From contig JAGWUI010000003.1 in assembly GCA_028868515.1 (NCBI GenBank), forward strand, positions 1 to 64,000: a stretch of DNA of 64,000 nucleotides, read 5' to 3'. This document shows positions 1-64,000 of the stretch, one piece after another. A program made the translations under genes and the position numbers. Numbering within the stretch: the first letter of the stretch is position 1; every line of letters begins with the position of its first letter. This stretch comes from Gammaproteobacteria bacterium. GTDB taxonomy: Bacteria; Pseudomonadota; Gammaproteobacteria; Pseudomonadales; Moraxellaceae. The notes beneath the pieces were generated by a model, which was given only the letters and a program-made list of their open reading frames with translations, was not told the DNA's origin and did not search any database.

Positions 1-58
1 CGCATAAAATATTAATTCGTCATTCTTATCGTGATGTAAATACTTGTTTTTATGAGTT

Positions 59-87
59 AGCATTAAAAATACAAAAACTTTAATGCT
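59..87 (-). terminator. Hairpin just past the stop of the first small gene
   Basis: A perfect 9-bp inverted repeat (AGCATTAAA at 59-67 and TTTAATGCT at 79-87) with an 11-base loop lies directly after the stop codon of the minus-strand gene at 92-337. The tail on the minus strand is only weakly U-rich, so it is a possible rather than a strong intrinsic terminator. Confidence 0.4.
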
Positions 88-91
88 GATT

Positions 92-337
92 TCATCGTTG
101 AACTGAACGATTGCAATTACGTTGTTCATCCATGATTTTTTTTAACGTGTTTTGCTGATCTAAGACCAGAACCGCAACAACTAATGCACGATGTTGCCTT
201 GAATATTTACTCTTATCTACGGCGCGCATCAGCTCTTTCGAATCCTGTTCATGGGCTGATTTAGCCAACAAAGCATTCACAAGCGCATTATTATTCATAT
301 CAATAAAATGACTATTCATCAGTCGGTGGCTATTCAT
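92..337 (-). CDS. Small hypothetical protein (81 aa)
   Basis: I do not recognise this protein. The start is placed at the ATG at 337 because an AGAGAGGA ribosome-binding site lies 7 bases upstream; an in-frame GTG at 343 is too close to that site. The product is polar with no signal peptide or membrane segment: an Asn/His-rich first 15 residues, then a probably helical middle and a short hydrophobic stretch (ALVVAVLVL) near residue 50. A hairpin follows the stop. It diverges from tssH, with about 410 bases between the two starts, and nothing ties it functionally to the secretion genes. The good ribosome-binding site and downstream hairpin favour a real gene. Confidence 0.5.
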   Translation of the reverse strand: MNSHRLMNSHFIDMNNNALVNALLAKSAHEQDSKELMRAVDKSKYSRQHRALVVAVLVLDQQNTLKKIMDEQRNCNRSVQR

Positions 338-343
338 GAGCAC

Positions 344-749
344 GTCCTCTCTGACTCAAAATTTAAACAAGCTGCGTGAACAAAGTTTAAAATCTGATCA
401 GACCATAACACGCTAAGAAGCGACTTTCAGTTGAGAAGTCGTGTTAAGTGTATCGAAACTTTTCAAGATTTACGCATCAAAAAAACGACATATAGCTGAC
501 TCATATTTGTTTTATGTCCATGATTATTGATAAATATTTTCAAAAACAGAATCACTATGTGACCTTCATCACACTCGTTACATTTCTTTGCGAATGAATC
601 AACGTGTCCTACTTAACATGATGATTTCTTTTACGTCATAATTCGCCGCGTTTTATTTTTTGGCTTTGCCCAAGCGCATCGTCCTTGCAACTTTTTAACA
701 ATAATTGTTTAAAAAAGACAAAACAACAGAAAATCCACTAGAGAGAATC
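344..749. promoter_or_regulatory. Divergent intergenic region upstream of tssH
   Basis: About 400 AT-rich bases separate the small minus-strand gene from tssH. No other convincing gene is seen. The near-palindrome AACAATAATTGTT at 697-709 lies about 40 bases before the tssH ATG. It includes TTTAACAATAA (694-704), close to the TTTAACAACAAAT repeats found between the divergent T6SS operons at 53.3 kb. It may be an operator or promoter element, but no clear -35/-10 pair could be fixed. Confidence 0.35.
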
Positions 750-3482
750 ATGAGTAATTTAAAAGTATTAATTCATAAATTATCACCCAACAATCGCCTT
801 GCATTAGAACAAGCCGCCAACTTATGTGTGTCCAAAACACATTATGAAATCGAGTTAGAACACTTTTTTCATCTGCTGTTTGCTCAGCCCAACAACGATT
901 TAGCGGTGCTCAGTAAGCGCTATCAAGTTGCCATCGAATCATTGCAAAACGATCTGATGACAGAGATGGAAACACTACAAAAAGGCAATCAACGCACCCC
1001 AGTATTTTCCGTCCCTCTATCACGTTTATTAGAACAAGCTTGGCTACTCGCTTCCATTGATAATGAAACATCGCGTATTCGCAGTGGACATCTGTTGATC
1101 GCTTTACTAACTACCCCTGATTTGCGCCAAGCAGCAATGAGAACATCTAAACGATTTGACGAATTTCCAATCGACACCATCAAGCACAAGCTATTAGAAC
1201 TCTGCAAATTGTCATCGGAAACAGATGTAAGTACGCATCATGCTGAATCTATTGAAGAAGAACAGACCAATGAAACGAATACTAATACGCAGCAAAAAAC
1301 ACCAGCACTAGATCAATTCACCATCAATCTCACTGAGCGTGCGCGAAATGGTGAAATCGACCCTGTGATTGGGCGCGAGTTTGAGATTCGTCAAATGATG
1401 GATATCCTCATGCGCCGCCGCCAAAATAATCCTATTTTGACTGGTGAAGCGGGTGTCGGGAAAACGGCCGTAGTCGAAGGTATGGCACTCAAAATCAGTC
1501 AAGGACAAGTTCCTGAAGCACTACAACATGTTGAAATTCATAGTTTAGACATGGGACTCATGCAGGCTGGTGCGAGTGTAAAAGGTGAATTTGAAAATCG
1601 TCTTAAAAGCGTGATCAATGAAGTCCGCCAATCACCTCATCCGATTATTCTCTTTATCGATGAAGCACATACATTGATTGGCGCAGGTGGTCAGGCAGGC
1701 CAGAACGATGCCGCAAACCTGTTAAAACCTGCTTTAGCGCGCGGAGAACTTCGCACCATCGCCGCAACAACTTGGAGTGAATATAAACAGTATTTTGAAA
1801 AAGACGCCGCACTCACTCGTCGATTCCAAGTGGTAAAAGTTGAAGAACCGACTGTTGAAGTCGCGATTCAAATGCTCCGCGCCATCGTTCCCGTCATGTC
1901 AGAACATTTTGGCATCGTCATTCAAGATGATGCTCTCATTGCTGCTGCAACAGCATCTGCACGCTACATCACAGGTCGCCAGTTGCCAGATAAAGCAATC
2001 AGCGTGCTCGATACCGCCGCCGCACGCGTTGCCCTGTCACAAACGGCGCAACCTGCTGCAATTGATCGACTACAGGCTCATTTGCATAATCTAAATTTAG
2101 AGCAAACCCTACTCGCCAATGAACAACGCCAAATTGCAAATCAGGAACAATCGGAGCGCCTAACCGAAGTCGAAATCCAGATTAAAAACACAACATCAGA
2201 CCTTAAGAATCTGACTGATCGCTGGCAGCAAGAATTAACTTTGCTAGAAAAAATTAAAGCCGCAACTGCTGACATTGAACAATCAACCAATACACAACCC
2301 GAACTACAAAACAATCTCGATCAACTCCGCACTGAACTTCAAAAAATCCAAGCAGGTTCACCACTTGTTTATGAGCGATTAGACAGTCAAATCGTGACTG
2401 AAATTATCGCGGATTGGACAGGCGTTCCTGTTGGAAAAATGATGATTGACGAAATTCAAGCTGTACTCACGCTTGAAGACCAACTCGCTCAACGTGTGAT
2501 GGGCCAACCCCATGTTTTACATGGTTTAACCCAGCGTATCAAAACTGCGCGTGCACAACTTGAAGATCCAAGCAAGCCACAAGGTGTCTTTTTATTCGTT
2601 GGCCCAAGTGGTGTCGGAAAAACTGAAACTGCGCTGGCTTTAGCAGAAGAACTTTATGGTGGTGAACGTAATCTCATCACCATCAACATGTCCGAATACC
2701 AAGAAGCTCACACTGTTTCATCGCTGAAAGGCTCTCCTCCAGGCTATGTCGGTTATGGTCAAGGTGGTGTTTTAACCGAAGCTGTTCGACGTCACCCATA
2801 CAGTGTCATCCTGCTGGATGAGGTGGAAAAAGCACATACTGATGTACAAGAACTTTTCTATCAAGTCTTTGATAAAGGCTCACTGGAAGATGGTGAAGGA
2901 CGACACATCGACTTTCGTAATTGTTTGATTATTCTGACATCAAACGTCGGCTCATCCACCATCATGCAGCATTGTATCAATCAATCAGTCGCAGATAGAC
3001 CTAATCCTGCGCGCATGCTTGGGCTATTGCAGCCGAGTCTGCATCAGGCATTCAAACCTGCATTCTTAGGACGCACAACGATCATTCCATTTTATCCAAT
3101 GCATGACGATCTACTCGCACAAATTATTGAACATAAACTCAGTAAAATCATACAGCGCCTACATCATCGTCATCGCACTACGCTCAGCTATGATGATGAT
3201 CTGATTGAACTCATTTTGGCACGTTGTACCGAAGTCGATAGCGGCGCGCGTAATATTGACCATATCTTAAGTGGAACAGTATTGCCACAACTCGCCTCTC
3301 ATCTTTTAACCGCGATGGTTGATGGTAAAACACCAAGCCACATCCACATCACCGTAAGCAGCGATGATCAAATTCATTATCACCTGACCAATCCAATATC
3401 CGCGACTCAAACAAAAGAAACGACAAAATCCAAAAAGAAAACCAATCAAAAAACTAAAACCAAGGTAATCGAAAATGCTTGA
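750..3482 (+). CDS. tssH: T6SS sheath-disassembly ATPase TssH (ClpV)
   Basis: ClpV is the AAA+ unfoldase that recycles the contracted TssB/TssC sheath of the type VI secretion system in the cytoplasm. From the ATG at 750 the protein has 910 residues. It has an N-terminal Clp repeat domain (about 1-160), a first AAA domain with Walker A GEAGVGKT (232-239) and Walker B ILFIDE (300-305), a middle coiled-coil region (about 430-520), and a second AAA domain with Walker A GPSGVGKT (618-625) and Walker B VILLDE (686-691). The ATG at 750 follows a GAGAGA site and gives the usual ClpV N-terminus; an in-frame TTG at 705 is less likely. The 3' end overlaps tssA by 8 bp. The Lys-rich C-terminal tail (after about residue 885) is extra to the AAA core. 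The pair lies far from the main T6SS locus. Confidence 0.95.
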
Positions 3483-4557
3483 TATAGCATCACTTTACAC
3501 TCAACTCCTCGCGCCACTTGATCGAGATAATCCGTGTGGCGAAGACATGTCATTTTCATCTGAATTTGATTCGATTCAGCAATCTCGCATCGAAGAAGAT
3601 CATTCATTAGATCAAGGCGCTTGGGTTACTGAGCGAAAAACTGCCAACTGGCCTTTTATTGAAAAGCAGTGCATTGATTTACTAACGACACGCGCTAAAG
3701 ATTTGCGTTTAGGACTTTGGTATACCGAGGCTATCACGCACACTCAAGGCTTTGAGGGATTTGCCTTAGGTTTAGATTTGCTCAATGGTTTGATTACAAC
3801 GTATTGGCAGAACTTACATCCTGTTGCTGAGGATGGGGATCAAGAGGCTCGCATCAGCTTACTCAATTGGTTCGTTCAACAATCCAATCGTCTACTACGA
3901 CAGACGCCACTGACCCATTCAGCGAAACACACACTGAACTACAACGATCTAGAATCAGCTCACCAGCTAAAAGCGAGTATAGAGAGCAACTCTGATTTTC
4001 ATAACGAACCTGCACCAGATAAAATCACCTTAGAGCAATATACCGAAAGCCAAAATGCCACGCCAATACAAACGCTTCAACAATCCTTCCAGTCGCTCAT
4101 AAAAGCTCAGGATACGTGGACAGTTTTCACGACAACACTAGATGAACATCTTGGACTAGATGCACCTGCATTTGGTACGATAAATAAAACTTTCGACCTC
4201 ATTCATGATCATTTAGATCGAACCTTGCGTGATCACGGCGGAATCCCGAGCCGAATCACTCAAATAGAATCGGTAGGAACTACACCACACAACAATGCTT
4301 CACCCTCTATGACGTTTAATCCAAACTCAAATGGACACATCCAAAATCGCCAACAAGCAATGCAAGTATTACAACAAATCAGCGAATATTTTGTGACCTA
4401 TGAACCTCATAGCCCTGTCAGCTATATGCTTAAAAAAACCATTCGTTGGGCAAATATGCCGCTACACGAATGGCTCGCGCATGTCGTCAAGGACAATAAT
4501 CCACTCGACTCGCTCAATGAGCTCCTCGGCATCAATCCAGCACATCAAAATGAGTAA
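3475..4557 (+). CDS. tssA: T6SS protein TssA
   Basis: TssA proteins cap the growing sheath/tube or the baseplate and help to start and end polymerisation. The 360-residue product begins with an ImpA N-terminal domain (about 1-140), including the CGEDMSFSSEFD segment near residue 20 and the conserved RAKDLRLGLWYTEA stretch. A variable linker follows, then a short C-terminal segment with PHSPVSYMLKK and WANMPLHEWL. The C-terminus is the short type, not the long VasJ type. The start overlaps the end of tssH by 8 bp, so the two are probably translationally coupled. It ends about 140 bp before rpsU, which has its own promoter. Confidence 0.93.
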   Translation: MLDIASLYTQLLAPLDRDNPCGEDMSFSSEFDSIQQSRIEEDHSLDQGAWVTERKTANWPFIEKQCIDLLTTRAKDLRLGLWYTEAITHTQGFEGFALGLDLLNGLITTYWQNLHPVAEDGDQEARISLLNWFVQQSNRLLRQTPLTHSAKHTLNYNDLESAHQLKASIESNSDFHNEPAPDKITLEQYTESQNATPIQTLQQSFQSLIKAQDTWTVFTTTLDEHLGLDAPAFGTINKTFDLIHDHLDRTLRDHGGIPSRITQIESVGTTPHNNASPSMTFNPNSNGHIQNRQQAMQVLQQISEYFVTYEPHSPVSYMLKKTIRWANMPLHEWLAHVVKDNNPLDSLNELLGINPAHQNE

Positions 4558-4594
4558 ATATTTTCAAAAACCATAGTTTTCGACGGCCTAATAC

Positions 4595-4623
4595 TTGTCT
4601 AACTCCATTCTTCACGTTAGAAT
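4595..4623 (+). promoter_or_regulatory. Probable sigma-70 promoter of rpsU
   Basis: TTGTCT at 4595-4600 and TAGAAT at 4618-4623 are separated by exactly 17 bases. They lie about 70 bases upstream of the rpsU start, in the gap after tssA. The position and match to consensus make this a good vegetative promoter candidate that separates rpsU from the tssH-tssA operon. Confidence 0.6.
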
Positions 4624-4695
4624 AACCGCCTTCGTCTATCTACATTGATGTTTGTAGACCAAACCAATTACTGAACACAAGTTCGAGGATGTTAC

Positions 4696-4911
4696 ATGCC
4701 ACAAGTTAAGCTTAAAGAAGGCGAACCAGTTGACGTCGCTATCCGCCGTTTCAAACGCTCATGCGAAAAAGCAGGCGTATTGGCTGACGTGCGTAAACGC
4801 GAGTTCTACGAAAAGCCAACTCAAGAGCGTAAACGCAAAAAAGCAGCTGCGGTAAAACGCCATGCTAAAAAACTATCACGTGAATCAGTTCGTACTACTC
4901 GTCTGTACTAA
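4696..4911 (+). CDS. rpsU: 30S ribosomal protein S21
   Basis: S21 is a small basic protein of the 30S subunit that helps initiation on natural mRNAs. The 71-residue sequence has the full family pattern: an N-terminal [22 protein letters not shown] segment (in two conserved blocks), then a Lys/Arg-rich helical tail ending RTTRLY. The length is normal. A GAGGATG ribosome-binding site precedes the ATG. It has its own promoter at 4595-4623 and a terminator at 4994-5018, so it appears to be monocistronic. The usual partner genes dnaG and rpoD are not next to it here. Confidence 0.97.
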
Positions 4912-4993
4912 TTCATGATGAGCTTTTGCAGTATTTAAATTTTTGAATGCTGCATGATCTTTAGATTATAGCTCTGATATGTTTTAAAAAGCC

Positions 4994-5018
4994 AAAGCCG
5001 AGCTCTTGTCTCGGCTTT
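4994..5018 (+). terminator. Intrinsic terminator after rpsU
   Basis: A perfect 9-bp stem (AAAGCCGAG at 4994-5002, CTCGGCTTT at 5010-5018) encloses a 7-base loop and is followed by a T-rich stretch. It lies 83 bases after the rpsU stop codon. Confidence 0.75.
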
Positions 5019-5080
5019 ATGCATTTCTATATGTTGATTTATTATCATTTTACTCTTTTATATAAAAAGGAATTCACGCC

Positions 5081-5530
5081 ATGTCCGAATTAAAAACTCG
5101 CCTTACCGAATCGGTTAAATCTGCAATGCGTGAACGCCTCTCTGATCGTTTAGCCGTGTTACGCGGTGTACAAGCTGCGATCAAACAAATTGAGGTCGAT
5201 ACTCGTGAAGAGTTAGATGATGCTCGCGTTTTAGCACTCTTAGAAAAACAAATGAAACAGCGTAAAGAATCAATTAGTGCCTACACTGCTGCTGGTCGTG
5301 AAGACTTAGCCAATAAAGAACAATTCGAACTCGAAGTTATCAGCGAATTCTTACCAACCGCGATGACTGATGATGAACTCAACGCATTGATCCAAAATGA
5401 AATCACGACACAAGGTGCAACAAGCATCCGTGATATGGGAAAAGTCATGAACGCACTTCGCCCATTGATTGCTGGACGCGCAGATGCTGGAGATGTTTCG
5501 GCACGCATTAAAGCAAAGTTAACAGCATAA
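5081..5530 (+). CDS. GatB/YqeY domain protein
   Basis: This 149-residue protein is a stand-alone YqeY domain, the helical module also found at the C-terminus of the GatB subunit of tRNA amidotransferase, where it contacts tRNA. The match covers the full length: an N-terminal helical part (residues 1-95, with the LRGVQAAIKQIEVDTREELDD and EKQMKQRKESISAY stretches) and a C-terminal helical subdomain with MGKVMNAL and GRADAGDVSARIKAKL. The ATG at 5081 follows an AAGGAA site 8 bases upstream. In many proteobacteria yqeY lies beside rpsU, which fits here. The function of free-standing YqeY proteins is not settled. Confidence 0.92.
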   Translation: MSELKTRLTESVKSAMRERLSDRLAVLRGVQAAIKQIEVDTREELDDARVLALLEKQMKQRKESISAYTAAGREDLANKEQFELEVISEFLPTAMTDDELNALIQNEITTQGATSIRDMGKVMNALRPLIAGRADAGDVSARIKAKLTA

Positions 5531-5539
5531 GAGTTAAAT

Positions 5540-5785
5540 ATGACCACTGAATCTATTACTCCACTCGTAATTGACACCAGTGGTCTACACTGCCCAATGC
5601 CATTACTTAAACTCAAAATGGCATTGCGCAATCACACAGATGGAACGCCTATTCGTTTAATTTCCACTGACCCAATGAGCCAGCAGGATATTAAAAGATA
5701 TTGTGAAATTGCGGGATTAAGGTGTGAACAACAAGATAATAATATTGAAAAGCATCACTTTATATTTAATATAATACAAAATTAG
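5540..5785 (+). CDS. TusA/SirA-family sulfur-carrier protein
   Basis: The 81-residue product is a TusA-like protein. TusA proteins carry a persulfide on a conserved cysteine and pass sulfur to tRNA thiolation or cofactor pathways in the cytosol. The family signature is present as GLHCPMPLLKLKMAL, with the active Cys at residue 18 in the Cys-Pro-x-Pro motif. A second conserved stretch, IRLISTDPMSQQDIKRYC, leads to the final strand. The length is typical. It starts 9 bases after the YqeY-like gene and is probably cotranscribed with it. Whether it serves tRNA thiolation or another sulfur route cannot be told from this window. Confidence 0.9.
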   Translation: MTTESITPLVIDTSGLHCPMPLLKLKMALRNHTDGTPIRLISTDPMSQQDIKRYCEIAGLRCEQQDNNIEKHHFIFNIIQN

Positions 5786-5824
5786 AATAAGAAAAGTTTT
5801 AGACAAATTAACTTAAGGAAAAAT

Positions 5825-6328
5825 ATGAAAATAATCTATTTATGGTCTATTGTTATTCTGTCATTCACATGGGTATCTACTGCATATTGTGAGTCTACAC
5901 AAGTCGATAAACAGGTTTTTGAAAATCTTTATGCAAACTTCAAATCAGCAATCAAAAATAAAGATGAAACAGCGCTTCAAGCCTCACTAGCACCTGATTT
6001 TGTCAGTGAAGATATCTCAGGAAATACTAAAAGTTCTCAGCAAATGATTGCTGAAATTTCAAATCTACCTAATGATCCCAACAAAATATCTAAAACTACA
6101 ATACTATCGGTTTCCATTAAAGGAAATACGGCAAAAATTACGCAGAAATATAAAATGAATACCCTCAAGATAAGTTCAAATGGAAACCTTATGCCTGCCC
6201 AGCTTATCGCCATTTCCGATGACACTTGGACCAAATCTCATGGCATTTGGCTCATGAAGAAAACCGTTACAAAACAACTAGATTACTCTTTAGGAAATCA
6301 AATTATCATGCACAAAGTCCATAGCTAA
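5825..6328 (+). CDS. Secreted SnoaL/DUF4440-like protein
   Basis: This is a 167-residue protein of unknown function. It begins with a signal peptide (hydrophobic residues 4-20, probable cleavage near AYC-ES at about 22-24), so it is likely periplasmic. The rest resembles the SnoaL/NTF2-like fold: an N-terminal helix with FENLYANFKSAIKNKDETAL, then alternating strands, and a late Trp-containing pair (DTWTKS, GIWLMKK). A clear AAGGAA site precedes the ATG. It follows the TusA-like gene by 39 bases and may share its transcript. The fold assignment is by pattern only; no catalytic residues can be named. Confidence 0.7.
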   Translation: MKIIYLWSIVILSFTWVSTAYCESTQVDKQVFENLYANFKSAIKNKDETALQASLAPDFVSEDISGNTKSSQQMIAEISNLPNDPNKISKTTILSVSIKGNTAKITQKYKMNTLKISSNGNLMPAQLIAISDDTWTKSHGIWLMKKTVTKQLDYSLGNQIIMHKVHS

Positions 6329-6533
6329 CTTTGCTTAAGAGCAAATTGAGTAGCTGTAGCAATCTAGCAATACTAGCTATGAAAAATAAACTCATCAGAA
6401 TAGTCATATAAGCAAGCTGTATTTCTTATGCGTTATTTATCTTTAAGAATTGTTGAACTAACCATACTGTAATGATAGCTTAACTCTGATTCATCTATCA
6501 TTAAAAAAAGCCATTCCGAAAAGGAACTATCAA

Positions 6534-7022
6534 ATGAGCTCATTTTCAGCAATCGTAGAAACCGAAGTCGCTGGGCAGCTTGATACAGTCTTTAAACATA
6601 TCGTACCCATTGAACTTGCTTCTATTTTTACAGGATACGGTCCACTTCCATCCGTAACTGGCACATTGAATCAGACAGGTGCTTGGGATGCCGCAGGACA
6701 AACACGTACAGTGACATTATCAGATGGCAGTTCTGCAAGTGAACAACTTACAAAATACGATGCCCCAAATTATTTCAGCTATACCGTCAGTGAATTTACT
6801 GGTGCATTACGTTTTCTGTCTACATCTGCTGATGGCGAATGGTGGTTCGATACCAACCCTGCAACTGGCGGGACACGGATTAAATGGCACTATGCATTCA
6901 ATGCACGATCTATATTTGCAGCACCCATTCTTTGGTTCGTCACTCATGCGCTATGGCGTGGCTACATGAATAAAGCCCTAACATTATCCAAAGACCAAAT
7001 TGAAGATCATAAAAAAAGCTGA
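6534..7022 (+). CDS. SRPBCC-family (polyketide cyclase-like) protein
   Basis: The 162-residue product resembles SRPBCC/START-like lipid- or ligand-binding proteins. It has an N-terminal strand (FSAIVETEVAGQLDTVFKHI), a Gly-rich middle, the paired strands typical of the helix-grip fold (FSYTVSEFTGALRFL, WWFDTNPATGGTRIKWHYAF) and a long C-terminal helix. An AAGGAA site lies just before the ATG. About 200 bases separate it from the preceding gene, so it may have its own promoter. Its stop codon lies inside the stem of a bidirectional terminator shared with convergent pdxJ. The ligand is unknown. Confidence 0.75.
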   Translation: MSSFSAIVETEVAGQLDTVFKHIVPIELASIFTGYGPLPSVTGTLNQTGAWDAAGQTRTVTLSDGSSASEQLTKYDAPNYFSYTVSEFTGALRFLSTSADGEWWFDTNPATGGTRIKWHYAFNARSIFAAPILWFVTHALWRGYMNKALTLSKDQIEDHKKS

Positions 7023-7044
7023 TGTATTTTTTACATCAGCTTTT
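7014..7044. terminator. Bidirectional terminator between the SRPBCC gene and pdxJ
   Basis: A perfect 13-bp stem (AAAAGCTGATGTA at 7014-7026 and its complement at 7032-7044) with a five-T loop has an A-run on the left and a T-run on the right. It overlaps the stop codon of the plus-strand SRPBCC gene and lies just past the pdxJ stop on the minus strand, so it can serve both. Confidence 0.85.
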
Positions 7045-7079
7045 CATCAATCGAGTATTTAGACTCAATCTTAAAAAAA

Positions 7080-7811
7080 TTAATAACCTGCACGACTAGA
7101 CAACATCGCTTCTTTCATTTGCTTAATCGCCGTTTCCAATCCAACAAAAACACTATCAGCAATCAACGCATGACCAATATTCAACTCATGGATGCCATAA
7201 ATTCGTGCTATCGGTGCAACATTACTTAAATTCAAACCATGCCCTGCATTCACAATCAGATCAAGATCCAGTGCATAAGCCGTCACATCAGTAATGCGCT
7301 CTAACTCTAACAATTGATGCTCACCTGTCGTCTCAGCATATCGACCAGTATGAAGCTCAATCACAGGAGCTCCACACGCAATTGCAGCATCAATCTGGTG
7401 AATATTGGCATCAATAAAAAGAGAAACCTGACAACCAGCTTTTGTTAATTGAGCAACAGCTTGCTCAACTTTTTTATGATATTTGACTACATCCAGACCA
7501 CCTTCAGTAGTCAGTTCTTGACGTTTTTCAGGTACTAGACATACATGCTGTGGTTTTACTTCACATGCAAAATCAATCATAAAATCCGTTACTGCAATTT
7601 CAAGATTCATACGTGTCTGCAATAAAGGTCGCATCCGTCGAACATCAGCATCTTGAATATGCCGACGATCTTCTCGCAAGTGGAGTGTAATACCATCTGC
7701 GCCTGCACGCTCACAAAGCAACGCCGCTTCTACAGGATCTGGATAGGTCGTGCCACGCGCTTGACGCAATGTCGCTACGTGATCAATATTTACACCTAAA
7801 AGAAGTGACAT
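7080..7811 (-). CDS. pdxJ: Pyridoxine 5'-phosphate synthase PdxJ
   Basis: PdxJ condenses 1-deoxyxylulose 5-phosphate with 3-amino-2-oxopropyl phosphate to make pyridoxine 5'-phosphate, the last ring-forming step of vitamin B6 synthesis. The 243-residue protein starts [18 protein letters not shown], with the conserved NIDHVATLR and DPVEAA segments. It continues through [19 protein letters not shown] and the C-terminal NAGHGLN and ELNIGHA phosphate-binding segments. The start is placed at 7811, where AGGAG lies 7 bases upstream; an in-frame start at 7847 would add 12 residues without a site. It is the last gene of a minus-strand block after recO, as in other Acinetobacter-like genomes. Confidence 0.96.
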
Positions 7812-7923
7812 GGCCGAACTCCTGAATCCATAAAGCAGTACAATCAAAATTGATCATTAGAATAACAACAAATGATGTTTTATAAAGAAATAATTATGAA
7901 AAATGATCACAAATCTTCTTTTT

Positions 7924-8610
7924 TTAATTTGATACCCGAGGCTTACTCGCAATCCAAAGCGCACGACTTTTCAAGGGTTTATCACCCAACTGAACAGCAA
8001 GAGCATTACGCAAAACGCGTGTCAGCATCGAAAGACAATCCGCAGTGACTGAATTGTGAATGAATGATTGAAAATCACTCACCGCAAGAATTGACGCGCC
8101 TGTTTCACCTGAAGAATTTAAGGCAAAACCCTCACCGCGTTGATAGCGATATAGCGCATTTGGATCAATGGGCTGCCCCAACCAATCCGATTGAAAATCG
8201 ATGGCGTACCCCAACTGTTCAAGCAAAACAAGTTCAAAACGACGCAAAGTTGCAATCAATGACTGTTTTTCGGAAAGCGCTTGTAAAGCATCCCCATACG
8301 CTCGAACGACTTCAGGCAATGCTTCCTGATGAGGCAATAAGCGTACTAACAACTCATTCAAATAAAACCCTGCAAATAACGCATCACCCATCATCGTGAT
8401 TGCTGAGCCAGCAGCTTCGGCTTTAGCAAAGGTCTTTAAAGCAGATTTGCCTGTTGCAAATAACAAAGTCGGTTGATAAAGCGTACCTATAGTTTGCCTT
8501 GCAACCCCATCAACTCGTCCCGCTTCAAATGATAAAAAGTTGACCAACTTACTATTTTCACGATAAGCACGTTGGTGTAACACATAGCCATGAAGCGGTT
8601 CATTGCGCAT
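7924..8610 (-). CDS. recO: DNA repair protein RecO
   Basis: RecO binds single-stranded DNA and SSB and, with RecR, loads RecA during gap repair. The protein of 228 residues has the RecO N-terminal OB fold, with LHGYVLHQRAYRENSKLVNFLS at its start and the GRVDGVARQ motif. A helical C-terminal domain follows, with YLNELLVRLLPHQEA and RFELVLLEQLGYAIDF. The family's zinc-binding cysteines are not evident, as in many gammaproteobacterial RecO proteins. The ATG at 8610 has a GGA site upstream; a TTG two codons earlier is possible. It sits between pdxJ and a small lipoprotein gene that separates it from era. Confidence 0.92.
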   Translation of the reverse strand: MRNEPLHGYVLHQRAYRENSKLVNFLSFEAGRVDGVARQTIGTLYQPTLLFATGKSALKTFAKAEAAGSAITMMGDALFAGFYLNELLVRLLPHQEALPEVVRAYGDALQALSEKQSLIATLRRFELVLLEQLGYAIDFQSDWLGQPIDPNALYRYQRGEGFALNSSGETGASILAVSDFQSFIHNSVTADCLSMLTRVLRNALAVQLGDKPLKSRALWIASKPRVSN

Positions 8611-8689
8611 CGCCAATTCCGTTTAAAGATACGACTCTGATTCAATATTACCAAGAACAATCACAAGTTAAATCAGAAAAATAATCATC

Positions 8690-8926
8690 CTACTTTTTAC
8701 TATCATCTGATTTGCTTGAATCATCACTTTTACTCGAATCGTCTTTTTTCTTGCCATCAGGCGTTAAAAGATCAACCGTTCCACCAACAACCGCAACAGT
8801 ACCCTTTACAGTGTACTTAGTAACATCATATGCGACACCTAGCGGCACCGTCACAATATCTGTGATACATCCCGACAATAAAGTACACGCCAATATGATT
8901 GCAACAATTGAAATTTTCTTCATCAC
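8690..8926 (-). CDS. Small lipoprotein with Ser/Asp/Lys-rich repeat tail
   Basis: The 78-residue product has a lipoprotein signal peptide with lipobox LLSGC (Cys20), so it is expected to be lipid-anchored. The mature part begins CITDIVTVPLGVAYDVTKYTVKG. It resembles the short Acinetobacter lipoproteins grouped as the NF038104 family, whose members share a C-x-x-D-I-V start. It ends in a low-complexity tail of repeated Asp-Asp-Ser-Ser-Lys-Ser units that could vary in length between strains. It lies between era and recO, an insertion in an otherwise standard gene order. The function is unknown. Confidence 0.75.
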   Translation of the reverse strand: MMKKISIVAIILACTLLSGCITDIVTVPLGVAYDVTKYTVKGTVAVVGGTVDLLTPDGKKKDDSSKSDDSSKSDDSKK

Positions 8927-8972
8927 TACAGCCCTATCATTTACACATACATTTATTTCCGATCAATACCAA

Positions 8973-10085
8973 TCAGACATCGCCATACCCTAGACTTTTC
9001 AGGGCACGTTCGTCATCAGACCAACCACCTTTTACCTTAACCCACAAGGTGAGCATGATTTTTTGCTCAAGTAATTTTTCCATATCTTGACGTGCCTCCA
9101 CACCAATTTGCTTTAAGCGAGAGCCTTTGTCACCAATTACAATTGCTTTTTGACCTTGGCGCTCAACTAAAATCGTCGCATCAATAAATGTACAAGCCGC
9201 TTTAATCTGACCATTTGGTTTAATCGTTTGAGGTTCTTGCTTAAAACTCTCGATTTGCACGGTCAAATCATATGGAATTTCTTCACCTAATTGACGCATG
9301 ATTTTTTCGCGAATAATCTCTGAAACCAAGAAACGCGCTGAACGATCCGTAATCTGATCCAATCCATAAAGTGGCGGAGAAAATGGCAAATGCTGCGCAA
9401 TCACTTCATGCAAACGATCTAAATTAGAACCACGCAAAGCAGACACTGGCACAATATCACTAAACTTCATACGTGCAGATAAACGTTCAATATGCGGCAG
9501 TAGTGTGTTCTTATTATCTAAAGTATCTGATTTGTTAATCACGAGGACGACTGGCATTTCTGCATGAATTAATTTTTCAAGCACCAACTCATCATCTGGT
9601 ACCCATTTCAAAGCATCAACAACGAATAAAACCAAATTCACATCACGTAGCGCAGAAGTCGCAGCCTTATTCATCATCCGATTGATTGCACGAACTTCTT
9701 TTTTATGCATACCTGGCGTATCAACATAAACCGCTTGCACATTATCACGTGTATCAATACCCACAATCTTATGACGCGTTGTTTGTGGCTTACGGGATGT
9801 AATCGAAAGTTTTTGACCCAACAAATGATTCATTAATGTTGATTTTCCCACATTTGGACGACCAACAATCGCAACGAAACCTGCACGAAAATCAGCTGGG
9901 ACTTCAGGAGAGTTTTTAAAAAACTGACTAATTAAATCATCTGATTGAGAATCTTCACTCTCAGGATTTGAAGCCGATTCACTCTGTTCACTCAAATCAA
10001 TTTTATGATACGACAATGTATCAAGCTCTTCTTCCACTGTATTTTGAGAGAGATTATCTGAGAGGTCTCGATTAGTTTGGGTCAT
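8973..10085 (-). CDS. era: GTPase Era with long acidic N-terminal extension
   Basis: Era is an essential GTPase that binds the 3' end of 16S rRNA through a KH domain during 30S maturation. The 370-residue product contains G1 GRPNVGKS (75-82), G3 DTPG (122-125) and G4 NKSD (184-187). A C-terminal KH domain includes the [11 protein letters not shown] segment near residue 330. Typical Era proteins have about 300 residues. Here about 67 residues rich in Ser, Glu and Asp precede the G domain and look disordered. The ATG at 10085 opens the extension and no internal Met precedes the G1 motif, so the extension appears genuine. It follows rnc on the same strand. Confidence 0.96.
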
Positions 10086-10191
10086 AAAAAATATCGCTAA
10101 TAAGGGATGGAGGTAATCTCGAAAACATTGAAATAGATGAGTTCGAACATATGTTGCATTAAATAACAGCCAAATCTACAAATTTAAACGA

Positions 10192-10884
10192 TTAGAGTTT
10201 AGCTGCTTCTAATATCGCCAATAATTGACTTGCCGCGCTTTGTTCTGCGTAGCGTCGGCTTTGCCCGACACCAACAGTAACTGGCGCACCGTCTACTTTA
10301 CACTGAACAGTAAAAGTCTGATTATGAGCCTCACCTTGAGCTGCCGTTAACGTATACTCTGGCAACGGCAAATGCTTCGACTGGAGTAGCTCTTGTAAAC
10401 GTGTTTTGGGGTCTTTCAGAGTATCTTTAGGCTCCAATGTTCCTAAATATGGTTCATACCATTTCAAAACAATATTTCGGACAATATTCAAATCTGATGA
10501 GTCTAAATAAATAGCACCAATCAGTGCCTCTACAGCATCAGCCAAAATAGATTCACGACGATGACCGCCACTTTTCATCTCACCACTACCCAAGATGAGA
10601 TGTTCACCAAGCTTTAAATCTCTAGCAATCGCAGCCAAAGAATCTTGGCGAACCAGTGTAGAACGAAGGCGAGTTAAACGACCTTCATCTTCATTTGGAA
10701 AACGCTCATATAAATAGCACGCAATCACAACACCAAGCAAAGCATCGCCCATAAATTCCAGTCTTTCATAATTAGACTTAGAACTTACAGAGCGATGGGT
10801 TAATGCCTGTTGGCACAATTGAGGTTGGTTAAACTGATACCCCAATTGTTTCTGCAAACGAACAAACTTCAAAGATACTGTCAT
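10192..10884 (-). CDS. rnc: Ribonuclease III
   Basis: RNase III cleaves double-stranded RNA in rRNA precursors and some mRNAs. The 230-residue product has the catalytic signature [11 protein letters not shown] (residues 40-50, with Glu43 and Asp47 as metal ligands) and the second acidic motif in [14 protein letters not shown] (about 115-128). A C-terminal double-stranded RNA-binding domain starts near residue 155 ([11 protein letters not shown], then CKVDG and SAASQLLA). The length is normal. It is downstream of the DUF4845 gene and upstream of era, the usual lepB-rnc-era arrangement. Confidence 0.97.
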
Positions 10885-10931
10885 TAACTCCGCGCACTAC
10901 TTCTATAATTCACAAAACGTATAATGATAAA

Positions 10932-11315
10932 TCACTCAGCACCAGCCTTAATCGCTTTCTGGTCAAATGTTTTCTCAAAATGCACAATAACATCAATATT
11001 ACCAATAAAGTTATGGCGCACTTCATATTTCTTAATAACCTGAGTTCCGCCATCATTTGTAACCGTCAAGCGATCTTCAGCTTTCGCATCTCGAAGACCA
11101 TTCATATCAAACTGCTGATTAAGTCCATTCATCAGTGTCGTCGGATCTACATTATTTTGTTCAGCCTTCAACCGCTCTGTAACGATTTTATTAATCGTAA
11201 AATCATCCATATAGGCATTCCCTACAGCTAAAGTAAACTGTAAGCCAAAGAATGCAATAAATATCAGAGCTACAATGCCCCAATAGGATACTCCTCGCTG
11301 TCCACGCATGTTCAT
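10932..11315 (-). CDS. DUF4845 membrane protein
   Basis: This 127-residue protein of unknown function belongs to the DUF4845 family, which is commonly encoded between lepB and rnc in gammaproteobacteria. It has an N-terminal membrane anchor (GIVALIFIAFFGLQFTLAV, residues about 13-31) after the sequence MRGQRGVSY. A small soluble domain follows, ending in strands with KKYEVRHNFIGNIDVIVHFEK, and is probably periplasmic. The Arg-Gly-Val start and single transmembrane segment resemble pseudopilins superficially. Genomic context suggests a role linked to signal peptidase or envelope biogenesis, but this is inference. Confidence 0.88.
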   Translation of the reverse strand: MNMRGQRGVSYWGIVALIFIAFFGLQFTLAVGNAYMDDFTINKIVTERLKAEQNNVDPTTLMNGLNQQFDMNGLRDAKAEDRLTVTNDGGTQVIKKYEVRHNFIGNIDVIVHFEKTFDQKAIKAGAE

Positions 11316-11364
11316 TCCCCTGTCTGCGCTAAATTCTTTTATAAATATACAACAAACTGAGTAC

Positions 11365-12186
11365 TTAGTTAATCACACCATCACGCTGAAAGCTAGGTAA
11401 ATGAAAACCAGGCTCTTTATGCATCCAGATATAGACTGCACGACCCGCTAAATTTTCATCTGGCACAAAACCCCAGAAACGGCTATCTGCGCTTTGGTCA
11501 CGATTATCACCCATCATAAAATAATGTTTTGCAGGAACAGTGACTTCCCAATGATGACCATTACTGTTGACGAACTCGCCATTATTTAACGAATTAACAA
11601 AGGGTGCTTGAGATGCACTCCAAACATCATTGAGCTCACGTGTGACATGAGAATGTGTACCCATCTGTTCTTGAAAGAAATGCTCATATGTTGGATCACC
11701 CATATCAGGTATAGCAACCTTTGAAATCGCTTGCCCATTAATGGTCAACACACCTTCATTATAAACAATTTTATCACCAGGCAAGCCGATCACACGCTTA
11801 ATGTAGTTCACAGAAGGATTTAACGGATAACGAAATACAGCAACCTCTCCCCGTTTTGGTTCACCACTATCAATAATTTTGGTATTAATAATTGGCAAAC
11901 GAATACCAAAATCAAACTTATTTACGAGGATAAAATCACCTGTCTTCAGCGTCGGATTCATCGACTCGGAAGGAATATTAAAAGGTTCAAATATAAATGA
12001 GCGAACAACAAGTACAAGTGCTAATACAGGGAAAAAATCATAAGCTAAACCAATCCATATTGGCTCTTTAGCAATCTGTTTAGCCTTAAATTGTTTATGC
12101 TGCTTCCAAATAAGTTTATCCAGCAACCAGATGATAAAAAATATCAACGTCACAGGAACAAGTATCAGATTAAAATCAAAATCCAT
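11365..12186 (-). CDS. lepB: Signal peptidase I
   Basis: LepB removes signal peptides from Sec- and Tat-exported proteins at the outer face of the inner membrane. The 273-residue product has two N-terminal membrane segments (about 4-24 and 48-66). The catalytic serine is in IPSESMNPTLKTGD (Ser75), and the catalytic lysine is in NYIKRVIGLPGD (Lys130). The C-terminal signature GDNRDQSADSRFWGFVP is also present. Length and motif spacing are typical. It lies downstream of lepA with about 130 bases between, in the classical lepA-lepB order. Confidence 0.97.
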   Translation of the reverse strand: MDFDFNLILVPVTLIFFIIWLLDKLIWKQHKQFKAKQIAKEPIWIGLAYDFFPVLALVLVVRSFIFEPFNIPSESMNPTLKTGDFILVNKFDFGIRLPIINTKIIDSGEPKRGEVAVFRYPLNPSVNYIKRVIGLPGDKIVYNEGVLTINGQAISKVAIPDMGDPTYEHFFQEQMGTHSHVTRELNDVWSASQAPFVNSLNNGEFVNSNGHHWEVTVPAKHYFMMGDNRDQSADSRFWGFVPDENLAGRAVYIWMHKEPGFHLPSFQRDGVIN

Positions 12187-12315
12187 CGCAGCATAACCTT
12201 TTTATTAGAATCTGCTCACATTCAACTCGCATTGAGGCAAACAGATTGATATGCAAATTTTAAGCTGTTATTCAATCATTATTCAGCAACAATCAAATAA
12301 CAGACCATCTTCAAT

Positions 12316-14136
12316 TTACTTCTTATCCACTTTCAGCACAGCAAGGAACGCTTCTTGTGGGATTTCAACACTACCCACTTGCTTCATGCGTTTCTTACCT
12401 TCTTTTTGCTTATTCAGCAGTTTTTTCTTACGCGACACGTCACCGCCATAACATTTTGCAAGTACGTTCTTGCGCATTGCTTTGACAGTTGAACGGGCAA
12501 TAATTTGACTGCCAATTGCTGCTTGGATTGCCACATCAAACATCTGACGAGGAATCAAATCTTTCATTTTTTCAACCAAGGAGTTACCACGGAATCGTGC
12601 ATCTTCCATATGTGAAATCATCGCCAGCGCATCAACTTTCTCGCCGTTGATGAGTACATCAACTTTAACCAAACGCGCAGGCTGGAAACGTACAAAATTG
12701 TAATCTAGCGATGCAAAACCACGAGATACTGACTTCAAGCGATCAAAAAAGTCGAGCACAACTTCTGCAAGAGGAACTTCAAAGGTTAAAGAGACTTGAT
12801 TACCTAAAAATTTCAAATCTTTTTGCACACCACGACGCTCAATACACAAGGTCATGACGTTACCCAAATAATCTTGTGGAACAAGAATATGACATTCAGC
12901 AATCGGCTCACGTAACTCTTCGGTTGTACTGCCATCTGGCATTTTTGATGGGTTATCCACCAAAACAATATCGCCATTCTTTTGTACAGCCTCATAGATT
13001 ACGGTTGGCGCAGAGGTAATCAAATCTAGATTGTATTCACGCTCTAAACGCTCTTGCACAATCTCCATGTGCAGCATTCCAAGGAAGCCGCAACGGAATC
13101 CGAAACCCAAGGCATCAGAAGATTCTGGCTCAAAAAACAATGCCGAGTCATTAATTTTAAGCTTCTGAAGTGCATCACGGAACGCTTCAAAATCACTCGA
13201 ATCAATCGGAAATAAGCCTGCATAAACCTGAGGCTTAACTGTCTTAAATCCAGGTAAAATCTCAACATCTGGTGTTGATTGCAACGTAATCGTATCACCA
13301 ACAGGTGCACCAAAAATATCTTTAATGCCAGCAATCACGAAACCTACTTCACCCGCTTGCAGATGCGCAGTTTCTTGATGTTTTGGATTAAATACACCCA
13401 CAGAAGTTACTGGATGACTTTGGCCTGTAGACTTTACAAGCATCCTGTCACCTTTTTTAATGCGACCATGACGGACACGCACTAACGACACAACACCTAA
13501 ATAATTATCAAACCATGAATCAATAATGAGAGCCTGAAGTGGTGCTTCAGCATCACCCTCTGGTGCTGGAATACGGTCAACAAGCGCAACTAATAAATCG
13601 TCAATCCCCAAACCAGTCTTTGCAGATACACGCGGTGCATCATCCGCAGCGATCCCAATAATCTCTTCGATCTCATGAATCACACGTTCTGGTTCAACTT
13701 GTGGTAAATCAATTTTATTCAGAACTGGAACAACTTCTAAGCCTTGCTCAATCGCGGTATAGCAGTTAGCAACTGACTGCGCTTCTACGCCTTGCGCCGC
13801 ATCCACAACCAACAGCGCACCTTCACATGCAGCCAAACTGCGTGATACTTCATAAGAAAAATCGACGTGACCAGGTGTATCAATAAAGTTCAATTGATAA
13901 CGCTCACCATTCGGATGGTCAAAGTACAGCGTCACAGAATGCGCTTTAATCGTAATTCCGCGCTCACGCTCTAAATCCATAGAGTCCAGTACTTGCGCTT
14001 GCATTTCACGATCTTGCAACCCACCGCAGCGTTGAATAAAACGATCCGCCAAAGTAGATTTACCATGGTCGATATGAGCAATAATCGAAAAATTACGAAT
14101 ATTCTTGATATTAGAGTGGCTGGTACTAGATGACAT
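12316..14136 (-). CDS. lepA: Translation elongation factor 4 (LepA)
   Basis: LepA/EF4 is a ribosome-dependent translational GTPase implicated in back-translocation and ribosome biogenesis. The 606-residue protein has G1 AHIDHGKS (20-27), the RGITIK switch I segment, G3 DTPGHVDF and G4 NKIDLP. The EF-G-like domains and the LepA-specific C-terminal domain follow ([19 protein letters not shown] near the end). The length matches the family. It is the first gene of the lepA-lepB-DUF4845-rnc-era block; a terminator upstream at 14258-14292 isolates it from the small peptide gene and mfd. Confidence 0.98.
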
Positions 14137-14257
14137 TCAACAGAATCCGAAATTTAACACATAAGTTTGTACATAAATTTGTACGCGATGAGAAACGCAG
14201 CATAAGAACATCACTGGCGTGCGTATAGTATATAGCATTAAATCTGTAGGCAATAAA

Positions 14258-14292
14258 AAACAGCCGACTTGGTTGATTCTAAGTGGCTGTTT
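14258..14292 (-). terminator. Intrinsic terminator for the minus-strand peptide transcript
   Basis: On the minus strand AAACAGCC pairs with GGCTGTTT (14285-14292 with 14258-14265). The stem extends inward by an ACTT/AAGT pairing past one bulged base and is followed by six U residues. It lies 77 bases beyond the stop of the 35-residue ORF at 14369-14476 and upstream of lepA. Confidence 0.7.
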
Positions 14293-14368
14293 CTAAGTGG
14301 CAGTCTGCTTACTACATTGATCTATTTTTGTTTGAATCCCACGCTAAGTGAGAAACAAACCAATGGCT

Positions 14369-14476
14369 TTACATCTCTACTGCATCATCAGCAATATCAT
14401 ATCCGCCATTTTCAAACTCTAACTCAAGTTCTTCAGTTTCAAATTCGAATGCAGCATTTACTTTCATCTTTAACAT
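14369..14476 (-). CDS. Putative 35-residue acidic peptide
   Basis: This short ORF encodes a strongly acidic peptide: residues 10-23 alternate Phe/Leu with Glu (AFEFETEELELEFE), followed by GGYDIADDAVEM. A TAAGGAAA ribosome-binding site lies 9 bases before the ATG. An intrinsic terminator for the same strand follows at 14258-14292, and a perfect 7-bp inverted repeat lies just upstream at 14499-14516. It has no Cys, signal peptide or membrane segment. I do not recognise it. It could be a peptide precursor, a regulator or a chance ORF; the flanking signals make it more convincing than length alone would. Confidence 0.5.
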   Translation of the reverse strand: MLKMKVNAAFEFETEELELEFENGGYDIADDAVEM

Positions 14477-14498
14477 TTCTCGTATTTTCCTTACTTTG

Positions 14499-14516
14499 TC
14501 CTATATTTTTATAGGA
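14499..14516. repeat. Palindrome 1 in the mfd-lepA gap
   Basis: TCCTATA (14499-14505) and TATAGGA (14510-14516) form a perfect 7-bp inverted repeat around TTTT. It lies 23 bases upstream of the 35-residue ORF on the minus strand and resembles the second palindrome at 14618-14637. Confidence 0.5.
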
Positions 14517-14971
14517 TCTCTCAATCATTATTTCTCTTGATATACCATTGTTTACTTATTAAAAATAACACTCTATCCAGAGAATTCTCAAATTTAGCTC
14601 AAACAAACTTAGACTTCTTTTCTATTTTTATAGAAAAATACCAGCGATTTATATGAGCAACGGTGTGTATTTGATCACACCAACATGCAGATGCTATGAC
14701 GAATTTATTTCAAATATATGAAAAATAGTGATGATGACTTACATGCTATTTCGACACATTAAAAGTTAGACATATCGAAGCGTAAACTTTTTCAATCGCT
14801 AACGTAGAAACATACCTATTATTTTAATGAAGCAAACAACACTATCAATTCAAAATGAGACATTTTGCATAAGACTACATGCACATCTATCTGATGCGAC
14901 TGATTTTATACAATGTTATACACACAGTTATCAACATCTACTATGTATCAATATATTACAATTGTGTAAAA
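14517..14971. other. AT-rich gap between mfd and the peptide gene
   Basis: About 455 bases, very rich in A and T, with no convincing gene. It holds a perfect 8-bp inverted repeat at 14618-14637 (TTTTCTAT...ATAGAAAA around TTTT) similar to the one at 14499-14516. It must contain the promoter of the minus-strand peptide transcript and perhaps the mfd terminator, but neither could be fixed. Confidence 0.4.
14618..14637. repeat. Palindrome 2 in the mfd-lepA gap
   Basis: TTTTCTAT (14618-14625) and ATAGAAAA (14630-14637) form a perfect 8-bp inverted repeat around a TTTT loop. The centre, CTAT-TTTT-ATAG, echoes the palindrome about 115 bases away, so the two may be paired operator sites or short RNA hairpins. 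Confidence 0.5.
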
Positions 14972-17900
14972 TTAGCTCATTTGTTGCATCAAATCTTGCA
15001 AAAAGGCTAATCGTTCTTTTTCATCCGCTAGATTTGCATTCACACGCAAACGACGACCGCCTTCCATTTTATAGAAATTTGGTTTTGCCTGAATGATTTT
15101 AATAATTTTCATCGCTTCAACTGGCGTATCTGTTGCAAACTCAACAATACCGCCTTTAGCATTGAAATCAATTTTTTCGATGCCTAGCTTCTCTGCAACA
15201 AGACGCAAACGATGAACATGAAAAAGATTCTGCGCTTGTAATGGTAACAAGCCAAAACGATCTATCATTTCCACACGAATTTCATTGAGCGCATCATCAC
15301 TTTCAACATGGCTAATGCGTTTATAAAACAACAAACGCTGATGCACATCACCTAAATACGCATCAGGAATCAGCGCTGGCAGATTCAAATTAATATCACT
15401 GGTCAACGAAAGTGGTGCTTCAATATTAGGGGACTTACCGTTCTGAATCGCCTTCGTCGCACGCTCGAGCATATCCATATACAGGCTGAAACCAATAGCC
15501 TGCATATTTCCACTTTGCTCTTCACCAAGAAGCTCGCCTGCACCACGAATTTCCAAATCCTCTGTGGCAAGAATAAAGCCTGCCCCCAGATTCGATGCGC
15601 GCTGAATCGCATCTAGACGTTTCTCTGCATCACCTTTCAGATGTTTAATCGACGGAACCATCAAATAGGCATAAGCCTGATGGTGGGAACGCCCAACACG
15701 ACCACGCAATTGATGCAATTGTGCAAGACCTAACTTATCCGCACGTTCAATGATAATGGTATTTGCATTCGGTACGTCAATACCTGTTTCAATAATCGTT
15801 GAACAGACCAGAATATTGGCTTGCTTGTGATAGAAGGCTTGCATCACTTGTTCAAGTTCGCGTTCACGCATTTGACCATGAGCAACTGCAACACGCGCTT
15901 CAGGTATCAATGCACGAAGTTCATTCGCTGCACGTTCAATGCTATCGACATCGTTATGCAGGAAATAAACCTGACCGCCACGCAACAGCTCACGCAAAAT
16001 CGCTTCTTTCAGCGCAGTGCTGGTTTTCTCAATCACAAAGGTTTTCACCGCCAAACGACGTGCTGGTGGTGTAGCAATAATCGACAGATCACGAATCCCT
16101 GAAAACGCCATATTCAGCGTGCGAGGAATCGGCGTTGCGGTTAAGGTCAACATATCGACGTCAGCACGCATCGCTTTAATTTTTTCTTTATCACGCACAC
16201 CAAAACGATGTTCTTCATCAACAATCATTAAACCTAAATCATGAAAGCCAACGCCTTCTTGAATGAGTTTATGTGTACCAACAATGATATCGACTTTACC
16301 AGCTGCAAGATCTTCTAAAATCTTGGTGTGGTCTTTCTTCGTGCCAAAACGTGACAAAACTTCAATGCGGACAGGCCAATCGGCAAAGCGATCCATGAAG
16401 TTTTCATGATGTTGTTGTGCCAGCAAAGTCGTCGGCACAAGTACCGCAACCTGTTTACCGCTATGAACAGCCACAAAAGCAGCACGCATTGCCACTTCAG
16501 TTTTACCAAAACCAACATCGCCACAGACCAAACGATCCATGGGCTTGGTTTGTTTCATATCATAAATGGTTGCCGTAATTGCATTCGCCTGATCTGGCGT
16601 TTCCTCAAAGGCAAACTGACTAGAAAACAAGTCATAAGCGTGTTCATCGACAGCAAAAGCATTGCCCTCTCTTGCTTGACGACGTGCTTGAATATGTAAA
16701 AGTTCAGCAGCCACATCATGAATTTTTTCTAAGGCTTTGCGTTTTGCCTTATTCCACGTATCAGTACCGAGTTTGTGTAGTGGCGCATGATCTGGATCAC
16801 CGCCACTATAGCGACTGATCAATTGAAGATTTGCAACAGGCACATAAACCTTTGCATTATCAGCATAGTCAAGTTGGACAAACTCATGTGTTTGGCGATC
16901 AATTTCTAAAGTAACTAAACCGCCGTAACGCCCAACACCATGATCAATGTGAACCACAGGCGCACCAATCGACAACTCAGACAAACTACGAACGAGAAAT
17001 TCTTCTGAAACTTCTGAAACCTTACGTCGACGACGTTGAATGACGCGCTGACCGAACAGTTGGTTTTCAACAATAATAGCGAGTTGATCATCTAGCAATA
17101 AACCACGCTCAAGCGCAGCCGTGCTTAAAGCAAGGCGCGTATCTGTCGCTAAAAAATCACTCAGACTATCAACTAAATGAATTTGACCCAAGACAGGCGA
17201 AATGAGTTCTTTTAAGGTTTCACGGCGACCCGCGCTTTCCGCAATCAGTAAAATGCGACCTTTAAACGTATTTACGAAACTTGATAACGCATGCAGCGGT
17301 TGCGGACTTTTATGATCTATTGGCAAAGATGGCGGAATACAAGCATTCGCATTGAATGTGCCGGGACGCTGACTAAACTCTTGATCAGAAAGCACTAATC
17401 GACCAAACGATTTCAATCGACCAAATAACTCATTGACCGTTAGAAATAACTCATTTGGTGGCAAAATCGGCAATTCAATATTATGACGACGATCTTCATA
17501 ACGTTGATTAATGTCCAACCAAAAATGATCTAATACCGAATCCACCTCTGAATCGGTAACGATGAGCGTCGATTCTGGCAAATAATCAAACAGCGTACCG
17601 CCTTCAATAAATTCATCACGCGCAAAAAATAAGGGTTGGTAATATTCCAAGCCTTGCGCAAAAACACCATTAATCACATCTTGATAAAATGGAATTCGCT
17701 TGGGACTTGCATCAGGAAATAAATCACCGAAACGCTCACGGAACATTCCACGACCATCAATCAATGGAAATTCTTGAGCTGGTAATAAACGGAAGTTATC
17801 GGTATGGGTCGTTGTACGTTGCGTTTCTGGATCAAAGAATCGCAGCGACTCTACCTCATCATCAAACAACTCAATGCGAATTGGTTGCGCTTGTCCCATC

Positions 17901-18433
17901 GGAAAAATATCCATGAGACTACCGCGCAGTGCGTATTCACCGGGTTCAAATACCGTTTCAACGGCTCGATAACCTGCACGACTTAGACGCTGACGCTGAT
18001 TCTCAAAATTGAGTTTTTGACCTTTTTGAATATCAAAATGCTGTCCTAATAGCCATTTCGGCGGAGCAATACGCTGGGCCAGCGTCGATGCGGCAACTAA
18101 GATAACACCTTGTTTAGGAATATTAGACAGTAGCGATAGACGTTCAGAAATGATACTTTGATGAACTGATAAGCGATCATACGGCAAAGTTTCCCAATCG
18201 GGAAAAACATGAGGAGTCACACCAAAAAAGCGTAACTCCTCATCAATCAGACTGACTTGTGCGCTATCTTTTGCCACCATGACGACCAAAGACTGTGAGC
18301 GCTTCACTAATTCTGCAAGAACAAGTGATGGCAACGCACCCTTCAGATTCCCCAACCAACGACGCTCACCCACAGGAATCTGAATCAGCGTTCCCGTGAT
18401 CTTATGCAAATCAGATAGGACAGCAAGCGTCAT
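14972..18433 (-). CDS. mfd: Transcription-repair coupling factor Mfd
   Basis: Mfd is a DNA translocase that removes RNA polymerase stalled at lesions and recruits UvrA. The 1153-residue protein has the expected order: an N-terminal UvrB-like module (LPYDRLSVHQSIISERL near residue 85), an RNA polymerase-interacting CarD-like domain (GAPVVHIDHGVGRYGGL near 485), and helicase motifs GDVGFGKTEVAMRAA (about 640) and DEEHRFG. The TRG motif region and C-terminal domain follow. Full length for the family. It is 6 bases downstream of lysS and probably cotranscribed with it. Confidence 0.98.
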   Translation of the reverse strand: MTLAVLSDLHKITGTLIQIPVGERRWLGNLKGALPSLVLAELVKRSQSLVVMVAKDSAQVSLIDEELRFFGVTPHVFPDWETLPYDRLSVHQSIISERLSLLSNIPKQGVILVAASTLAQRIAPPKWLLGQHFDIQKGQKLNFENQRQRLSRAGYRAVETVFEPGEYALRGSLMDIFPMGQAQPIRIELFDDEVESLRFFDPETQRTTTHTDNFRLLPAQEFPLIDGRGMFRERFGDLFPDASPKRIPFYQDVINGVFAQGLEYYQPLFFARDEFIEGGTLFDYLPESTLIVTDSEVDSVLDHFWLDINQRYEDRRHNIELPILPPNELFLTVNELFGRLKSFGRLVLSDQEFSQRPGTFNANACIPPSLPIDHKSPQPLHALSSFVNTFKGRILLIAESAGRRETLKELISPVLGQIHLVDSLSDFLATDTRLALSTAALERGLLLDDQLAIIVENQLFGQRVIQRRRRKVSEVSEEFLVRSLSELSIGAPVVHIDHGVGRYGGLVTLEIDRQTHEFVQLDYADNAKVYVPVANLQLISRYSGGDPDHAPLHKLGTDTWNKAKRKALEKIHDVAAELLHIQARRQAREGNAFAVDEHAYDLFSSQFAFEETPDQANAITATIYDMKQTKPMDRLVCGDVGFGKTEVAMRAAFVAVHSGKQVAVLVPTTLLAQQHHENFMDRFADWPVRIEVLSRFGTKKDHTKILEDLAAGKVDIIVGTHKLIQEGVGFHDLGLMIVDEEHRFGVRDKEKIKAMRADVDMLTLTATPIPRTLNMAFSGIRDLSIIATPPARRLAVKTFVIEKTSTALKEAILRELLRGGQVYFLHNDVDSIERAANELRALIPEARVAVAHGQMRERELEQVMQAFYHKQANILVCSTIIETGIDVPNANTIIIERADKLGLAQLHQLRGRVGRSHHQAYAYLMVPSIKHLKGDAEKRLDAIQRASNLGAGFILATEDLEIRGAGELLGEEQSGNMQAIGFSLYMDMLERATKAIQNGKSPNIEAPLSLTSDINLNLPALIPDAYLGDVHQRLLFYKRISHVESDDALNEIRVEMIDRFGLLPLQAQNLFHVHRLRLVAEKLGIEKIDFNAKGGIVEFATDTPVEAMKIIKIIQAKPNFYKMEGGRRLRVNANLADEKERLAFLQDLMQQMS

Positions 18434-18439
18434 TGAAGA

Positions 18440-20002
18440 TTAACCTTCTTTACGTCTCATATGTGGGAACAAAATCACATCACGAATACTCGCCGCATCA
18501 GCAAACAACATCACCAAGCGATCAATACCAATCCCCTGACCTGCTGTCGGAGGCAAACCGTATTCCAACGCCTCTACAAAGTCCGCATCGAAGTGCATCG
18601 CTTCATCATCACCTGCATCTTTTTCAGCAACTTGCTGGCGGAAACGTTCAGCCTGATCAATCGGATCATTCAACTCGCTAAAACCATTTGCCAACTCACG
18701 ACCACCGATAAAGAACTCAAAACGGTCAGTGATATGTGGATTGTGGTCATTACGACGTGCAAGCGGTGAAGTCTCCGCTGGATATTCAGTGATAAACGTT
18801 GGTTGACGGAGTTTAGTCTCAACTGTTTCTTCAAAGACGATGGTTTGCAATTTGCCCAAGCCAAAACCTTCTTTGACTTTTTCCTTGAGTACAGTTTGAA
18901 CAAAGTTTGCCAAAAACTCGCGGTCTTGAACTTGTTCAGCACTAATTTCTGGATTGTGCTCCAGAATCGCGTCCGCCATAGAAATCTTTTTATATGGTCC
19001 TTTAAAACTAAACACTTCACCTTGATAAGGCACATCGGTTGAACCCAAGATTTGTAGAGCCAAATGCTCCAGCATATCTTCGGTCAGCTTCATTAAATCT
19101 TTATAATCCGCATATGCTTGATAGAACTCAATCATCGTAAATTCAGGATTATGACGCGTTGAAACACCTTCATTACGGAAGTTACGGTTGATCTCAAATA
19201 CACGCTCAAAACCACCAACGACCAAACGCTTCAGGTAAAGCTCAGGCGCAATACGCAGATATAACTCCATATCCAAAGCATTATGATGCGTTGCAAACGG
19301 ACGTGCAGCCGCACCGCCGGGAATGACGTGCATCATCGGCGTTTCAACTTCCATAAAACGTTCGTTTAATAAGAATTGGCGAATACCAGAAATGACTTGG
19401 GCGCGAATTTTGAATGTTTTACGGGTTTCATCATTGGTAATCAAATCCAAATGACGCGCACGATATTTCGCCTCAGTATCACTTAAACCGTGAAATTTAT
19501 CTGGCAATGGACGCAATGATTTAGTCAACAACTCGATGCGAGTTGCATGAACTGAAAGCTCACCCATCTTAGTGCGGAACACATAACCTTCCACACCGAC
19601 GATATCGCCCAAATCCCAAGTTTTAAAATCTTCGTAAGTCGCTTCATCAATGTCATTCTTCGACACATAAAGCTGAATACGACCGCTCATATCTTGAATC
19701 GTCAGAAAACTTGCTTTACCCATGACACGCTTCAACATCACGCGACCCGCAAGTTGAACGATAACTTTATCGCCTTCAACCAGTTGTTCTTGTGTCACAT
19801 CTGCATAAGTGTCATGTAAATCTTGTGCATAATGATTGCGACGAAAGGTGTTTGGGAATGCGTTGCCACCTGTTGCAGCGGTCTTATCGATAATCGCTTT
19901 TAGCTTGGCATGACGTTGGGCAATCAGTTCGTTTTCGGATACTTGTGGCTCTGTGGTAACTGATTTTTCAGAGTTTGCTGGAAATTGCCCTTGCTGCGTC
20001 AT
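18440..20002 (-). CDS. lysS: Lysine--tRNA ligase
   Basis: LysS is the class II lysyl-tRNA synthetase. The 520-residue protein has an N-terminal anticodon-binding OB fold (about 70-175: [23 protein letters not shown]). The class II catalytic domain follows, with motif 1 around FMEVETPMM, motif 2 [18 protein letters not shown] and motif 3 [10 protein letters not shown]. The N-terminus is slightly longer than in E. coli LysS (about 505 residues) and begins with a polar segment. It ends 6 bases before mfd. It diverges from the five-gene cassette that starts at 20.3 kb. Confidence 0.98.
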
Positions 20003-20306
20003 GGTGAATCTCTTGATAAGCTGAGTGAAATCGAGAACGTATCGAAACGATCAAGTGGAGTACTAAAAAATTTAGCGAAGGATAGCAGATTTATGCCCTG
20101 GGTTCATGTCGAACCAGTTAGTTATTGTTTTTATCTGAACAAAAAAACACCCATATCTCACATTTAACTTATTCATTTAATCTCTTCTTTAAGAGCATTT
20201 ACAACCATTAAAATCATTGTTAACATTAACTCAAGTTATTGAAATTATTATTTTCATTAAGATCAAAAATACACCAAATTGCAATAATAAAGAAACAGGG
20301 AAAATT
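20003..20306. promoter_or_regulatory. Divergent gap between lysS and the SWIM-MoxR cassette
   Basis: About 300 bases, AT-rich toward the right, that must carry promoters for lysS (minus) and for the cassette (plus). Short ORFs here have no ribosome-binding sites. A GTTAACATTAAC repeat-like stretch lies near 20218-20231. No promoter could be assigned with confidence. Confidence 0.35.
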
Positions 20307-20372
20307 ATGTTGATGCAATTAGACAATAATCTCAACTTGCATTTTTCTGCGCGGATTGAGCGTAGTTTATGA
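20307..20372 (+). CDS. 21-codon leader ORF overlapping the SWIM gene start
   Basis: An ORF of 21 codons (MLMQLDNNLNLHFSARIERSL) starts at 20307 behind a CAGGGA ribosome-binding site. Its TGA stop overlaps the ATG of the next gene (ATGA at 20369-20372). The SWIM gene has no good ribosome-binding site of its own, so ribosomes finishing this ORF probably reinitiate on it. It could be a coupling leader or a very small first member of the operon. The peptide has no recognisable family. Confidence 0.5.
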   Translation: MLMQLDNNLNLHFSARIERSL

Positions 20373-21748
20373 GTCTTTCTACAGAACAAATTCTTGCATT
20401 AGCCCCTGATTCCAGCTCTGCAAAAGCAGGTAGCGAGTTAGCCAAAGTGACATCTTGGTCAGAATTAGGATGTACACCATCGGCGCTATGGGGCTTCTGC
20501 AAAGGTAGTGGAAAAAATCCTTATAAAACTCAAATCGACTTATCGGAACCTGCATTTAAGTGTTCTTGTCCTAGTCGAAAATTTCCTTGCAAGCATGGAT
20601 TAGCACTTTATCTAGTGTATGCTGAGAACGCTGCTTTATTCGATCCCGCTACCCCACCTGACTGGGTTGAAACTTGGCTTGATAGTCGACAGCAACGTGC
20701 TGAAAAACGTCATGAAACTCAAGAAGCGAAGCAGGAAGCTCTACTCTCATTAACACCAGAAGAACGTGCAAAAAAAGATAAAAGTCAACAAAAACGCCAA
20801 GAAAAACGAGAAAGTCTGGTCAATGGAGGTGTCGAACTCATTGAACTATGGCTCAATGATATTGCTCGAGAAGGCATTAATACGTTAAAAAATAAACCTT
20901 TAAAAGAATGGAATGAATTAGCTGCGCGTATGGTCGATGCACAAGCAACTGGTTTAGGAGCACGTATAAAAAAAATGAGTAGCTTAGTGCATGACACCAA
21001 CAAAAATGATTGGGAAATGCAAATTGCTACTGAACTAGCCAAGCTTTCATTACTCACGCAGAGCTATCGCACAATTCAAAATTTAGACATTGATTTACAA
21101 GCTGACATTCGTAGTGAAATAGGTTGGACGATACAACAAGAAGATGTGTGCAAAGGTGAAGCGATTCTTGATCAATGGTATGTTTTGGCACACTACAAGC
21201 AACAAGAAGATAAACTAACCACACGCTACACTTATTTATATGGGCAAAAGACCAATCGTTTAGGTTTACTTTTACACTTTGCTGCTGGGAATCAACCACT
21301 TCCTGTTGCGATGACAGTGGGAAGCTATCGACAAGGAACAGCTTACTTTTATCCAAGCGCCACTCCACTGCGTGTGGTATTTAACACCGACCCTGATGTA
21401 GACAATCCGATAGAATCCTCAAACTCTCTCGAACTATCATCGACCATCAAACAAGATATTCCTATCATATTAGATAGTTATGCCAATATTTTAGCAAAAA
21501 ATCCATTTATCGATGAGTATCCGTTTTTGCTTCGTTATGTAATGGTTGTTTCACATGCTAATAAATGGATGATCGTCAGCCCCGATGGTGTTTATGCATT
21601 GCGAATGACACCGACATTCAAAAATAAATGGATGCTATTAGGGATAACAGGTGGACAACCCGTTGATATTTTTGGATTGTGGAATGGAGAGTCTTTTACT
21701 CCCCTTTCCGTTCAGACTCATGGATCAAACTATAATCTAGAAGGATAA
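20369..21748 (+). CDS. SWIM zinc-finger protein
   Basis: The 459-residue product has a SWIM zinc-binding motif near its N-terminus: Cys65-x-Cys67-x6-Cys74-x-His76 within FKCSCPSRKFPCKHGLALYL. SWIM domains bind DNA or proteins. The following region (about 105-155) is highly charged and probably coiled coil (EKRHETQEAKQEALL, KDKSQQKRQEKRES). The remaining C-terminal 300 residues form a conserved domain of unknown function with many Trp residues. It is the first large gene of a five-gene cassette with DUF5691, MoxR, DUF5682 and VWA proteins. Start selection relies on the ATGA overlap with the leader ORF. Its precise role, perhaps nucleic-acid or partner recognition, is inference. Confidence 0.85.
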   Translation: MSLSTEQILALAPDSSSAKAGSELAKVTSWSELGCTPSALWGFCKGSGKNPYKTQIDLSEPAFKCSCPSRKFPCKHGLALYLVYAENAALFDPATPPDWVETWLDSRQQRAEKRHETQEAKQEALLSLTPEERAKKDKSQQKRQEKRESLVNGGVELIELWLNDIAREGINTLKNKPLKEWNELAARMVDAQATGLGARIKKMSSLVHDTNKNDWEMQIATELAKLSLLTQSYRTIQNLDIDLQADIRSEIGWTIQQEDVCKGEAILDQWYVLAHYKQQEDKLTTRYTYLYGQKTNRLGLLLHFAAGNQPLPVAMTVGSYRQGTAYFYPSATPLRVVFNTDPDVDNPIESSNSLELSSTIKQDIPIILDSYANILAKNPFIDEYPFLLRYVMVVSHANKWMIVSPDGVYALRMTPTFKNKWMLLGITGGQPVDIFGLWNGESFTPLSVQTHGSNYNLEG

Positions 21749-21752
21749 TGAC

Positions 21753-23411
21753 ATGAGTACAGCGACAAATGTCTTCACCAGCGATTTTAAACGTACACTT
21801 ATTCTCGGGCTTGCACGTGCACCTTTAACCGCCAATGCACTCACCCTTCCTCTCATCCAAAATCAAGATTTAAGCCAAACGATTGCGCAAAATAAGCCTG
21901 ATCTTGCAATTTGGCAAACCATCGCAACGCACAATTTAATTAAAAAAGCAGGATATATTCCACCCAACATCAAACTACGTTTAAATCCACCCGCTTTGCC
22001 TGATCAAAAAATCAAATGCCCGCAACAAGTTGAGCATTTTTTAACTTTAATTCTGAATGATATACATCCAGAACTATTGCCAGAATGGCTTTATTTAATG
22101 CAACTGAATCATTTTTCTGTATCGCATCATTTTTTACCTCGCCTCATTGAAAAAGGAAAAAATCCAAAACTCTGTAATGCCATCTACTCGGTCATCGATG
22201 CACGAGGTGCGTGGTTAATTCATCAAAATCCACTTTGGAAATCTGCGTATAGCACCATTTTAGAAAAAAATAATTTAAACGATCCTAATCAGCAGAAAAA
22301 CAACCTTCAAACATGGAACTTGGGCAAAATTGATGAGCGCGTACACGCTTTAAAAAATATGCGGGCGCATGATCCAATAGCAGCGTTGGCAACGTTACAA
22401 CTCGAATGGGCAAAAGAATCCTCAGAAAATCGCTCTAAGCTTATCACTGCGCTTGAAGTTAATTTAAGCATGAATGATGAAGCTTTTTTAGAATATACCT
22501 TGGATGATTCACATCGTGACGTACGCGGATTTGTACAGTTTTTATTGACAAAACTCCCAGAATCAAAGCTAGTTCAACGCTGTAAAACAATTTTACAAAC
22601 CTTAATTCGATCTGAAAAAAGACTTTTTCGTGCACCAAAATTAGAAATTACCCTGCCTGAGTTAAATGCCTCAATGCAACGTGACGGCATTGATCAGCAT
22701 CAAGAACAGGATTTAGGACCTAAATTAAGTCTTTTAGTACGCTTAATTTCAATACTTCCTTGCAATTACTGGCTCAATGCATGGCAAATATCCATCCAAG
22801 AACTAATCCAGTTAATAGATATACATGAATATCGGAAAGCTTTTTTTACTGGGTTACTGATGTCAATTGCTAGGGAATTATATTCTTTATCATCAAGTAC
22901 AGAGGCGAATCCTACAACGCTTTCATTTTATCAACACTTACTCAAGCATGTCGTCACCTCAGAAAATCTAATCAATTTTGATCGTATTCCAGTCACGAGT
23001 TTTAAACTTTTTGATGCAACAACACAAAATGAAATTTTAGAAAGCTGGTTATCAAGTCAAATTCCTTCAGATCACATACCGGCATTAATTATTTTATGTA
23101 GTAACGCCATCGACACATGTAATTTTATTCAGATTAATCAGTTATCTAAAAAAATATCACCATTGTTTAAGCAAAAAATGCTGAATATGCTTGATGCTCA
23201 AAAATACTATCATCATGCACTATATCAACATCTTCGCAAGCTAACTCTAACTGTTCTGAATCGCTCAGATATCGATGAATTAGTCAATTTAGCTCAAAAC
23301 AATCATACAGAATCCGCCTTAGAAAAATGCCTAAAAGAATGCCAAGACATCATCATTTTTAGAGAGTCTATGCAGCAAGCATTTTTACATCCGATCGATA
23401 TAAAAACATGA
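21753..23411 (+). CDS. DUF5691-type helical protein
   Basis: This 552-residue protein matches the DUF5691 proteins usually found after SWIM genes in this type of cassette, judged by context and its N-terminus (FKRTLILGLARAPL, then WQTIATHNLIKKAGYIPP). It is almost wholly helical and Leu-rich, with HEAT-like pairs such as HALKNMRAHDPIAALATLQLEWAKE and DDSHRDVRGFVQFLLTKLP around residues 195-270. There is no signal peptide or transmembrane segment. It begins 4 bases after the SWIM stop behind a GAAGGA site, so the two are coupled. A scaffold role is plausible but not shown. Confidence 0.75.
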   Translation: MSTATNVFTSDFKRTLILGLARAPLTANALTLPLIQNQDLSQTIAQNKPDLAIWQTIATHNLIKKAGYIPPNIKLRLNPPALPDQKIKCPQQVEHFLTLILNDIHPELLPEWLYLMQLNHFSVSHHFLPRLIEKGKNPKLCNAIYSVIDARGAWLIHQNPLWKSAYSTILEKNNLNDPNQQKNNLQTWNLGKIDERVHALKNMRAHDPIAALATLQLEWAKESSENRSKLITALEVNLSMNDEAFLEYTLDDSHRDVRGFVQFLLTKLPESKLVQRCKTILQTLIRSEKRLFRAPKLEITLPELNASMQRDGIDQHQEQDLGPKLSLLVRLISILPCNYWLNAWQISIQELIQLIDIHEYRKAFFTGLLMSIARELYSLSSSTEANPTTLSFYQHLLKHVVTSENLINFDRIPVTSFKLFDATTQNEILESWLSSQIPSDHIPALIILCSNAIDTCNFIQINQLSKKISPLFKQKMLNMLDAQKYYHHALYQHLRKLTLTVLNRSDIDELVNLAQNNHTESALEKCLKECQDIIIFRESMQQAFLHPIDIKT

Positions 23412-23485
23412 TGACTTCAGATGAATCAATCATATGCCCCACTTTTTCTTAACTTTCTTTTGATAATCAATATAAGGAAACTACG

Positions 23486-24595
23486 ATGACAATAGGATTA
23501 GATGCAATGACTGAACTAACAACCACAATTCGTCAAAGCGCAGAACAACAATACGCACATGAACTAAAAGCCTTAAAAGCATTAGACAAACGCCAGCGTC
23601 CGCCAAATTGGGAGCTTTCTCCATGGGCTGTTTCTACTTACTTATTGGGTGGAACTTTAGAAGATGGCACACAAATTAGTGCTAAATATATTGGTAATCG
23701 TCGCCTCATTGAAATCGCAGTGGCAACCTTAGCGACTGATCGTGCTTTACTATTGCTTGGTGTGCCCGGCACAGCGAAATCGTGGGTTTCTGAACATTTG
23801 GCTGCGGCTATTAGTGGAAATTCACTATTAGTCGTACAAGGAACGGCTGGTACACCAGAAGAAATGATACGTTACGGATGGAACTATGCCGAACTACTAT
23901 CTAAAGGACCAAGTTCCAATGCGATTGTACCAAGCCCTGTAATGCGTGCCATGACAACAGGTAAATTAGTGAGAATCGAAGAGCTAACTCGGATTCCCTC
24001 TGAAATCCAAGACAGCTTCATCAGTATCTTATCTGAAAAAATGATTCCGATCCCTGAACTGGATGAATATGTACAAGCAGAAAAGGGCTTTAATTTAATT
24101 GCAACCGCCAATGACCGTGATCGTGGGGTTAATGAGTTGTCCAGCGCACTGAAACGACGTTTTAATACGGTTGTTTTACCGCTGCCTGATTCAGCCGAAG
24201 AAGAAGTAAAAATTGTCGCTTCACGGGTCGCTAGTTTAGGACGAGCATTAGAACTACCAGCAGAGCCACCAGCACTTGAAGAAGTTCGTCGCATTGTCAC
24301 TATTTTCCGCGAATTGCGTAGCGGTCAAACAGAAGATGGCAAAACCAAAATTAAATCTCCATCTGGTAATTTAAGTTCTGCCGAAGCCATATCTGTCATG
24401 ACCAATGCTATGGCACTTGCCGCACATTTTGGAGATGGGACATTAAAAGGCGACGATCTTGCAGCAGGTATCGTTGGTGCAATCATTAAAGACCCTGTAC
24501 AAGATCAGGTAGTCATGTTGGAGTATCTCGAAACCGTCGTCAAAGAACGCGCAGATTGGACAAATATTTATCGCGCTTGTCGCGAAATTATTTAA
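23486..24595 (+). CDS. MoxR-family AAA+ ATPase
   Basis: The 369-residue protein is a MoxR-type AAA+ ATPase, a class that works with VWA proteins to remodel or load metals or cofactors into target proteins. It has Walker A GVPGTAKS (92-99), Walker B LVRIEE (161-166, with the usual DE replaced by EE), sensor 1 ATAND (206-210) and the RGVNELSSALKRRF segment with likely arginine finger residues (213-226). A C-terminal helical lid follows. The ATG at 23486 is preceded by AAGGAA at good spacing; the Met at residue 8 lacks a site. It lies between the DUF5691 and DUF5682 genes of the cassette and presumably partners the VWA protein at 26973. Confidence 0.93.
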   Translation: MTIGLDAMTELTTTIRQSAEQQYAHELKALKALDKRQRPPNWELSPWAVSTYLLGGTLEDGTQISAKYIGNRRLIEIAVATLATDRALLLLGVPGTAKSWVSEHLAAAISGNSLLVVQGTAGTPEEMIRYGWNYAELLSKGPSSNAIVPSPVMRAMTTGKLVRIEELTRIPSEIQDSFISILSEKMIPIPELDEYVQAEKGFNLIATANDRDRGVNELSSALKRRFNTVVLPLPDSAEEEVKIVASRVASLGRALELPAEPPALEEVRRIVTIFRELRSGQTEDGKTKIKSPSGNLSSAEAISVMTNAMALAAHFGDGTLKGDDLAAGIVGAIIKDPVQDQVVMLEYLETVVKERADWTNIYRACREII

Positions 24596-24616
24596 GGCGC
24601 ATAGGCGAATCAGCTC

Positions 24617-26965
24617 ATGAGTATTCACTTTTTTGGTATACGTCATCATGGCGTCGGTTGTGCACGCAGCTTACAACAGGCGTTTGAGACGTTACAGCCT
24701 GATATCATTCTCATTGAAGGCCCGCCAGAAGCAAATGATTTGCTTCCACTGGCAAGTCTAAATAGCATGCACCCCCCTGTAGCGATATTAATCTATGCAC
24801 CGTTACAGCCCAAACATGCAGTTTATTATCCATTTGCAGTGTTTAGCCCAGAATGGCAGGCCATTCAGTATGGGCAACGTGCGAATATTGTCACTCGCTT
24901 CATTGATTTGCCGCAATCACATCAACTGGCGGAGAGTATCAATGCAGAAAAAGAATGGCTTAATAAACAACAAATTGAACTAGATAAGCTAAAACTCGAA
25001 GATCAACAATCTGATCAAGATCAAAATTTAGGCGTCACAACAGATAGCCCTGATACTCATGAATCACTTAATAAAATGCTTGCAGAAACGACCGAATTAC
25101 ATTCAGGAGATGCCCTAAAGTGGCTTGCAACTGCGGCGGGCTTTAGCGACGTAGAAACATGGTGGGATCATTTAGTTGAGCAAAGGGAAGATAGTTTAGA
25201 TTTATTCACATCTATTGAAAAAATGATGACGGTTGCTCGTGGTGCATTAAACCAGACTTTAAGTGAACGTGAAGCCAAGCGTGAAGCTCATATGCGCCAA
25301 ATGATTCGAATGGCAGAAAAAGAAGGTTTTCAAAAAATTGCCGTCGTTTGTGGAGCTTGGCATGTACCAGCTTTACAAGATATGCCCAGTATTAAACACG
25401 ATGCCGACCTACTCAAAAATTTAACCAAGGAAAAAGTAACAGCCACTTGGACGCCATGGACATACGGACGACTTGCGCAACAATCTGGTTATGGAGCAGG
25501 AATTCAGGCACCAGGTTGGTATGATCATTTATGGCATCGACCTAAACAAGCAGCAATGTATTGGTTAACCGATATTGCGCAGCTTTTGCGTAAACATGAT
25601 TTAGATGCTTCGTCGGCACATTTAATTGAAATATTACGCTTGGCAGATACTTTAGCCAGTTTACGCGAACGTTCACGTGCAGGTTTAGTTGAACTGATGG
25701 ATGCCACCCAAAGTATCTTATTTGGTGAACATCATGCGCCCCTACGTTTAATTGAAAAAGACCTATTAATCAATGATCGCTTAGGCACAGTTCCACCTGA
25801 AACTCCACTGCTGCCATTGCCTGCTGATGTGAAACGCCTGCAAAAAAATCTTCGGTTTAAAATCAACACTGAAACCCAAATTTTAGAATTAGATTTACGT
25901 CAAGAAAATCATCTAGAAAAAAGTATTTTCTTGCATCGTTTAAATTTGCTTGGTGTTGCTTGGGGAAAAATTAAAAAGAATTATGGCAAAACAGGAACAT
26001 ATAACGAAACATGGCAACTTGAATGGCAGCCAGAATTTGAACTACATCTGATTGAAGCAAATATCTGGGGTGCGAGTGTTGCCGAAGCAACCAATCAAAA
26101 ATTATGCTATGACGCAGAAAAGACAACACGTCTTGATGAAATTACGCCATTAATCGAATGTATATTATTAGCTAACGCAACGTCAGCCATTGAACCAGTG
26201 ATGCTGCGGATACAGTCACTTGCAGCAACAACACATGATGCAAGTACGTTAATGACAGCGATAGCACCACTTGCAAAAGTCATGCGTTATGGCAATGTCC
26301 GCAAAACCAATCTTGATGCTGTTGCCGCTGTACTCGATGGGTTAATCCAACGTGCTTGTATTGCTTTACCTCTAGCAGCAACTGGTATTAATCAAGAAGC
26401 AGCCAACCAACTAATGACCGCCATCAGAGCAATGGATAGTGCAATTCACTTATTGCAACAACCAGCACATACTCATGCATGGTTTAACGCATTAGGAAAA
26501 TGTGCGCGCATGCAAACCACACAAGCCTTAATTGCAGGTCGTTCAGTACGCATCTTAACTGAGCAAGCAGTTTGGTCGGTAGAAGAAACTGCACAAGCCT
26601 TAGCTTTTGCTTGTAATAATCCAATCAATCCATTACAAACTGCTGATTGGATTGAAGGTTTCTTACAAGGCAGTGGATTACTTTTAATTCTCAACGATGT
26701 GTTATTCAATATTTTCAATCAATGGGTTTCATCACTACCCGATTCAGTTTTTATAGAGTTACTCCCATTATTACGCCGTACATTTTCAACCTTTACATCG
26801 CCTGAACGACAACAACTAGGTCAGCGTGCCAATGTCGATGGATCAGCACAACTCATCAGCCAAAACGATGATCAACAACCTATAGATGCTATTCGTGCAC
26901 AACGGGTTTTACCATTACTTGGACAAATCTTTGCAACTGCGCATCCAATCTTTTCGGAACAATAA
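24617..26965 (+). CDS. DUF5682 protein with Tiki/TraB-like motifs
   Basis: This 782-residue protein matches DUF5682. Its N-terminus shows FGIRHHGVG (GxxH at 7-10) and LIEGPPE (Glu34, Glu38). A second GxxH occurs as VVCGAWH (246-249). This GxxH...E...GxxH pattern resembles the Tiki/TraB/ChaN/EreA superfamily of metal-dependent hydrolases or heme-binding proteins; the link is my inference from motif order and context. A charged, probably disordered insert spans about 120-160, and the C-terminal 500 residues are mostly helical. It starts 21 bases after the MoxR gene and ends 7 bases before the VWA gene. No signal peptide, so cytoplasmic. It could be the enzyme that the MoxR-VWA pair activates. 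Confidence 0.85.
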   Translation: MSIHFFGIRHHGVGCARSLQQAFETLQPDIILIEGPPEANDLLPLASLNSMHPPVAILIYAPLQPKHAVYYPFAVFSPEWQAIQYGQRANIVTRFIDLPQSHQLAESINAEKEWLNKQQIELDKLKLEDQQSDQDQNLGVTTDSPDTHESLNKMLAETTELHSGDALKWLATAAGFSDVETWWDHLVEQREDSLDLFTSIEKMMTVARGALNQTLSEREAKREAHMRQMIRMAEKEGFQKIAVVCGAWHVPALQDMPSIKHDADLLKNLTKEKVTATWTPWTYGRLAQQSGYGAGIQAPGWYDHLWHRPKQAAMYWLTDIAQLLRKHDLDASSAHLIEILRLADTLASLRERSRAGLVELMDATQSILFGEHHAPLRLIEKDLLINDRLGTVPPETPLLPLPADVKRLQKNLRFKINTETQILELDLRQENHLEKSIFLHRLNLLGVAWGKIKKNYGKTGTYNETWQLEWQPEFELHLIEANIWGASVAEATNQKLCYDAEKTTRLDEITPLIECILLANATSAIEPVMLRIQSLAATTHDASTLMTAIAPLAKVMRYGNVRKTNLDAVAAVLDGLIQRACIALPLAATGINQEAANQLMTAIRAMDSAIHLLQQPAHTHAWFNALGKCARMQTTQALIAGRSVRILTEQAVWSVEETAQALAFACNNPINPLQTADWIEGFLQGSGLLLILNDVLFNIFNQWVSSLPDSVFIELLPLLRRTFSTFTSPERQQLGQRANVDGSAQLISQNDDQQPIDAIRAQRVLPLLGQIFATAHPIFSEQ

Positions 26966-26972
26966 TTTAGTC

Positions 26973-28166
26973 ATGACAATACCAACAAATAGTCAAGAAC
27001 CATTACATACTGATTTACCAACCGAAGTTCATGAAAATCCAGTCATCATGAACAAACGTTGGCGCTTAATGCTGGGGAGTGATGCTTCCAACATCTCCTT
27101 AGATGAAAAAGATATCGCACTTGATCAATCGCTTGAAGCACTTTATGGCGTAAAAAACCAGCAAGGAGGGCTACAAGGCTCCGCGCCTAGAGTTTCTAAA
27201 TGGTTGGGCGATATTCGCAAATACTTTCCATCAAGTATTGTTCAAGTAATGCAGAAAGATGCGCTAGAACGTTTAGGGTTAAAGCAAATGCTACTTGAAC
27301 CCGAAATGCTTCGTACCGTAGAAGCCAACATTCACTTGGTATCCACATTATTATCTTTAAACCGAGTAATGCCAGCAAAGACCAAAGAAACCGCACGCAT
27401 TGTTGTACGTAAAGTCGTCGATGAGTTAGAGAAAAAACTCGCCAACCCTCTACGCCAAGCCATTAATGGCAGCCTCAATCGTGCGGCAAATAATTATCGC
27501 CCTCGCCACAATGAAATCAACTGGTTAAAAACCATCCGTGCAAATTTAAAACATTATCAAGCAGATTATCAGACGATTATTCCTGAACAAAGAATTGGAT
27601 TTGCACGAAAGAGCCAAAGTCTAAAAGATATCGTTTTATGCATTGATCAAAGTGGTTCGATGGCACCTTCAGTGGTGTACGCAAGTATCTTTGCAGCTGT
27701 TTTAGCAACGATACGAGCTGTTACAACACAGGTTGTCGTTTTTGACACGGAAGTCATTGATTTAACTCATCTACTATACGATCCTGTTGATGTATTATTT
27801 GGCACACAATTAGGTGGCGGAACAGATATTGATAAAGCACTTGCCTACTGCCAGACCTTAATTACACGTCCCAACGATACTATCTTTGTGATCATCAGTG
27901 ATTTATATGAAGGTGGAAATGCTAAGCAAATGCTCGCTCGAGCAAAAACTATCGTAGACAGTGGAGTGCAAATGGTCTGTTTACTCGCATTAGATGATCA
28001 AGGTGCGCCCAGTTATGATCGTCGGCATGCCGCTTATTTTTCCAGTATAGGCATTCCCACTTTTGCCTGTACACCAGATCTTTTCCCAGACTTAATGGCT
28101 TCTGCACTCAAAAAACAGGATTTAGCCGCATGGGCAGCAGATGAAGATATTACCGTGATTAATTAA
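26973..28166 (+). CDS. VWA-domain protein partner of MoxR
   Basis: The 397-residue protein has an N-terminal helical region and a C-terminal von Willebrand factor A domain (about 215-390) with an intact metal-ion-dependent adhesion site: DQSGS (Asp225, Ser227, Ser229), Thr284 in GGGTDID and Asp310 in IISDLYEGG. MoxR ATPases typically act with such VWA proteins, which recruit the substrate. The ATG at 26973 lies 7 bases after the DUF5682 stop; a longer reading from 26886 would overlap that gene by 80 bases and lacks a convincing start. It is the last gene of the cassette and is followed by a bidirectional terminator. Confidence 0.9.
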   Translation: MTIPTNSQEPLHTDLPTEVHENPVIMNKRWRLMLGSDASNISLDEKDIALDQSLEALYGVKNQQGGLQGSAPRVSKWLGDIRKYFPSSIVQVMQKDALERLGLKQMLLEPEMLRTVEANIHLVSTLLSLNRVMPAKTKETARIVVRKVVDELEKKLANPLRQAINGSLNRAANNYRPRHNEINWLKTIRANLKHYQADYQTIIPEQRIGFARKSQSLKDIVLCIDQSGSMAPSVVYASIFAAVLATIRAVTTQVVVFDTEVIDLTHLLYDPVDVLFGTQLGGGTDIDKALAYCQTLITRPNDTIFVIISDLYEGGNAKQMLARAKTIVDSGVQMVCLLALDDQGAPSYDRRHAAYFSSIGIPTFACTPDLFPDLMASALKKQDLAAWAADEDITVIN

Positions 28167-28236
28167 TGGTCGTACTGAAAAACCAGTAACTCGAACATCG
28201 TAAAGTTTTGTTGAATTTTTTAATATTGTGTACAAA

Positions 28237-28263
28237 AAAACACCCACATGATGCAGGTGTTTT
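28237..28263. terminator. Bidirectional terminator between the VWA gene and gpx
   Basis: An 8-bp stem (AAAACACC at 28237-28244 and GGTGTTTT at 28256-28263) with an 11-base loop is preceded by a run of A. It can end the plus-strand cassette and the convergent glutathione peroxidase gene. Confidence 0.7.
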
Positions 28264-28295
28264 CATTGATATAATCAATCTAACAAGCAGACCAA

Positions 28296-28781
28296 TTAAG
28301 CATTCAATGCTTTTTCAATATCACCAACCATCGATTCTGGTTTGGTTGTTGGCGCATAACGGTCAATTACATTACCGTCTTTACCGACCAAGAATTTAGT
28401 GAAATTCCACTTCACAGCTTCACTACCTAAAATACCTTTCGCTTCTTTGGTCAGGAATTTATAAAGAGGATGTGCATCACTACCATTCACATCAATCTTG
28501 GCAAACATGGGGAAACTAACACCGTAGTTACGCTGACAAAATTCACCAATTTCATTATTTGAACCTGGATCTTGCGAAGCAAACTGGTTGCATGGAAAAC
28601 CAAGAACGACTAGGCCTTTGTCTTTATATTCTTCAAAAACTTTTTCCAAACCTTCAAATTGTGGTGTAAAGCCACATTTGCTGGCCGTGTTCACAATCAA
28701 CAAAACCTTTCCACGGTAATCCGCAAGACTTTGCTCTCCACCTTCAAGTTTTTCTGCACTAAAATCATAAATGCTGGTCAT
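28296..28781 (-). CDS. Glutathione peroxidase family protein
   Basis: The 161-residue protein is a cysteine-type glutathione peroxidase of the BtuE/GPx family, which reduces hydroperoxides with thiol donors such as thioredoxin or glutathione. The peroxidatic Cys36 lies in [12 protein letters not shown]. The catalytic Gln is in LGFPCNQF, and the catalytic Trp-Asn pair is in KWNFTKFLV. The length fits a cytoplasmic monomeric enzyme. It is followed by msrB upstream on the same strand, suggesting a small oxidative-stress pair, though 168 bases separate them. Confidence 0.95.
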
Positions 28782-28949
28782 GTCAATTTTCCTTTAAAAT
28801 GAAGTGATCATTCAAAAATATGAATTCAACTGTTTCAATACCTGACCGAGAGTAGACCTACCTGCCTCAGTCCGCAATCCCCAAACATCAACTCGTCGTT
28901 CATTTATTCTTGTCTACTCAAGCAATTGCAATGATTCGCCAACTGGTGC

Positions 28950-29345
28950 TCATTTTTCCTCAAGATTCAAACAAGCCGAATTAATACAATATCGCAAACC
29001 ACCTGCCGTACGCGGTCCATCATTAAACACATGCCCTAGGTGCGAACCGCAATGATGACAAGTCACTTCCGTACGAATCATCCCGTGACTCAAGTCACGA
29101 TGTTCATCAACGTTTTCATCTTCCATTGGACGGGTAAAACTCGGCCAACCACAGCCTGAGTCAAACTTATCATCTGAACTAAATAGCTCAGTATTACAAC
29201 CCTTACAGCGATAAACTCCTTTAGTTTTGGTATCCCAATACACTCCTGTAAACGCTGGTTCAGTACCTTTTTGACGCAGAATACGATACTCATCTGCTGT
29301 CAACTCTTGGCGCCATTCCTGATCAGTTTTATGAACTGTAGACAT
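28950..29345 (-). CDS. msrB: Peptide-methionine (R)-S-oxide reductase MsrB
   Basis: MsrB reduces the R epimer of methionine sulfoxide in proteins. The 131-residue product has two zinc-binding CxxC pairs (Cys47/Cys50 and Cys96/Cys99) and the FDSGCGWPSF motif. The catalytic Cys120 lies in LRYCINSACL, and Cys65 is positioned as a resolving residue. The length is typical of a single-domain MsrB. It diverges from the aminotransferase gene at 29640 with a 294-base gap. Confidence 0.97.
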   Translation of the reverse strand: MSTVHKTDQEWRQELTADEYRILRQKGTEPAFTGVYWDTKTKGVYRCKGCNTELFSSDDKFDSGCGWPSFTRPMEDENVDEHRDLSHGMIRTEVTCHHCGSHLGHVFNDGPRTAGGLRYCINSACLNLEEK

Positions 29346-29479
29346 AAATCCCCCTTATTCGACGTTGATTCACACTGATATGAAATGTGCCATATTTTTC
29401 TATTTTTTCATGTGTTAAATCGGTTAAATCTCTCGTTAATGCAAGCATAACAACGCCAAAAACTACCTACCCAAAAAAA

Positions 29480-29507
29480 TTGACAGATAGTACAAACATT
29501 AGATTAT
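29480..29507 (+). promoter_or_regulatory. Probable promoter of the AlaA-type aminotransferase gene
   Basis: A perfect TTGACA at 29480-29485 is followed after 16 bases by GATTAT at 29502-29507. It lies about 130 bases upstream of the aminotransferase start at 29640, in the 294-base divergent gap with msrB. No other gene is seen in that gap. Confidence 0.5.
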
Positions 29508-29639
29508 TTTTACATAAAAATACACAATAATTGCGATGACAGATATATGTCAATCTAATTTTATGCGATAGAATGCCGTTCATGAATCATCTGACAGAAC
29601 TTTTTTTGACATCATCAGTATTTTTTAGAGCGATATGAC

Positions 29640-31184
29640 ATGTATTTCGTGAACAAAAAAAACAACATTCAAGTTCTTGTTTATTCTGGATATGATTCAG
29701 AAAAGAAAAGAGCAACGTCTAAAAATCTTGGAACTTTCAAGACAGATACTTATGCACTATCTACCGTATTGCAAACAAATATTACGATTCAACCTGACGA
29801 TACCGATGAAACACAACGTCTCAAAAATGAATATCGCCAGCAGATTGAATCTAAGATCAATGAGTTAAAACAGAAATCTACACTGAAAGACACATCGAAT
29901 CATTCACGAAGCAATGCTTCACAAACCAGAAAACCTTCAACAACTGCAACCAAAAAGAGCCCTATCATGTCTCGTCAAATCGGTAAATCCGCAAAACTCG
30001 ATAAAGTCTGTTACGACATTCGTGGACCATTGCTGAAAGCCGCCAACGCGATGGAAGAACAAGGGCACAAGATTATTAAACTCAATATCGGCAACCCTGC
30101 CCCATTTGGCTTTGAGGCACCGCAGGAAATTTTGTCGGATATTGCATTTAATTTGCCTAACGCTGTTGGTTATAGCGACTCCAAAGGTATTTTCTCCGCT
30201 CGTAAAGCAGTGTTGCAGTATTACCAGCAAAAAGGCATGACCGATGCAGTCAACGTCAATGACGTATATATCGGTAATGGCGTGTCTGAACTGATTGTCA
30301 TGTCCATGCAAGCGCTCTTGAATACTGGCGATGAAATGCTGATTCCAATGCCAGATTATCCACTCTGGACTGCGTCAGTGAATCTAGCAGGCGGTCAAGC
30401 TGTACATTACAAATGTGATGAGGAGAATCATTGGTATCCAGATATTGCTGATATGGAAGCTAAGATCACAGCACATACACGCGGTATCGTGATTATCAAT
30501 CCAAATAATCCAACGGGATCTGTTTATCCACGTCATATTTTGCAGCAAATTGTCGATTTAGCGCGTAAACATGATTTAATTTTGTTTGCGGATGAAATTT
30601 ACGACAAGATCATTTATGACGGCATCGAGCAAGTTTCTGTTGCAACGCTTGCACCTGATTTGCTCTGCATTACCTTTAATGGCTTGTCTAAATCACATCG
30701 TGTTGCAGGTTTCCGTTCAGGCTGGATGTTGATTTCTGGCAATAAAAACAATGCAGCAGACTACATCGAAGGCTTGGATATGCTTGCATCCATGCGCCTC
30801 TGTGCCAATGTACAAGCACAGTATGCAATCCAAACGGCTCTCGGCGGTTATCAAAGTATCAATGATTTAACCAAACCGGGTGGTCGTTTTTACGAGCAGC
30901 GCAACATCGCATGGCAGATGCTCAATGAAATTCCAGGTGTGTCGTGCGTTAAACCTGAAGGGGCGCTGTATTGTTTCCCACGTTTAGATCCTAAAGTTTA
31001 TCCAATTGAAGACGACACAAACTTTATGCTGGAATTACTCAAAGCAGAAAAAGTCTTGCTTGTACAAGGAACTGGATTTAACTGGCCAACACCAGACCAT
31101 TTCCGAGTCGTATTCTTGCCAGCAGAAAGTGAGCTCAAAGAAGCCATGACTCGAATTGGAAGATTTTTGGCGACAAAACGTTAA
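29640..31184 (+). CDS. alaA: AlaA-type pyridoxal-phosphate aminotransferase with N-terminal extension
   Basis: The C-terminal 405 residues (from about 110) are a class I aminotransferase closely like AlaA/YfbQ, which makes alanine from pyruvate and glutamate. Visible motifs are KLNIGNPAPFGFEAP, the NPNNPTGSVYP segment, FADEIYDKIIYDG, and the PLP-lysine motif FNGLSKSHRVAGFRSGWM. About 109 residues precede it: a compact basic segment (residues 1-35, with FVNKKNN and KKRATSKNLGTFK), a helix and a Ser/Thr/Lys-rich linker. The internal ATG at 29967 would give a protein of E. coli size. The long frame is kept because the extension is open and starts with ATG close behind a promoter, but the ribosome-binding site is weak. 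Confidence 0.9.
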   Translation: MYFVNKKNNIQVLVYSGYDSEKKRATSKNLGTFKTDTYALSTVLQTNITIQPDDTDETQRLKNEYRQQIESKINELKQKSTLKDTSNHSRSNASQTRKPSTTATKKSPIMSRQIGKSAKLDKVCYDIRGPLLKAANAMEEQGHKIIKLNIGNPAPFGFEAPQEILSDIAFNLPNAVGYSDSKGIFSARKAVLQYYQQKGMTDAVNVNDVYIGNGVSELIVMSMQALLNTGDEMLIPMPDYPLWTASVNLAGGQAVHYKCDEENHWYPDIADMEAKITAHTRGIVIINPNNPTGSVYPRHILQQIVDLARKHDLILFADEIYDKIIYDGIEQVSVATLAPDLLCITFNGLSKSHRVAGFRSGWMLISGNKNNAADYIEGLDMLASMRLCANVQAQYAIQTALGGYQSINDLTKPGGRFYEQRNIAWQMLNEIPGVSCVKPEGALYCFPRLDPKVYPIEDDTNFMLELLKAEKVLLVQGTGFNWPTPDHFRVVFLPAESELKEAMTRIGRFLATKR

Positions 31185-31196
31185 TTGCTTAGCTAA

Positions 31197-31233
31197 AAAG
31201 AACCACACTGATCGAAAGCGTGGTTCTTTATAT
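31197..31233 (+). terminator. Terminator after the aminotransferase gene
   Basis: A perfect 10-bp stem (AAAGAACCAC at 31197-31206, GTGGTTCTTT at 31220-31229) with a 13-base loop lies 13 bases after the stop codon and continues into an AT-rich stretch. Confidence 0.75.
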
Positions 31234-31384
31234 TAAATAATCAATAAAAGTGTGATTAAAATCACATTAATCATTGCCCAAACTGAATACTTATTGCACT
31301 ATAACATCCATAAATTTACCCTTGAGCAAACTACTCACGTCATGCTCATCAACAATCAAATTTAAAAGTACGTAGGATTGCGCT

Positions 31385-31921
31385 ATGCACAAGAACTTAA
31401 AATCCAGTTTACTCCTTGGATTATCCTTGACGATTATGCATTCTGTTGCATTTGCTGATGCAAGCACATCAGACACCTCACAAGTACAAAATCCAGAACC
31501 GTCTTTAGAAGCGCGAGGATTATGGCAAGATCCTCAAAGTAAACTGATTTGGTCACGCTGCTCTCTTGGTCAGGCGTGGACTGGACGTGAGTGCACAGGC
31601 ACACCAGAACAATTAACTTGGAAAGATGCAAAAGAAGCCGCAAAAAATGCACGGATAGATGATAAAAATGATTGGCGTCTACCTACACTTTATGAATTAA
31701 AGTCATTGAAACTGAGAGATGCAGGAAATCCTGAAACCAGCAAATATCCTTGGTTCTACAAACCAGATGGTGCAGATGGCTATGGTTGGTATTGGACCGC
31801 AACACCTTATAGTTATTTTGGTGGAACGTATGCTTGGGCTGTCGATTTGGATACAGGCAAAGGCGACTATATCGATAAAGAACGCAACGTCCGTTTATTC
31901 TTAGTTCGTAAACCAAAATAA
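31385..31921 (+). CDS. Secreted DUF1566 (Lcl C-terminal-like) protein
   Basis: The 178-residue product has a cleavable signal peptide (hydrophobic residues 8-24, probable cut after VAFA). It has one DUF1566/Lcl_C domain, with the typical repeats of conserved motifs: GLWQDPQSKLIWSRC, LTWKDAKEAAKNA, NDWRLPTLYELKSL, WTATPYSYFGGTYAWAVDL and a final strand with VRLFLVRK. Two cysteines (in SRCSLG and RECTG) could form a disulfide. Such domains occur in secreted and adhesive bacterial proteins, but function is not known for this type. It is flanked by hairpins and likely monocistronic. Confidence 0.85.
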   Translation: MHKNLKSSLLLGLSLTIMHSVAFADASTSDTSQVQNPEPSLEARGLWQDPQSKLIWSRCSLGQAWTGRECTGTPEQLTWKDAKEAAKNARIDDKNDWRLPTLYELKSLKLRDAGNPETSKYPWFYKPDGADGYGWYWTATPYSYFGGTYAWAVDLDTGKGDYIDKERNVRLFLVRKPK

Positions 31922-32171
31922 TCTCAACTCAAGAAATAGAATACAAGGTAAAGTGCATTTACATAATGTGCTTTACCTCCAAATATAAAACCTCAACTTC
32001 TCCACACGATCTGCACACTATGCATTTTGGATTTTACAAATGTGTCGGTGTTGTTCTAAACAGGTAATTCCTTCGATTTCACACTTATACTGAATACAGC
32101 ACAAAGGCATAACCTTCTATTTTGGTTAGCTTTTAATATTGACGCTGATCTGTTCATTGAGGTGAATCATC

Positions 32172-32276
32172 ATGAAAAAACTCATTATTCCAATCTTAAT
32201 GATCATGACATTAAGTCTGGGTGGTTGCATTATCGTTCCTGATTACTGGCATCATCACCACCATTACTGGGACTAA
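32172..32276 (+). CDS. Tiny His-rich lipoprotein (34 aa)
   Basis: This 34-residue ORF begins with a full lipoprotein signal peptide (MKKLIIPILMIMTLSLGGC, lipobox LGGC, Cys19). The mature part has only 16 residues and ends with five consecutive histidines between Tyr-Trp and Tyr-Trp-Asp. A strong GAGGTG ribosome-binding site lies 7 bases before the ATG. It stands alone between the DUF1566 gene and dnaE. A lipid-anchored peptide with a His cluster could bind metal ions or heme; this is inference. Confidence 0.65.
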   Translation: MKKLIIPILMIMTLSLGGCIIVPDYWHHHHHYWD

Positions 32277-32591
32277 AATGGCCTGACCGTTAAATTGTCA
32301 TGAGCGATCTAAAGCAACATGATCTAAAGCAATGTAAAGCAACTTTTAGTTAGTTTTCAAGAAGAAATCATAAGATCAATACACTTTTGAAGTGCAAATC
32401 TTCTGATTTCTGATCTTGATTCAATCTGTCATCATTTACCGTCAATCATCGCCAAACAGCATTTTTGTATCTCTAGTCACGCTTCTATTAAAAATTTTCC
32501 ACTGCGTTAAGCCTATTCGACCGATATGCCCGTGTTATCATCGCTCTCTCCTTGTGAACGGTAATCGGAACCAAGGAATTTTATCGTTGAT
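32277..32591. other. Gap between the small lipoprotein gene and dnaE
   Basis: About 315 bases without a convincing gene. It contains a short tandem repeat at 32306-32343: GATCTAAAGCAA occurs at 32306-32317 and 32321-32332, and TAAAGCAAC follows at 32335-32343. The dnaE promoter should lie here but could not be fixed. Confidence 0.45.
32306..32343 (+). repeat. Short tandem repeat with GATCTAAAGCAA unit
   Basis: Two exact copies of GATCTAAAGCAA start 15 bases apart (32306 and 32321), and a partial third copy (TAAAGCAAC) follows at 32335. The repeat lies in a gene-free gap. Confidence 0.6.
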
Positions 32592-35500
32592 GTGGAACGT
32601 GATATGACTTTTATTCATTTGGGTGTACATAGCGAATTTTCGATTATTGATTCGATTGCTCGCGTTGACGAACTTGTCGAACAAGCCGCTGCCTGCAATA
32701 TGCCTGCGCTTGCACTCACTGATCTATCAAATCTCCACGCGGCTGTGAAATTTTATAAAGCGTGTCGTTCCGAAGGCGTCAAACCGATTCTTGGAAGCGA
32801 AGTAAGACTAGAAGATAATCTTGGTCGTGTCACATTACTTGCCATGAATCAGATTGGCTGGAGACATCTGACCGAAGTGGTATCACAAGGTTATATTGAA
32901 GGTTTAACGCTCGGTACACCACTGATCAAAACCCAATGGATATTCAATAAAAATAATGGCTTGATCGCCTTACTTGGACAAAACAGTGATGTCGGTCAAG
33001 CACTTAGAAGTGCAACACCTGAACGCGCGGAAACGCTACTTGAGACATGGCGCAGCCACTTTGGTGATCGGATTTATCTCACCATTTCACGGACAGGTCG
33101 CATTGGCGAAAGTGCTTATGTCGAAGCTGCATTAGAACTCGCAGAACGCTTACAAATTCCAGTTGTTGCGCAAAACGATGTGCGTTTTCTGGTCAGTGAT
33201 GACTTTGATGCACATGAAGCGCGTGTCTGTATTGCCAGCAGCTTCGTCCTCGCCGATGAACGCCGTCCACGTGAATACACCAGCGAGCAATATTTTAAAA
33301 ATACAGAAGAGATGGTTGAATTGTTTTCGGATGTGCCTGAAGCAATTCAGAATACAGTCGAAATCGCCAAGCGCTGTACGGTAACCATTGAATTAGGCAA
33401 AAACTACCTTCCCGATTTCCCTGTACCTGAAGGTTATGACATTGCTCGATATTTCTCTGAAATTTCTAAGCAAGGTTTAAACGAGCGCTTAGATCAGCTT
33501 TACCCTGTTAAACCAGAAGACTGGGAAACACGCCGTCAAGTTTATGACAACCGCCTCGCCTTTGAAATTAAGACGATTAATGACATGGGTTTCCCAGGCT
33601 ACTTCCTCATCGTCATGGACTTTATTCGCTGGTCGAAAAACAATGGGGTTCCAGTTGGTCCAGGTCGTGGATCAGGTGCAGGATCGTTGGTCGCATACAG
33701 CCTTGGAATTACCGATCTCGACCCACTCAAATATGATCTGCTCTTTGAGCGTTTCTTGAATCCTGAACGCGTTTCAATGCCCGACTTCGATATCGACTTC
33801 TGTATCGCAGGTCGTGACCGTGTTATTGACTATGTGGCAAATACTTACGGTCGCGAAGCGGTGTCACAGATTATTACCTTCGGTACGATGGCAGCAAAAG
33901 GTGCTGTGCGCGACGTGACTCGTGTACTCGGTAAACCATTCGGTTTAGGCGATCGTATCTCCCGATTAATTCCAAGTAAACCACCTGGTATTACCTTAAA
34001 AGAAGCATTGGAAGTCGAACCTCAGTTAAAAGACTTAGTCATGAATCAAACAGGTTCTGATTATGATGATGTCAATGAAATCTGGGAAATGGCAACCAAA
34101 CTAGAAGGCATCACTCGAAATGTAGGGAAACATGCGGGGGGCGTACTGATTGCACCGAGTAAAATCAGTGACTTTTCCGCAGTGTATTGTGATGACGAAG
34201 GCTCACGGGTCAGTCAGTTCGATAAAGATGATGTTGAACAAGTTGGATTGGTCAAATTCGACTTCTTGGGATTACGTAACCTAACTGTTATCGATCAGGC
34301 TGTCGACGCGATCAATGCCCGCAACGCAAAAAGTGGAAAGCCATTATTAGACCTTAACCATATTCCGCTAGACGATAAACTCGCATACAAAATTCTTCAA
34401 GATGCCAAAACCACAGCTGTATTCCAGCTTGAAAGTAGTGGTATGAAACGCATGCTGAAAGAAGCCAAACCGAGCAAATTTGAAGAAATTATTGCGTTCG
34501 TTGCACTGTATCGTCCAGGTCCAATGGATCTGATTCCCGACTTTATTAGTCGGATGCACGGGATGGACTTTGAATATTTACATCCACTCCTGACAGATGT
34601 ACTTAAACCGACTTATGGCGTCATGGTTTATCAAGAACAGGTGATGCAAGCCGCCCAAGTCTGTGCAGGCTATTCACTCGGTGGCGCAGACTTGCTTCGC
34701 CGTGCGATGGGTAAGAAAAAACCTGAAGAAATGGTCAAACAACGTGTCACTTTCGTGGAAGGGGCTGCAACAAAAGGCATTGATGAAAAGAAAGCCAATG
34801 AAATTTTTGACTATATCGAAAAATTTGCGGGTTACGGTTTCAATAAATCCCACGCTGCTGCCTATGCACTTGTTTCATATCATACGGCTTGGCTAAAAGC
34901 GCACTACCCTTCTGAGTTTATGGCGGCGGTTCTCACTTCTGAAATGCAGAACACGGATAACATCGTCTTCCTGATCAGCGATTGCCGTGAACTCGGACTC
35001 AACATCCTGCCACCATCTGTTAATTGGTCAGACTATCGTTTTAGAGCATCAGATGCCAGCACGATCATCTATGGTCTCGGTGCGATCAAAGGCGTTGGTG
35101 AAGCCGCGATGGAATCCGTGATGGATGCGCGTAAACAAGGTGGCGAATTTAAAGACATCTTCGATTTCTGCCAGCGCATTGATTTGAAAAAAGCTAACAA
35201 ACGAACGCTTGAGGCATTAATCCGCTCTGGTGCGTTGGATTGCTTAACCGAAGAAACTACAAGCAGCGCACGCGGTGAGTTCCGCGCAGTCCTTGCAAGC
35301 CAACTCGAAGAAGCGGTTAAAGCCGCAGAACAAACTCGACAAAATAACGATAGCGGAATCTTTGACCTATTTGGTGAAATTGAAGTGCCCGCTCGTCATG
35401 CGCCACCAAAAGTCCCAGCTTGGGCCGATGAAATTCGCCTAAAAGGTGAAAAAGACACTCTCGGACTCTATCTGACAGGTCACCCAATCGATGTCTATGC

Positions 35501-36107
35501 CGCAGAACTCAAAAACTTTATTCGCTGTAAATTAGCGGATATTGAAGCAACGAAACGAGGTGTCACAACCGTCTTTGCAGGATTAATATTGGATGTTGCT
35601 AACTTTCCAAATCGCGTGGTCGTGACCTTAGATGATGGCAGTGCACGTTTGGAAGTGAATTGCACGCATGAGAACTTTGCACGCTACAAAGATATTTTAA
35701 AAATTGACACGATTATTGTCATCGAAGGTGAAATCAGTGAACGCGAAGGCTACGATCATCCAATCGGTCGTTTGCGTAAAGCTTTTACAATGAATGAAAT
35801 CCGTAGTCGTCGAACGGAAGCAATTTCTTTAACACTCACTCAAGACAATTTAACGTCCGATATTGCAAAACGTCTACAAGCAATTTTGCCAGCGTTTACT
35901 CATGAAACTGCAACTGAACAGCGACGCGTCGCTCTACAATTCCAGATCGATCATACTTACTCAAAAGCAACAATAAGCGTGGGTGAGCATTGGTATGTTC
36001 GCCCAGAAGATGAGCTATTGAAGCAACTCCGTGAACACTTTGGAAAAACTGCTGTCAACGTTCTCTATCAGCGAAAAACTCAAGCTGCGGAAGCGAGAAC
36101 TGGTTAA
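32592..36107 (+). CDS. dnaE: DNA polymerase III alpha subunit
   Basis: DnaE is the replicative polymerase subunit. The 1171-residue protein has an N-terminal PHP domain (FIHLGVHSEFSIIDS). The catalytic site is GPGRGSGAGSLVAY near 357-370 and PDFDIDF at 397-403, which carries two of the metal-binding aspartates. The fingers domain follows, then a helix-hairpin-helix region (YGLGAIKGVGEAA, about 830) and a C-terminal OB fold (FAGLILDV...RVVVTLDDGSARLEV, about 995-1040). The start is taken at the GTG at 32592, 13 bases from AAGGAA; an in-frame ATG at 32604 is the alternative. The size is normal for a gammaproteobacterial DnaE. Confidence 0.97.
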   Translation: MERDMTFIHLGVHSEFSIIDSIARVDELVEQAAACNMPALALTDLSNLHAAVKFYKACRSEGVKPILGSEVRLEDNLGRVTLLAMNQIGWRHLTEVVSQGYIEGLTLGTPLIKTQWIFNKNNGLIALLGQNSDVGQALRSATPERAETLLETWRSHFGDRIYLTISRTGRIGESAYVEAALELAERLQIPVVAQNDVRFLVSDDFDAHEARVCIASSFVLADERRPREYTSEQYFKNTEEMVELFSDVPEAIQNTVEIAKRCTVTIELGKNYLPDFPVPEGYDIARYFSEISKQGLNERLDQLYPVKPEDWETRRQVYDNRLAFEIKTINDMGFPGYFLIVMDFIRWSKNNGVPVGPGRGSGAGSLVAYSLGITDLDPLKYDLLFERFLNPERVSMPDFDIDFCIAGRDRVIDYVANTYGREAVSQIITFGTMAAKGAVRDVTRVLGKPFGLGDRISRLIPSKPPGITLKEALEVEPQLKDLVMNQTGSDYDDVNEIWEMATKLEGITRNVGKHAGGVLIAPSKISDFSAVYCDDEGSRVSQFDKDDVEQVGLVKFDFLGLRNLTVIDQAVDAINARNAKSGKPLLDLNHIPLDDKLAYKILQDAKTTAVFQLESSGMKRMLKEAKPSKFEEIIAFVALYRPGPMDLIPDFISRMHGMDFEYLHPLLTDVLKPTYGVMVYQEQVMQAAQVCAGYSLGGADLLRRAMGKKKPEEMVKQRVTFVEGAATKGIDEKKANEIFDYIEKFAGYGFNKSHAAAYALVSYHTAWLKAHYPSEFMAAVLTSEMQNTDNIVFLISDCRELGLNILPPSVNWSDYRFRASDASTIIYGLGAIKGVGEAAMESVMDARKQGGEFKDIFDFCQRIDLKKANKRTLEALIRSGALDCLTEETTSSARGEFRAVLASQLEEAVKAAEQTRQNNDSGIFDLFGEIEVPARHAPPKVPAWADEIRLKGEKDTLGLYLTGHPIDVYAAELKNFIRCKLADIEATKRGVTTVFAGLILDVANFPNRVVVTLDDGSARLEVNCTHENFARYKDILKIDTIIVIEGEISEREGYDHPIGRLRKAFTMNEIRSRRTEAISLTLTQDNLTSDIAKRLQAILPAFTHETATEQRRVALQFQIDHTYSKATISVGEHWYVRPEDELLKQLREHFGKTAVNVLYQRKTQAAEARTG

Positions 36108-36224
36108 CAAACCATTGATTTTATAATATTGATCGTTTATCTGTTGGGATATTGTATTTTTTCGTGAACTGTAATAACGTCACGGTATCTAGTGTTGCCT
36201 TAAAATAGATTAAAAATAGAGATA

Positions 36225-36566
36225 ATGATGGCAGAACCGATCAATACCGCTCAGTTGCTCGAACTAAGAGAGCTATTAGGCGACGAATATGAAAATCTTA
36301 TCCAGACTTTCGTTCGTGAAAGCACGACGGCAATGCGCGCCATCCAATATGCATTTGAACACTCAGAAAACTCAAGTGCTGCACCTGCAATTGCCTCTCT
36401 CAAAGGCGCAAGTATCAATCTAGGCGCAACAGATCTTGCTGCATATTGCCAAAATCTACTTTTAGCATCTAAAGAAAATCGCTTGCAACACAGCGACGTA
36501 CTGCTACATGCGACACAAGAAGAATTGCAACGCGTCACCCATTTCCTACAACACGAAATAGCTTAA
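36225..36566 (+). CDS. HPt-like protein lacking the phospho-acceptor histidine
   Basis: The 113-residue helical protein resembles histidine phosphotransfer (HPt) domains, which relay phosphate in multistep two-component systems. The core motif reads Ala57-Ser-Leu-Lys-Gly in IASLKGASINLGA, where HPt proteins have His-x-Leu-Lys-Gly. Ala therefore replaces the phosphorylated His. The rest (LLGDEYENLIQTFVRES at the N-terminus, AYCQNLLLASKEN after the motif) keeps the four-helix pattern. The gene is alone between dnaE and trmJ. It may be a non-phosphorylated, degenerate HPt acting by binding, or an unrelated helical protein. Confidence 0.75.
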   Translation: MMAEPINTAQLLELRELLGDEYENLIQTFVRESTTAMRAIQYAFEHSENSSAAPAIASLKGASINLGATDLAAYCQNLLLASKENRLQHSDVLLHATQEELQRVTHFLQHEIA

Positions 36567-36651
36567 AATCAAACCACCACGAGGTACACACACTGGATTA
36601 AATTTCTGTGTAAAATGACAGGTCTTTTTTGATGTCAGTGAGTGTGTCATT

Positions 36652-37545
36652 GTGGATGCTGTAAAAACTAAAAATCAACATCCATCCGCTTTAGATCGTA
36701 TTCGTATCGTCATGGTCAATACCACGTTGCCAGCCAATATCGGCGCGGCAGCACGAGCCATGAAAACGATGGGCTTATCACAACTCACGCTCGTCGACCC
36801 AAAAACATTCCCAAGCCCTGATGCTACCGCTCTAGCGGCTGGTGCAGCAGACATTTTAGATCGAGTAACCATCGTCAATACGCTCGAAGAAGCGATTGCG
36901 GATTGTGTCTTAGTCTTTGGAACAAGTGCACGTAGCCGCACAATCCCTTGGCCATTATTGGATGTTCGACCTGCCACACAACTTGCCGTGAATGAAACAC
37001 AACATGGTGATATTGCAATTGTTTTTGGTCGTGAAGATCGTGGGCTGACGAATGAAGAACTCGCACAAGCGCAATATCACTTGACGATCCCAGTCAATGA
37101 AGAATACGGTGTGCTCAATGTTTCCGCTGCCATTCAAGTCGTATGCTATGAACTCCGCATGAACGCTTTGGCATACCAAAATCAAAGCTCATCACAAACC
37201 ACGACCTCTGAATTAGCGACAGAAGCAAATCAAATGCCTTTGCTCGGACACATGCAATGGGATGAACCATTGGTCGATCAAGCCATGATGCAGCAGTTCT
37301 ACCCACATCTTGAAGCCATGCTGGCAGATATTGATTTCTTGGATCCAAATAACCCACGTTTATTGCCACTGCGTCTTCGTCGATTATTTGGTCGAGTACG
37401 ATTAGACCGCATGGAATACAATCTATTGCGTGGTATTTTTGGTCGTGTACAAGCGCTGAGTAAAGGAACATGGCCTCCAGCATCACTACGTCAATCAACG
37501 ACATCCACAGAATCATTACCATCTCACCGTGATGAATCTTTTTAA
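36652..37545 (+). CDS. trmJ: tRNA (cytidine/uridine-2'-O-)-methyltransferase TrmJ
   Basis: TrmJ is a SPOUT methyltransferase that 2'-O-methylates nucleotide 32 of tRNAs, using S-adenosylmethionine. The 297-residue protein has an N-terminal knotted domain with VMVNTTLPANIGAAARAMK. The SPOUT cofactor-binding knot includes IVFGREDRGLTNEEL and IPVNEEYGVLNVSAAIQV. A C-terminal helical extension follows (LRLRRLFGRVRLDRMEYNLLRGI). The start is a GTG at 36652 and no upstream ATG is in frame; the first internal Met (about residue 21) would cut into the first strand. It is followed by cysE after about 120 bases. Confidence 0.94.
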   Translation: MDAVKTKNQHPSALDRIRIVMVNTTLPANIGAAARAMKTMGLSQLTLVDPKTFPSPDATALAAGAADILDRVTIVNTLEEAIADCVLVFGTSARSRTIPWPLLDVRPATQLAVNETQHGDIAIVFGREDRGLTNEELAQAQYHLTIPVNEEYGVLNVSAAIQVVCYELRMNALAYQNQSSSQTTTSELATEANQMPLLGHMQWDEPLVDQAMMQQFYPHLEAMLADIDFLDPNNPRLLPLRLRRLFGRVRLDRMEYNLLRGIFGRVQALSKGTWPPASLRQSTTSTESLPSHRDESF

Positions 37546-37665
37546 AATCAGGTTGATCGACTAAATAAAAGACTACACAGTCAAAATTAGTTATATAAAA
37601 AATAGCAATATAGATCGTAGAAATACTAAAATCAGGTCTACATCTTCCGTGATAGGCATCGAATA

Positions 37666-38463
37666 ATGTTTGACCAACTTCAAGAAGACATTCAAGCAGT
37701 GTTTGATCGCGACCCTGCTGCACGCAGTGCGCTCGAAGTTTTACTCACCTATCCAGGCATTCATGCAGTACTACTGCACCGTGCAGCGCACAAACTTTGG
37801 CAACATAAGCTCAAAGGCACTGCTCGTGGTGTATCTATGTTTAATCGATTCTTAACAGGCATTGAAATTCATCCTGCAGCAAAAATTGGTCGACGTTTAT
37901 TTATTGATCATGGCATGGGTGTCGTCATTGGTGAAACTGCTGAAATCGGAGATGATGTCACGCTCTATCATGGCGTCACCTTAGGTGGCACAACATGGCA
38001 AAAAGGCAAACGTCACCCAACTTTAGAAGATGGTGTTGTGGTGGGTGCGGGAGCTAAAGTGCTAGGACCATTTACCGTTGGTAAAAATGCAAAGATTGGC
38101 TCTAATGCCGTCGTGACCAAAGCAGTTCCATCCGAAGTCACTGTCGTCGGTAACCCTGCTCGGTTTATTGAAAAAGACACAGACAAAGCCATTACCTCTG
38201 CGCAACAAAGCCAAATTCTAGATTATGCCCACTCCATTGGATTCCAACCTTATGCAACCGCTCCCGATCTTCCAGATCCTGTTGCGGAAGCATTCCGAGT
38301 GTTGCTCAATCACATGCAATCCACAGACAAACGCATTGATAAAATGTGTGAAAGCGTCTGCCAATTAAATCCTAAATTTTGTGATGAAAAAAATCAGCCT
38401 TTAAATGAAGATGATTTAAGTATTATCCAAGATTGTAAGGGCACATCGCTCTCTCAGAAGTAA
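37666..38463 (+). CDS. cysE: Serine O-acetyltransferase
   Basis: CysE acetylates serine with acetyl-CoA, the first step of cysteine synthesis. The 265-residue product has the short N-terminal helical part ([30 protein letters not shown] in two blocks). A left-handed parallel beta-helix of hexapeptide repeats follows, with [40 protein letters not shown], the catalytic loop [12 protein letters not shown] and [12 protein letters not shown]. The tail beyond residue 190 is a variable extension. The form with a shorter N-terminus (cytosolic type) is common beside trmJ in this group. A terminator follows. Confidence 0.95.
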
Positions 38464-38482
38464 CGATTAAGGCCTGCATAGA

Positions 38483-38526
38483 GCGCTCTCTTCTGTTGCG
38501 GTTTTACAACGAGAGTGCCTATTTTT
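38483..38526 (+). terminator. Terminator after cysE
   Basis: GCGCTCTC (38483-38490) pairs with GAGAGTGC (38511-38518) with one G-U wobble; an inner GTTG/CAAC pairing shortens the loop. A T-run follows at 38522-38526. Confidence 0.65.
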
Positions 38527-38679
38527 ACGGTTGTTATTTAATTTTTTTTAGTTATAGTCTTTAAATACTGAAATAACAGGTATCTGCTGAACATAACTAC
38601 TAGATATAGTTAAATTTATGCCAAGTAGTTATCAAAGTTGAGCACTCAGCTTTATCACTTATGACATGGAATTCAAAAC

Positions 38680-39396
38680 ATGCTTAAACTCAATATGAAA
38701 CATAGCCTGCTTACGGCATCAATTCTGACTGCATTGACGCTGTCAGCATGCCAAGAAACAAAAGTTGCACCACCTCCTGCGCCAGCACCAGTTGTATTGC
38801 CTGCATTAATCGTACCACCTGTTCCAGAAGATCCATTAGCAATTGAAATTAAAGCAATTGACCGCTCAAATATTGATGCTCGCATCCTACTCATGGGCAA
38901 ATATGCAAGACATTATCCACCACATTTTACTAATCCACGCGCACGTCATGCTGCCGAAGCAGAAGTCAAAGACCTGCTCAAAACACTAAATCCGATTGCG
39001 TCTAATCCACGTGCAACTCATGCAGAGCTTCTGCAAGGATTTAAAGCAAATGGTCTGGCTCGTAATTTGGATATTGGTTCAAATACGACATCGACTGCAG
39101 ATGGCTATATTCGTCGCGCGCTCAAAATGGATCCAAAAGATCCAGAAACCAACTTCTGGTTTGGAGTGTTGTTGTCTGAAGGTGGCGGCATGACGGAAGG
39201 TATCCCTTACCTCAATAAAGCAGCAAAAGGTGGCTATAACGAAGCTCATCTCTCTCTTGCGAATGCTTATTTACAACTCGACAAAAAGCAAAAAGCACTT
39301 GCCGAGCTTAAAGAATATCAACGCTTAATGCCTGATGACACACGCGTTCCAGACATGATTGATGCTGTAAAAGCAGATAAAGCGTCGATTTGGTAA
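38680..39396 (+). CDS. Lipoprotein with TPR-like repeats
   Basis: The 238-residue product has a lipoprotein signal peptide with lipobox TLSAC (Cys24), then a Pro/Ala/Val-rich linker (residues 28-50). A helical domain carries repeats resembling tetratricopeptide repeats: YIRRALKMDPKDPETNFWFGVLLSEGGGMTEGIPYLNKAA and AHLSLANAYLQLDKKQKALAELKEYQRL (described in part) in the last 110 residues. It is likely anchored in the outer membrane facing the periplasm and may act as an interaction scaffold. I do not recognise the exact family. It lies between cysE and an enoyl-CoA hydratase gene without an obvious functional tie. Confidence 0.8.
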   Translation: MLKLNMKHSLLTASILTALTLSACQETKVAPPPAPAPVVLPALIVPPVPEDPLAIEIKAIDRSNIDARILLMGKYARHYPPHFTNPRARHAAEAEVKDLLKTLNPIASNPRATHAELLQGFKANGLARNLDIGSNTTSTADGYIRRALKMDPKDPETNFWFGVLLSEGGGMTEGIPYLNKAAKGGYNEAHLSLANAYLQLDKKQKALAELKEYQRLMPDDTRVPDMIDAVKADKASIW

Positions 39397-39480
39397 AATT
39401 AACCCACTGCATGTACACCAGCATACGACAACTTTCACTAGAAGGTTGTCTATGATTATTCACTGAATGAGAGTTCTTCT

Positions 39481-40281
39481 ATGTCACTCACCTGCATTAC
39501 ACAGCCGCATGCTAATTTAATTGCACACCTTGACCAATCAGGTGTTCTAGAGTTAATCCTCAATCGCCCTGAACGTAAAAATGCAATTTTTGGTTCTTTC
39601 TATCTTGCGCTTGAACAAGCACTGATTGAAGCTGACGCCAATCCAGATGTACGCGTTGTCCTGCTACGCGGTGAACAAGATTTCACTGCGGGCAATGATT
39701 TACAAGATTTTGCCATTGAATCTAAAAGTGATGCACCAATGGTAGATGCTCCCCCATTCCGTTTATTACGTGCCGCTAATTCGCTTTCAAAACCTCTTGT
39801 TGTTGCGGTTCGTGGTGTCGCAATTGGAATTGGAACGACCATTCTACTGCATGCCGATTTGGTATATTGCGATACAACCGCAAAATTCCAAATGCCATTT
39901 TTAAGTCTTGGTCTAACCCCAGAAGGTGCATCAACCTTGCTCTTGCCACAACGTGCAGGTTATTTAAAAGCAGCTGAATTGCTGTTACTTGCGGAAGTCT
40001 TCACCGCAGAAACTGCACTAAGTGCTGGTCTAGTCAATCAAATTGTTGCCGACGATGTTTATGCTCATGCACGTGCTAAAGCCTTAAAACTGACTCAATT
40101 CCCAGCAGTTTCAATCAAAGCAACCAAAGCAATGTTGCGCGATGACACCCCAACTACAGGGATCGACCGTATTAATGCGGAAGCGCATATTTTTGGTCAA
40201 CGCGTTAAATCACCAGCAATGACTGAAGCCTTGACTGCATTTAAAGAAAAACGCGCGCCAAATTTTAGACAATTTGATTAA
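39481..40281 (+). CDS. Enoyl-CoA hydratase/isomerase family protein
   Basis: The 266-residue protein belongs to the crotonase superfamily, which hydrates or isomerises acyl-CoA thioesters. It has the N-terminal LILNRPERKNAI motif, the CoA-binding GEQDFTAGNDLQDF segment (first oxyanion-hole region), and VRGVAIGIGTTILLHADLVY (second oxyanion-hole region). The GLTPEGASTLLLPQRAG stretch follows. A Glu typical of hydratases at the GxxPEGG region is kept as Pro-Glu-Gly-Ala. The exact substrate is unclear; PaaG-like or short-chain crotonases are possible. A bidirectional terminator follows. Confidence 0.9.
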   Translation: MSLTCITQPHANLIAHLDQSGVLELILNRPERKNAIFGSFYLALEQALIEADANPDVRVVLLRGEQDFTAGNDLQDFAIESKSDAPMVDAPPFRLLRAANSLSKPLVVAVRGVAIGIGTTILLHADLVYCDTTAKFQMPFLSLGLTPEGASTLLLPQRAGYLKAAELLLLAEVFTAETALSAGLVNQIVADDVYAHARAKALKLTQFPAVSIKATKAMLRDDTPTTGIDRINAEAHIFGQRVKSPAMTEALTAFKEKRAPNFRQFD

Positions 40282-40330
40282 TGAGATCATGTCATTCACA
40301 CCAAATGATCATGATATAGAGCATCAAATC

Positions 40331-40364
40331 AAAATAGCCACGAACTTAAGCTAGTGGCTATTTT
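40331..40364. terminator. Bidirectional terminator at the left border of the T6SS locus
   Basis: A perfect 11-bp stem (AAAATAGCCAC at 40331-40341, GTGGCTATTTT at 40354-40364) with a 12-base loop has A and T runs on its two sides. It separates the enoyl-CoA hydratase gene from the convergent leftward T6SS operon. Confidence 0.8.
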
Positions 40365-40400
40365 TATAAAACAAAATCTATTTAATCCCAAAAGCAACAC

Positions 40401-41207
40401 TTACAACACATCAAACTCAATCCGACGATTACGGCGACGCCCTTCATCCGTTGCATTATCCGCTATCGGTTTCGTTGATCCCAAACCTTGAGCGGTCAAG
40501 GATTCTGCATGCAATCCTTTTGTAATCAGATAAGCCTTCACTGCGTCCGCGCGAGCCAATGACAGCGCCAAGTTTGTGGCGGGAATTCCCTGATCATCCG
40601 TATGACCGATAATACGAACCGAACGACCACCGACTTTATTTAATGCGACCGCCATATCATTCAAAATTCCTTGACCAACTGGTGTAAGTACGGCACTCCC
40701 CGATTGAAACTCGATAATTCGATTGGCAAGTGCTTTATCTACAACAGCTTGTTCTAGTGCAACGACTTCAAGCTTATTATTAATCGTATATGCTGTCGAA
40801 AGCCCTTGCCCAAGTTGTGTCTCTAACTGTGAACGCATGCCATCACTGGTAACATTGCCATGCAATGTAATATTAGCGCCAGAAATGTCCAAACGTCCTT
40901 GCGTCACATTTTTGAGATTGGGCTGAAGGCTCGCTAACACTGTTTGAGACCATTGTGGTGGCGTTCGAACCTTACCGACCTTTAATTGATCAACAACCCG
41001 ATCACCATAGAGTTCACGTAACCGCCTCAGAATTGCTTGTTTCGTTGCATCATCAGGCGCAGTCCCACTGACGACAACAGGAGCAGTTGAGGTTGTCATG
41101 GGAGCAACATTAGATTGAGATAAATCTGCATAAACCGTTGCAGACATGCTCACGACAAAACCTGTGATGATTGACCGATATACTTGTGTTAGATTTATCG
41201 GATTCAT
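40401..41207 (-). CDS. tagN: T6SS-associated OmpA-domain protein (TagN-like)
   Basis: The product (268 residues from 41207; 280 from an alternative start at 41243) has a signal peptide ending near SATVYA. It then has a BON-like region (about 75-150 of the mature chain, with LDISGANITLHGNVTSDGM) and a C-terminal OmpA peptidoglycan-binding domain (IIGHTDDQGIPATNLALSLARAD, then GLGSTKPIADN and GRRRNRRIEF). It is the last gene of the leftward T6SS operon, after tagF. Because TssL here lacks an OmpA domain, this protein may provide the cell-wall anchor in trans. The name TagN follows the Acinetobacter order from memory. Confidence 0.85.
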   Translation of the reverse strand: MNPINLTQVYRSIITGFVVSMSATVYADLSQSNVAPMTTSTAPVVVSGTAPDDATKQAILRRLRELYGDRVVDQLKVGKVRTPPQWSQTVLASLQPNLKNVTQGRLDISGANITLHGNVTSDGMRSQLETQLGQGLSTAYTINNKLEVVALEQAVVDKALANRIIEFQSGSAVLTPVGQGILNDMAVALNKVGGRSVRIIGHTDDQGIPATNLALSLARADAVKAYLITKGLHAESLTAQGLGSTKPIADNATDEGRRRNRRIEFDVL

Positions 41208-41293
41208 CTTATTTTTATTGAGCAAGCTCTTATTCTCTAGCATTTTCTTTTACTCAAAGTTTCTATTAAAGATTGTGAAAGTGAAGCTGAATA

Positions 41294-42268
41294 TTATGTG
41301 TTCAAAAAAACATCCTTAAACATTTTCATAATATCTAATAGTGGAATATCGTCATCATCAAGAATCTGCTCCAGCCGAGCTAGGCCAGCATCATTTTCTA
41401 AATAAGAATCTATCCAAGCTGAATCAAATACATGTACCCAATGATCTCCACTTAAATCATCCTGCATCAAACCTGCTAAGGTTGTGGAGTCAGCCCCTTG
41501 GAATCCAACAAGGAGAAGAGGTTGTGCATGGCGATGATAAATTAATGCTGAAACCTCTATGCTGTGGTTCTGAATAAATCCTGAAATCAGATTCAGCCAA
41601 AACGTTGCAGCACGCGTGCTATTTCCACCTTGTGGTAGCGGTAGAATCAAGGCCTTATTCAAATTTTCTGCACCTTGATGAATGACAGGTTGCAGCAATA
41701 ACCCTAATGCAATTAAGCCTTGGATAAACTTCCCATCATGCTTTGCCATCCTCAAATCATGACGGAAACTGCCTACCGTCTGATACATCAAATAAGTTTG
41801 GTACTCTAAACTCCCACCCACACCGACGGTCAAAGGTTGTGATAGACATTGCATCGCAATCGTTGGATCAGGGGTATGAATAGTCTCCGTATTTAATAAA
41901 CGCGTACTTTGCCAAAGCGACTGAAGCAAAACTGGAGCTTGCCCCATAAACTGACTCGGCTTTGCAGGCTGCATCCGAATCCCTGTAATGAGTGGAAAGC
42001 GCCTGTGTGAGATATCGCGACTGGTAGTCAACGTACCTGCCAATGCTAATGGCATTCGTGTACTACAAAATACAAAATCAAGCGGTGGCATCTGATCATA
42101 CTGACTCTGCCAATTCACATAAGTTGATTGAGCCTCAAGCGCTTGAGCAACCCACTGATCCAAAATATGTAGCATCGCACCATGACCTGCACTACGAATA
42201 AAATCTCCACGCGCAGGGCACTTCCCAAAATAAAAAGGTTCAGCCTGATGTGCCAAATGATCATTCAT
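41294..42268 (-). CDS. tagF: T6SS accessory protein TagF
   Basis: TagF proteins (SciT/DUF2094 family) act in post-translational control of T6SS assembly; in Pseudomonas TagF restrains firing. The 324-residue product opens with the family motif AEPFYFGKCPARGDFIRSAGHG. The mid-part WQSQYDQMPPLDFVFCSTRMPL follows, and the rest continues with the unfused (TagF alone) length. No PppA phosphatase domain is fused. Its start overlaps the tssM stop by 4 bp (ATGA), so the two are translationally coupled. Confidence 0.9.
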   Translation of the reverse strand: MNDHLAHQAEPFYFGKCPARGDFIRSAGHGAMLHILDQWVAQALEAQSTYVNWQSQYDQMPPLDFVFCSTRMPLALAGTLTTSRDISHRRFPLITGIRMQPAKPSQFMGQAPVLLQSLWQSTRLLNTETIHTPDPTIAMQCLSQPLTVGVGGSLEYQTYLMYQTVGSFRHDLRMAKHDGKFIQGLIALGLLLQPVIHQGAENLNKALILPLPQGGNSTRAATFWLNLISGFIQNHSIEVSALIYHRHAQPLLLVGFQGADSTTLAGLMQDDLSGDHWVHVFDSAWIDSYLENDAGLARLEQILDDDDIPLLDIMKMFKDVFLNT

Positions 42269-45200
42269 GAGTGACTTCCTGTCTTCTGAGTGGTGGTAGG
42301 CTGTGCAGCACTCGTGATTGCAGTTGGTGCAATACTCACAGTTTGACTCGAAGTAATCACAGGAACTAACTGTAGACCTTTTAAACTGTTTCCTCCTGCG
42401 GGCGAATCAGTTGTGCTTGCTGTACCTGTCGCGGATGGCTGAGAATTACCACCACTAATTAATCTAAACTTCACCGTCACAGAGGTCGGAGATCCTGCTT
42501 GCGGTGCAACTGTGCTAACCCATTTCAATTCAAATGTTCCATCAGCAAGTTTCTTGCGCTGCGCTGAGCTCATCATGCGCTCTAATCCATAAGCACCTGG
42601 TACATCCAAAATCGTGACCAGCCGTCCCTCAAAATCCATGCCTGTGATTTTTACACCGGGTTGGCTTGAAGGATTTGGCCAAACAAAACTTGTCCATTCC
42701 TGCAAACCATTTCGATAGCGCATACGCTGCCCATCGACCTCAATGGTATATTCGCTCAGACCAGCGACAGGAACTGGCATAATCTGGAAAGTTGTTTGTG
42801 CAGGATTATTTGACGCGGCAGCAGGAGAAGCGGAACTACTTGTCGGTGTTGAACCACCAGCAACAGGCGCTAAATACCTTGGAAAATCGGCAATAAATTG
42901 GGGCTCTAAATGAATCCCAATATCATTCCAAGTTTTAGCCGATAGTTGATCACCACGTCGAGTCACAATTGGATCAAGTTTAGATGAAACAAATGTACTT
43001 ACACTGCCACTCTCTCCAAAAACTCGACCAATTTCTGCACCTGTTGCTTCAACATGCGCATTGGCTGTAAATGGGTATTTTTGAGCGAGATCACGACTAA
43101 ACGGTTGATAGACTTGTGCAGCCCAAACCTTGTTAAGTTCGTTTTGAGCAGGGGTAATCAACACGGAAAAAGACTGTGTTAATGGTTTGATTAATAAAGG
43201 ACGAAGCACTTGCTTCATACTATCTGTTGCACCAGCCAGTATTTGCTCATCGATGAGCTGCTGCGTTGAATTCAGTTCAGAGCCGCCCTCATTCAATGTC
43301 TGCTTCACCATGTCCAGAGACCCAGGACCAATATCTCCAGCACTTTTGATTTTGTTTAGTCGAGTACGGATTTGAGATAAATTACTCAAATAAATCATCA
43401 AGAATGATCGTTTCTGATTATCGTCTCGAACTTTAACGATATTATGAAGCGGAGCAAACTCAGCCCCTAAAATTCCCAATGCAGGAGAATTTGGATCTTG
43501 AGTCCCAACATTTACTTGAACCTGCGATGGCGTTCGTTGAAGAACTATGCGTTTCACCCATTCAAAAAAACCAGTCTTTGCTGTCGATAAACTACTATCC
43601 ACAGCCGAAGGATTATCCCAACCTGTTTCACGATCAAGCACCGTAAATAACTTCAAGATCGGAGAAAGCTCAGGATCGCCTAGCCCATTCATCAGTGTCA
43701 CTTCCTGATTGAAATCAGTCGCAGGCACATAATCAATCGACTGGATAAACTTCTTCCACTCCGCAATGTCGTCGCGCTTATACATTGCGATCAGATCCTT
43801 ACGGATTTGCTCAGGACTGCCAGTTAATGTCAGATCATCATTGCGAACTGTGTTCAGCACCCAATCCTGCCCTTGTACATTTTCTGTCGCTGCTTTATCG
43901 ATCGCTTGGCTGATATAACCATCCCAAGCAGCCTTGGTAAATGTTCCAGCAATGACATAGTTACCTGTCATAAAGCTCCGATTCTGCTCACCGACAATTT
44001 GCGCAACAGTAATCGTTGGATAACGAGCGGATGCACGCATTTTTATTTCGGCATATACACGATCACGAGCAGGCATCCCTTTGACGACACGTCGTAAGTT
44101 ATCTCGTGTTTGATCAACCAAAGCCAGATTGGTTTCCAAAACAGGAAAATCGGGAGCATTTGATTGAGATAAAGAATAACTAATAATACGCTCTGCGCTG
44201 CGAATCATATCGCTACGAGACATATCACCACGATTGGCATCGAGCCATGTTCGCCAGAACCGAGTGATCTGATCATTCAAATGACTTTGATCCATGTGGG
44301 TATGATCACCCAACATCAGATATGCTTTGAGCGCGTTGTAGGCATCTTCAACATTGGTTGGCGAGGCTTCTTTATATTGCTGTGCGGCATTCACTGTCAT
44401 TGCTGCGACAGGCTGATCTGTTGGTTGTAGCTGACGACCATTTGCATTCACCTCACCCAAGAATTTTTCTAAATTCTCAGACACAGGTTTCAGCATAATT
44501 TCTTTAATGCCCAACAAATACTCTTGGCGTACTTTAGTTTTAAGTGCATCTCCTTGATACAAACCAAAGCGCAATGACCACGGTCGATCATGATCATATT
44601 GATCTAACTGTTCTAAACGATCTTGCAAAATTTCCAATGATTTGAGTTGACTTGGCATATCGCCTTGCCCTGCACTTTGAATCCGTTTCACTTGCGCCAA
44701 ATCAGCAGCAACACGTTGCACTAATTGTTGGTTATTCATATATGACCATGTCCACAGACTGAGCAAAATGCCAGCGGACAATAAAGTCACTAAAAATAAA
44801 ATATGGCGACGTTGGCGACGATCACGATTGGTATGCTGTCTCACCAAATGACGATCAGCAAGAATCACTTTTGAAAATAAATGATTCAAGAAATAGCCAT
44901 GCTGAATCGTTGGTGTTGTTGCAGGCTCAGGCATCTGGCTCGAAGCTTTTAAACCAAAGCGCTCCAGCATCTGTGCAGTCATTGGACTACCCAACTGCCC
45001 CTCTTGTAATGCACTCGTGAAGTAGAACCCACGAAATACAGGCTTAAACTGGAATGGATTATCTTCAAATAGCGTCGCGATGAATGTCCGAAGTGCAGGA
45101 CGAATCGCTTTAAACTCAAGCGGAAACGTCATAATACTTGGCGACAAGGTTTGATGATGGCGCATCGTCAAATGAGTTGTTCCCAGATCTTTTAATCCGT

Positions 45201-46128
45201 CATACAACACATCGAGTTGCTGATCAAAATGTGTAACTGCATCCATTTGATCATGTTCTTTAAATGGAATTGTTGCACCCCAAACCTGCGCTCGATCCTC
45301 CTGATCATAGTCTGAAAAAAACTCAGTGAATCCAGACAACAAGTCCATCTTGGTAAAGACAATATAAACAGGCGCAAAAACTTCTAATTTTTCAGTTAAA
45401 TCCTGTACACGACTCCGAAGATTTTTTGCCAAAGTCACCACATGTTCGGGATTACTATTCGTTAGTTCAGCAACACTGACTCCGATAATAATGCCGTTAA
45501 TTGGTGCACGTGAGCGATGCTTTTTTAGCAAACCTAAAAAGCTCAACCATTCTTTATGATCTTCTTCATGAACGGCATAGCGACCTGCGGTATCTAACAA
45601 AATTCCTTCTGTTGAAAAAAACCAATCGCAATTTCGCGTTCCGCCAATTCCTCGAATTGCTGGACCACCCTGCTGATCTGCAAACGGAAAACGTAATCCA
45701 GAATGCTGAATTGCAGAGCTTTTTCCTGCTGCTGGATTACCAATCATCATGTACCAAGGCAACTCATACAACGCCGCACGTCCTGTACGATCACCTAAAC
45801 GCGACTTGCGAATAGTACGAATAGCATCATTCATCCGCATGCGTAAATGTTGAGTTTCCTCATGATCCTGTTGGGTTTTCTTAAAACTTCTGACTTGTTT
45901 ATTTTCTTGCAGAAGTTCGATTAACTCATCTCCACTGCGACGAGAGCGATGATTCTGATACCACCAGATAAATATCCATAAGATAAAAATGGTCACGATA
46001 CTCGCCACCACCGACCAATAAATTTTAGGTGGAAAAACACGTTGCAATGCAATCAGCACGATTAATCCACCTAGTGTGACAATAAAACGCGGGTCAGAAA
46101 TAATTGACCAAATACGATTAAAATTCAT
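42265..46128 (-). CDS. tssM: T6SS membrane-complex protein TssM (IcmF)
   Basis: TssM spans the inner membrane and forms, with TssL and TssJ, the channel that anchors the baseplate. The 1287-residue protein has two N-terminal membrane segments (about 17-29 and 38-57). A cytoplasmic NTPase-like domain follows, with Walker A GNPAAGKS (130-137), GILLDTAGRY (175-184) and TKMD (259-262). A third membrane segment lies at 443-463, followed by a large periplasmic part with IcmF-related and DUF1215-like C-terminal regions. The last 70 residues are Ser/Thr-rich and probably disordered. An intact Walker A suggests NTP binding. It overlaps tagF by 4 bp. Confidence 0.97.
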   Translation of the reverse strand: MNFNRIWSIISDPRFIVTLGGLIVLIALQRVFPPKIYWSVVASIVTIFILWIFIWWYQNHRSRRSGDELIELLQENKQVRSFKKTQQDHEETQHLRMRMNDAIRTIRKSRLGDRTGRAALYELPWYMMIGNPAAGKSSAIQHSGLRFPFADQQGGPAIRGIGGTRNCDWFFSTEGILLDTAGRYAVHEEDHKEWLSFLGLLKKHRSRAPINGIIIGVSVAELTNSNPEHVVTLAKNLRSRVQDLTEKLEVFAPVYIVFTKMDLLSGFTEFFSDYDQEDRAQVWGATIPFKEHDQMDAVTHFDQQLDVLYDGLKDLGTTHLTMRHHQTLSPSIMTFPLEFKAIRPALRTFIATLFEDNPFQFKPVFRGFYFTSALQEGQLGSPMTAQMLERFGLKASSQMPEPATTPTIQHGYFLNHLFSKVILADRHLVRQHTNRDRRQRRHILFLVTLLSAGILLSLWTWSYMNNQQLVQRVAADLAQVKRIQSAGQGDMPSQLKSLEILQDRLEQLDQYDHDRPWSLRFGLYQGDALKTKVRQEYLLGIKEIMLKPVSENLEKFLGEVNANGRQLQPTDQPVAAMTVNAAQQYKEASPTNVEDAYNALKAYLMLGDHTHMDQSHLNDQITRFWRTWLDANRGDMSRSDMIRSAERIISYSLSQSNAPDFPVLETNLALVDQTRDNLRRVVKGMPARDRVYAEIKMRASARYPTITVAQIVGEQNRSFMTGNYVIAGTFTKAAWDGYISQAIDKAATENVQGQDWVLNTVRNDDLTLTGSPEQIRKDLIAMYKRDDIAEWKKFIQSIDYVPATDFNQEVTLMNGLGDPELSPILKLFTVLDRETGWDNPSAVDSSLSTAKTGFFEWVKRIVLQRTPSQVQVNVGTQDPNSPALGILGAEFAPLHNIVKVRDDNQKRSFLMIYLSNLSQIRTRLNKIKSAGDIGPGSLDMVKQTLNEGGSELNSTQQLIDEQILAGATDSMKQVLRPLLIKPLTQSFSVLITPAQNELNKVWAAQVYQPFSRDLAQKYPFTANAHVEATGAEIGRVFGESGSVSTFVSSKLDPIVTRRGDQLSAKTWNDIGIHLEPQFIADFPRYLAPVAGGSTPTSSSASPAAASNNPAQTTFQIMPVPVAGLSEYTIEVDGQRMRYRNGLQEWTSFVWPNPSSQPGVKITGMDFEGRLVTILDVPGAYGLERMMSSAQRKKLADGTFELKWVSTVAPQAGSPTSVTVKFRLISGGNSQPSATGTASTTDSPAGGNSLKGLQLVPVITSSQTVSIAPTAITSAAQPTTTQKTGSHS

Positions 46129-46167
46129 ATTAAACTCAAAATGATATCGGTAGGATTATTAATAAAA

Positions 46168-47694
46168 TCATGCATTTTTAGGAATCTCTTTGATTACTTC
46201 TTCTTGGGTTACCGCATCTGTAGCAATCGGTGAATACGATGTGGCTAACCACAATCCACGTAAAAGATCTCCAGAGCTAGAAATCATGGGAACATGCTGC
46301 TCGGTTGATTCAGCATGTTGCATCGCAATAGCGAGTGAGAGACCTGGGGCTAAAGCGCTTGTGCTTTCTAACAAAGAGCCGCTATAAATCAGGTTTTCTG
46401 TTTGCAAATCAAAAGGTTGAAGTACCAATGCTAATTCACGAAGATTCATGTTTTTCGATGAATTGATATCCGTGATTAAAATGCGTTGATCAGACACTAA
46501 ATTCACGATATCACTCGGATAAAAATGACGAAATTCATCAAAACAATGATTGAGTGCAGTAGCTTCAAGTAGCTCACCTACACGCATTGGCTTTTGTCTG
46601 CCTTTCAGAATAGGCATCGTTATCCGAGACAAAATAGGTAATGTCGGAATCGGTGTCAGATCATTCGTGATTAAAAATGAAAAGCTCGATTCTGTTGGAA
46701 TAAGATTAGGGCTTTTAGGAAGTAACTGATCAATTAAATCTTGATCTAAATGAGAATCCACACCCATCACCAGCAAAACTGAAGACTCGGAAGTTCTTGA
46801 TTGTGCGGTTATTGTTTGCTCAAGATATTGCAGAGTTTCATCAGCATCTTTGGTGATACGATGAGTCCACTGCAGTTGATCGACTTGAAAACCATAGTTC
46901 AGCATTTGTTCAACAGCAGCTTGTTGTAGATATTGCTGATCTTGAACAGACAGATGATGTGGCAGTAAATGTAGGATTTTTAGCTGTTTAGGCCATACAT
47001 ATAATTGCTCTGTAATAGAGTTCTGAACAGACTCTGTCGCTTCTTTGCCCTGCCAAGCAGGATGTAAAATCGCTTGCTGAGTATAATGCGGCTCTTGCGA
47101 TAAGAATGTCTCCGCCATTCCCTCAGCAATCGTTGTTAAGACCGAATCTAATTGATCATAGATATTCTGAGTTAAGGCTTCTATACGACGAGCTCTGACC
47201 GATGAGACATATCCATTAGCGAAATTCGTATGATCATCGGAATCCACTATTGAACTATTCATCGCCAAATCAATACGACGACTTAATAACTTTGCACCAT
47301 TTGCATTCCACAACTCCTCATCACATACAGCAGTTTGGAACTGCCTTAGACCTTCTATGATTTGATCAGCATGATCACCCAATTGTGTTTGGACTGTGAC
47401 TGCATAAACGGATAACCAAGGCATTTTTGAGTCGTCAGTCGAAATCTCGTCATGACGTTCAGGGGGTTGTTCTAGTACAACATTGCTCCGCGCTTTAAAC
47501 CATTTCTGCAATCGACAAACACCATACACGCTCGCGATAATCAAAATTGGCAACCCGATAAGTACCAAAATCAATAATGCAGGCGATACATCGGCGCTCG
47601 TTTGACGCCAATATGAAATGGCAACTAAGCCGCAAAAACCAAACACGCTAGCAATCAATAAAATCCAACGCAAACGACTACTCCAATCTCTCAT
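46168..47694 (-). CDS. Unknown T6SS-locus membrane protein (508 aa)
   Basis: I do not recognise this family outside Acinetobacter-type T6SS loci. The 508-residue product starts with two transmembrane segments (about 8-28 and 38-60), so the remaining 445 residues lie on one side, probably the cytoplasm. The soluble part is mixed alpha/beta, with a long helical middle (EALTQNIYDQLDSVLTTIAEGMAETF) and a C-terminal part ending near VTQEEVIKEIPKNA. No enzyme motif is visible. It sits between PAAR and tssM, 39 bases before tssM, in one operon. It may be an accessory part of the membrane complex, or one of the unnamed Asa proteins. Confidence 0.8.
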   Translation of the reverse strand: MRDWSSRLRWILLIASVFGFCGLVAISYWRQTSADVSPALLILVLIGLPILIIASVYGVCRLQKWFKARSNVVLEQPPERHDEISTDDSKMPWLSVYAVTVQTQLGDHADQIIEGLRQFQTAVCDEELWNANGAKLLSRRIDLAMNSSIVDSDDHTNFANGYVSSVRARRIEALTQNIYDQLDSVLTTIAEGMAETFLSQEPHYTQQAILHPAWQGKEATESVQNSITEQLYVWPKQLKILHLLPHHLSVQDQQYLQQAAVEQMLNYGFQVDQLQWTHRITKDADETLQYLEQTITAQSRTSESSVLLVMGVDSHLDQDLIDQLLPKSPNLIPTESSFSFLITNDLTPIPTLPILSRITMPILKGRQKPMRVGELLEATALNHCFDEFRHFYPSDIVNLVSDQRILITDINSSKNMNLRELALVLQPFDLQTENLIYSGSLLESTSALAPGLSLAIAMQHAESTEQHVPMISSSGDLLRGLWLATSYSPIATDAVTQEEVIKEIPKNA

Positions 47695-47728
47695 TTATTG
47701 TTATTTGTCATCATGCTTTCGTCAAAAA

Positions 47729-48001
47729 TTAGCTATTTCCAATGGTTAAAGCTTGATTCGCGATAAGTAAGGCACCACATGCTGTTTGGTCACCATGTCG
47801 AGCAACGGCTTTGCCATTCACAATCATGGCTTGGTCTCCACTGACAATCGTTGTGGTTCCACCATGTCCTTTGATAGGACAAGTCACTTGATCACCGACA
47901 CAAGCAATGGCAATCCCATTGATCGTCAGTGTAGAACTACCTTGAATTACCGTTCCACCATGCGATGTAGTTGCACCCACAGTAATCAATGCTTTAGCCA
48001 T
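47729..48001 (-). CDS. PAAR-domain T6SS spike tip protein
   Basis: PAAR proteins sharpen the VgrG spike and can carry effectors. The 90-residue protein is a stand-alone PAAR domain with the repeated Pro-Ala-Ala-Arg-like turns, GGTVIQGSSTLTINGIAIACVGDQVTCP and GDQAMIVNGKAVARHGDQTACGALL (given in part), and a zinc site formed by His and Cys residues. The second of two adjacent ATGs (48001) is preferred because GAGAGG lies 5 bases upstream. No C-terminal toxin is attached. It is encoded between tagX and the unknown 508-residue protein; no VgrG gene is in this window. Confidence 0.93.
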   Translation of the reverse strand: MAKALITVGATTSHGGTVIQGSSTLTINGIAIACVGDQVTCPIKGHGGTTTIVSGDQAMIVNGKAVARHGDQTACGALLIANQALTIGNS

Positions 48002-48052
48002 CATGCCCTCTCGTTATTTTGCAATATGCAGCATCACTTCTATTGTTAAAAA

Positions 48053-48961
48053 TTACTCATAGGCTGGCGCATTAGGATCGACAGATTCTGACGTCAGCTT
48101 CTGAGCAATATCAGCATTCCCCAACACACCACGCATCCGAAATTCGGTATGCCCTAAATCCATCATCTTCCAGCGCCCACCCCATGTCAGTCCTACTGAT
48201 TCAGCAACCTCACCATAACGCTGATATCCTTGCATTGCCCAAGGATCCTTTTCAGTAATCACCACCTTACCGCTACGCAGGAATGCAACATCTCCAGCCA
48301 ATCCAAATTGGTGGTAACTCCGATAACCTGTTGCATGCGTAACATTTGCACCCATACCAGCCAATCGATTTTGCCGCTCTGGACTGCGATAACCTTCTAA
48401 CAAAACAAGATCGTATCCATAACGCTCTTTCATCAATTTAAAGACCAAGAGTAGCCGTTGAACATATCGTGGATTCATCTTGTTCCATTTCCGATCTGCG
48501 GTTTGTAGCATCCGTTCCGCTGGTACAACGGAACCGCTTTGATCGATCATTTCAGCATGACGAGCAATCTTTTCTGCATCGACAATCAAATCCGTCGCAA
48601 CTTCGGGTGGAGGCACCAACATTTCACCTTCCAATAACGCATAAACCTGCGGATCAGTATCCCGAAAAGACTCATAATCCATCGGAGGCACCGAAGGCTG
48701 ACGTGTTGCCACCCAAATCACTGGGGTAGTCAACAAAATCAACCCTGCGACTAAAATCCAAATTGACTGGCGATGCTCGGCAGTTTTAAGTTCGGTCTGT
48801 GGCGTTGGAACTGCCAAAAGAAAACGACGAGTCACTAACCTTGAAAACTGACGAATCACCCTAGGCCATGCTCGAACATAATCTCTCGCACTTGAAGAAA
48901 GTAATAACGTTCCAGCACTTCCAATCAGCAAGAAATAGCCAAAAATCATTAGCCATATCAT
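48053..48961 (-). CDS. tagX: T6SS peptidoglycan hydrolase TagX
   Basis: TagX is an Acinetobacter peptidoglycan endopeptidase that makes room for the T6SS to cross the cell wall. The 302-residue protein has two membrane segments (about 1-21 and 66-85) and a C-terminal VanY/M15-like D-Ala-D-Ala carboxypeptidase-type domain. The zinc ligands are visible as His217 in RSYHQFG, Asp224 in LAGDVAF and His271 in LGHTEFR, preceded by the GYRS motif (190-193). Its presence is characteristic of Acinetobacter T6SS. It lies 31 bases downstream of the unknown 265-residue protein and 48 bases upstream of PAAR. Confidence 0.92.
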   Translation of the reverse strand: MIWLMIFGYFLLIGSAGTLLLSSSARDYVRAWPRVIRQFSRLVTRRFLLAVPTPQTELKTAEHRQSIWILVAGLILLTTPVIWVATRQPSVPPMDYESFRDTDPQVYALLEGEMLVPPPEVATDLIVDAEKIARHAEMIDQSGSVVPAERMLQTADRKWNKMNPRYVQRLLLVFKLMKERYGYDLVLLEGYRSPERQNRLAGMGANVTHATGYRSYHQFGLAGDVAFLRSGKVVITEKDPWAMQGYQRYGEVAESVGLTWGGRWKMMDLGHTEFRMRGVLGNADIAQKLTSESVDPNAPAYE

Positions 48962-48992
48962 TAACTAATCTCTTTTATCATTTCTAAATACA

Positions 48993-49790
48993 TCAATGAG
49001 TATCGTCACTAGCCTTCGCTTTCGTCGTGATATTGGCTGCTAGAGGACGATCCATCGTATCGAGCATGCTCTTGACCAGCAGCACATCTTTATCATGCGA
49101 GCGAGGTTTCTTTTGTGTTACGACAGCATGTGTAATCGGAGTCGATTGATCATTCTTCGTTTTATTTTTTTGAGTGGTATCGGCAGAGTGTTTATCCTGT
49201 TCCAATTTTGGTTTTTCAATGGATTGGCTACCCACCCTGTTATTTGTGATATGGGTTGGCGCTGAGACATCGCTATGCTCAGTCTTCTTTTCAATTAATC
49301 TCTGAAGCTGTGCATCATCTTTGGAGGGTGAGAAATTATGTGCTTCAACTTTTTGACGACCTGTTTTTAATCGAATCGTTTTCTGAATATCATCTTCTTT
49401 GAATGAAACCAATGGATTCTTGATTGGCAAAGGACTCAATGTTTTTTGTAAGCGATCCTCTTTATGATCAATTTGTTGATGATCATTTTTTTGATAAGCA
49501 ATAGGCTGCATCGGCATCGGTTTTGTAGGTTCAGGAATCGTCTTAGGGATGGTAGACGTTGCTAACTCGGAGACTGGAGCAGAAGGTTGATCCGTTGATT
49601 TCAACAAACCAACAGCTCCACCACTTAAAACCCCACCTGCAATAAAACTAATAATCGATAGTCCAATCGATTTTTGCTTAGACCAACCCAAAGGTTGCGC
49701 AGCACCGAGGATGCTGAACGCCGTTGTTGTTCCTCGAGGCTCATATAAACTAGGGCGATTTTGTTGTTTTGAATGTTGTTCATGACTCAT
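48993..49790 (-). CDS. Unknown T6SS-locus membrane protein with charged tail (265 aa)
   Basis: I do not recognise a family here. The 265-residue product has an N-terminal polar stretch, one membrane segment (about 42-64, IISFIAGGVLSGGAVGLL) and about 200 residues rich in Lys, Gln, Thr, Ser and Pro. The tail looks disordered and is probably periplasmic. An AGGG site precedes the ATG. It lies between tssL and tagX in the leftward operon, so it is probably a T6SS accessory protein. Rapid divergence would be expected for such low-complexity sequence. Confidence 0.75.
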   Translation of the reverse strand: MSHEQHSKQQNRPSLYEPRGTTTAFSILGAAQPLGWSKQKSIGLSIISFIAGGVLSGGAVGLLKSTDQPSAPVSELATSTIPKTIPEPTKPMPMQPIAYQKNDHQQIDHKEDRLQKTLSPLPIKNPLVSFKEDDIQKTIRLKTGRQKVEAHNFSPSKDDAQLQRLIEKKTEHSDVSAPTHITNNRVGSQSIEKPKLEQDKHSADTTQKNKTKNDQSTPITHAVVTQKKPRSHDKDVLLVKSMLDTMDRPLAANITTKAKASDDTH

Positions 49791-49902
49791 ATTATTACCC
49801 TAAAATATCCAAAGCGTTGTGTCTCAACGACAAAACTAAAAAATATTAAGAATTATAAAAATACAGCTCTTTTTTCTAAAAAATAACCTAACCGAAATCA
49901 CA

Positions 49903-50754
49903 CTAAGGCAAGTAAACGGTAATATTGGCTTGTTGTTCTGGCATTGCAATCAAATGGTTATAAGGCACCATCGTTTGTTGATTTTGGCGATGTAAAGACC
50001 AATCCAATCCTACAAATGCACACGCAGTCATCACACCGAGCAGAAGTAATATGAATGCCATCGGCAACTCACTCCGAATCGCATGTTTCACTTGATCTGG
50101 AATCGCCCAAAATGGCGCAAAAGGTTGTTTTTTACCTTTCAAAAAAGTAATTTCATCGCCAAGACGAGCAATTAAATAGTTAATTTTCTCAGGTGCCTCT
50201 AAACGATATTTACCGTGAAAGCCAAGCAACAGACAGAAATGAAAAACTTCCAGTGCAGGTAAACGCATCGCTCCCTGTCCACGCAATGTTTCGAGCATGG
50301 TAAAAAACTGCTCACCAGCCAGTTGAGATCCAAACAAAGTTAACTGCAATGGCGCACCACCCCACTCAGCTTGAACGGTTTCATATTCTGGATTACGCTG
50401 GGTCATCAGCGTCTCATCGACTAAAGCACAATACGCATACTTCGCATCATGAATATTGTCTGCAGAAAATTCCGCACGACGCGCTTGACGTTCAAAGTGA
50501 ACAAAAAAATCCATCAGTTTTTCACGCAAGGATTTTGCACTTTCAGGCACATAGCCATTACGCAATAAGAAAATCAAATAAAACCCATCGTACATATAAT
50601 CTACGAGAGACCGCTGTCCAACGCGGGAAAGCATATCTTGACTCACAAGATCTCCTCCCGATCCACGACCAATCTCGCCACTGGCAAAAAGTGACGGTGC
50701 ACCTGCTGAACTTGCAGAACCATAAAGAGGCATACGTCCTAAATCATTGCTCAT
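49903..50754 (-). CDS. tssL: T6SS membrane-complex protein TssL (DotU family)
   Basis: TssL forms the inner-membrane complex with TssM and TssJ. The 283-residue protein has the DotU cytoplasmic domain with LIFLLRNGYVPES, FSADNIHDAKYAYCALVDE and FHFCLLLGFHGKYR. A single C-terminal membrane segment follows at 231-250, with only about 30 periplasmic residues. There is no OmpA-like peptidoglycan domain, unlike the longer TssL forms, and a separate OmpA protein is encoded at 40401. Its start overlaps the tssK stop by 4 bp. Confidence 0.95.
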   Translation of the reverse strand: MSNDLGRMPLYGSASSAGAPSLFASGEIGRGSGGDLVSQDMLSRVGQRSLVDYMYDGFYLIFLLRNGYVPESAKSLREKLMDFFVHFERQARRAEFSADNIHDAKYAYCALVDETLMTQRNPEYETVQAEWGGAPLQLTLFGSQLAGEQFFTMLETLRGQGAMRLPALEVFHFCLLLGFHGKYRLEAPEKINYLIARLGDEITFLKGKKQPFAPFWAIPDQVKHAIRSELPMAFILLLLGVMTACAFVGLDWSLHRQNQQTMVPYNHLIAMPEQQANITVYLP

Positions 50755-52127
50755 GATTGCATTACCGCCATTAACTCGATTTTTAAATCAGCAAAGCCAT
50801 TGGGAACATACAGACAGATTGATTCTGCTTGGAGCATTTGTTCGTACAATGCGCCATGGGGTTCCAAAGCAAAATATGAACTCCCAGGACGAATTGGAAT
50901 TGCAGAGGGCACTTGTGCAATATGCGTGATCGCCACGGCTGACAAAGCTGCCAAAACACGTTTTTCAACATCATCTGGCGCACCAACTTTGAAACGAATT
51001 GGAACAGATGCAACCAATTCATGCGCAGGCATCGCCGAACTCACCGCAAGATATAAACGCGTTCCACGATCAATTTTGTCTGATTCAAGACTCCCTAACC
51101 AATAAGAAGCACGTGTCTCGCGTAATGGAATTGCCAAGAAACGACTAGAAATTACGGTATCCAACAAACTACGAATAATTTGATCCAACAATATAAACCC
51201 ATTCATTGGCGCATCATGGATATAGGCGGGAAGATCATCGAGCGTGTATGACTTCGCAAATGTCATCAGTCCGCCCGCCATACGTAATAGTTCTTGATGC
51301 AATCGCTCAGGATGAAAGCCATTATTTTGGACAAAATGAGATAATGTCGCATACGAGCTACTCAACGTATGCAATAACCAAAATGAAGCAATATCACCAG
51401 AACGAAACTCAATCACATCTTGACCAGGTTCACGATGATGACCGTATAAAGTCGTAATCTTGGCTTGCATCACGCCCATTAAACGGCGCAATAACGCCAT
51501 CACGGTAGGAGAACTGCCAATACTAATAACTGGTGGAACAAAAGCAGAATCCAGCTCAAATACGCCCGTCGTCGTACGATAGAGCTTCGCAATTGGCAAA
51601 GAAATCATGCCATCCATTGCAGAATCATCACCATTCAACTGGCTACCGCCTAACTGACCACCCAAAATCAGACGACCTAGTCTTTGTAGAACTGTAATTT
51701 CTGAAGTTTCGGCATTAGTCATAAGGTCATCAACAGGCGTATGCTTCGACACAAACCGTGCAGAACCACTTTGTTCTTGCACACTGACATTACTTTGACC
51801 AACGCGAAGGATTGGGATTGCTAAATACACTGTCAACTGATCGGGTAAAGAGTTCACATCCAGTTGAATTGGACTAGGTAATACATCCCGCTCTGGCGCT
51901 AAATAACTCTCTCCATCTGGCCAGATCACATTCGCCTGAGAAAGCGACAACAAGCCATTAGACAACAAAACTGGATCAATCGTGATCGAACGTACACCAA
52001 ATGCATACGGATGCAGAACCTTTAAGGCTTCAGATAAGCGCTGCTCATGATATTGATCTTGCATTTGAAAATGCTGGGGTCTCAGAAACAAACCCTCACC
52101 CCAAAGCACTTTTGCTGTTTGATACAT
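50751..52127 (-). CDS. tssK: T6SS baseplate protein TssK
   Basis: TssK is the cytoplasmic baseplate adaptor that links the TssEFG wedge to TssL/TssM. The 458-residue product begins YQTAKVLWGEGLFLRPQHFQMQDQYHEQRL, the usual TssK opening (WxEGxFLxPQHFQ). It has the typical mid-part DLPAYIHDAPMNGFILLDQIIRSLL and the C-terminal pentacotyl-binding end, LYVPNGFADLKIELMAVM. It starts 12 bases after the TssJ-like gene and overlaps tssL by 4 bp. Confidence 0.96.
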   Translation of the reverse strand: MYQTAKVLWGEGLFLRPQHFQMQDQYHEQRLSEALKVLHPYAFGVRSITIDPVLLSNGLLSLSQANVIWPDGESYLAPERDVLPSPIQLDVNSLPDQLTVYLAIPILRVGQSNVSVQEQSGSARFVSKHTPVDDLMTNAETSEITVLQRLGRLILGGQLGGSQLNGDDSAMDGMISLPIAKLYRTTTGVFELDSAFVPPVISIGSSPTVMALLRRLMGVMQAKITTLYGHHREPGQDVIEFRSGDIASFWLLHTLSSSYATLSHFVQNNGFHPERLHQELLRMAGGLMTFAKSYTLDDLPAYIHDAPMNGFILLDQIIRSLLDTVISSRFLAIPLRETRASYWLGSLESDKIDRGTRLYLAVSSAMPAHELVASVPIRFKVGAPDDVEKRVLAALSAVAITHIAQVPSAIPIRPGSSYFALEPHGALYEQMLQAESICLYVPNGFADLKIELMAVMQS

Positions 52128-52139
52128 GATGTTTTGCCC

Positions 52140-53018
52140 TTATTGACACACCGAAGAAAGTTCCGCCTCAATCGAAGACGTTTGAGGTTTCTTTACGCTG
52201 GATGTCGTTTGTGTTGATGCAATTGGAGCCATAGGCAACAAGCCATCTTTGACACGAACATCACAACGACCGAGAGCCAGACGCAATGGCTTATCGCTCT
52301 GCAATCTCTTAACTGGAATCAACAATCGCCAGCGATGCGCTCGATTGTGAAGCTGAAACTGCGCCACAACGAACTGGGAATCAGATGGATACTTGACCCG
52401 TATTTGAGTCACATGATTGGGTAGTATTAATTCTTCTTGATAAGGTAAAGCGTTATGGCTATCCGCTTCCTCTAAGCCAATTTTGTTGAAAGTGGCACTG
52501 TCTTGTAAGGCATAGAATCTAAATATAGTACTAAAACCATGCCCTTCCTTATCACCATTGGCATCAGTACTCGCCTCCACGATCACGCTATGACTACGAG
52601 GAACTTGGCTGGCTGCAAAGTCCTTAGCCGCTTTTAATTGTTCCTTTGCAGCCACTTCTGCTGGGGAATCTTTTAATCCAACCGCAACCATCAAGCCACT
52701 GAATACGCCACCAACCGAAAATGGCGGTTTGGCCGCTGAATCTAATGTGGCATCAGCAGATTTAGAACCCAATGAATCCGTGACCATACCAATAGAACTT
52801 GATGTTGTACTCACAGCAGTACTGGAGGCATCGATTGCACGAAATGATGAAGTCATCGCAGCAGACGTGGGAATCTTTTGAGCAGATAATACGATTTGGC
52901 TAGCACCATCCACCGATTCAGCCAAAGGCGATGGCGATATATTCGGTGATATCTGACAACCCATTAACGATAACTGCGACACAATAATTATCGAGAACAG
53001 AATAAAAGAAAAACGCAT
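52140..53018 (-). CDS. tssJ: TssJ-like T6SS outer-membrane lipoprotein
   Basis: The 292-residue product has a lipoprotein signal with lipobox LSLMGC (Cys21). Its C-terminal half (about 143-255) matches the TssJ/VasD pattern: VIVEASTDANGD, a strand with FSTIFRFYALQDSATFNKIGLEEAD, LPNHVTQIRVKYP and AHRWRLLIPVK. TssJ anchors TssM to the outer membrane. About 120 residues of Ser/Thr/Ala-rich, probably disordered sequence precede the domain, making it longer than classical TssJ (about 160-190 residues). Acinetobacter T6SSs have been described as lacking a recognisable TssJ, so this divergent form is notable. It is the first gene of the leftward operon. Confidence 0.78.
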   Translation of the reverse strand: MRFSFILFSIIIVSQLSLMGCQISPNISPSPLAESVDGASQIVLSAQKIPTSAAMTSSFRAIDASSTAVSTTSSSIGMVTDSLGSKSADATLDSAAKPPFSVGGVFSGLMVAVGLKDSPAEVAAKEQLKAAKDFAASQVPRSHSVIVEASTDANGDKEGHGFSTIFRFYALQDSATFNKIGLEEADSHNALPYQEELILPNHVTQIRVKYPSDSQFVVAQFQLHNRAHRWRLLIPVKRLQSDKPLRLALGRCDVRVKDGLLPMAPIASTQTTSSVKKPQTSSIEAELSSVCQ

Positions 53019-53460
53019 TTTTTACTCATTATAAATATAAAATCCGAGATATTAAAAATTATTAGATTTAATTTTGGCTGCGCATTATTAACACTTAAAA
53101 ATAATAGTAAAACCCACAATTTGTTATTAAATTGTAAATAAAATTAGTTATCCTCACATAAAACTAGGAAATATTAATTGTCGTTAACCTGTACAAATTT
53201 TTAATAAAAAACGCTTGCCATACTAGAAATTGTGCACTAGCATTCTCCAAAATTGCTCTAACAACATTGGTTTAACAACAAATAAATATTTATAAATTTA
53301 TTTATGTGCCGTAGTTCTCACTTTAACAACAAATGAAATTAATAATGAAGAAGATTTATCATGATTAATAATTTTATTAACACTACTTATAAATTCAGAG
53401 AAACCGTTATCATTTTTCATTTTTAGAATTTATTTATTTGTAAAACAAACGAGGTTTTTT
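53019..53460. promoter_or_regulatory. Divergent T6SS promoter region with TAACAACA repeats
   Basis: About 440 very AT-rich bases separate the leftward (tssJ) and rightward (tssB) operons; no gene is seen. TAACAACA occurs three times in the same orientation (53259-53266, 53273-53280, 53324-53331), the last two inside identical TTTAACAACAAAT copies at 53271-53283 and 53322-53334. These may be binding sites for a regulator. Confidence 0.5.
53215..53243 (+). promoter_or_regulatory. Possible rightward promoter for the tssB operon
   Basis: TTGCCA at 53215-53220 and TAGCAT at 53238-53243 are 17 bases apart and match sigma-70 consensus at 5 and 4 of 6 positions. The leader to the first gene would be about 210 bases and would contain the TAACAACA repeats. 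Confidence 0.4.
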
Positions 53461-54150
53461 ATGATTAGTTTTAATACTAAGGCTTACTCGACTCTATTTA
53501 TTATATTGGCACTAGATATATCTGGCTGCTCAACTATGGAAAATAAAAATAAAGTCGAAAAAACACGCATTCTGGGCGTTCCAACCGCAACTATTGAAAC
53601 CAATCCAGAAATTCTTAATCTTGAAGCAAACGTACGGAAATCTCCGAATGACCCAGTCGCATGGAGTGCTCTTGCAAAAGCATATTTCGATCATCAAAAG
53701 TATGATCTTGCGATTCAAGCAGGCAATTCGTCTTTACAACTTAAGCCTGATAATCCTGATGTCCGAAATATTGTTTTTGTATCAGGCTTGCGTATTGCGA
53801 GTTCGAGCTTAGACGGCATCCGTAAAGATCAGCCGCTGACAGGCAGTAATCTTGCAGATGCTCAAACACTCGTTGGCACAATTCGACAATCTCTCGGTGA
53901 AACATCACTGACGAACGCGAACACTCAGGCACCAGAATCAGAAAAACCCGTTATACATCATACGAAAAAGAAGAAAAAAAATTATACTGTAAAACATGAG
54001 AGAACCGCCCCTCTCCCCAAAACAGATACAACTCTTGCAACATCCAGCAAATCTAATGTGATTAGCAATCAGCCTGTCGGTGCACCAAAGCCTGCACAGA
54101 CTCCAGCAGTTCAAGCCGCAGCAAACAACCCTTTTGGGGCGTTTAAATAA
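53461..54150 (+). CDS. T6SS-associated TPR lipoprotein (AsaA/TslA position)
   Basis: The 229-residue product has a lipoprotein signal with lipobox DISGC (Cys23), then a short helical domain with a TPR-like pair: NPEILNLEANVRKSPNDPVAWSALAKAYFDHQ and YDLAIQAGNSSLQLKPDNPDVRN, described here by its key residues Ala-Tyr and Lys-Pro-Asp. The C-terminal third is Lys-, Thr- and Pro-rich and probably disordered, ending NNPFGAFK. A CGAGG site precedes the ATG. It is first in the rightward operon, where Acinetobacter encodes the periplasmic AsaA/TslA protein that positions the T6SS; homology to it is inferred from position only. Confidence 0.7.
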   Translation: MISFNTKAYSTLFIILALDISGCSTMENKNKVEKTRILGVPTATIETNPEILNLEANVRKSPNDPVAWSALAKAYFDHQKYDLAIQAGNSSLQLKPDNPDVRNIVFVSGLRIASSSLDGIRKDQPLTGSNLADAQTLVGTIRQSLGETSLTNANTQAPESEKPVIHHTKKKKKNYTVKHERTAPLPKTDTTLATSSKSNVISNQPVGAPKPAQTPAVQAAANNPFGAFK

Positions 54151-54187
54151 TAAGTTCAACCCATAAACCAGATATTGGAAATAAAAA

Positions 54188-54703
54188 ATGGCTAAACGTG
54201 AAAGTGTACAAAAGCGTCTCCAACGTGTTCGTCCTCCTCGAGTTCAACTCACCTATGACGTTGAGGTAGGAGATACAAAAGAATTGAAAGAACTACCATT
54301 TGTAGTGGGTGTGATGGGGGATTTTGCTGGCTCATCTATCGTTGAGCAGGCAAAACTTAAAGATAAAAAATTCGTGAATGTGGATTTAGAAAACATTGAT
54401 GAAGTCATTTCTGCAATGTCACCGCGTGCAGTATTTCGTACACCCAACCATTTAACCGAAAAAGGTGGTGAATTTGGTGTCGATTTGACCTTCAAATGCA
54501 TGGAAGACTTCCGCCCAGAAGCAGTCGTTCAACAGATCGATCCATTGCGCGAACTTGTTGCTGCACGTGGCCGCTTAACCGATCTACGCAATAAAATTTC
54601 GACCAGTGAACGCCTTGAGGACTTACTCGACGATGTTCTGCGTAATACCGAGCAAGTTCAAAAACTAGGTAAATCGACTGCCGTAGGAGATCACAATGCG
54701 TAA
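54188..54703 (+). CDS. tssB: T6SS sheath small subunit TssB
   Basis: TssB (VipA) forms the contractile sheath together with TssC. The 171-residue protein starts with a basic tail and RVRPPRVQLTYDVEVGD, followed by the conserved KELPFVVGVMGDFAG segment. The C-terminal helical part that swaps with TssC carries PLRELVAARGRLTDL and LEDLLDDVL. The length is typical. It overlaps tssC by 8 bp. Confidence 0.97.
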   Translation: MAKRESVQKRLQRVRPPRVQLTYDVEVGDTKELKELPFVVGVMGDFAGSSIVEQAKLKDKKFVNVDLENIDEVISAMSPRAVFRTPNHLTEKGGEFGVDLTFKCMEDFRPEAVVQQIDPLRELVAARGRLTDLRNKISTSERLEDLLDDVLRNTEQVQKLGKSTAVGDHNA

Positions 54704-56189
54704 TCTACAACAACAGGCTGACGCAACGTTCCACACAACGGCTGAATCAGAAATTAGCTTATTAGATCAAATTGTCACTGAAAGTCGAATTGCAAAATCT
54801 GATGTCGAGCATGAACGTGCGAAGGATTTAATTGCAGAACTTGCCCGTGAGGTCATGTCTGGCACGGTTGTTGTCTCTGATAATCTCTCTGCCTCTATTG
54901 ATAAACGTATTGCCGAACTGGATGAGTTAATTTCCAAGCAATTGAGTGCCATCATGCACGCACCAGAGTTTCAAAAACTCGAATCATCATGGCGTGGTCT
55001 ACACTACTTCTGTAGTGAAACACCATCAAATCCAATGCTAAAAATTCGTATGCTCAATACCAATAAAAAAGAGCTTGCGAAAGACTTTCAAAGTGCAATC
55101 GATTTTGATCAGAGCGCGTTGTTCAAAAAAATCTACGAAGAAGAATACGGCACTTTTGGTGGTGCACCTTATGCAGCATTGGTGGGTGATTTTGAGTTCA
55201 CGCGCCAACCATCGGACATTTATTTATTAGAACAGCTGTCTCATGTTGCCGCTGCCGCACACGCTCCGTTTATTTCAGCAGCCTCACCAGAAATGTTTGG
55301 TTTGGACTCATTTACCGAAATGGGGCGTCCACGCGATTTATCCAAGATCTTTGAAACTGCTGAATATGTCAAATGGCGTTCATTTCGCGAATCAGAAGAC
55401 TCACGCTATGTCGCGCTGACATTGCCACGCTTTTTGGGTCGCCTACCATACAACCCGAAAGATGGCACTACTGTTGAAGGATTTAATTTCATTGAAGATG
55501 TGAGCGGTGCAGATCACAGCGAATATTTATGGGTCAATGCAGCCTATTCTTTTGCGACACGCCTGACCGATGCCTTTGATATGCACGGATGGTGTGCTGC
55601 AATTCGTGGAGTTGAAGGCGGAGGTTTGGTTGAGGGACTGCCTGTTCATACATTCAAGACTGATGATGGCGAAGTTGCGTTGAAATGCCCTACCGAAATT
55701 TCAGTCACTGATCGTCGTGAAAAAGAATTGTCTGATCTGGGCTTTATTCCATTGGTTCACTGCAAAAATACCGACTATGCAGCGTTTTTTGGTGCGCAAT
55801 CCACTCAGAAAGCGAAGAAATATGAAAGCGATGCAGCAAATGCAAACTCTATCTTATCCTCGCAAATTCAATACATCATGGCAGTTTCTCGCATTGCGCA
55901 TTACTTAAAAGCCATGATGCGTGACAAAGTCGGTAGCTTTGCATCCGCAGGTAATGTCGAAACCTTCCTCAATCAATGGCTATCGCGTTATGTCCTACTT
56001 GATGATGGTGCATCACATGAAGCCAAAGCTCAATTTCCATTAAGAGAAGCCTCTGTAAAAGTGGTTGATGTACCTGGTCGCCCAGGTGCATATAAGTCGG
56101 TTGTCTTTTTGAGACCGCACTTTCAGTTGGACGAGCTATCTGTATCGCTTCGTCTTGTAACCGAATTGCCTCAAGCTGCAAATGGCTAA
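54696..56189 (+). CDS. tssC: T6SS sheath large subunit TssC
   Basis: TssC (VipB) is the large sheath subunit. The 497-residue product shows the family landmarks: SSWRGLHYFCSETPSNPMLK near residue 90, EEYGTFGGAPYAALVGDFEF near 150, LPRFLGRLPYNP, the WVNAAYSFATRLTDAF region with GWCAAIRGVEGGG, and the C-terminal DVPGRPGAYKSVVFLRPHFQLDEL. The size is normal. Its start lies inside the end of tssB, consistent with coupled synthesis of the two subunits. Confidence 0.98.
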   Translation: MRNLQQQADATFHTTAESEISLLDQIVTESRIAKSDVEHERAKDLIAELAREVMSGTVVVSDNLSASIDKRIAELDELISKQLSAIMHAPEFQKLESSWRGLHYFCSETPSNPMLKIRMLNTNKKELAKDFQSAIDFDQSALFKKIYEEEYGTFGGAPYAALVGDFEFTRQPSDIYLLEQLSHVAAAAHAPFISAASPEMFGLDSFTEMGRPRDLSKIFETAEYVKWRSFRESEDSRYVALTLPRFLGRLPYNPKDGTTVEGFNFIEDVSGADHSEYLWVNAAYSFATRLTDAFDMHGWCAAIRGVEGGGLVEGLPVHTFKTDDGEVALKCPTEISVTDRREKELSDLGFIPLVHCKNTDYAAFFGAQSTQKAKKYESDAANANSILSSQIQYIMAVSRIAHYLKAMMRDKVGSFASAGNVETFLNQWLSRYVLLDDGASHEAKAQFPLREASVKVVDVPGRPGAYKSVVFLRPHFQLDELSVSLRLVTELPQAANG

Positions 56190-56238
56190 GGCAATTTTTA
56201 AAAACCGTTTTGGTTTTCATTTATAAAAGGAAAATACA

Positions 56239-56742
56239 ATGAAAGATATATATGTACAATTTCGAGGTAAATATAAAGTTGATGGCGAATCACGTGATAG
56301 CGAACATCAAAACTGGTTAGAAGCACATAGCTGGACTCATCAGATTCGCCAACCAAAATCGGCAACCGCCAGCAGCGTAGGTGGTCACACCGCCGAACGT
56401 GCCGAACATGACGATATGATGTTCATCAAAGATCTGGACGCAACCAGTCCAAAAATGTGGGAAGCCTGCTCAGCGGGTTACACCTTCGATGAAGTACAAA
56501 TCGACTTCTACCGTGCAAACGGCGACAAACGTGTGAAATATCTACAAATCAAACTGAAACATGTGTTGATTTCTAGCGTCACACCACAAGTTTCTGATGA
56601 AGGTGTGCCAACAGAAGCATTTGGTCTGAAATATGCAGCTGTCGAATGGACTTACACACAGCAATCGATTGATGGCACATCAAAAGGTGCAGTGACCAAG
56701 AAATGGTCTTTGTCGAATAACACTGCAAATTACGCAGCATAA
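56239..56742 (+). CDS. hcp: T6SS tube protein Hcp
   Basis: Hcp stacks into the inner tube and is secreted in large amounts. The 167-residue protein begins KDIYVQFRGKYKVDGESRDSEH and continues LEAHSWTHQIRQP, the Acinetobacter Hcp pattern. A central FIKDLDATSPKMWEACSAG stretch and the C-terminal VEWTYTQQS complete the beta-barrel. A strong AAGGAAA site precedes the ATG. The gene is followed 21 bases later by a strong terminator hairpin, which should make its mRNA the most abundant part of the operon. Confidence 0.98.
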   Translation: MKDIYVQFRGKYKVDGESRDSEHQNWLEAHSWTHQIRQPKSATASSVGGHTAERAEHDDMMFIKDLDATSPKMWEACSAGYTFDEVQIDFYRANGDKRVKYLQIKLKHVLISSVTPQVSDEGVPTEAFGLKYAAVEWTYTQQSIDGTSKGAVTKKWSLSNNTANYAA

Positions 56743-56763
56743 TCACAACAATAAAGAAACGCA

Positions 56764-56795
56764 GATCAAGGGTCATGATGACTCTTGGTCTTTTT
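56764..56795 (+). terminator. Intrinsic terminator or attenuator after hcp
   Basis: An 11-bp stem with wobble pairs (GATCAAGGGTC at 56764-56774, GACTCTTGGTC at 56780-56790), a 5-base loop and five T residues lie between hcp and tssE. It should end part of the transcripts and so favour high Hcp levels relative to baseplate genes. Confidence 0.75.
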
Positions 56796-56830
56796 AAGCT
56801 CTAAGAATGGTTTCTAAGAAGATTGTAACT

Positions 56831-57331
56831 ATGCAACAAACTCGTCTCACTCATCTTGGTTTTGCACCGACATTATTTGACAAACTATTTGATGACCAAC
56901 CTCGGTATGTCAGTGAGATTAATCCATTACGTCGCTTAAATATTGAAGAATTAAAAGCTTCGGTCGCACGTGACTTGGAAGCATTGCTCAACACGCGTCG
57001 AAGCTTTTCAAAAACACTCTATCACTATCCATTGGTTCGTCGATCTGTGTTGAATTTTGGCATTCTAGACTTCGTAGGCTTAAGCACAGCGAATCCTGAA
57101 CATTGTGATCGAATCTGTCATGAAATTGAACAAACCATTGCCGATCACGACCCTCGTTTATCGCAAATCCATGTCGAAATGGAAATGGATAGCGATCATG
57201 TCGGATCACTTCTATTTACAATTCGTGCAGTTCTGGTGGTCTATCCTATCAATGAAATGATTTCCTTCGATGCCGTATTACAACCCTCAACCCAGCAATA
57301 TTCGATACGCCATAGCACTGGCAATTACTAA
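56831..57331 (+). CDS. tssE: T6SS baseplate protein TssE
   Basis: TssE is the gp25-like baseplate subunit that initiates sheath assembly. The protein (166 residues from 56831) has the N-terminal TLFDKLFDDQP segment, then NIEELKASVARDLEALLNTRRSF with the conserved Asn-Thr-Arg triad. It continues LVRRSVLNFGILDFVGLS and a C-terminal strand pair with LFTIRAVLVVYP. A start at 56807 adds 8 residues but lies right against the terminator T-run; the ATG at 56831 has an AAGAAG site 9 bases upstream, though neither is strong. It follows the post-hcp terminator. Confidence 0.92.
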   Translation: MQQTRLTHLGFAPTLFDKLFDDQPRYVSEINPLRRLNIEELKASVARDLEALLNTRRSFSKTLYHYPLVRRSVLNFGILDFVGLSTANPEHCDRICHEIEQTIADHDPRLSQIHVEMEMDSDHVGSLLFTIRAVLVVYPINEMISFDAVLQPSTQQYSIRHSTGNY

Positions 57332-57357
57332 AAAATAGGATATTGGAAGAATAAACT

Positions 57358-59193
57358 TTGGAAGAACTACTCCCCTATTACGAACAAGAACTCGCACTCT
57401 TTGGTCGTCATGCCAAAGACTTTGCACAGCTCTATCCAAAAATTGCCAGCCGTTTACTCATGTCAGGCGAAGCCGTTGAAGATCCACATATTGAACGATT
57501 AATTCAAGCATTCTCGCTCATTACGGCACGCATAAATAAAAAGATGAATGACGGCTATAGTGACTTTACAGCCTCACTGTTTGAGGTGTTATATCCTGAC
57601 TATTTAAGACCATTTCCATCGTGTTCAATCGCCGCAATGGATACAGGACAGCGCCTTAACCAGTTGACTGAACCATTGCTCGCCGAACGCGGAACCATGT
57701 TGCAATCAAAAACTATTCGTGGAGTCAACTGTCGCTTCCGCACAGTTTACCCAGTAAAGTTAATGCCAATTGAAATTACAGATTTAAAATTCAGCTCAAC
57801 AATTGACTATACAATTGACTATGAATTTTCAGGAAAATTTAATTCATCCATCAAACTTAGTTTGAATCGTTTAGTCGATAATTTTGATTGGCAACATTTA
57901 CTTCGCGAACCGTTGCGCTTATTTATGGATACAGACGCGTCTAGCGTTGCACGACTGCGTGAAACCTTACTAGATGACAAGCATATTTGTCGTATTAAGC
58001 TCGGCGATCAACGCCAAATATCGGCTAAAACCCTATTCAAACAAGTCGGATTTCAACCCGACGAGTCAATATTGCCGATTGAACCACGTGCACAACAAGC
58101 CTATCGACTGATCAGTGAATATTTTACATTTCCTGAAAAATTCAACTTTATAGAGTTAGATTTACAAGCTTTAAAATCATTTGCAAACTCAACATCTAAA
58201 ACACTCACCGTTGAGCTATTTTTTAAAACAGATTTGACGGATATGGTAAAGCTCAAAGCCTTTGAGCAACTCAATAAAAGCCACCTAAGACTGTTCTGTA
58301 CCCCTGTTGTCAATTTATTTAAACGTCCTGCTGAACCAATTCGAATAGACCATAAACAAATGGAATATCCACTGATTGTAGATATCCGCCAGCCTGCATC
58401 TTATGAAATTTATTCGATTGATCGCGTACATCATGTTCGAGAAACACAGCATGGACAATCTACACATGAGATTTATCCATTTTATTCACTCAACCATCAT
58501 CAGAGTTCAGCTCAGAATCACTATTACCATGTTGTACGAGACTCATTAGTTGCCAGCACGAATCCTGGCTTTGAATGCCAATTAATGATGATGGATCAAA
58601 AATTCAATCCATCAGAAATACAAATTGAAGTCCTCAGTGCCGACATGACCTGTACTAATCGTCATTTGGCGAGTCAGCTTCCTTACGGACAACAAGGTGG
58701 CGATTTATTTCAGGAACAAAATGGTGCTTTTCGTCAAGTTCAACTTTTACGTAAACCAACGACCAGTTACCGATTCGATCATGCAGGCGAAGGACGCTGG
58801 CGACTTGTGTCTCATCTGTCACTGAACACATTGTCATTTGCTCAAGAAGATGCAGCGTTATTGCGAGAAATGCTAACACTGTACGATCTCCCACAAACCA
58901 ACCAAAATCGTAAGCAAATCGAAGGGATTTCTAGTATTAAAGCAATTCCCTCAACAACACGAATCGCAGCTCATCCTTATCCATTATTTGTTCGAGGATT
59001 AGAGATACACATTGGCTTACATGAAGATCATTTTGTTGGCTCTGGAATATGGCTATTTGGCGATTTATTGTCTTATGTCATGGGTTTACAAGTTGGTTTG
59101 AATAGCTTTGTTCAAGTTGTACTGAAAAGTGCTGATCACTCACAGGAGCTGCATCGATGTCCGCCACGCAATGGTCTACGCGCACTAGTATAA
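57358..59193 (+). CDS. tssF: T6SS baseplate protein TssF
   Basis: TssF is the large wedge protein of the baseplate. The 611-residue protein starts EELLPYYEQELALFGRHAKDFA with the following YPKIASRLLMSGE motif. The PSCSIAAMDTGQRLNQLTEPLLAERGT segment comes near residue 85, and DEDHFVGSG-type residues occur near the C-terminus (HIGLHEDHFVGSGIWLF). The start is a TTG at 57358: a GGAAGA site lies 7 bases upstream and no suitable ATG is near. The 3' end overlaps tssG by 37 bp. Confidence 0.96.
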   Translation: MEELLPYYEQELALFGRHAKDFAQLYPKIASRLLMSGEAVEDPHIERLIQAFSLITARINKKMNDGYSDFTASLFEVLYPDYLRPFPSCSIAAMDTGQRLNQLTEPLLAERGTMLQSKTIRGVNCRFRTVYPVKLMPIEITDLKFSSTIDYTIDYEFSGKFNSSIKLSLNRLVDNFDWQHLLREPLRLFMDTDASSVARLRETLLDDKHICRIKLGDQRQISAKTLFKQVGFQPDESILPIEPRAQQAYRLISEYFTFPEKFNFIELDLQALKSFANSTSKTLTVELFFKTDLTDMVKLKAFEQLNKSHLRLFCTPVVNLFKRPAEPIRIDHKQMEYPLIVDIRQPASYEIYSIDRVHHVRETQHGQSTHEIYPFYSLNHHQSSAQNHYYHVVRDSLVASTNPGFECQLMMMDQKFNPSEIQIEVLSADMTCTNRHLASQLPYGQQGGDLFQEQNGAFRQVQLLRKPTTSYRFDHAGEGRWRLVSHLSLNTLSFAQEDAALLREMLTLYDLPQTNQNRKQIEGISSIKAIPSTTRIAAHPYPLFVRGLEIHIGLHEDHFVGSGIWLFGDLLSYVMGLQVGLNSFVQVVLKSADHSQELHRCPPRNGLRALV

Positions 59194-60200
59194 TCGAGGC
59201 TCTCGAAAGTCATCCCGAGCAGTTTGATTTTTTCCAAGCAGTTCGTTTATTGCAACTTTCGCTACGACACTCAGACCATGTTGACCCTGAATCAGCGATC
59301 GGCTCAGAGATTCGTTTTACTTCATCACGATCACTCGCATTTCCAACGAGCGAAATAGAATCCATCAGGATCAAACAACCGACTGTTAATGAAGACTTAA
59401 ATCTGATCAAGCATCAAGCCAGTAAACATTATCGACTATGTCCAACGATGATTGGGCTAACAGGTCCACTTGGCGCTTTACCAGTGGTTTACACTCAAGG
59501 TTTAAACGCTCAAATCACGTTAAAACAAGACAGCGCAGCAGCGGCATTTTTAGATTTATTTAATAATCGTTTGATTAGTTTATTTTTTAAAGCAGCAACA
59601 CGGTACAGCTTGCCTCTGCAATATGAAATCAAAGGTCGCCAAGCCTACCTTGATCACCTTCATGCGCTCGCTGGTTATACGCCACCTCGATCATCAGAAT
59701 CGACCATTGATGAAGCCTTTGCTCAATTTGGTGGACTCATCCAAGGTCAGCAAGTATCAGGTGAAAGTTTACGCCAAGTCCTCAGTTCATATTTGAATGA
59801 AACAGTCAGCGTCGATCAGTTTATCCCTGAATGGTTTGAAATCCCAGAAGATCAACAGACTTGCTTAGGCGGCAGTTTTGCGCAATTGGGACAAACGACT
59901 TTTTGCGGTGCGCGTGTTCAGCAAATCGATAGCCGAATTCAATTAACAATTGGACCGCTGTCACAAGAAACTTATGACGCCCTCCTCCCGACAGGAAAAT
60001 CATATCTTGCCATGAAGCAATTAATCACACGCTGGTGCAGCCCAACCACAACAATCGAAGTCATTTTAGTTTTAGATCAAAATGCCACTAAACCTGCGCA
60101 ACTAGGAAATTTATCCCATCAAAGTTTAGGGCGAGGATTATTTTTATTATCAAAACCTGTTGACCAACACCAATCGCAAACACGGTATTTGCTTAATTAA
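59157..60200 (+). CDS. tssG: T6SS baseplate protein TssG
   Basis: TssG pairs with two TssF subunits in each wedge of the baseplate. The 347-residue protein begins with the HPEQFDFFQAVRLLQ motif. It continues SEIRFTSSRSLAFPTSEIESI and the signature MIGLTGPLGALPVVYTQ, then LDLFNNRLISLFFKA and the C-terminal PLSQETYDALLPTGKSY region. The start lies inside tssF, giving translational coupling. It is the last gene of the rightward T6SS operon; no VgrG follows. Confidence 0.95.
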   Translation: MSATQWSTRTSIIEALESHPEQFDFFQAVRLLQLSLRHSDHVDPESAIGSEIRFTSSRSLAFPTSEIESIRIKQPTVNEDLNLIKHQASKHYRLCPTMIGLTGPLGALPVVYTQGLNAQITLKQDSAAAAFLDLFNNRLISLFFKAATRYSLPLQYEIKGRQAYLDHLHALAGYTPPRSSESTIDEAFAQFGGLIQGQQVSGESLRQVLSSYLNETVSVDQFIPEWFEIPEDQQTCLGGSFAQLGQTTFCGARVQQIDSRIQLTIGPLSQETYDALLPTGKSYLAMKQLITRWCSPTTTIEVILVLDQNATKPAQLGNLSHQSLGRGLFLLSKPVDQHQSQTRYLLN

Positions 60201-60399
60201 GAAGTATGTTACATGAAACAAAATTATAAAAAGAAAGAACCAGATTCGTCACAACTTGCTACAGTTAAAAAATCATAAATAATCACAGCTCCATTACAAT
60301 TTACACGCATTAATTGTGGCAAAATAAAGAACTCAGATTTTGTGCCATATGTTGCATTTCTTAAAGCACTGCAACTTTTATAAATGATTAGGAACTTTC

Positions 60400-61311
60400 A
60401 TGAGCGCAAGTACATTGAGTGACCCAGCACAGGCTACTACAACGCCAAGTGCATCAACACTCATGCCGCTTAATTCGGTATCTCTTACTGCTCCAGGTGT
60501 CAACCTCGGAGCATATATCAACACGATTAGCCAAATCCCAATTCTTACGCCAGAACAAGAAAAAGAACTCGCGGAACGTTATTTTTATGATGGCGATGTC
60601 GAAGCCGCGCGTGAACTCGTACTGTCTCACTTACGTTTCGTCGTGCATATTGCGCGTAGTTATGCAGGTTATGGCTTACCACAAGGCGATTTGATCCAAG
60701 AAGGTAACGTCGGTTTGATGAAAGCTGTGAAGCGTTTTGACCCCACAATGGGTGTTCGCTTGGTATCATTCGCCGTGCATTGGATCAAAGCGGAAATTCA
60801 TGAGTTCGTCATTCGCAATTGGAGGATTGTCAAAGTCGCCACGACGAAAGCACAACGCAAACTGTTCTTCAATCTACGTTCGTTGAAAAAATCGAGTCGT
60901 AAATTAACACTGCAAGAAGCAGAAGACATTGCACGCGATTTAAATGTCACTGCAGCGCAAGTGCTGGAAATGGAAGGACGCTTGACCGCGTATGACGCAT
61001 CATTTGAAGCGCAAGCCGAAGATGAAGAAGAAGGTCGTGTTGCACCCGTCATGTATCTTGAAGATACACGCTTCGACCCTGCTCGTGAAGTTGAAGAAGA
61101 AGATTGGGAAGAACATAGTAATAACGCACTGGCGAATGCTATGGGCAAACTTGATGATCGCTCACGCACGATTCTTAAACGCCGCTGGTTGGATGACGAA
61201 AAAGCCACGTTGCACGAACTGGCTGCCGAATACAAAGTCTCTGCTGAGCGTATTCGTCAGTTAGAAAAAAATGCCATGGATAAAATCCGTACCGCAATGT
61301 CAGTAGGTTAA
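60400..61311 (+). CDS. rpoH: Heat-shock sigma factor RpoH (sigma-32)
   Basis: RpoH directs RNA polymerase to heat-shock promoters. The 303-residue protein has sigma region 2 ([58 protein letters not shown]), the RpoH-specific box QRKLFFNLR, and region 4 ([14 protein letters not shown], then [17 protein letters not shown]). An AGGAA site lies 6 bases before the ATG. Residues 1-35 form a Ser/Thr/Pro/Ala-rich extension compared with E. coli RpoH (284 residues). It starts about 200 bases after tssG, an AT-rich gap with no convincing gene. It is followed by DUF423 after 9 bases. Confidence 0.97.
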
Positions 61312-61320
61312 GGCTAAGCA

Positions 61321-61692
61321 ATGAATTGGTTGGCAATCGCCGCAATAAATCTCGCTGCTGCGGTCATGTTTGGTGCTTTTGGTGCACATGCGCTAAAAGC
61401 ACGGTTAAGTAGCGAACAGCTTGGCTGGTGGCACACATCAACAGAATATTTCTTCTATCATGCGCTTGGCCTGCTAGTCATCGGGGCATTGATCCGCGCA
61501 ATCCCTACTCTCGAATTACGCTTGCCTGCAGGTTTATTACAAATCGGGATTCTCATTTTTTGTGGTTCACTCTATGCCATGGCGCTTGGCGCACCACGCT
61601 GGTTTGGTGCAATTACACCCATTGGCGGGACAGCATTTATCGCGGGTTGGCTGCTTTTGGCTTGGTCAGCATTTAAAGGATCAGCGACATGA
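61321..61692 (+). CDS. DUF423 membrane protein (YgdD-like)
   Basis: The 123-residue protein is a small DUF423-family inner-membrane protein of unknown function. It has four predicted membrane segments and the family signature AAVMFGAFGAHALK near residue 14. WWHTSTEYFFYHALGLLVIG follows, and the LPAGLLQIGILIFCGSLYAMAL segment leads into the last helices. It starts 9 bases after rpoH and its stop overlaps the thiS ATG (ATGA), so it is probably in an operon with thiS. Confidence 0.93.
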   Translation: MNWLAIAAINLAAAVMFGAFGAHALKARLSSEQLGWWHTSTEYFFYHALGLLVIGALIRAIPTLELRLPAGLLQIGILIFCGSLYAMALGAPRWFGAITPIGGTAFIAGWLLLAWSAFKGSAT

Positions 61693-61892
61693 GTATGACT
61701 TTACTCGTCAATGGGCAACAGCTCGAAACCCCAGCCAAAACCTTAGCAGAATTGGCGACCGAATTAGGTCTAAATGGCAAACGCTATGCAATTGAAGTTG
61801 ATGGCATGTTAATTTCCAAGAGCCGTCATCCTGAATACATATTAAGTACAATGCAAAAAATTGAAATTGTTCACGCAGTTGGAGGCGGCTAA
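61689..61892 (+). CDS. thiS: Thiamine sulfur-carrier protein ThiS
   Basis: ThiS is the ubiquitin-like sulfur carrier of thiazole synthesis; its C-terminal Gly is converted to a thiocarboxylate. The 67-residue protein has the LLVNGQQLE start and the family core (LAELATELGLNGKRYAIEVD). The conserved C-terminus reads IEIVHAVGGG, ending in a Gly-Gly tail. It overlaps DUF423 by 4 bp and its stop overlaps the next gene start (TAATG). thiF and thiH are not in the window. Confidence 0.95.
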   Translation: MSMTLLVNGQQLETPAKTLAELATELGLNGKRYAIEVDGMLISKSRHPEYILSTMQKIEIVHAVGGG

Positions 61893-62323
61893 TGGCAACT
61901 TGTTGTGATATCCACAATCACGAAGAATCGCATCATGATCATCAATCTGATGTTTCTCAAGCAATTGTGCTCAGTGAAGTATTTTGGCCGGAATTCGTCT
62001 ATCACGATGAACGCATTTATTTAGATGCTGCGCCTGATAGCGACGACTATCTCGAATTGCTACTCGCCTGTGAATATGACAAAACCACCGTGCAAGCACT
62101 CTGCAATCATCGGCATTTGCTGGAATATTGTCTAGCCACTGACGCGAAAAATACACCGACACGTGAGCAACTGATTGCCTTTGGTCATCGTTTACAAGCG
62201 ATGTGGCAAGCCAAACTCGCACAAGATTTTCCAAATCTGAATGTCATCGTCGCATTTGATGCGCAAGACGAAGATCCTTTGGATGATTTACAAATTGTTG
62301 TTTACCAAGAAGATGCTGAATGA
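61892..62323 (+). CDS. Unknown protein between thiS and thiG
   Basis: The 143-residue product has a short Cys/His-rich N-terminus (Cys4, Cys5, then His8, His10, His14, His15, His17), followed by an acidic helical domain. It contains [30 protein letters not shown] and [24 protein letters not shown] (parts shown) and ends in acidic strands. There is no signal peptide. It is inserted between thiS and thiG and overlaps both by 1-4 bases, so it is translated with them. The His/Cys cluster could bind a metal. I do not recognise it; a role in thiazole synthesis or its control is a guess from position. Confidence 0.8.
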
Positions 62324-63129
62324 TGAACGCCATGACTACTCCTTTTCAAGATCAACCGCTCATTGTTGGCACACGCTCCTTCTCCTCGCGCTTATTGGTC
62401 GGGACTGGTAAATATAAAGACCTCGCTGAAACTGGCGCAGCGATTAGCACAAGCGGTGCTGAAATTGTCACGGTTGCGATTCGTCGCAGCAACATCGGAC
62501 AAAATCCTGATGAGCCTAATCTGCTGGATGTGATTCCACCTGATCGTTATACGATTCTACCGAATACTGCGGGTTGCTTTGATGCCGACAGTGCTGTGCG
62601 TACTTGTATGCTGGCGCGTGAATTACTCGATGGTCACAACCTCGTAAAACTCGAAGTATTAGGCGATACCAAAACCCTCTACCCGAATGTCGTAGATACG
62701 CTGAAAGCTGCGCGTACATTGATTGATGATGGTTTTGAAGTGATGGTTTATACGTCGGATGATCCGATCATTGCCAAAGAATTGGAAAACATGGGCTGTG
62801 TCGCAGTCATGCCACTCGGCAGCTTAATTGGTTCTGGTTTAGGTCTGACCAATCCACATAACATTCGCCTGATACTTGAAAATGCTAAAGTTCCAATTAT
62901 CGTGGATGCTGGAGTGGGAACTGCTTCGGATGCAGCAATTGCGATGGAGTTAGGCTGTGCAGGCGTGCTCATGAATACCGCGATTGCAGCAGCTCAGAAT
63001 CCAGTCTTGATGGCTTCAGCAATGAAAAAAGCTGTTGAAGCTGGGCGTGAGGCGTTCTTGGCTGGTCGTATGCCTAGAAAAGCGTATGCCAATGCAAGCT
63101 CGCCAGAAACTGGGTATTTCTTTAAGTAA
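62320..63129 (+). CDS. thiG: Thiazole synthase ThiG
   Basis: ThiG condenses dehydroglycine, 1-deoxyxylulose 5-phosphate and ThiS-thiocarboxylate to the thiazole phosphate of thiamine. The 269-residue protein starts [20 protein letters not shown], with the conserved GTGKY motif, then EIVTVAIRR. The Schiff-base lysine region is LVKLEVLGD, and the phosphate-binding [20 protein letters not shown] segment lies near residue 205. [14 protein letters not shown] follows at the end. The start overlaps the previous stop (ATGA); an internal ATG at 62332 is possible. Confidence 0.97.
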
Positions 63130-63150
63130 TTAGAATCCAAACAATTATAG

Positions 63151-63176
63151 GGTGCACACGGTGCACCTTTATATTC
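63151..63176 (+). terminator. Terminator after thiG
   Basis: A perfect 7-bp stem (GGTGCAC at 63151-63157, GTGCACC at 63161-63167) with a 3-base loop is followed by TTTATATTCTT. It lies 22 bases after the thiG stop. Confidence 0.7.
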
Positions 63177-63242
63177 TTAATAAATCAAGAAAATAGCACA
63201 CAATATGTGTCATAAAACAACTATAACGTAAAGGAGCATATG

Positions 63243-63779
63243 ATGTCCGAATACACTGCTGAAGTTTTTTGGCTGCGCGGCGAACAAGACTTTCTCAACA
63301 ACCGTTATAGCCGTAGACATTTACTTCGTTTTGATGGCGGCTTAGAAGTTGCTGGCTCCTCCTCTCCCCACGTCGTGCCTATTCCCATGTCAGATGCATC
63401 AGCTGTCGATCCTGAGGAAGCTTTTATTGCATCCCTTAGCAGTTGCCACATGTTATGGTTTCTATCAATTGCAGCTAAAAAGAAATTCTGCGTAGATCGT
63501 TATCAAGATCACGCCGTAGGAATTATGACAAAGAATGAGCAAGGGAAATTATTCATATCAAAAGTAACGCTCAAACCCGCAGTTATATTCTCTGGCGAAC
63601 ATCTGCCAACCCACGAAGATATTGATCAGATGCATCATGAAGCGCACAAGGAGTGTTTCATTGCAAATTCAGTCAAAACAGAAATACGCTGCGAACCTGT
63701 TTATTGCCCCGCTTTCAACACCACCAACTTCACATCCACCGAACCATCATCCGACGACACCAAAATCTCATCATCCTGA
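63243..63779 (+). CDS. OsmC-family protein
   Basis: OsmC/Ohr proteins are cytosolic Cys-based peroxidases that detoxify organic hydroperoxides. The 178-residue product has the family core: AVDPEEAFIASLSSCHMLWFLSIAAKKKF around residues 55-80 with the Ser-Ser-Cys-His-Met motif, and a second conserved Cys near the end in HEAHKECFIANSVK. The ATG at 63243 is preferred over the adjacent one at 63240 because AAGGAG lies 6 bases upstream. The last 25 or so residues, rich in Ser, Thr and Asp, overlap the antisense 3' end of the yaeQ-like gene and look like an added tail. Confidence 0.92.
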   Translation: MSEYTAEVFWLRGEQDFLNNRYSRRHLLRFDGGLEVAGSSSPHVVPIPMSDASAVDPEEAFIASLSSCHMLWFLSIAAKKKFCVDRYQDHAVGIMTKNEQGKLFISKVTLKPAVIFSGEHLPTHEDIDQMHHEAHKECFIANSVKTEIRCEPVYCPAFNTTNFTSTEPSSDDTKISSS

Positions 63780-64000
63780 ATCGTAAAACTCAATCGCATG
63801 GAACGATCAACCAATGCAGTCAATGCCTCACTTTGCTCAGGTAAAAGCTGCAGAACTGTCACGTTATCTAAACGCGCAATTTTATTTTCAATACCCTTAA
63901 ACCACACATCCGTGCTGGCGTTATAACTCAGAACAACAACTTTCTCTGAGCGATTCGAAGCTTTCTTAATCCGCGTTTCATCAGGTTGACCCACATCCAC
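63701..64000 (-). CDS. YaeQ-family protein, C-terminal part
   Basis: This reading frame runs off the right edge; only its last 99 residues are visible. They resemble the C-terminal half of YaeQ (a PD-(D/E)XK-nuclease-like fold of unknown role): the VGQPDETRIKKASNRSEKVVVLSYNAS segment (given in part), VWFKGIENKIARLDNVTV, RSMRLSFTIQDDEILVSSDDG and a final strand. It overlaps the convergent OsmC gene by 79 bases at the 3' end. The start lies beyond 64000. Confidence 0.8.
   Translation of the reverse strand: MDVGQPDETRIKKASNRSEKVVVLSYNASTDVWFKGIENKIARLDNVTVLQLLPEQSEALTALVDRSMRLSFTIQDDEILVSSDDGSVDVKLVVLKAGQ

Follow-up and report, generated by a model that had tools for sequence, protein, structure and literature searches.

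A run of five plus-strand genes between the housekeeping genes lysS and gpx raises the question of whether these genes form one system and what this system does. The locus lies in a 64,000-nucleotide stretch of a gammaproteobacterial contig (Moraxellaceae), which was analysed as a whole and is referred to as the window. A previous sequence-only reading had described a SWIM-DUF5691-MoxR-DUF5682-VWA cassette, and all five genes were found by open reading frames and Pfam matches (Table 1). The intergenic gaps of 4, 74, 21 and 7 bases that it had given are correct. Its end position, 28166, is the end of the VWA gene, but its start, 20307, lies 62 bases 5' of the first ATG. The SWIM motif C65-x-C67-x6-C74-x-H76, an intact Walker A motif of MoxR (GVPGTAKS, residues 92-99) and an intact MIDAS of the VWA protein (D225-x-S227-x-S229, T284, D310, by sequence reading) are present as it had described. 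MoxR and the MIDAS-bearing VWA protein are neighbors with the DUF5682 gene between the two and, together with the Pfam VWA_CoxE match, these motifs bear out a MoxR-VWA pair broadly of the CoxE type. A bidirectional terminator had also been proposed at the end of the unit. The hairpin with its A-run and T-run makes this role plausible, but its fold is no better than that of shuffles (z -0.98) and it is absent from the list of a promoter and terminator scan of the window, which was at chance level.

Table 1. Features of the cassette and its surroundings (positions in the window).
Feature	Position	Strand	Remarks
lysS	18440-20002	-	housekeeping neighbor left of cassette
15-bp direct repeat ACAAAAAAACACCCA, left copy	20139-20153	.	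at insertion junction
AT-rich region upstream of cassette	20154-20368	+	no LexA- or RDRM-type box on search
SWIM zinc-finger protein	20369-21748	+	459 aa; PF04434, E 2.9e-5
DUF5691 protein	21753-23411	+	552 aa; PF18944, E 2.6e-79
MoxR AAA+ ATPase, YehL type	23486-24595	+	369 aa; PF07728, E 3.9e-37
DUF5682 protein	24617-26965	+	782 aa; PF18934, E 2.3e-250
VWA_CoxE protein	26973-28166	+	397 aa; PF05762 VWA_CoxE, E 1.1e-48
15-bp direct repeat ACAAAAAAACACCCA, right copy	28232-28246	.	inside terminator, between cassette and gpx
Terminator-like hairpin	28237-28263	.	A-run on 5' side, T-run on 3' side
gpx	28296-28781	-	housekeeping neighbor right of cassette

We compared the gene neighborhoods of related loci, a check that the sequence-only reading had suggested. 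The set collected by similarity search comprises the 80 highest-ranking of at least 583 relatives, by likeness to the query, and is therefore biased to the cassette type of the window. All five genes were present in 52 of the 59 genome-contig loci with sufficient flanking DNA, and in 58 of the 74 loci with enough context in the wider set that includes these 59. Among 398 Pseudomonadota genomes every DUF5691 gene above cut-off (7/7) was located just upstream of a DUF5682 gene, and the gene order of the cassette is conserved in at least 10 phyla. The pairwise identities of the five proteins correlated with r values of 0.75-0.94 in the window and 68 loci, a comparison that excludes loci lacking one gene or having any protein of 300 aa or less and that has no housekeeping control. 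SWIM or DUF5691 is missing in some genomes and DUF5682 stands alone in some; DUF5682 without the other four genes was seen in 3 of the 59 loci having context. In 12 of 98 loci a DUF4132 gene lies close to the cassette. The five genes occur together far more often than chance would allow and are one widely conserved module, in agreement with the single five-gene system proposed earlier.

The cassette is patchily distributed in the family, being present in 23 of 149 genomes. Three of three congeners have the empty site, a result that bears on the comparison of Moraxellaceae suggested before. The exact 15-bp repeat ACAAAAAAACACCCA occurs in two copies in the whole window; in the empty site L142 the last 13 bases of the repeat are present once, and the empty site L141 has one near copy that is one base shorter. 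In a quick DUF5682 tree, which gave warnings on letter composition and on long Yeh-type branches, the window protein is nested among Oxalobacteraceae. Empty sites, flanking repeat and DUF5682 phylogeny together show that the cassette was acquired horizontally, as the proposal of a transferable islet had held. No ORF of at least 80 aa was detected in the insert beyond the five genes and ORFs overlapping them, so the insert carries no recombinase. In cassettes of some relatives extra genes such as RhuM-Fic are inserted. Base composition was rejected as a sign of foreign origin: GC content is 39.8% within the cassette and 41.9% elsewhere in the window, but another 8-kb stretch, at 4-12 kb, is equally low (39.7%), and GC was therefore left out of the transfer evidence.

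A relative of the module is present in Escherichia coli. The MoxR protein aligned with YehL at 42% identity over 349 columns, nearly full length (E 7e-79), and the identities were 29% for DUF5682 and YehM and 33% for VWA and YehP. Downstream of MoxR the window carries a DUF5682 and then a VWA_CoxE gene, as in yehL-yehM-yehP. Both operons thus contain MoxR, DUF5682 and VWA genes in the same order together with a gene for a SWIM-motif protein. In E. coli, however, the SWIM gene is the last one and only distantly similar (SWIM versus YehQ: BLASTP E 0.067; profile E 3.7e-4, probability 36, in 78 columns that do not include the zinc finger), DUF5691 is missing, and a DUF4132 gene (yehI) is located upstream. 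Judged from these alignments, yehL-yehM-yehP-yehQ is a divergent four-gene version of the cassette. Among 5426 E. coli genomes, 5301 contain the yehLMPQ relative and 5162 have it covered to at least 80%. In the literature consulted YehL is named merely as a MoxR ATPase subfamily. The operon is located beside molR/yehI (PMC10652928), and molR has been cited as a possible regulator of molybdate metabolism (PMC8533742).

A further relative comes from Deinococcus. The five-gene operon ddrTUVWX of D. deserti extends from Deide_18730 (SWIM) to Deide_18690 (VWA CoxE-like); it is strongly radiation-induced in an IrrE-dependent manner and controlled by IrrE/DdrO through an RDRM (PMC5552922). It shares with the window cassette the number of genes, the SWIM gene at the first and the CoxE-like VWA gene at the last position. 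Domain names are given in the text consulted for the first and last genes only (PMC5552922), and the likeness in D. deserti rests on those two. The operons differ in their control, the region upstream of the window cassette being without an RDRM. On a plasmid of D. taeanensis we found SWIM-DUF5691-AAA-(small ORF)-DUF5682-VWA, i.e. the order of the cassette with one small extra ORF, preceded at 37 bp by an RDRM (DdrO-type site) of 25.8 bits; the next best site in 16 kb scored 8.1. Very probably ddrTUVWX belongs to the same cassette family. The DUF4132 gene beside the E. coli yeh genes adds a parallel, DRA0166 of this family being described as a mitomycin-induced protein of the DdrO regulon. Cassette, yehLMPQ and ddrTUVWX look like one family of unexplained operons, which are joined here for the first time. 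Cassettes of this kind are thus not new to biology, being on record as the unexplained yehLMPQ and, very probably, as ddrTUVWX. The sequence-only reading had not spotted the E. coli and Deinococcus homologues, nor the TraB/TIKI-like domain described below.

We searched 73 upstream regions (the window, D. taeanensis and 71 loci) for damage-type operators and compared the counts with the locus-wide density. Upstream of SWIM in the window and the 71 loci, LexA-, RDRM- and other SOS-type boxes did not clearly exceed expectation. Over all 73 regions CTGTN8ACAG was observed 0 times with 0.28 expected (loose form: 11 with 11.28 expected), GAACN4GTTC once with 0.47 expected, and the cyanobacterial and alphaproteobacterial LexA forms not at all; the RDRM of D. 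taeanensis was the sole standout. General SOS control was rejected, the boxes occurring at background density. No LexA above the family cut-off was found in the genome of the window, and no operator motif came from a published account of how Acinetobacter responds to damage. In E. coli a candidate site upstream of yehF is weak (13/20) and not the best of its region. Damage control is thus shown for Deinococcus only. The stress response suggested by the sequence-only reading thus draws support from the induction of ddrTUVWX and the DdrO-type site of D. taeanensis, but not from the window, in which no damage-type operator was found.

The DUF5682 protein consists of an N-terminal TraB/TIKI-like domain (about residues 1-290) and a HEAT-like helical C-terminal part; matches to HEAT repeats had middling Z values. 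A PDB sequence search gave nothing credible, and when the whole model was compared with the PDB by Foldseek none of the matches reached E <=0.001, the 50 listed being mostly helical or designed proteins. The TraB reading therefore rests on BFVD, VIA, motifs and weak profiles. Among the viral structures of BFVD the top match is a TraB protein with a probability of 1.00 but an E of 0.026. VIA ranks first a Tetrahymena complex IV chain, 7w5z chain E, putatively a TraB subunit, which aligns with residues 1-261 (Z 9.5); 7w5z was absent from the results when the PDB was searched with a TraB profile. In the parts of PMC10227065 consulted a TraB subunit is not named. Using hhalign we obtained E 0.00097 for ChaN and 0.0021 for TraB (probabilities 22 and 13%), with E 0.0044 for TraB in a larger sequence set; the best of 16 unrelated control families reached E 0.014, and the Ere family did not match the DUF5682 profile (E 0.22).

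Conservation within the family fits this assignment. Among 72 aligned sequences H10 and H11 are each conserved in 70, E34 in 71 and H249 in all 72, and in 12 of 12 sequences including YehM all of these residues are kept. The domain has in common with TraB, TIKI, ChaN and Ere proteins an early G-x-x-H near the first strand, another late in the domain, a Glu conserved behind the second strand and an alpha/beta core. The hhalign alignment pairs H10 and H249 with histidines of ChaN, whereas E34 falls in an alignment gap and was equated by eye. Unlike these proteins DUF5682 has a long helical C-terminal part, the profile match is weak, and the 2His/2Glu set is incomplete, the first Glu position being Ile8 in the hhalign alignment with ChaN. 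The full set is present in VvRRSP and the Ere enzymes (PMC6254334); the first Glu is also missing in the TraB proteins compared (GGTIH, GGTVH). The N-terminal domain thus resembles the TraB/TIKI superfamily, a relationship new here, and DUF5682 may be regarded as a predicted enzyme, putatively a hydrolase, with H10/H11, E34 and H249 as candidate residues.

The SWIM motif is invariant in 54 of 54 aligned sequences. The SWIM protein comprises the SWIM domain (1-101), which matched ZSWIM8 in structure comparison (Z 10.6), a helical middle and two OB-like barrels (about 257-453). For residues 257-453 the matches are dominated, at middling Z values of 5-7, by structures that we take to be OB-fold proteins. 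The sequence gave nothing credible in the PDB and Foldseek of the model no match at E <=0.001. The protein probably ends in tandem OB-like barrels, a modelled feature that is also new. DUF5691 is probably HEAT-like helical; its Pfam matches to Xpo1 and TFCD_C are weak and below their cut-offs. NorQ (E 2.3e-4) is among the PDB matches of MoxR, ranked after midasin, and the VWA sequence matched a single PDB entry, a CRISPR Csm5 (E 0.0014).

From these parts we propose a mechanism. The MoxR ATPase of YehL type would join with the CoxE-like VWA protein in an ATP-driven remodelling machine and, as is plausible, act on the DUF5682 protein. Catalysis would fall to the latter, with a TraB/TIKI-like hydrolase domain borne by a HEAT-like scaffold and matured or positioned by the pair, and DUF5691 would be a helical adaptor in a presumed physical complex. 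The SWIM protein, with its zinc finger and two OB-like barrels, would recognise the target, probably nucleic acid or nucleoprotein, so that remodeller and TraB-like enzyme would most likely work together at damaged nucleoprotein. Because the homologue ddrTUVWX is strongly radiation-induced, the cassette would most likely help cells to recover from DNA damage or from some stress closely related to it, presumably in the organism of the window as well. We give about an even chance to this reading of a transferable module in which a MoxR-VWA remodeller, a TraB-like DUF5682 enzyme and a SWIM recogniser serve DNA-damage recovery. A more specific version is improbable on present evidence: an ATP-driven, damage-induced nucleoprotein-repair protease in which SWIM/OB finds single-stranded or protein-blocked nucleic acid, MoxR-VWA pulls the bound protein and DUF5682, with its TraB/TIKI fold, cuts it. 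If true, nearly every E. coli would encode, as yehLMPQ, a bacterial means of dealing with DNA-protein crosslinks. No paper naming DUF5682 or DUF5691 was found in the literature searched, although almost every E. coli has the core and at least 10 phyla have the complete cassette. Joining yehLMPQ, ddrTUVWX and the islet provides a physiological handle (radiation-induced expression) and candidate residues for the predicted enzyme, and E. coli K-12 offers a tractable host for studying cassette function.

The clearest competitor of damage recovery is metal or cofactor insertion, in which MoxR and the CoxE-like VWA protein would supply metal to a client in the cell or to the active site of DUF5682, like CoxDE or NorQD. 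The Deinococcus damage link would then be secondary, and in E. coli the molR neighbors would tie to molybdate. As in NorQ-NorD, CoxD-CoxE and RavA-ViaA, a MoxR AAA+ protein and a MIDAS-bearing VWA protein are encoded together, and the VWA domain is of the CoxE type; NorQD inserts iron by remodelling (PMC13036017), and the NorQ match and the position of yehLMPQ beside molR fit as well. The clients of those pairs, in the sources consulted, are respiratory or metal enzymes, whereas the companions here are SWIM, DUF5691 and DUF5682, and metal insertion leaves the SWIM and OB-like parts without a role. No metalloenzyme or cofactor family is prominent in the cassette flanks (among the 25 families listed of 169 matched, at most 4 of 139 proteins; SufE 2), and D. 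radiodurans moeA and moeB showed no differential expression on DdrO depletion (PMC8533742). We consider this reading unlikely, though worth keeping in mind. That co-regulation alone accounts for the shared operon, the five proteins not acting together, is very improbable: we found no report of a physical interaction of cassette proteins, and some genomes have an incomplete set, but the order is kept across phyla, DUF5691 is tied to DUF5682 and the cassette was transferred as one block.

Biological conflict, also suggested by the sequence-only reading, would make the cassette a ternary MoxR-VWA system directed against phages or plasmids. Such systems (PMC7159879) share the MoxR and vWA core, but no VMAP, iSTAND or beta-propeller was recognised in the cassette, and no beta-propeller or other published third component is among the Pfam matches of the five proteins; the main text of PMC7159879, as far as consulted, names none of SWIM, DUF5682 and YehL. 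The patchy distribution, horizontal transfer and inserted RhuM-Fic and similar genes would suit a conflict role, and MoxR matched bpMoxR at 28 bits with a cut-off of 27, although partially (65 of 205 positions). With PADLOC-DB 2.0.0, however, matches of the five proteins were weak and limited to MoxR (best IetA, E 0.011; mad8, E 0.02). PADLOC families were no commoner in 139 adjacent than in 139 more distant proteins; these were ORFs of up to 900 aa, taken from 238 adjacent and 160 distant ones, and some are spurious in GC-rich loci. For adjacent ORFs 10 families were listed, with 1-2 members each, and for distant ORFs 20, 18 of them with one member and several being models of one protein (ZorB, PycC). 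The defence-island reading was rejected on these unenriched flanks. Near-universality of the four-gene relative in E. coli also speaks against conflict, and a scan of IMG/VR viral contigs with two peptide patterns found no relative. On the other side, two PHROGs families of unknown function match DUF5682 (E 9.5e-40) and VWA (E 1.4e-59), and one unannotated phage-labelled contig carries a DUF5682 relative, so that relatives do occur in some virus-labelled genomes. We hold the conflict reading to be improbable.

The five genes of the cassette form a real, well-conserved member of a known yet unexplained family. Gene coordinates in the window confirm the intergenic spacing given in the sequence-only reading, and the motifs named there are intact: the SWIM zinc finger (C65/C67/C74/H76, invariant in 54/54 aligned sequences), the MoxR Walker A at residues 92–99 and, by reading of the sequence, the VWA MIDAS (D225/S227/S229/T284/D310). 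No NCBIfam model scored above its own cut-off against the five proteins, and PADLOC gave weak matches only, all to MoxR. A TGAAA-N7-TTTCA inverted repeat 5’ of the SWIM gene (20240–20256) is a candidate operator.

Coordinates and strand of the five cassette genes
Gene	Position	Strand	Location
SWIM	20369-21748	+	window, between lysS and gpx
DUF5691	21753-23411	+	window, between lysS and gpx
MoxR	23486-24595	+	window, between lysS and gpx
DUF5682	24617-26965	+	window, between lysS and gpx
VWA_CoxE	26973-28166	+	window, between lysS and gpx

We surveyed gene neighborhoods in 98 loci, 18 from the window’s family and 80 from genome_contigs, 74 of which had enough flanking DNA. All five genes occur together in 58 of these 74 (MoxR in 71, VWA in 70, SWIM by the window-type profile in 62, DUF5691 in 58). 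In a separate set of 398 Pseudomonadota genomes DUF5682 was found in 14 and DUF5691 above cut-off in 7, two further matches below cut-off being outside this count; all seven DUF5691 genes lie on the same strand 1.2–1.7 kb upstream of DUF5682. The proposal of a single system is thus borne out. Co-occurrence is frequent across bacteria, with 52/59 complete sets in the genome_contigs loci alone; there, DUF5691 is missing from L064 and L101, SWIM and DUF5691 from L111, L120 has MoxR and DUF5682 only, and L056, L062 and L088 have DUF5682 alone. DUF5682 proteins linked to DUF5691 (n=7) score 658–865 bits, the remaining full copies in the 398 genomes 329–371 bits with no DUF5691 near. These lower-scoring copies are a second type, which is that of E. 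coli. Both types occur in a single genome (G442) and in the window’s own family. Two relatives carry a RhuM-Fic protein gene between MoxR and DUF5682 (L030:10314-11297, L029:763-1794), and some others have different ORFs within the cassette, part of which may be spurious. One DUF5682 copy (L020, genome G144) looks broken because its reading frame holds a TAG stop.

The cassette is horizontally acquired, in agreement with its earlier description as a transferable islet. In all three other genomes of the genus lysS and gpx are adjacent, the cassette is missing between them and no DUF5682 was found. Flank alignment places the insertion point at the terminator between the two genes. An exact 15-bp repeat marks both insert ends (20139–20153 and 28232–28246) with no further copy in the window; this length was reached in 0/500 mononucleotide shuffles of the two flanks. 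Of the empty sites, L142 has the final 13 bases of the repeat once, L141 has one near copy that is a base shorter, and L140 has a different terminator. No recombinase was found in the insert. In a quick tree the window DUF5682 falls within an Oxalobacteraceae clade (SH-aLRT 100), apart from its own family’s copies, and all five proteins are closest to Oxalobacteraceae loci; MoxR identity is up to 80% to these versus 60–67% to the five family loci compared. Queries with lysS and gpx gave no match in the 18 family loci (up to 17 kb), so the cassette sits elsewhere in other family members. Relatives were found in 32 of 72,556 plasmid-collection records and in 1 phage record; a two-pattern scan of viral contigs found none, and PHROGs families match DUF5682 and VWA.

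Control profile searches match in E. coli, where MG1655 has yehL-yehM-yehP-yehQ. Identity to the proteins of this block is 42% for MoxR, 29% for DUF5682 and 33% for VWA, while the SWIM-motif protein YehQ is tied to the window SWIM by profile only (E 3.7e-4). The block has matches in 5301/5426 E. coli genomes, with at least 80% coverage in 5162. Sections of PMC3893208 and PMC11834572 name YehL as a MoxR subfamily without function. A DUF4132 gene, yehI, lies upstream of yehLMPQ; this is echoed in nine Bacteroidota loci (L072, L075, L078, L079, L083, L084, L102, L108, L122) in which a DUF4132 gene adjoins the VWA gene. A weak LexA-like site (13/20 to consensus) starts 27 bp before yehF (L026, E. 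coli 2196447), and according to a passage of PMC8533742 MolR has been described as a LexA-regulon member.

The domains of its first and last genes liken the D. deserti operon ddrTUVWX, from Deide_18730 (SWIM) to Deide_18690 (VWA CoxE-like), to the cassette. In excerpts of PMC5552922 this operon is radiation-induced and IrrE-dependent with an RDRM, the operator of DdrO, upstream; operon and RDRM are also given for D. gobiensis, D. maricopensis and D. peraridilitoris, and as absent from D. radiodurans, D. geothermalis and D. proteolyticus. A D. taeanensis plasmid carries SWIM-DUF5691-AAA-(small ORF)-DUF5682-VWA, and at -37 upstream of its SWIM gene ATTACGCCAGAAACATAAT matches an RDRM matrix built from 17 published sites with 25.8 bits, the second-best score within 16 kb being 8.1. 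Deinobacterium chartae, a control genome, has matches for both DUF5691 and DUF5682. DUF4132 lies near the cassette in 12/98 loci; according to part of PMC8533742 it belongs to the D. radiodurans DdrO regulon, its protein increasing with mitomycin C. Our literature search found no paper joining these Deinococcus operons to yehLMPQ. Uniting three separately named unknowns is one advance, testable predictions for the cassette proteins another.

The confidently predicted DUF5682 structure (pLDDT 89.6, pTM 0.84) has an alpha/beta N-terminal part followed mostly by helices, 23 of them past residue 298. Among viral structures it matches a TraB family protein best (probability 1.00, but E 0.026). The top VIA match, over residues 1–261, is to chain E of 7w5z (Z 9.5, rmsd 4.6, 175 aligned), which belongs to Tetrahymena complex IV; a figure legend in PMC10060162 includes a TraB-family protein in this complex, and we infer that chain E is that subunit. 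Profile comparison gave E 0.00097 for ChaN and 0.0021 for TraB (0.0044 with a larger set) at probabilities of only 22 and 13, both ranking above all controls, reversed ones and 16 unrelated families (best E 0.014). The ChaN alignment pairs both H10 and H249 with histidines and leaves E34 opposite a gap, the equivalence of E34 being judged by eye. All three are conserved in 70–72 of 72 DUF5682 sequences. Compared with the 2His/2Glu residue set in a section of PMC6254334, DUF5682 has Ile8 where the first Glu stands. The N-terminal part is quite likely a member of the TraB superfamily, and an enzyme activity is a plausible prediction. Matches of the C-terminal part to HEAT/ARM proteins (Z 7–9) may reflect no more than a common arrangement.

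In the SWIM structure, again confidently predicted (pLDDT 92.8), residues 1–101 match ZSWIM8 from a CUL3 ubiquitin-ligase complex with Z 10.6 against 6.9 for the second-ranked row (rmsd 2.7 over 96 aligned residues). Residues 257–453 match at Z 5–7 proteins that we take to be mostly OB-fold nucleic-acid binders (HIN-200, RPA, SSB, telomere-end binding). These model-based matches suggest the SWIM protein as a candidate recognition protein that would bind nucleic acid.

Outside Deinococcus no SOS-type box was clearly over-represented upstream of the cassette, which speaks against a general role in damage. We consider it likely that the module combines a MoxR-VWA machine, a TraB-like enzyme and a recognition protein, and hold a damage-response role of the window’s own cassette only tentatively, at slightly less than an even chance. 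MoxR and the CoxE-like VWA could instead load metal into DUF5682 or a cellular client, an explanation compatible with a damage response. No LexA above the family cut-off was found in the window’s own genome; there is only a 163-aa frame on one of its contigs (G000:C51:16354-16716, L221) that corresponds to the profile’s C-terminal part.

Elsewhere in the window, the type VI secretion protein TssM is encoded at 42268–46128 (TIGR03348, E 1.4e-213), so the second half holds a T6SS cluster at least in part. The alanine-type aminotransferase encoded at 29640–31184 reaches about 115 residues N-terminally beyond the family match.
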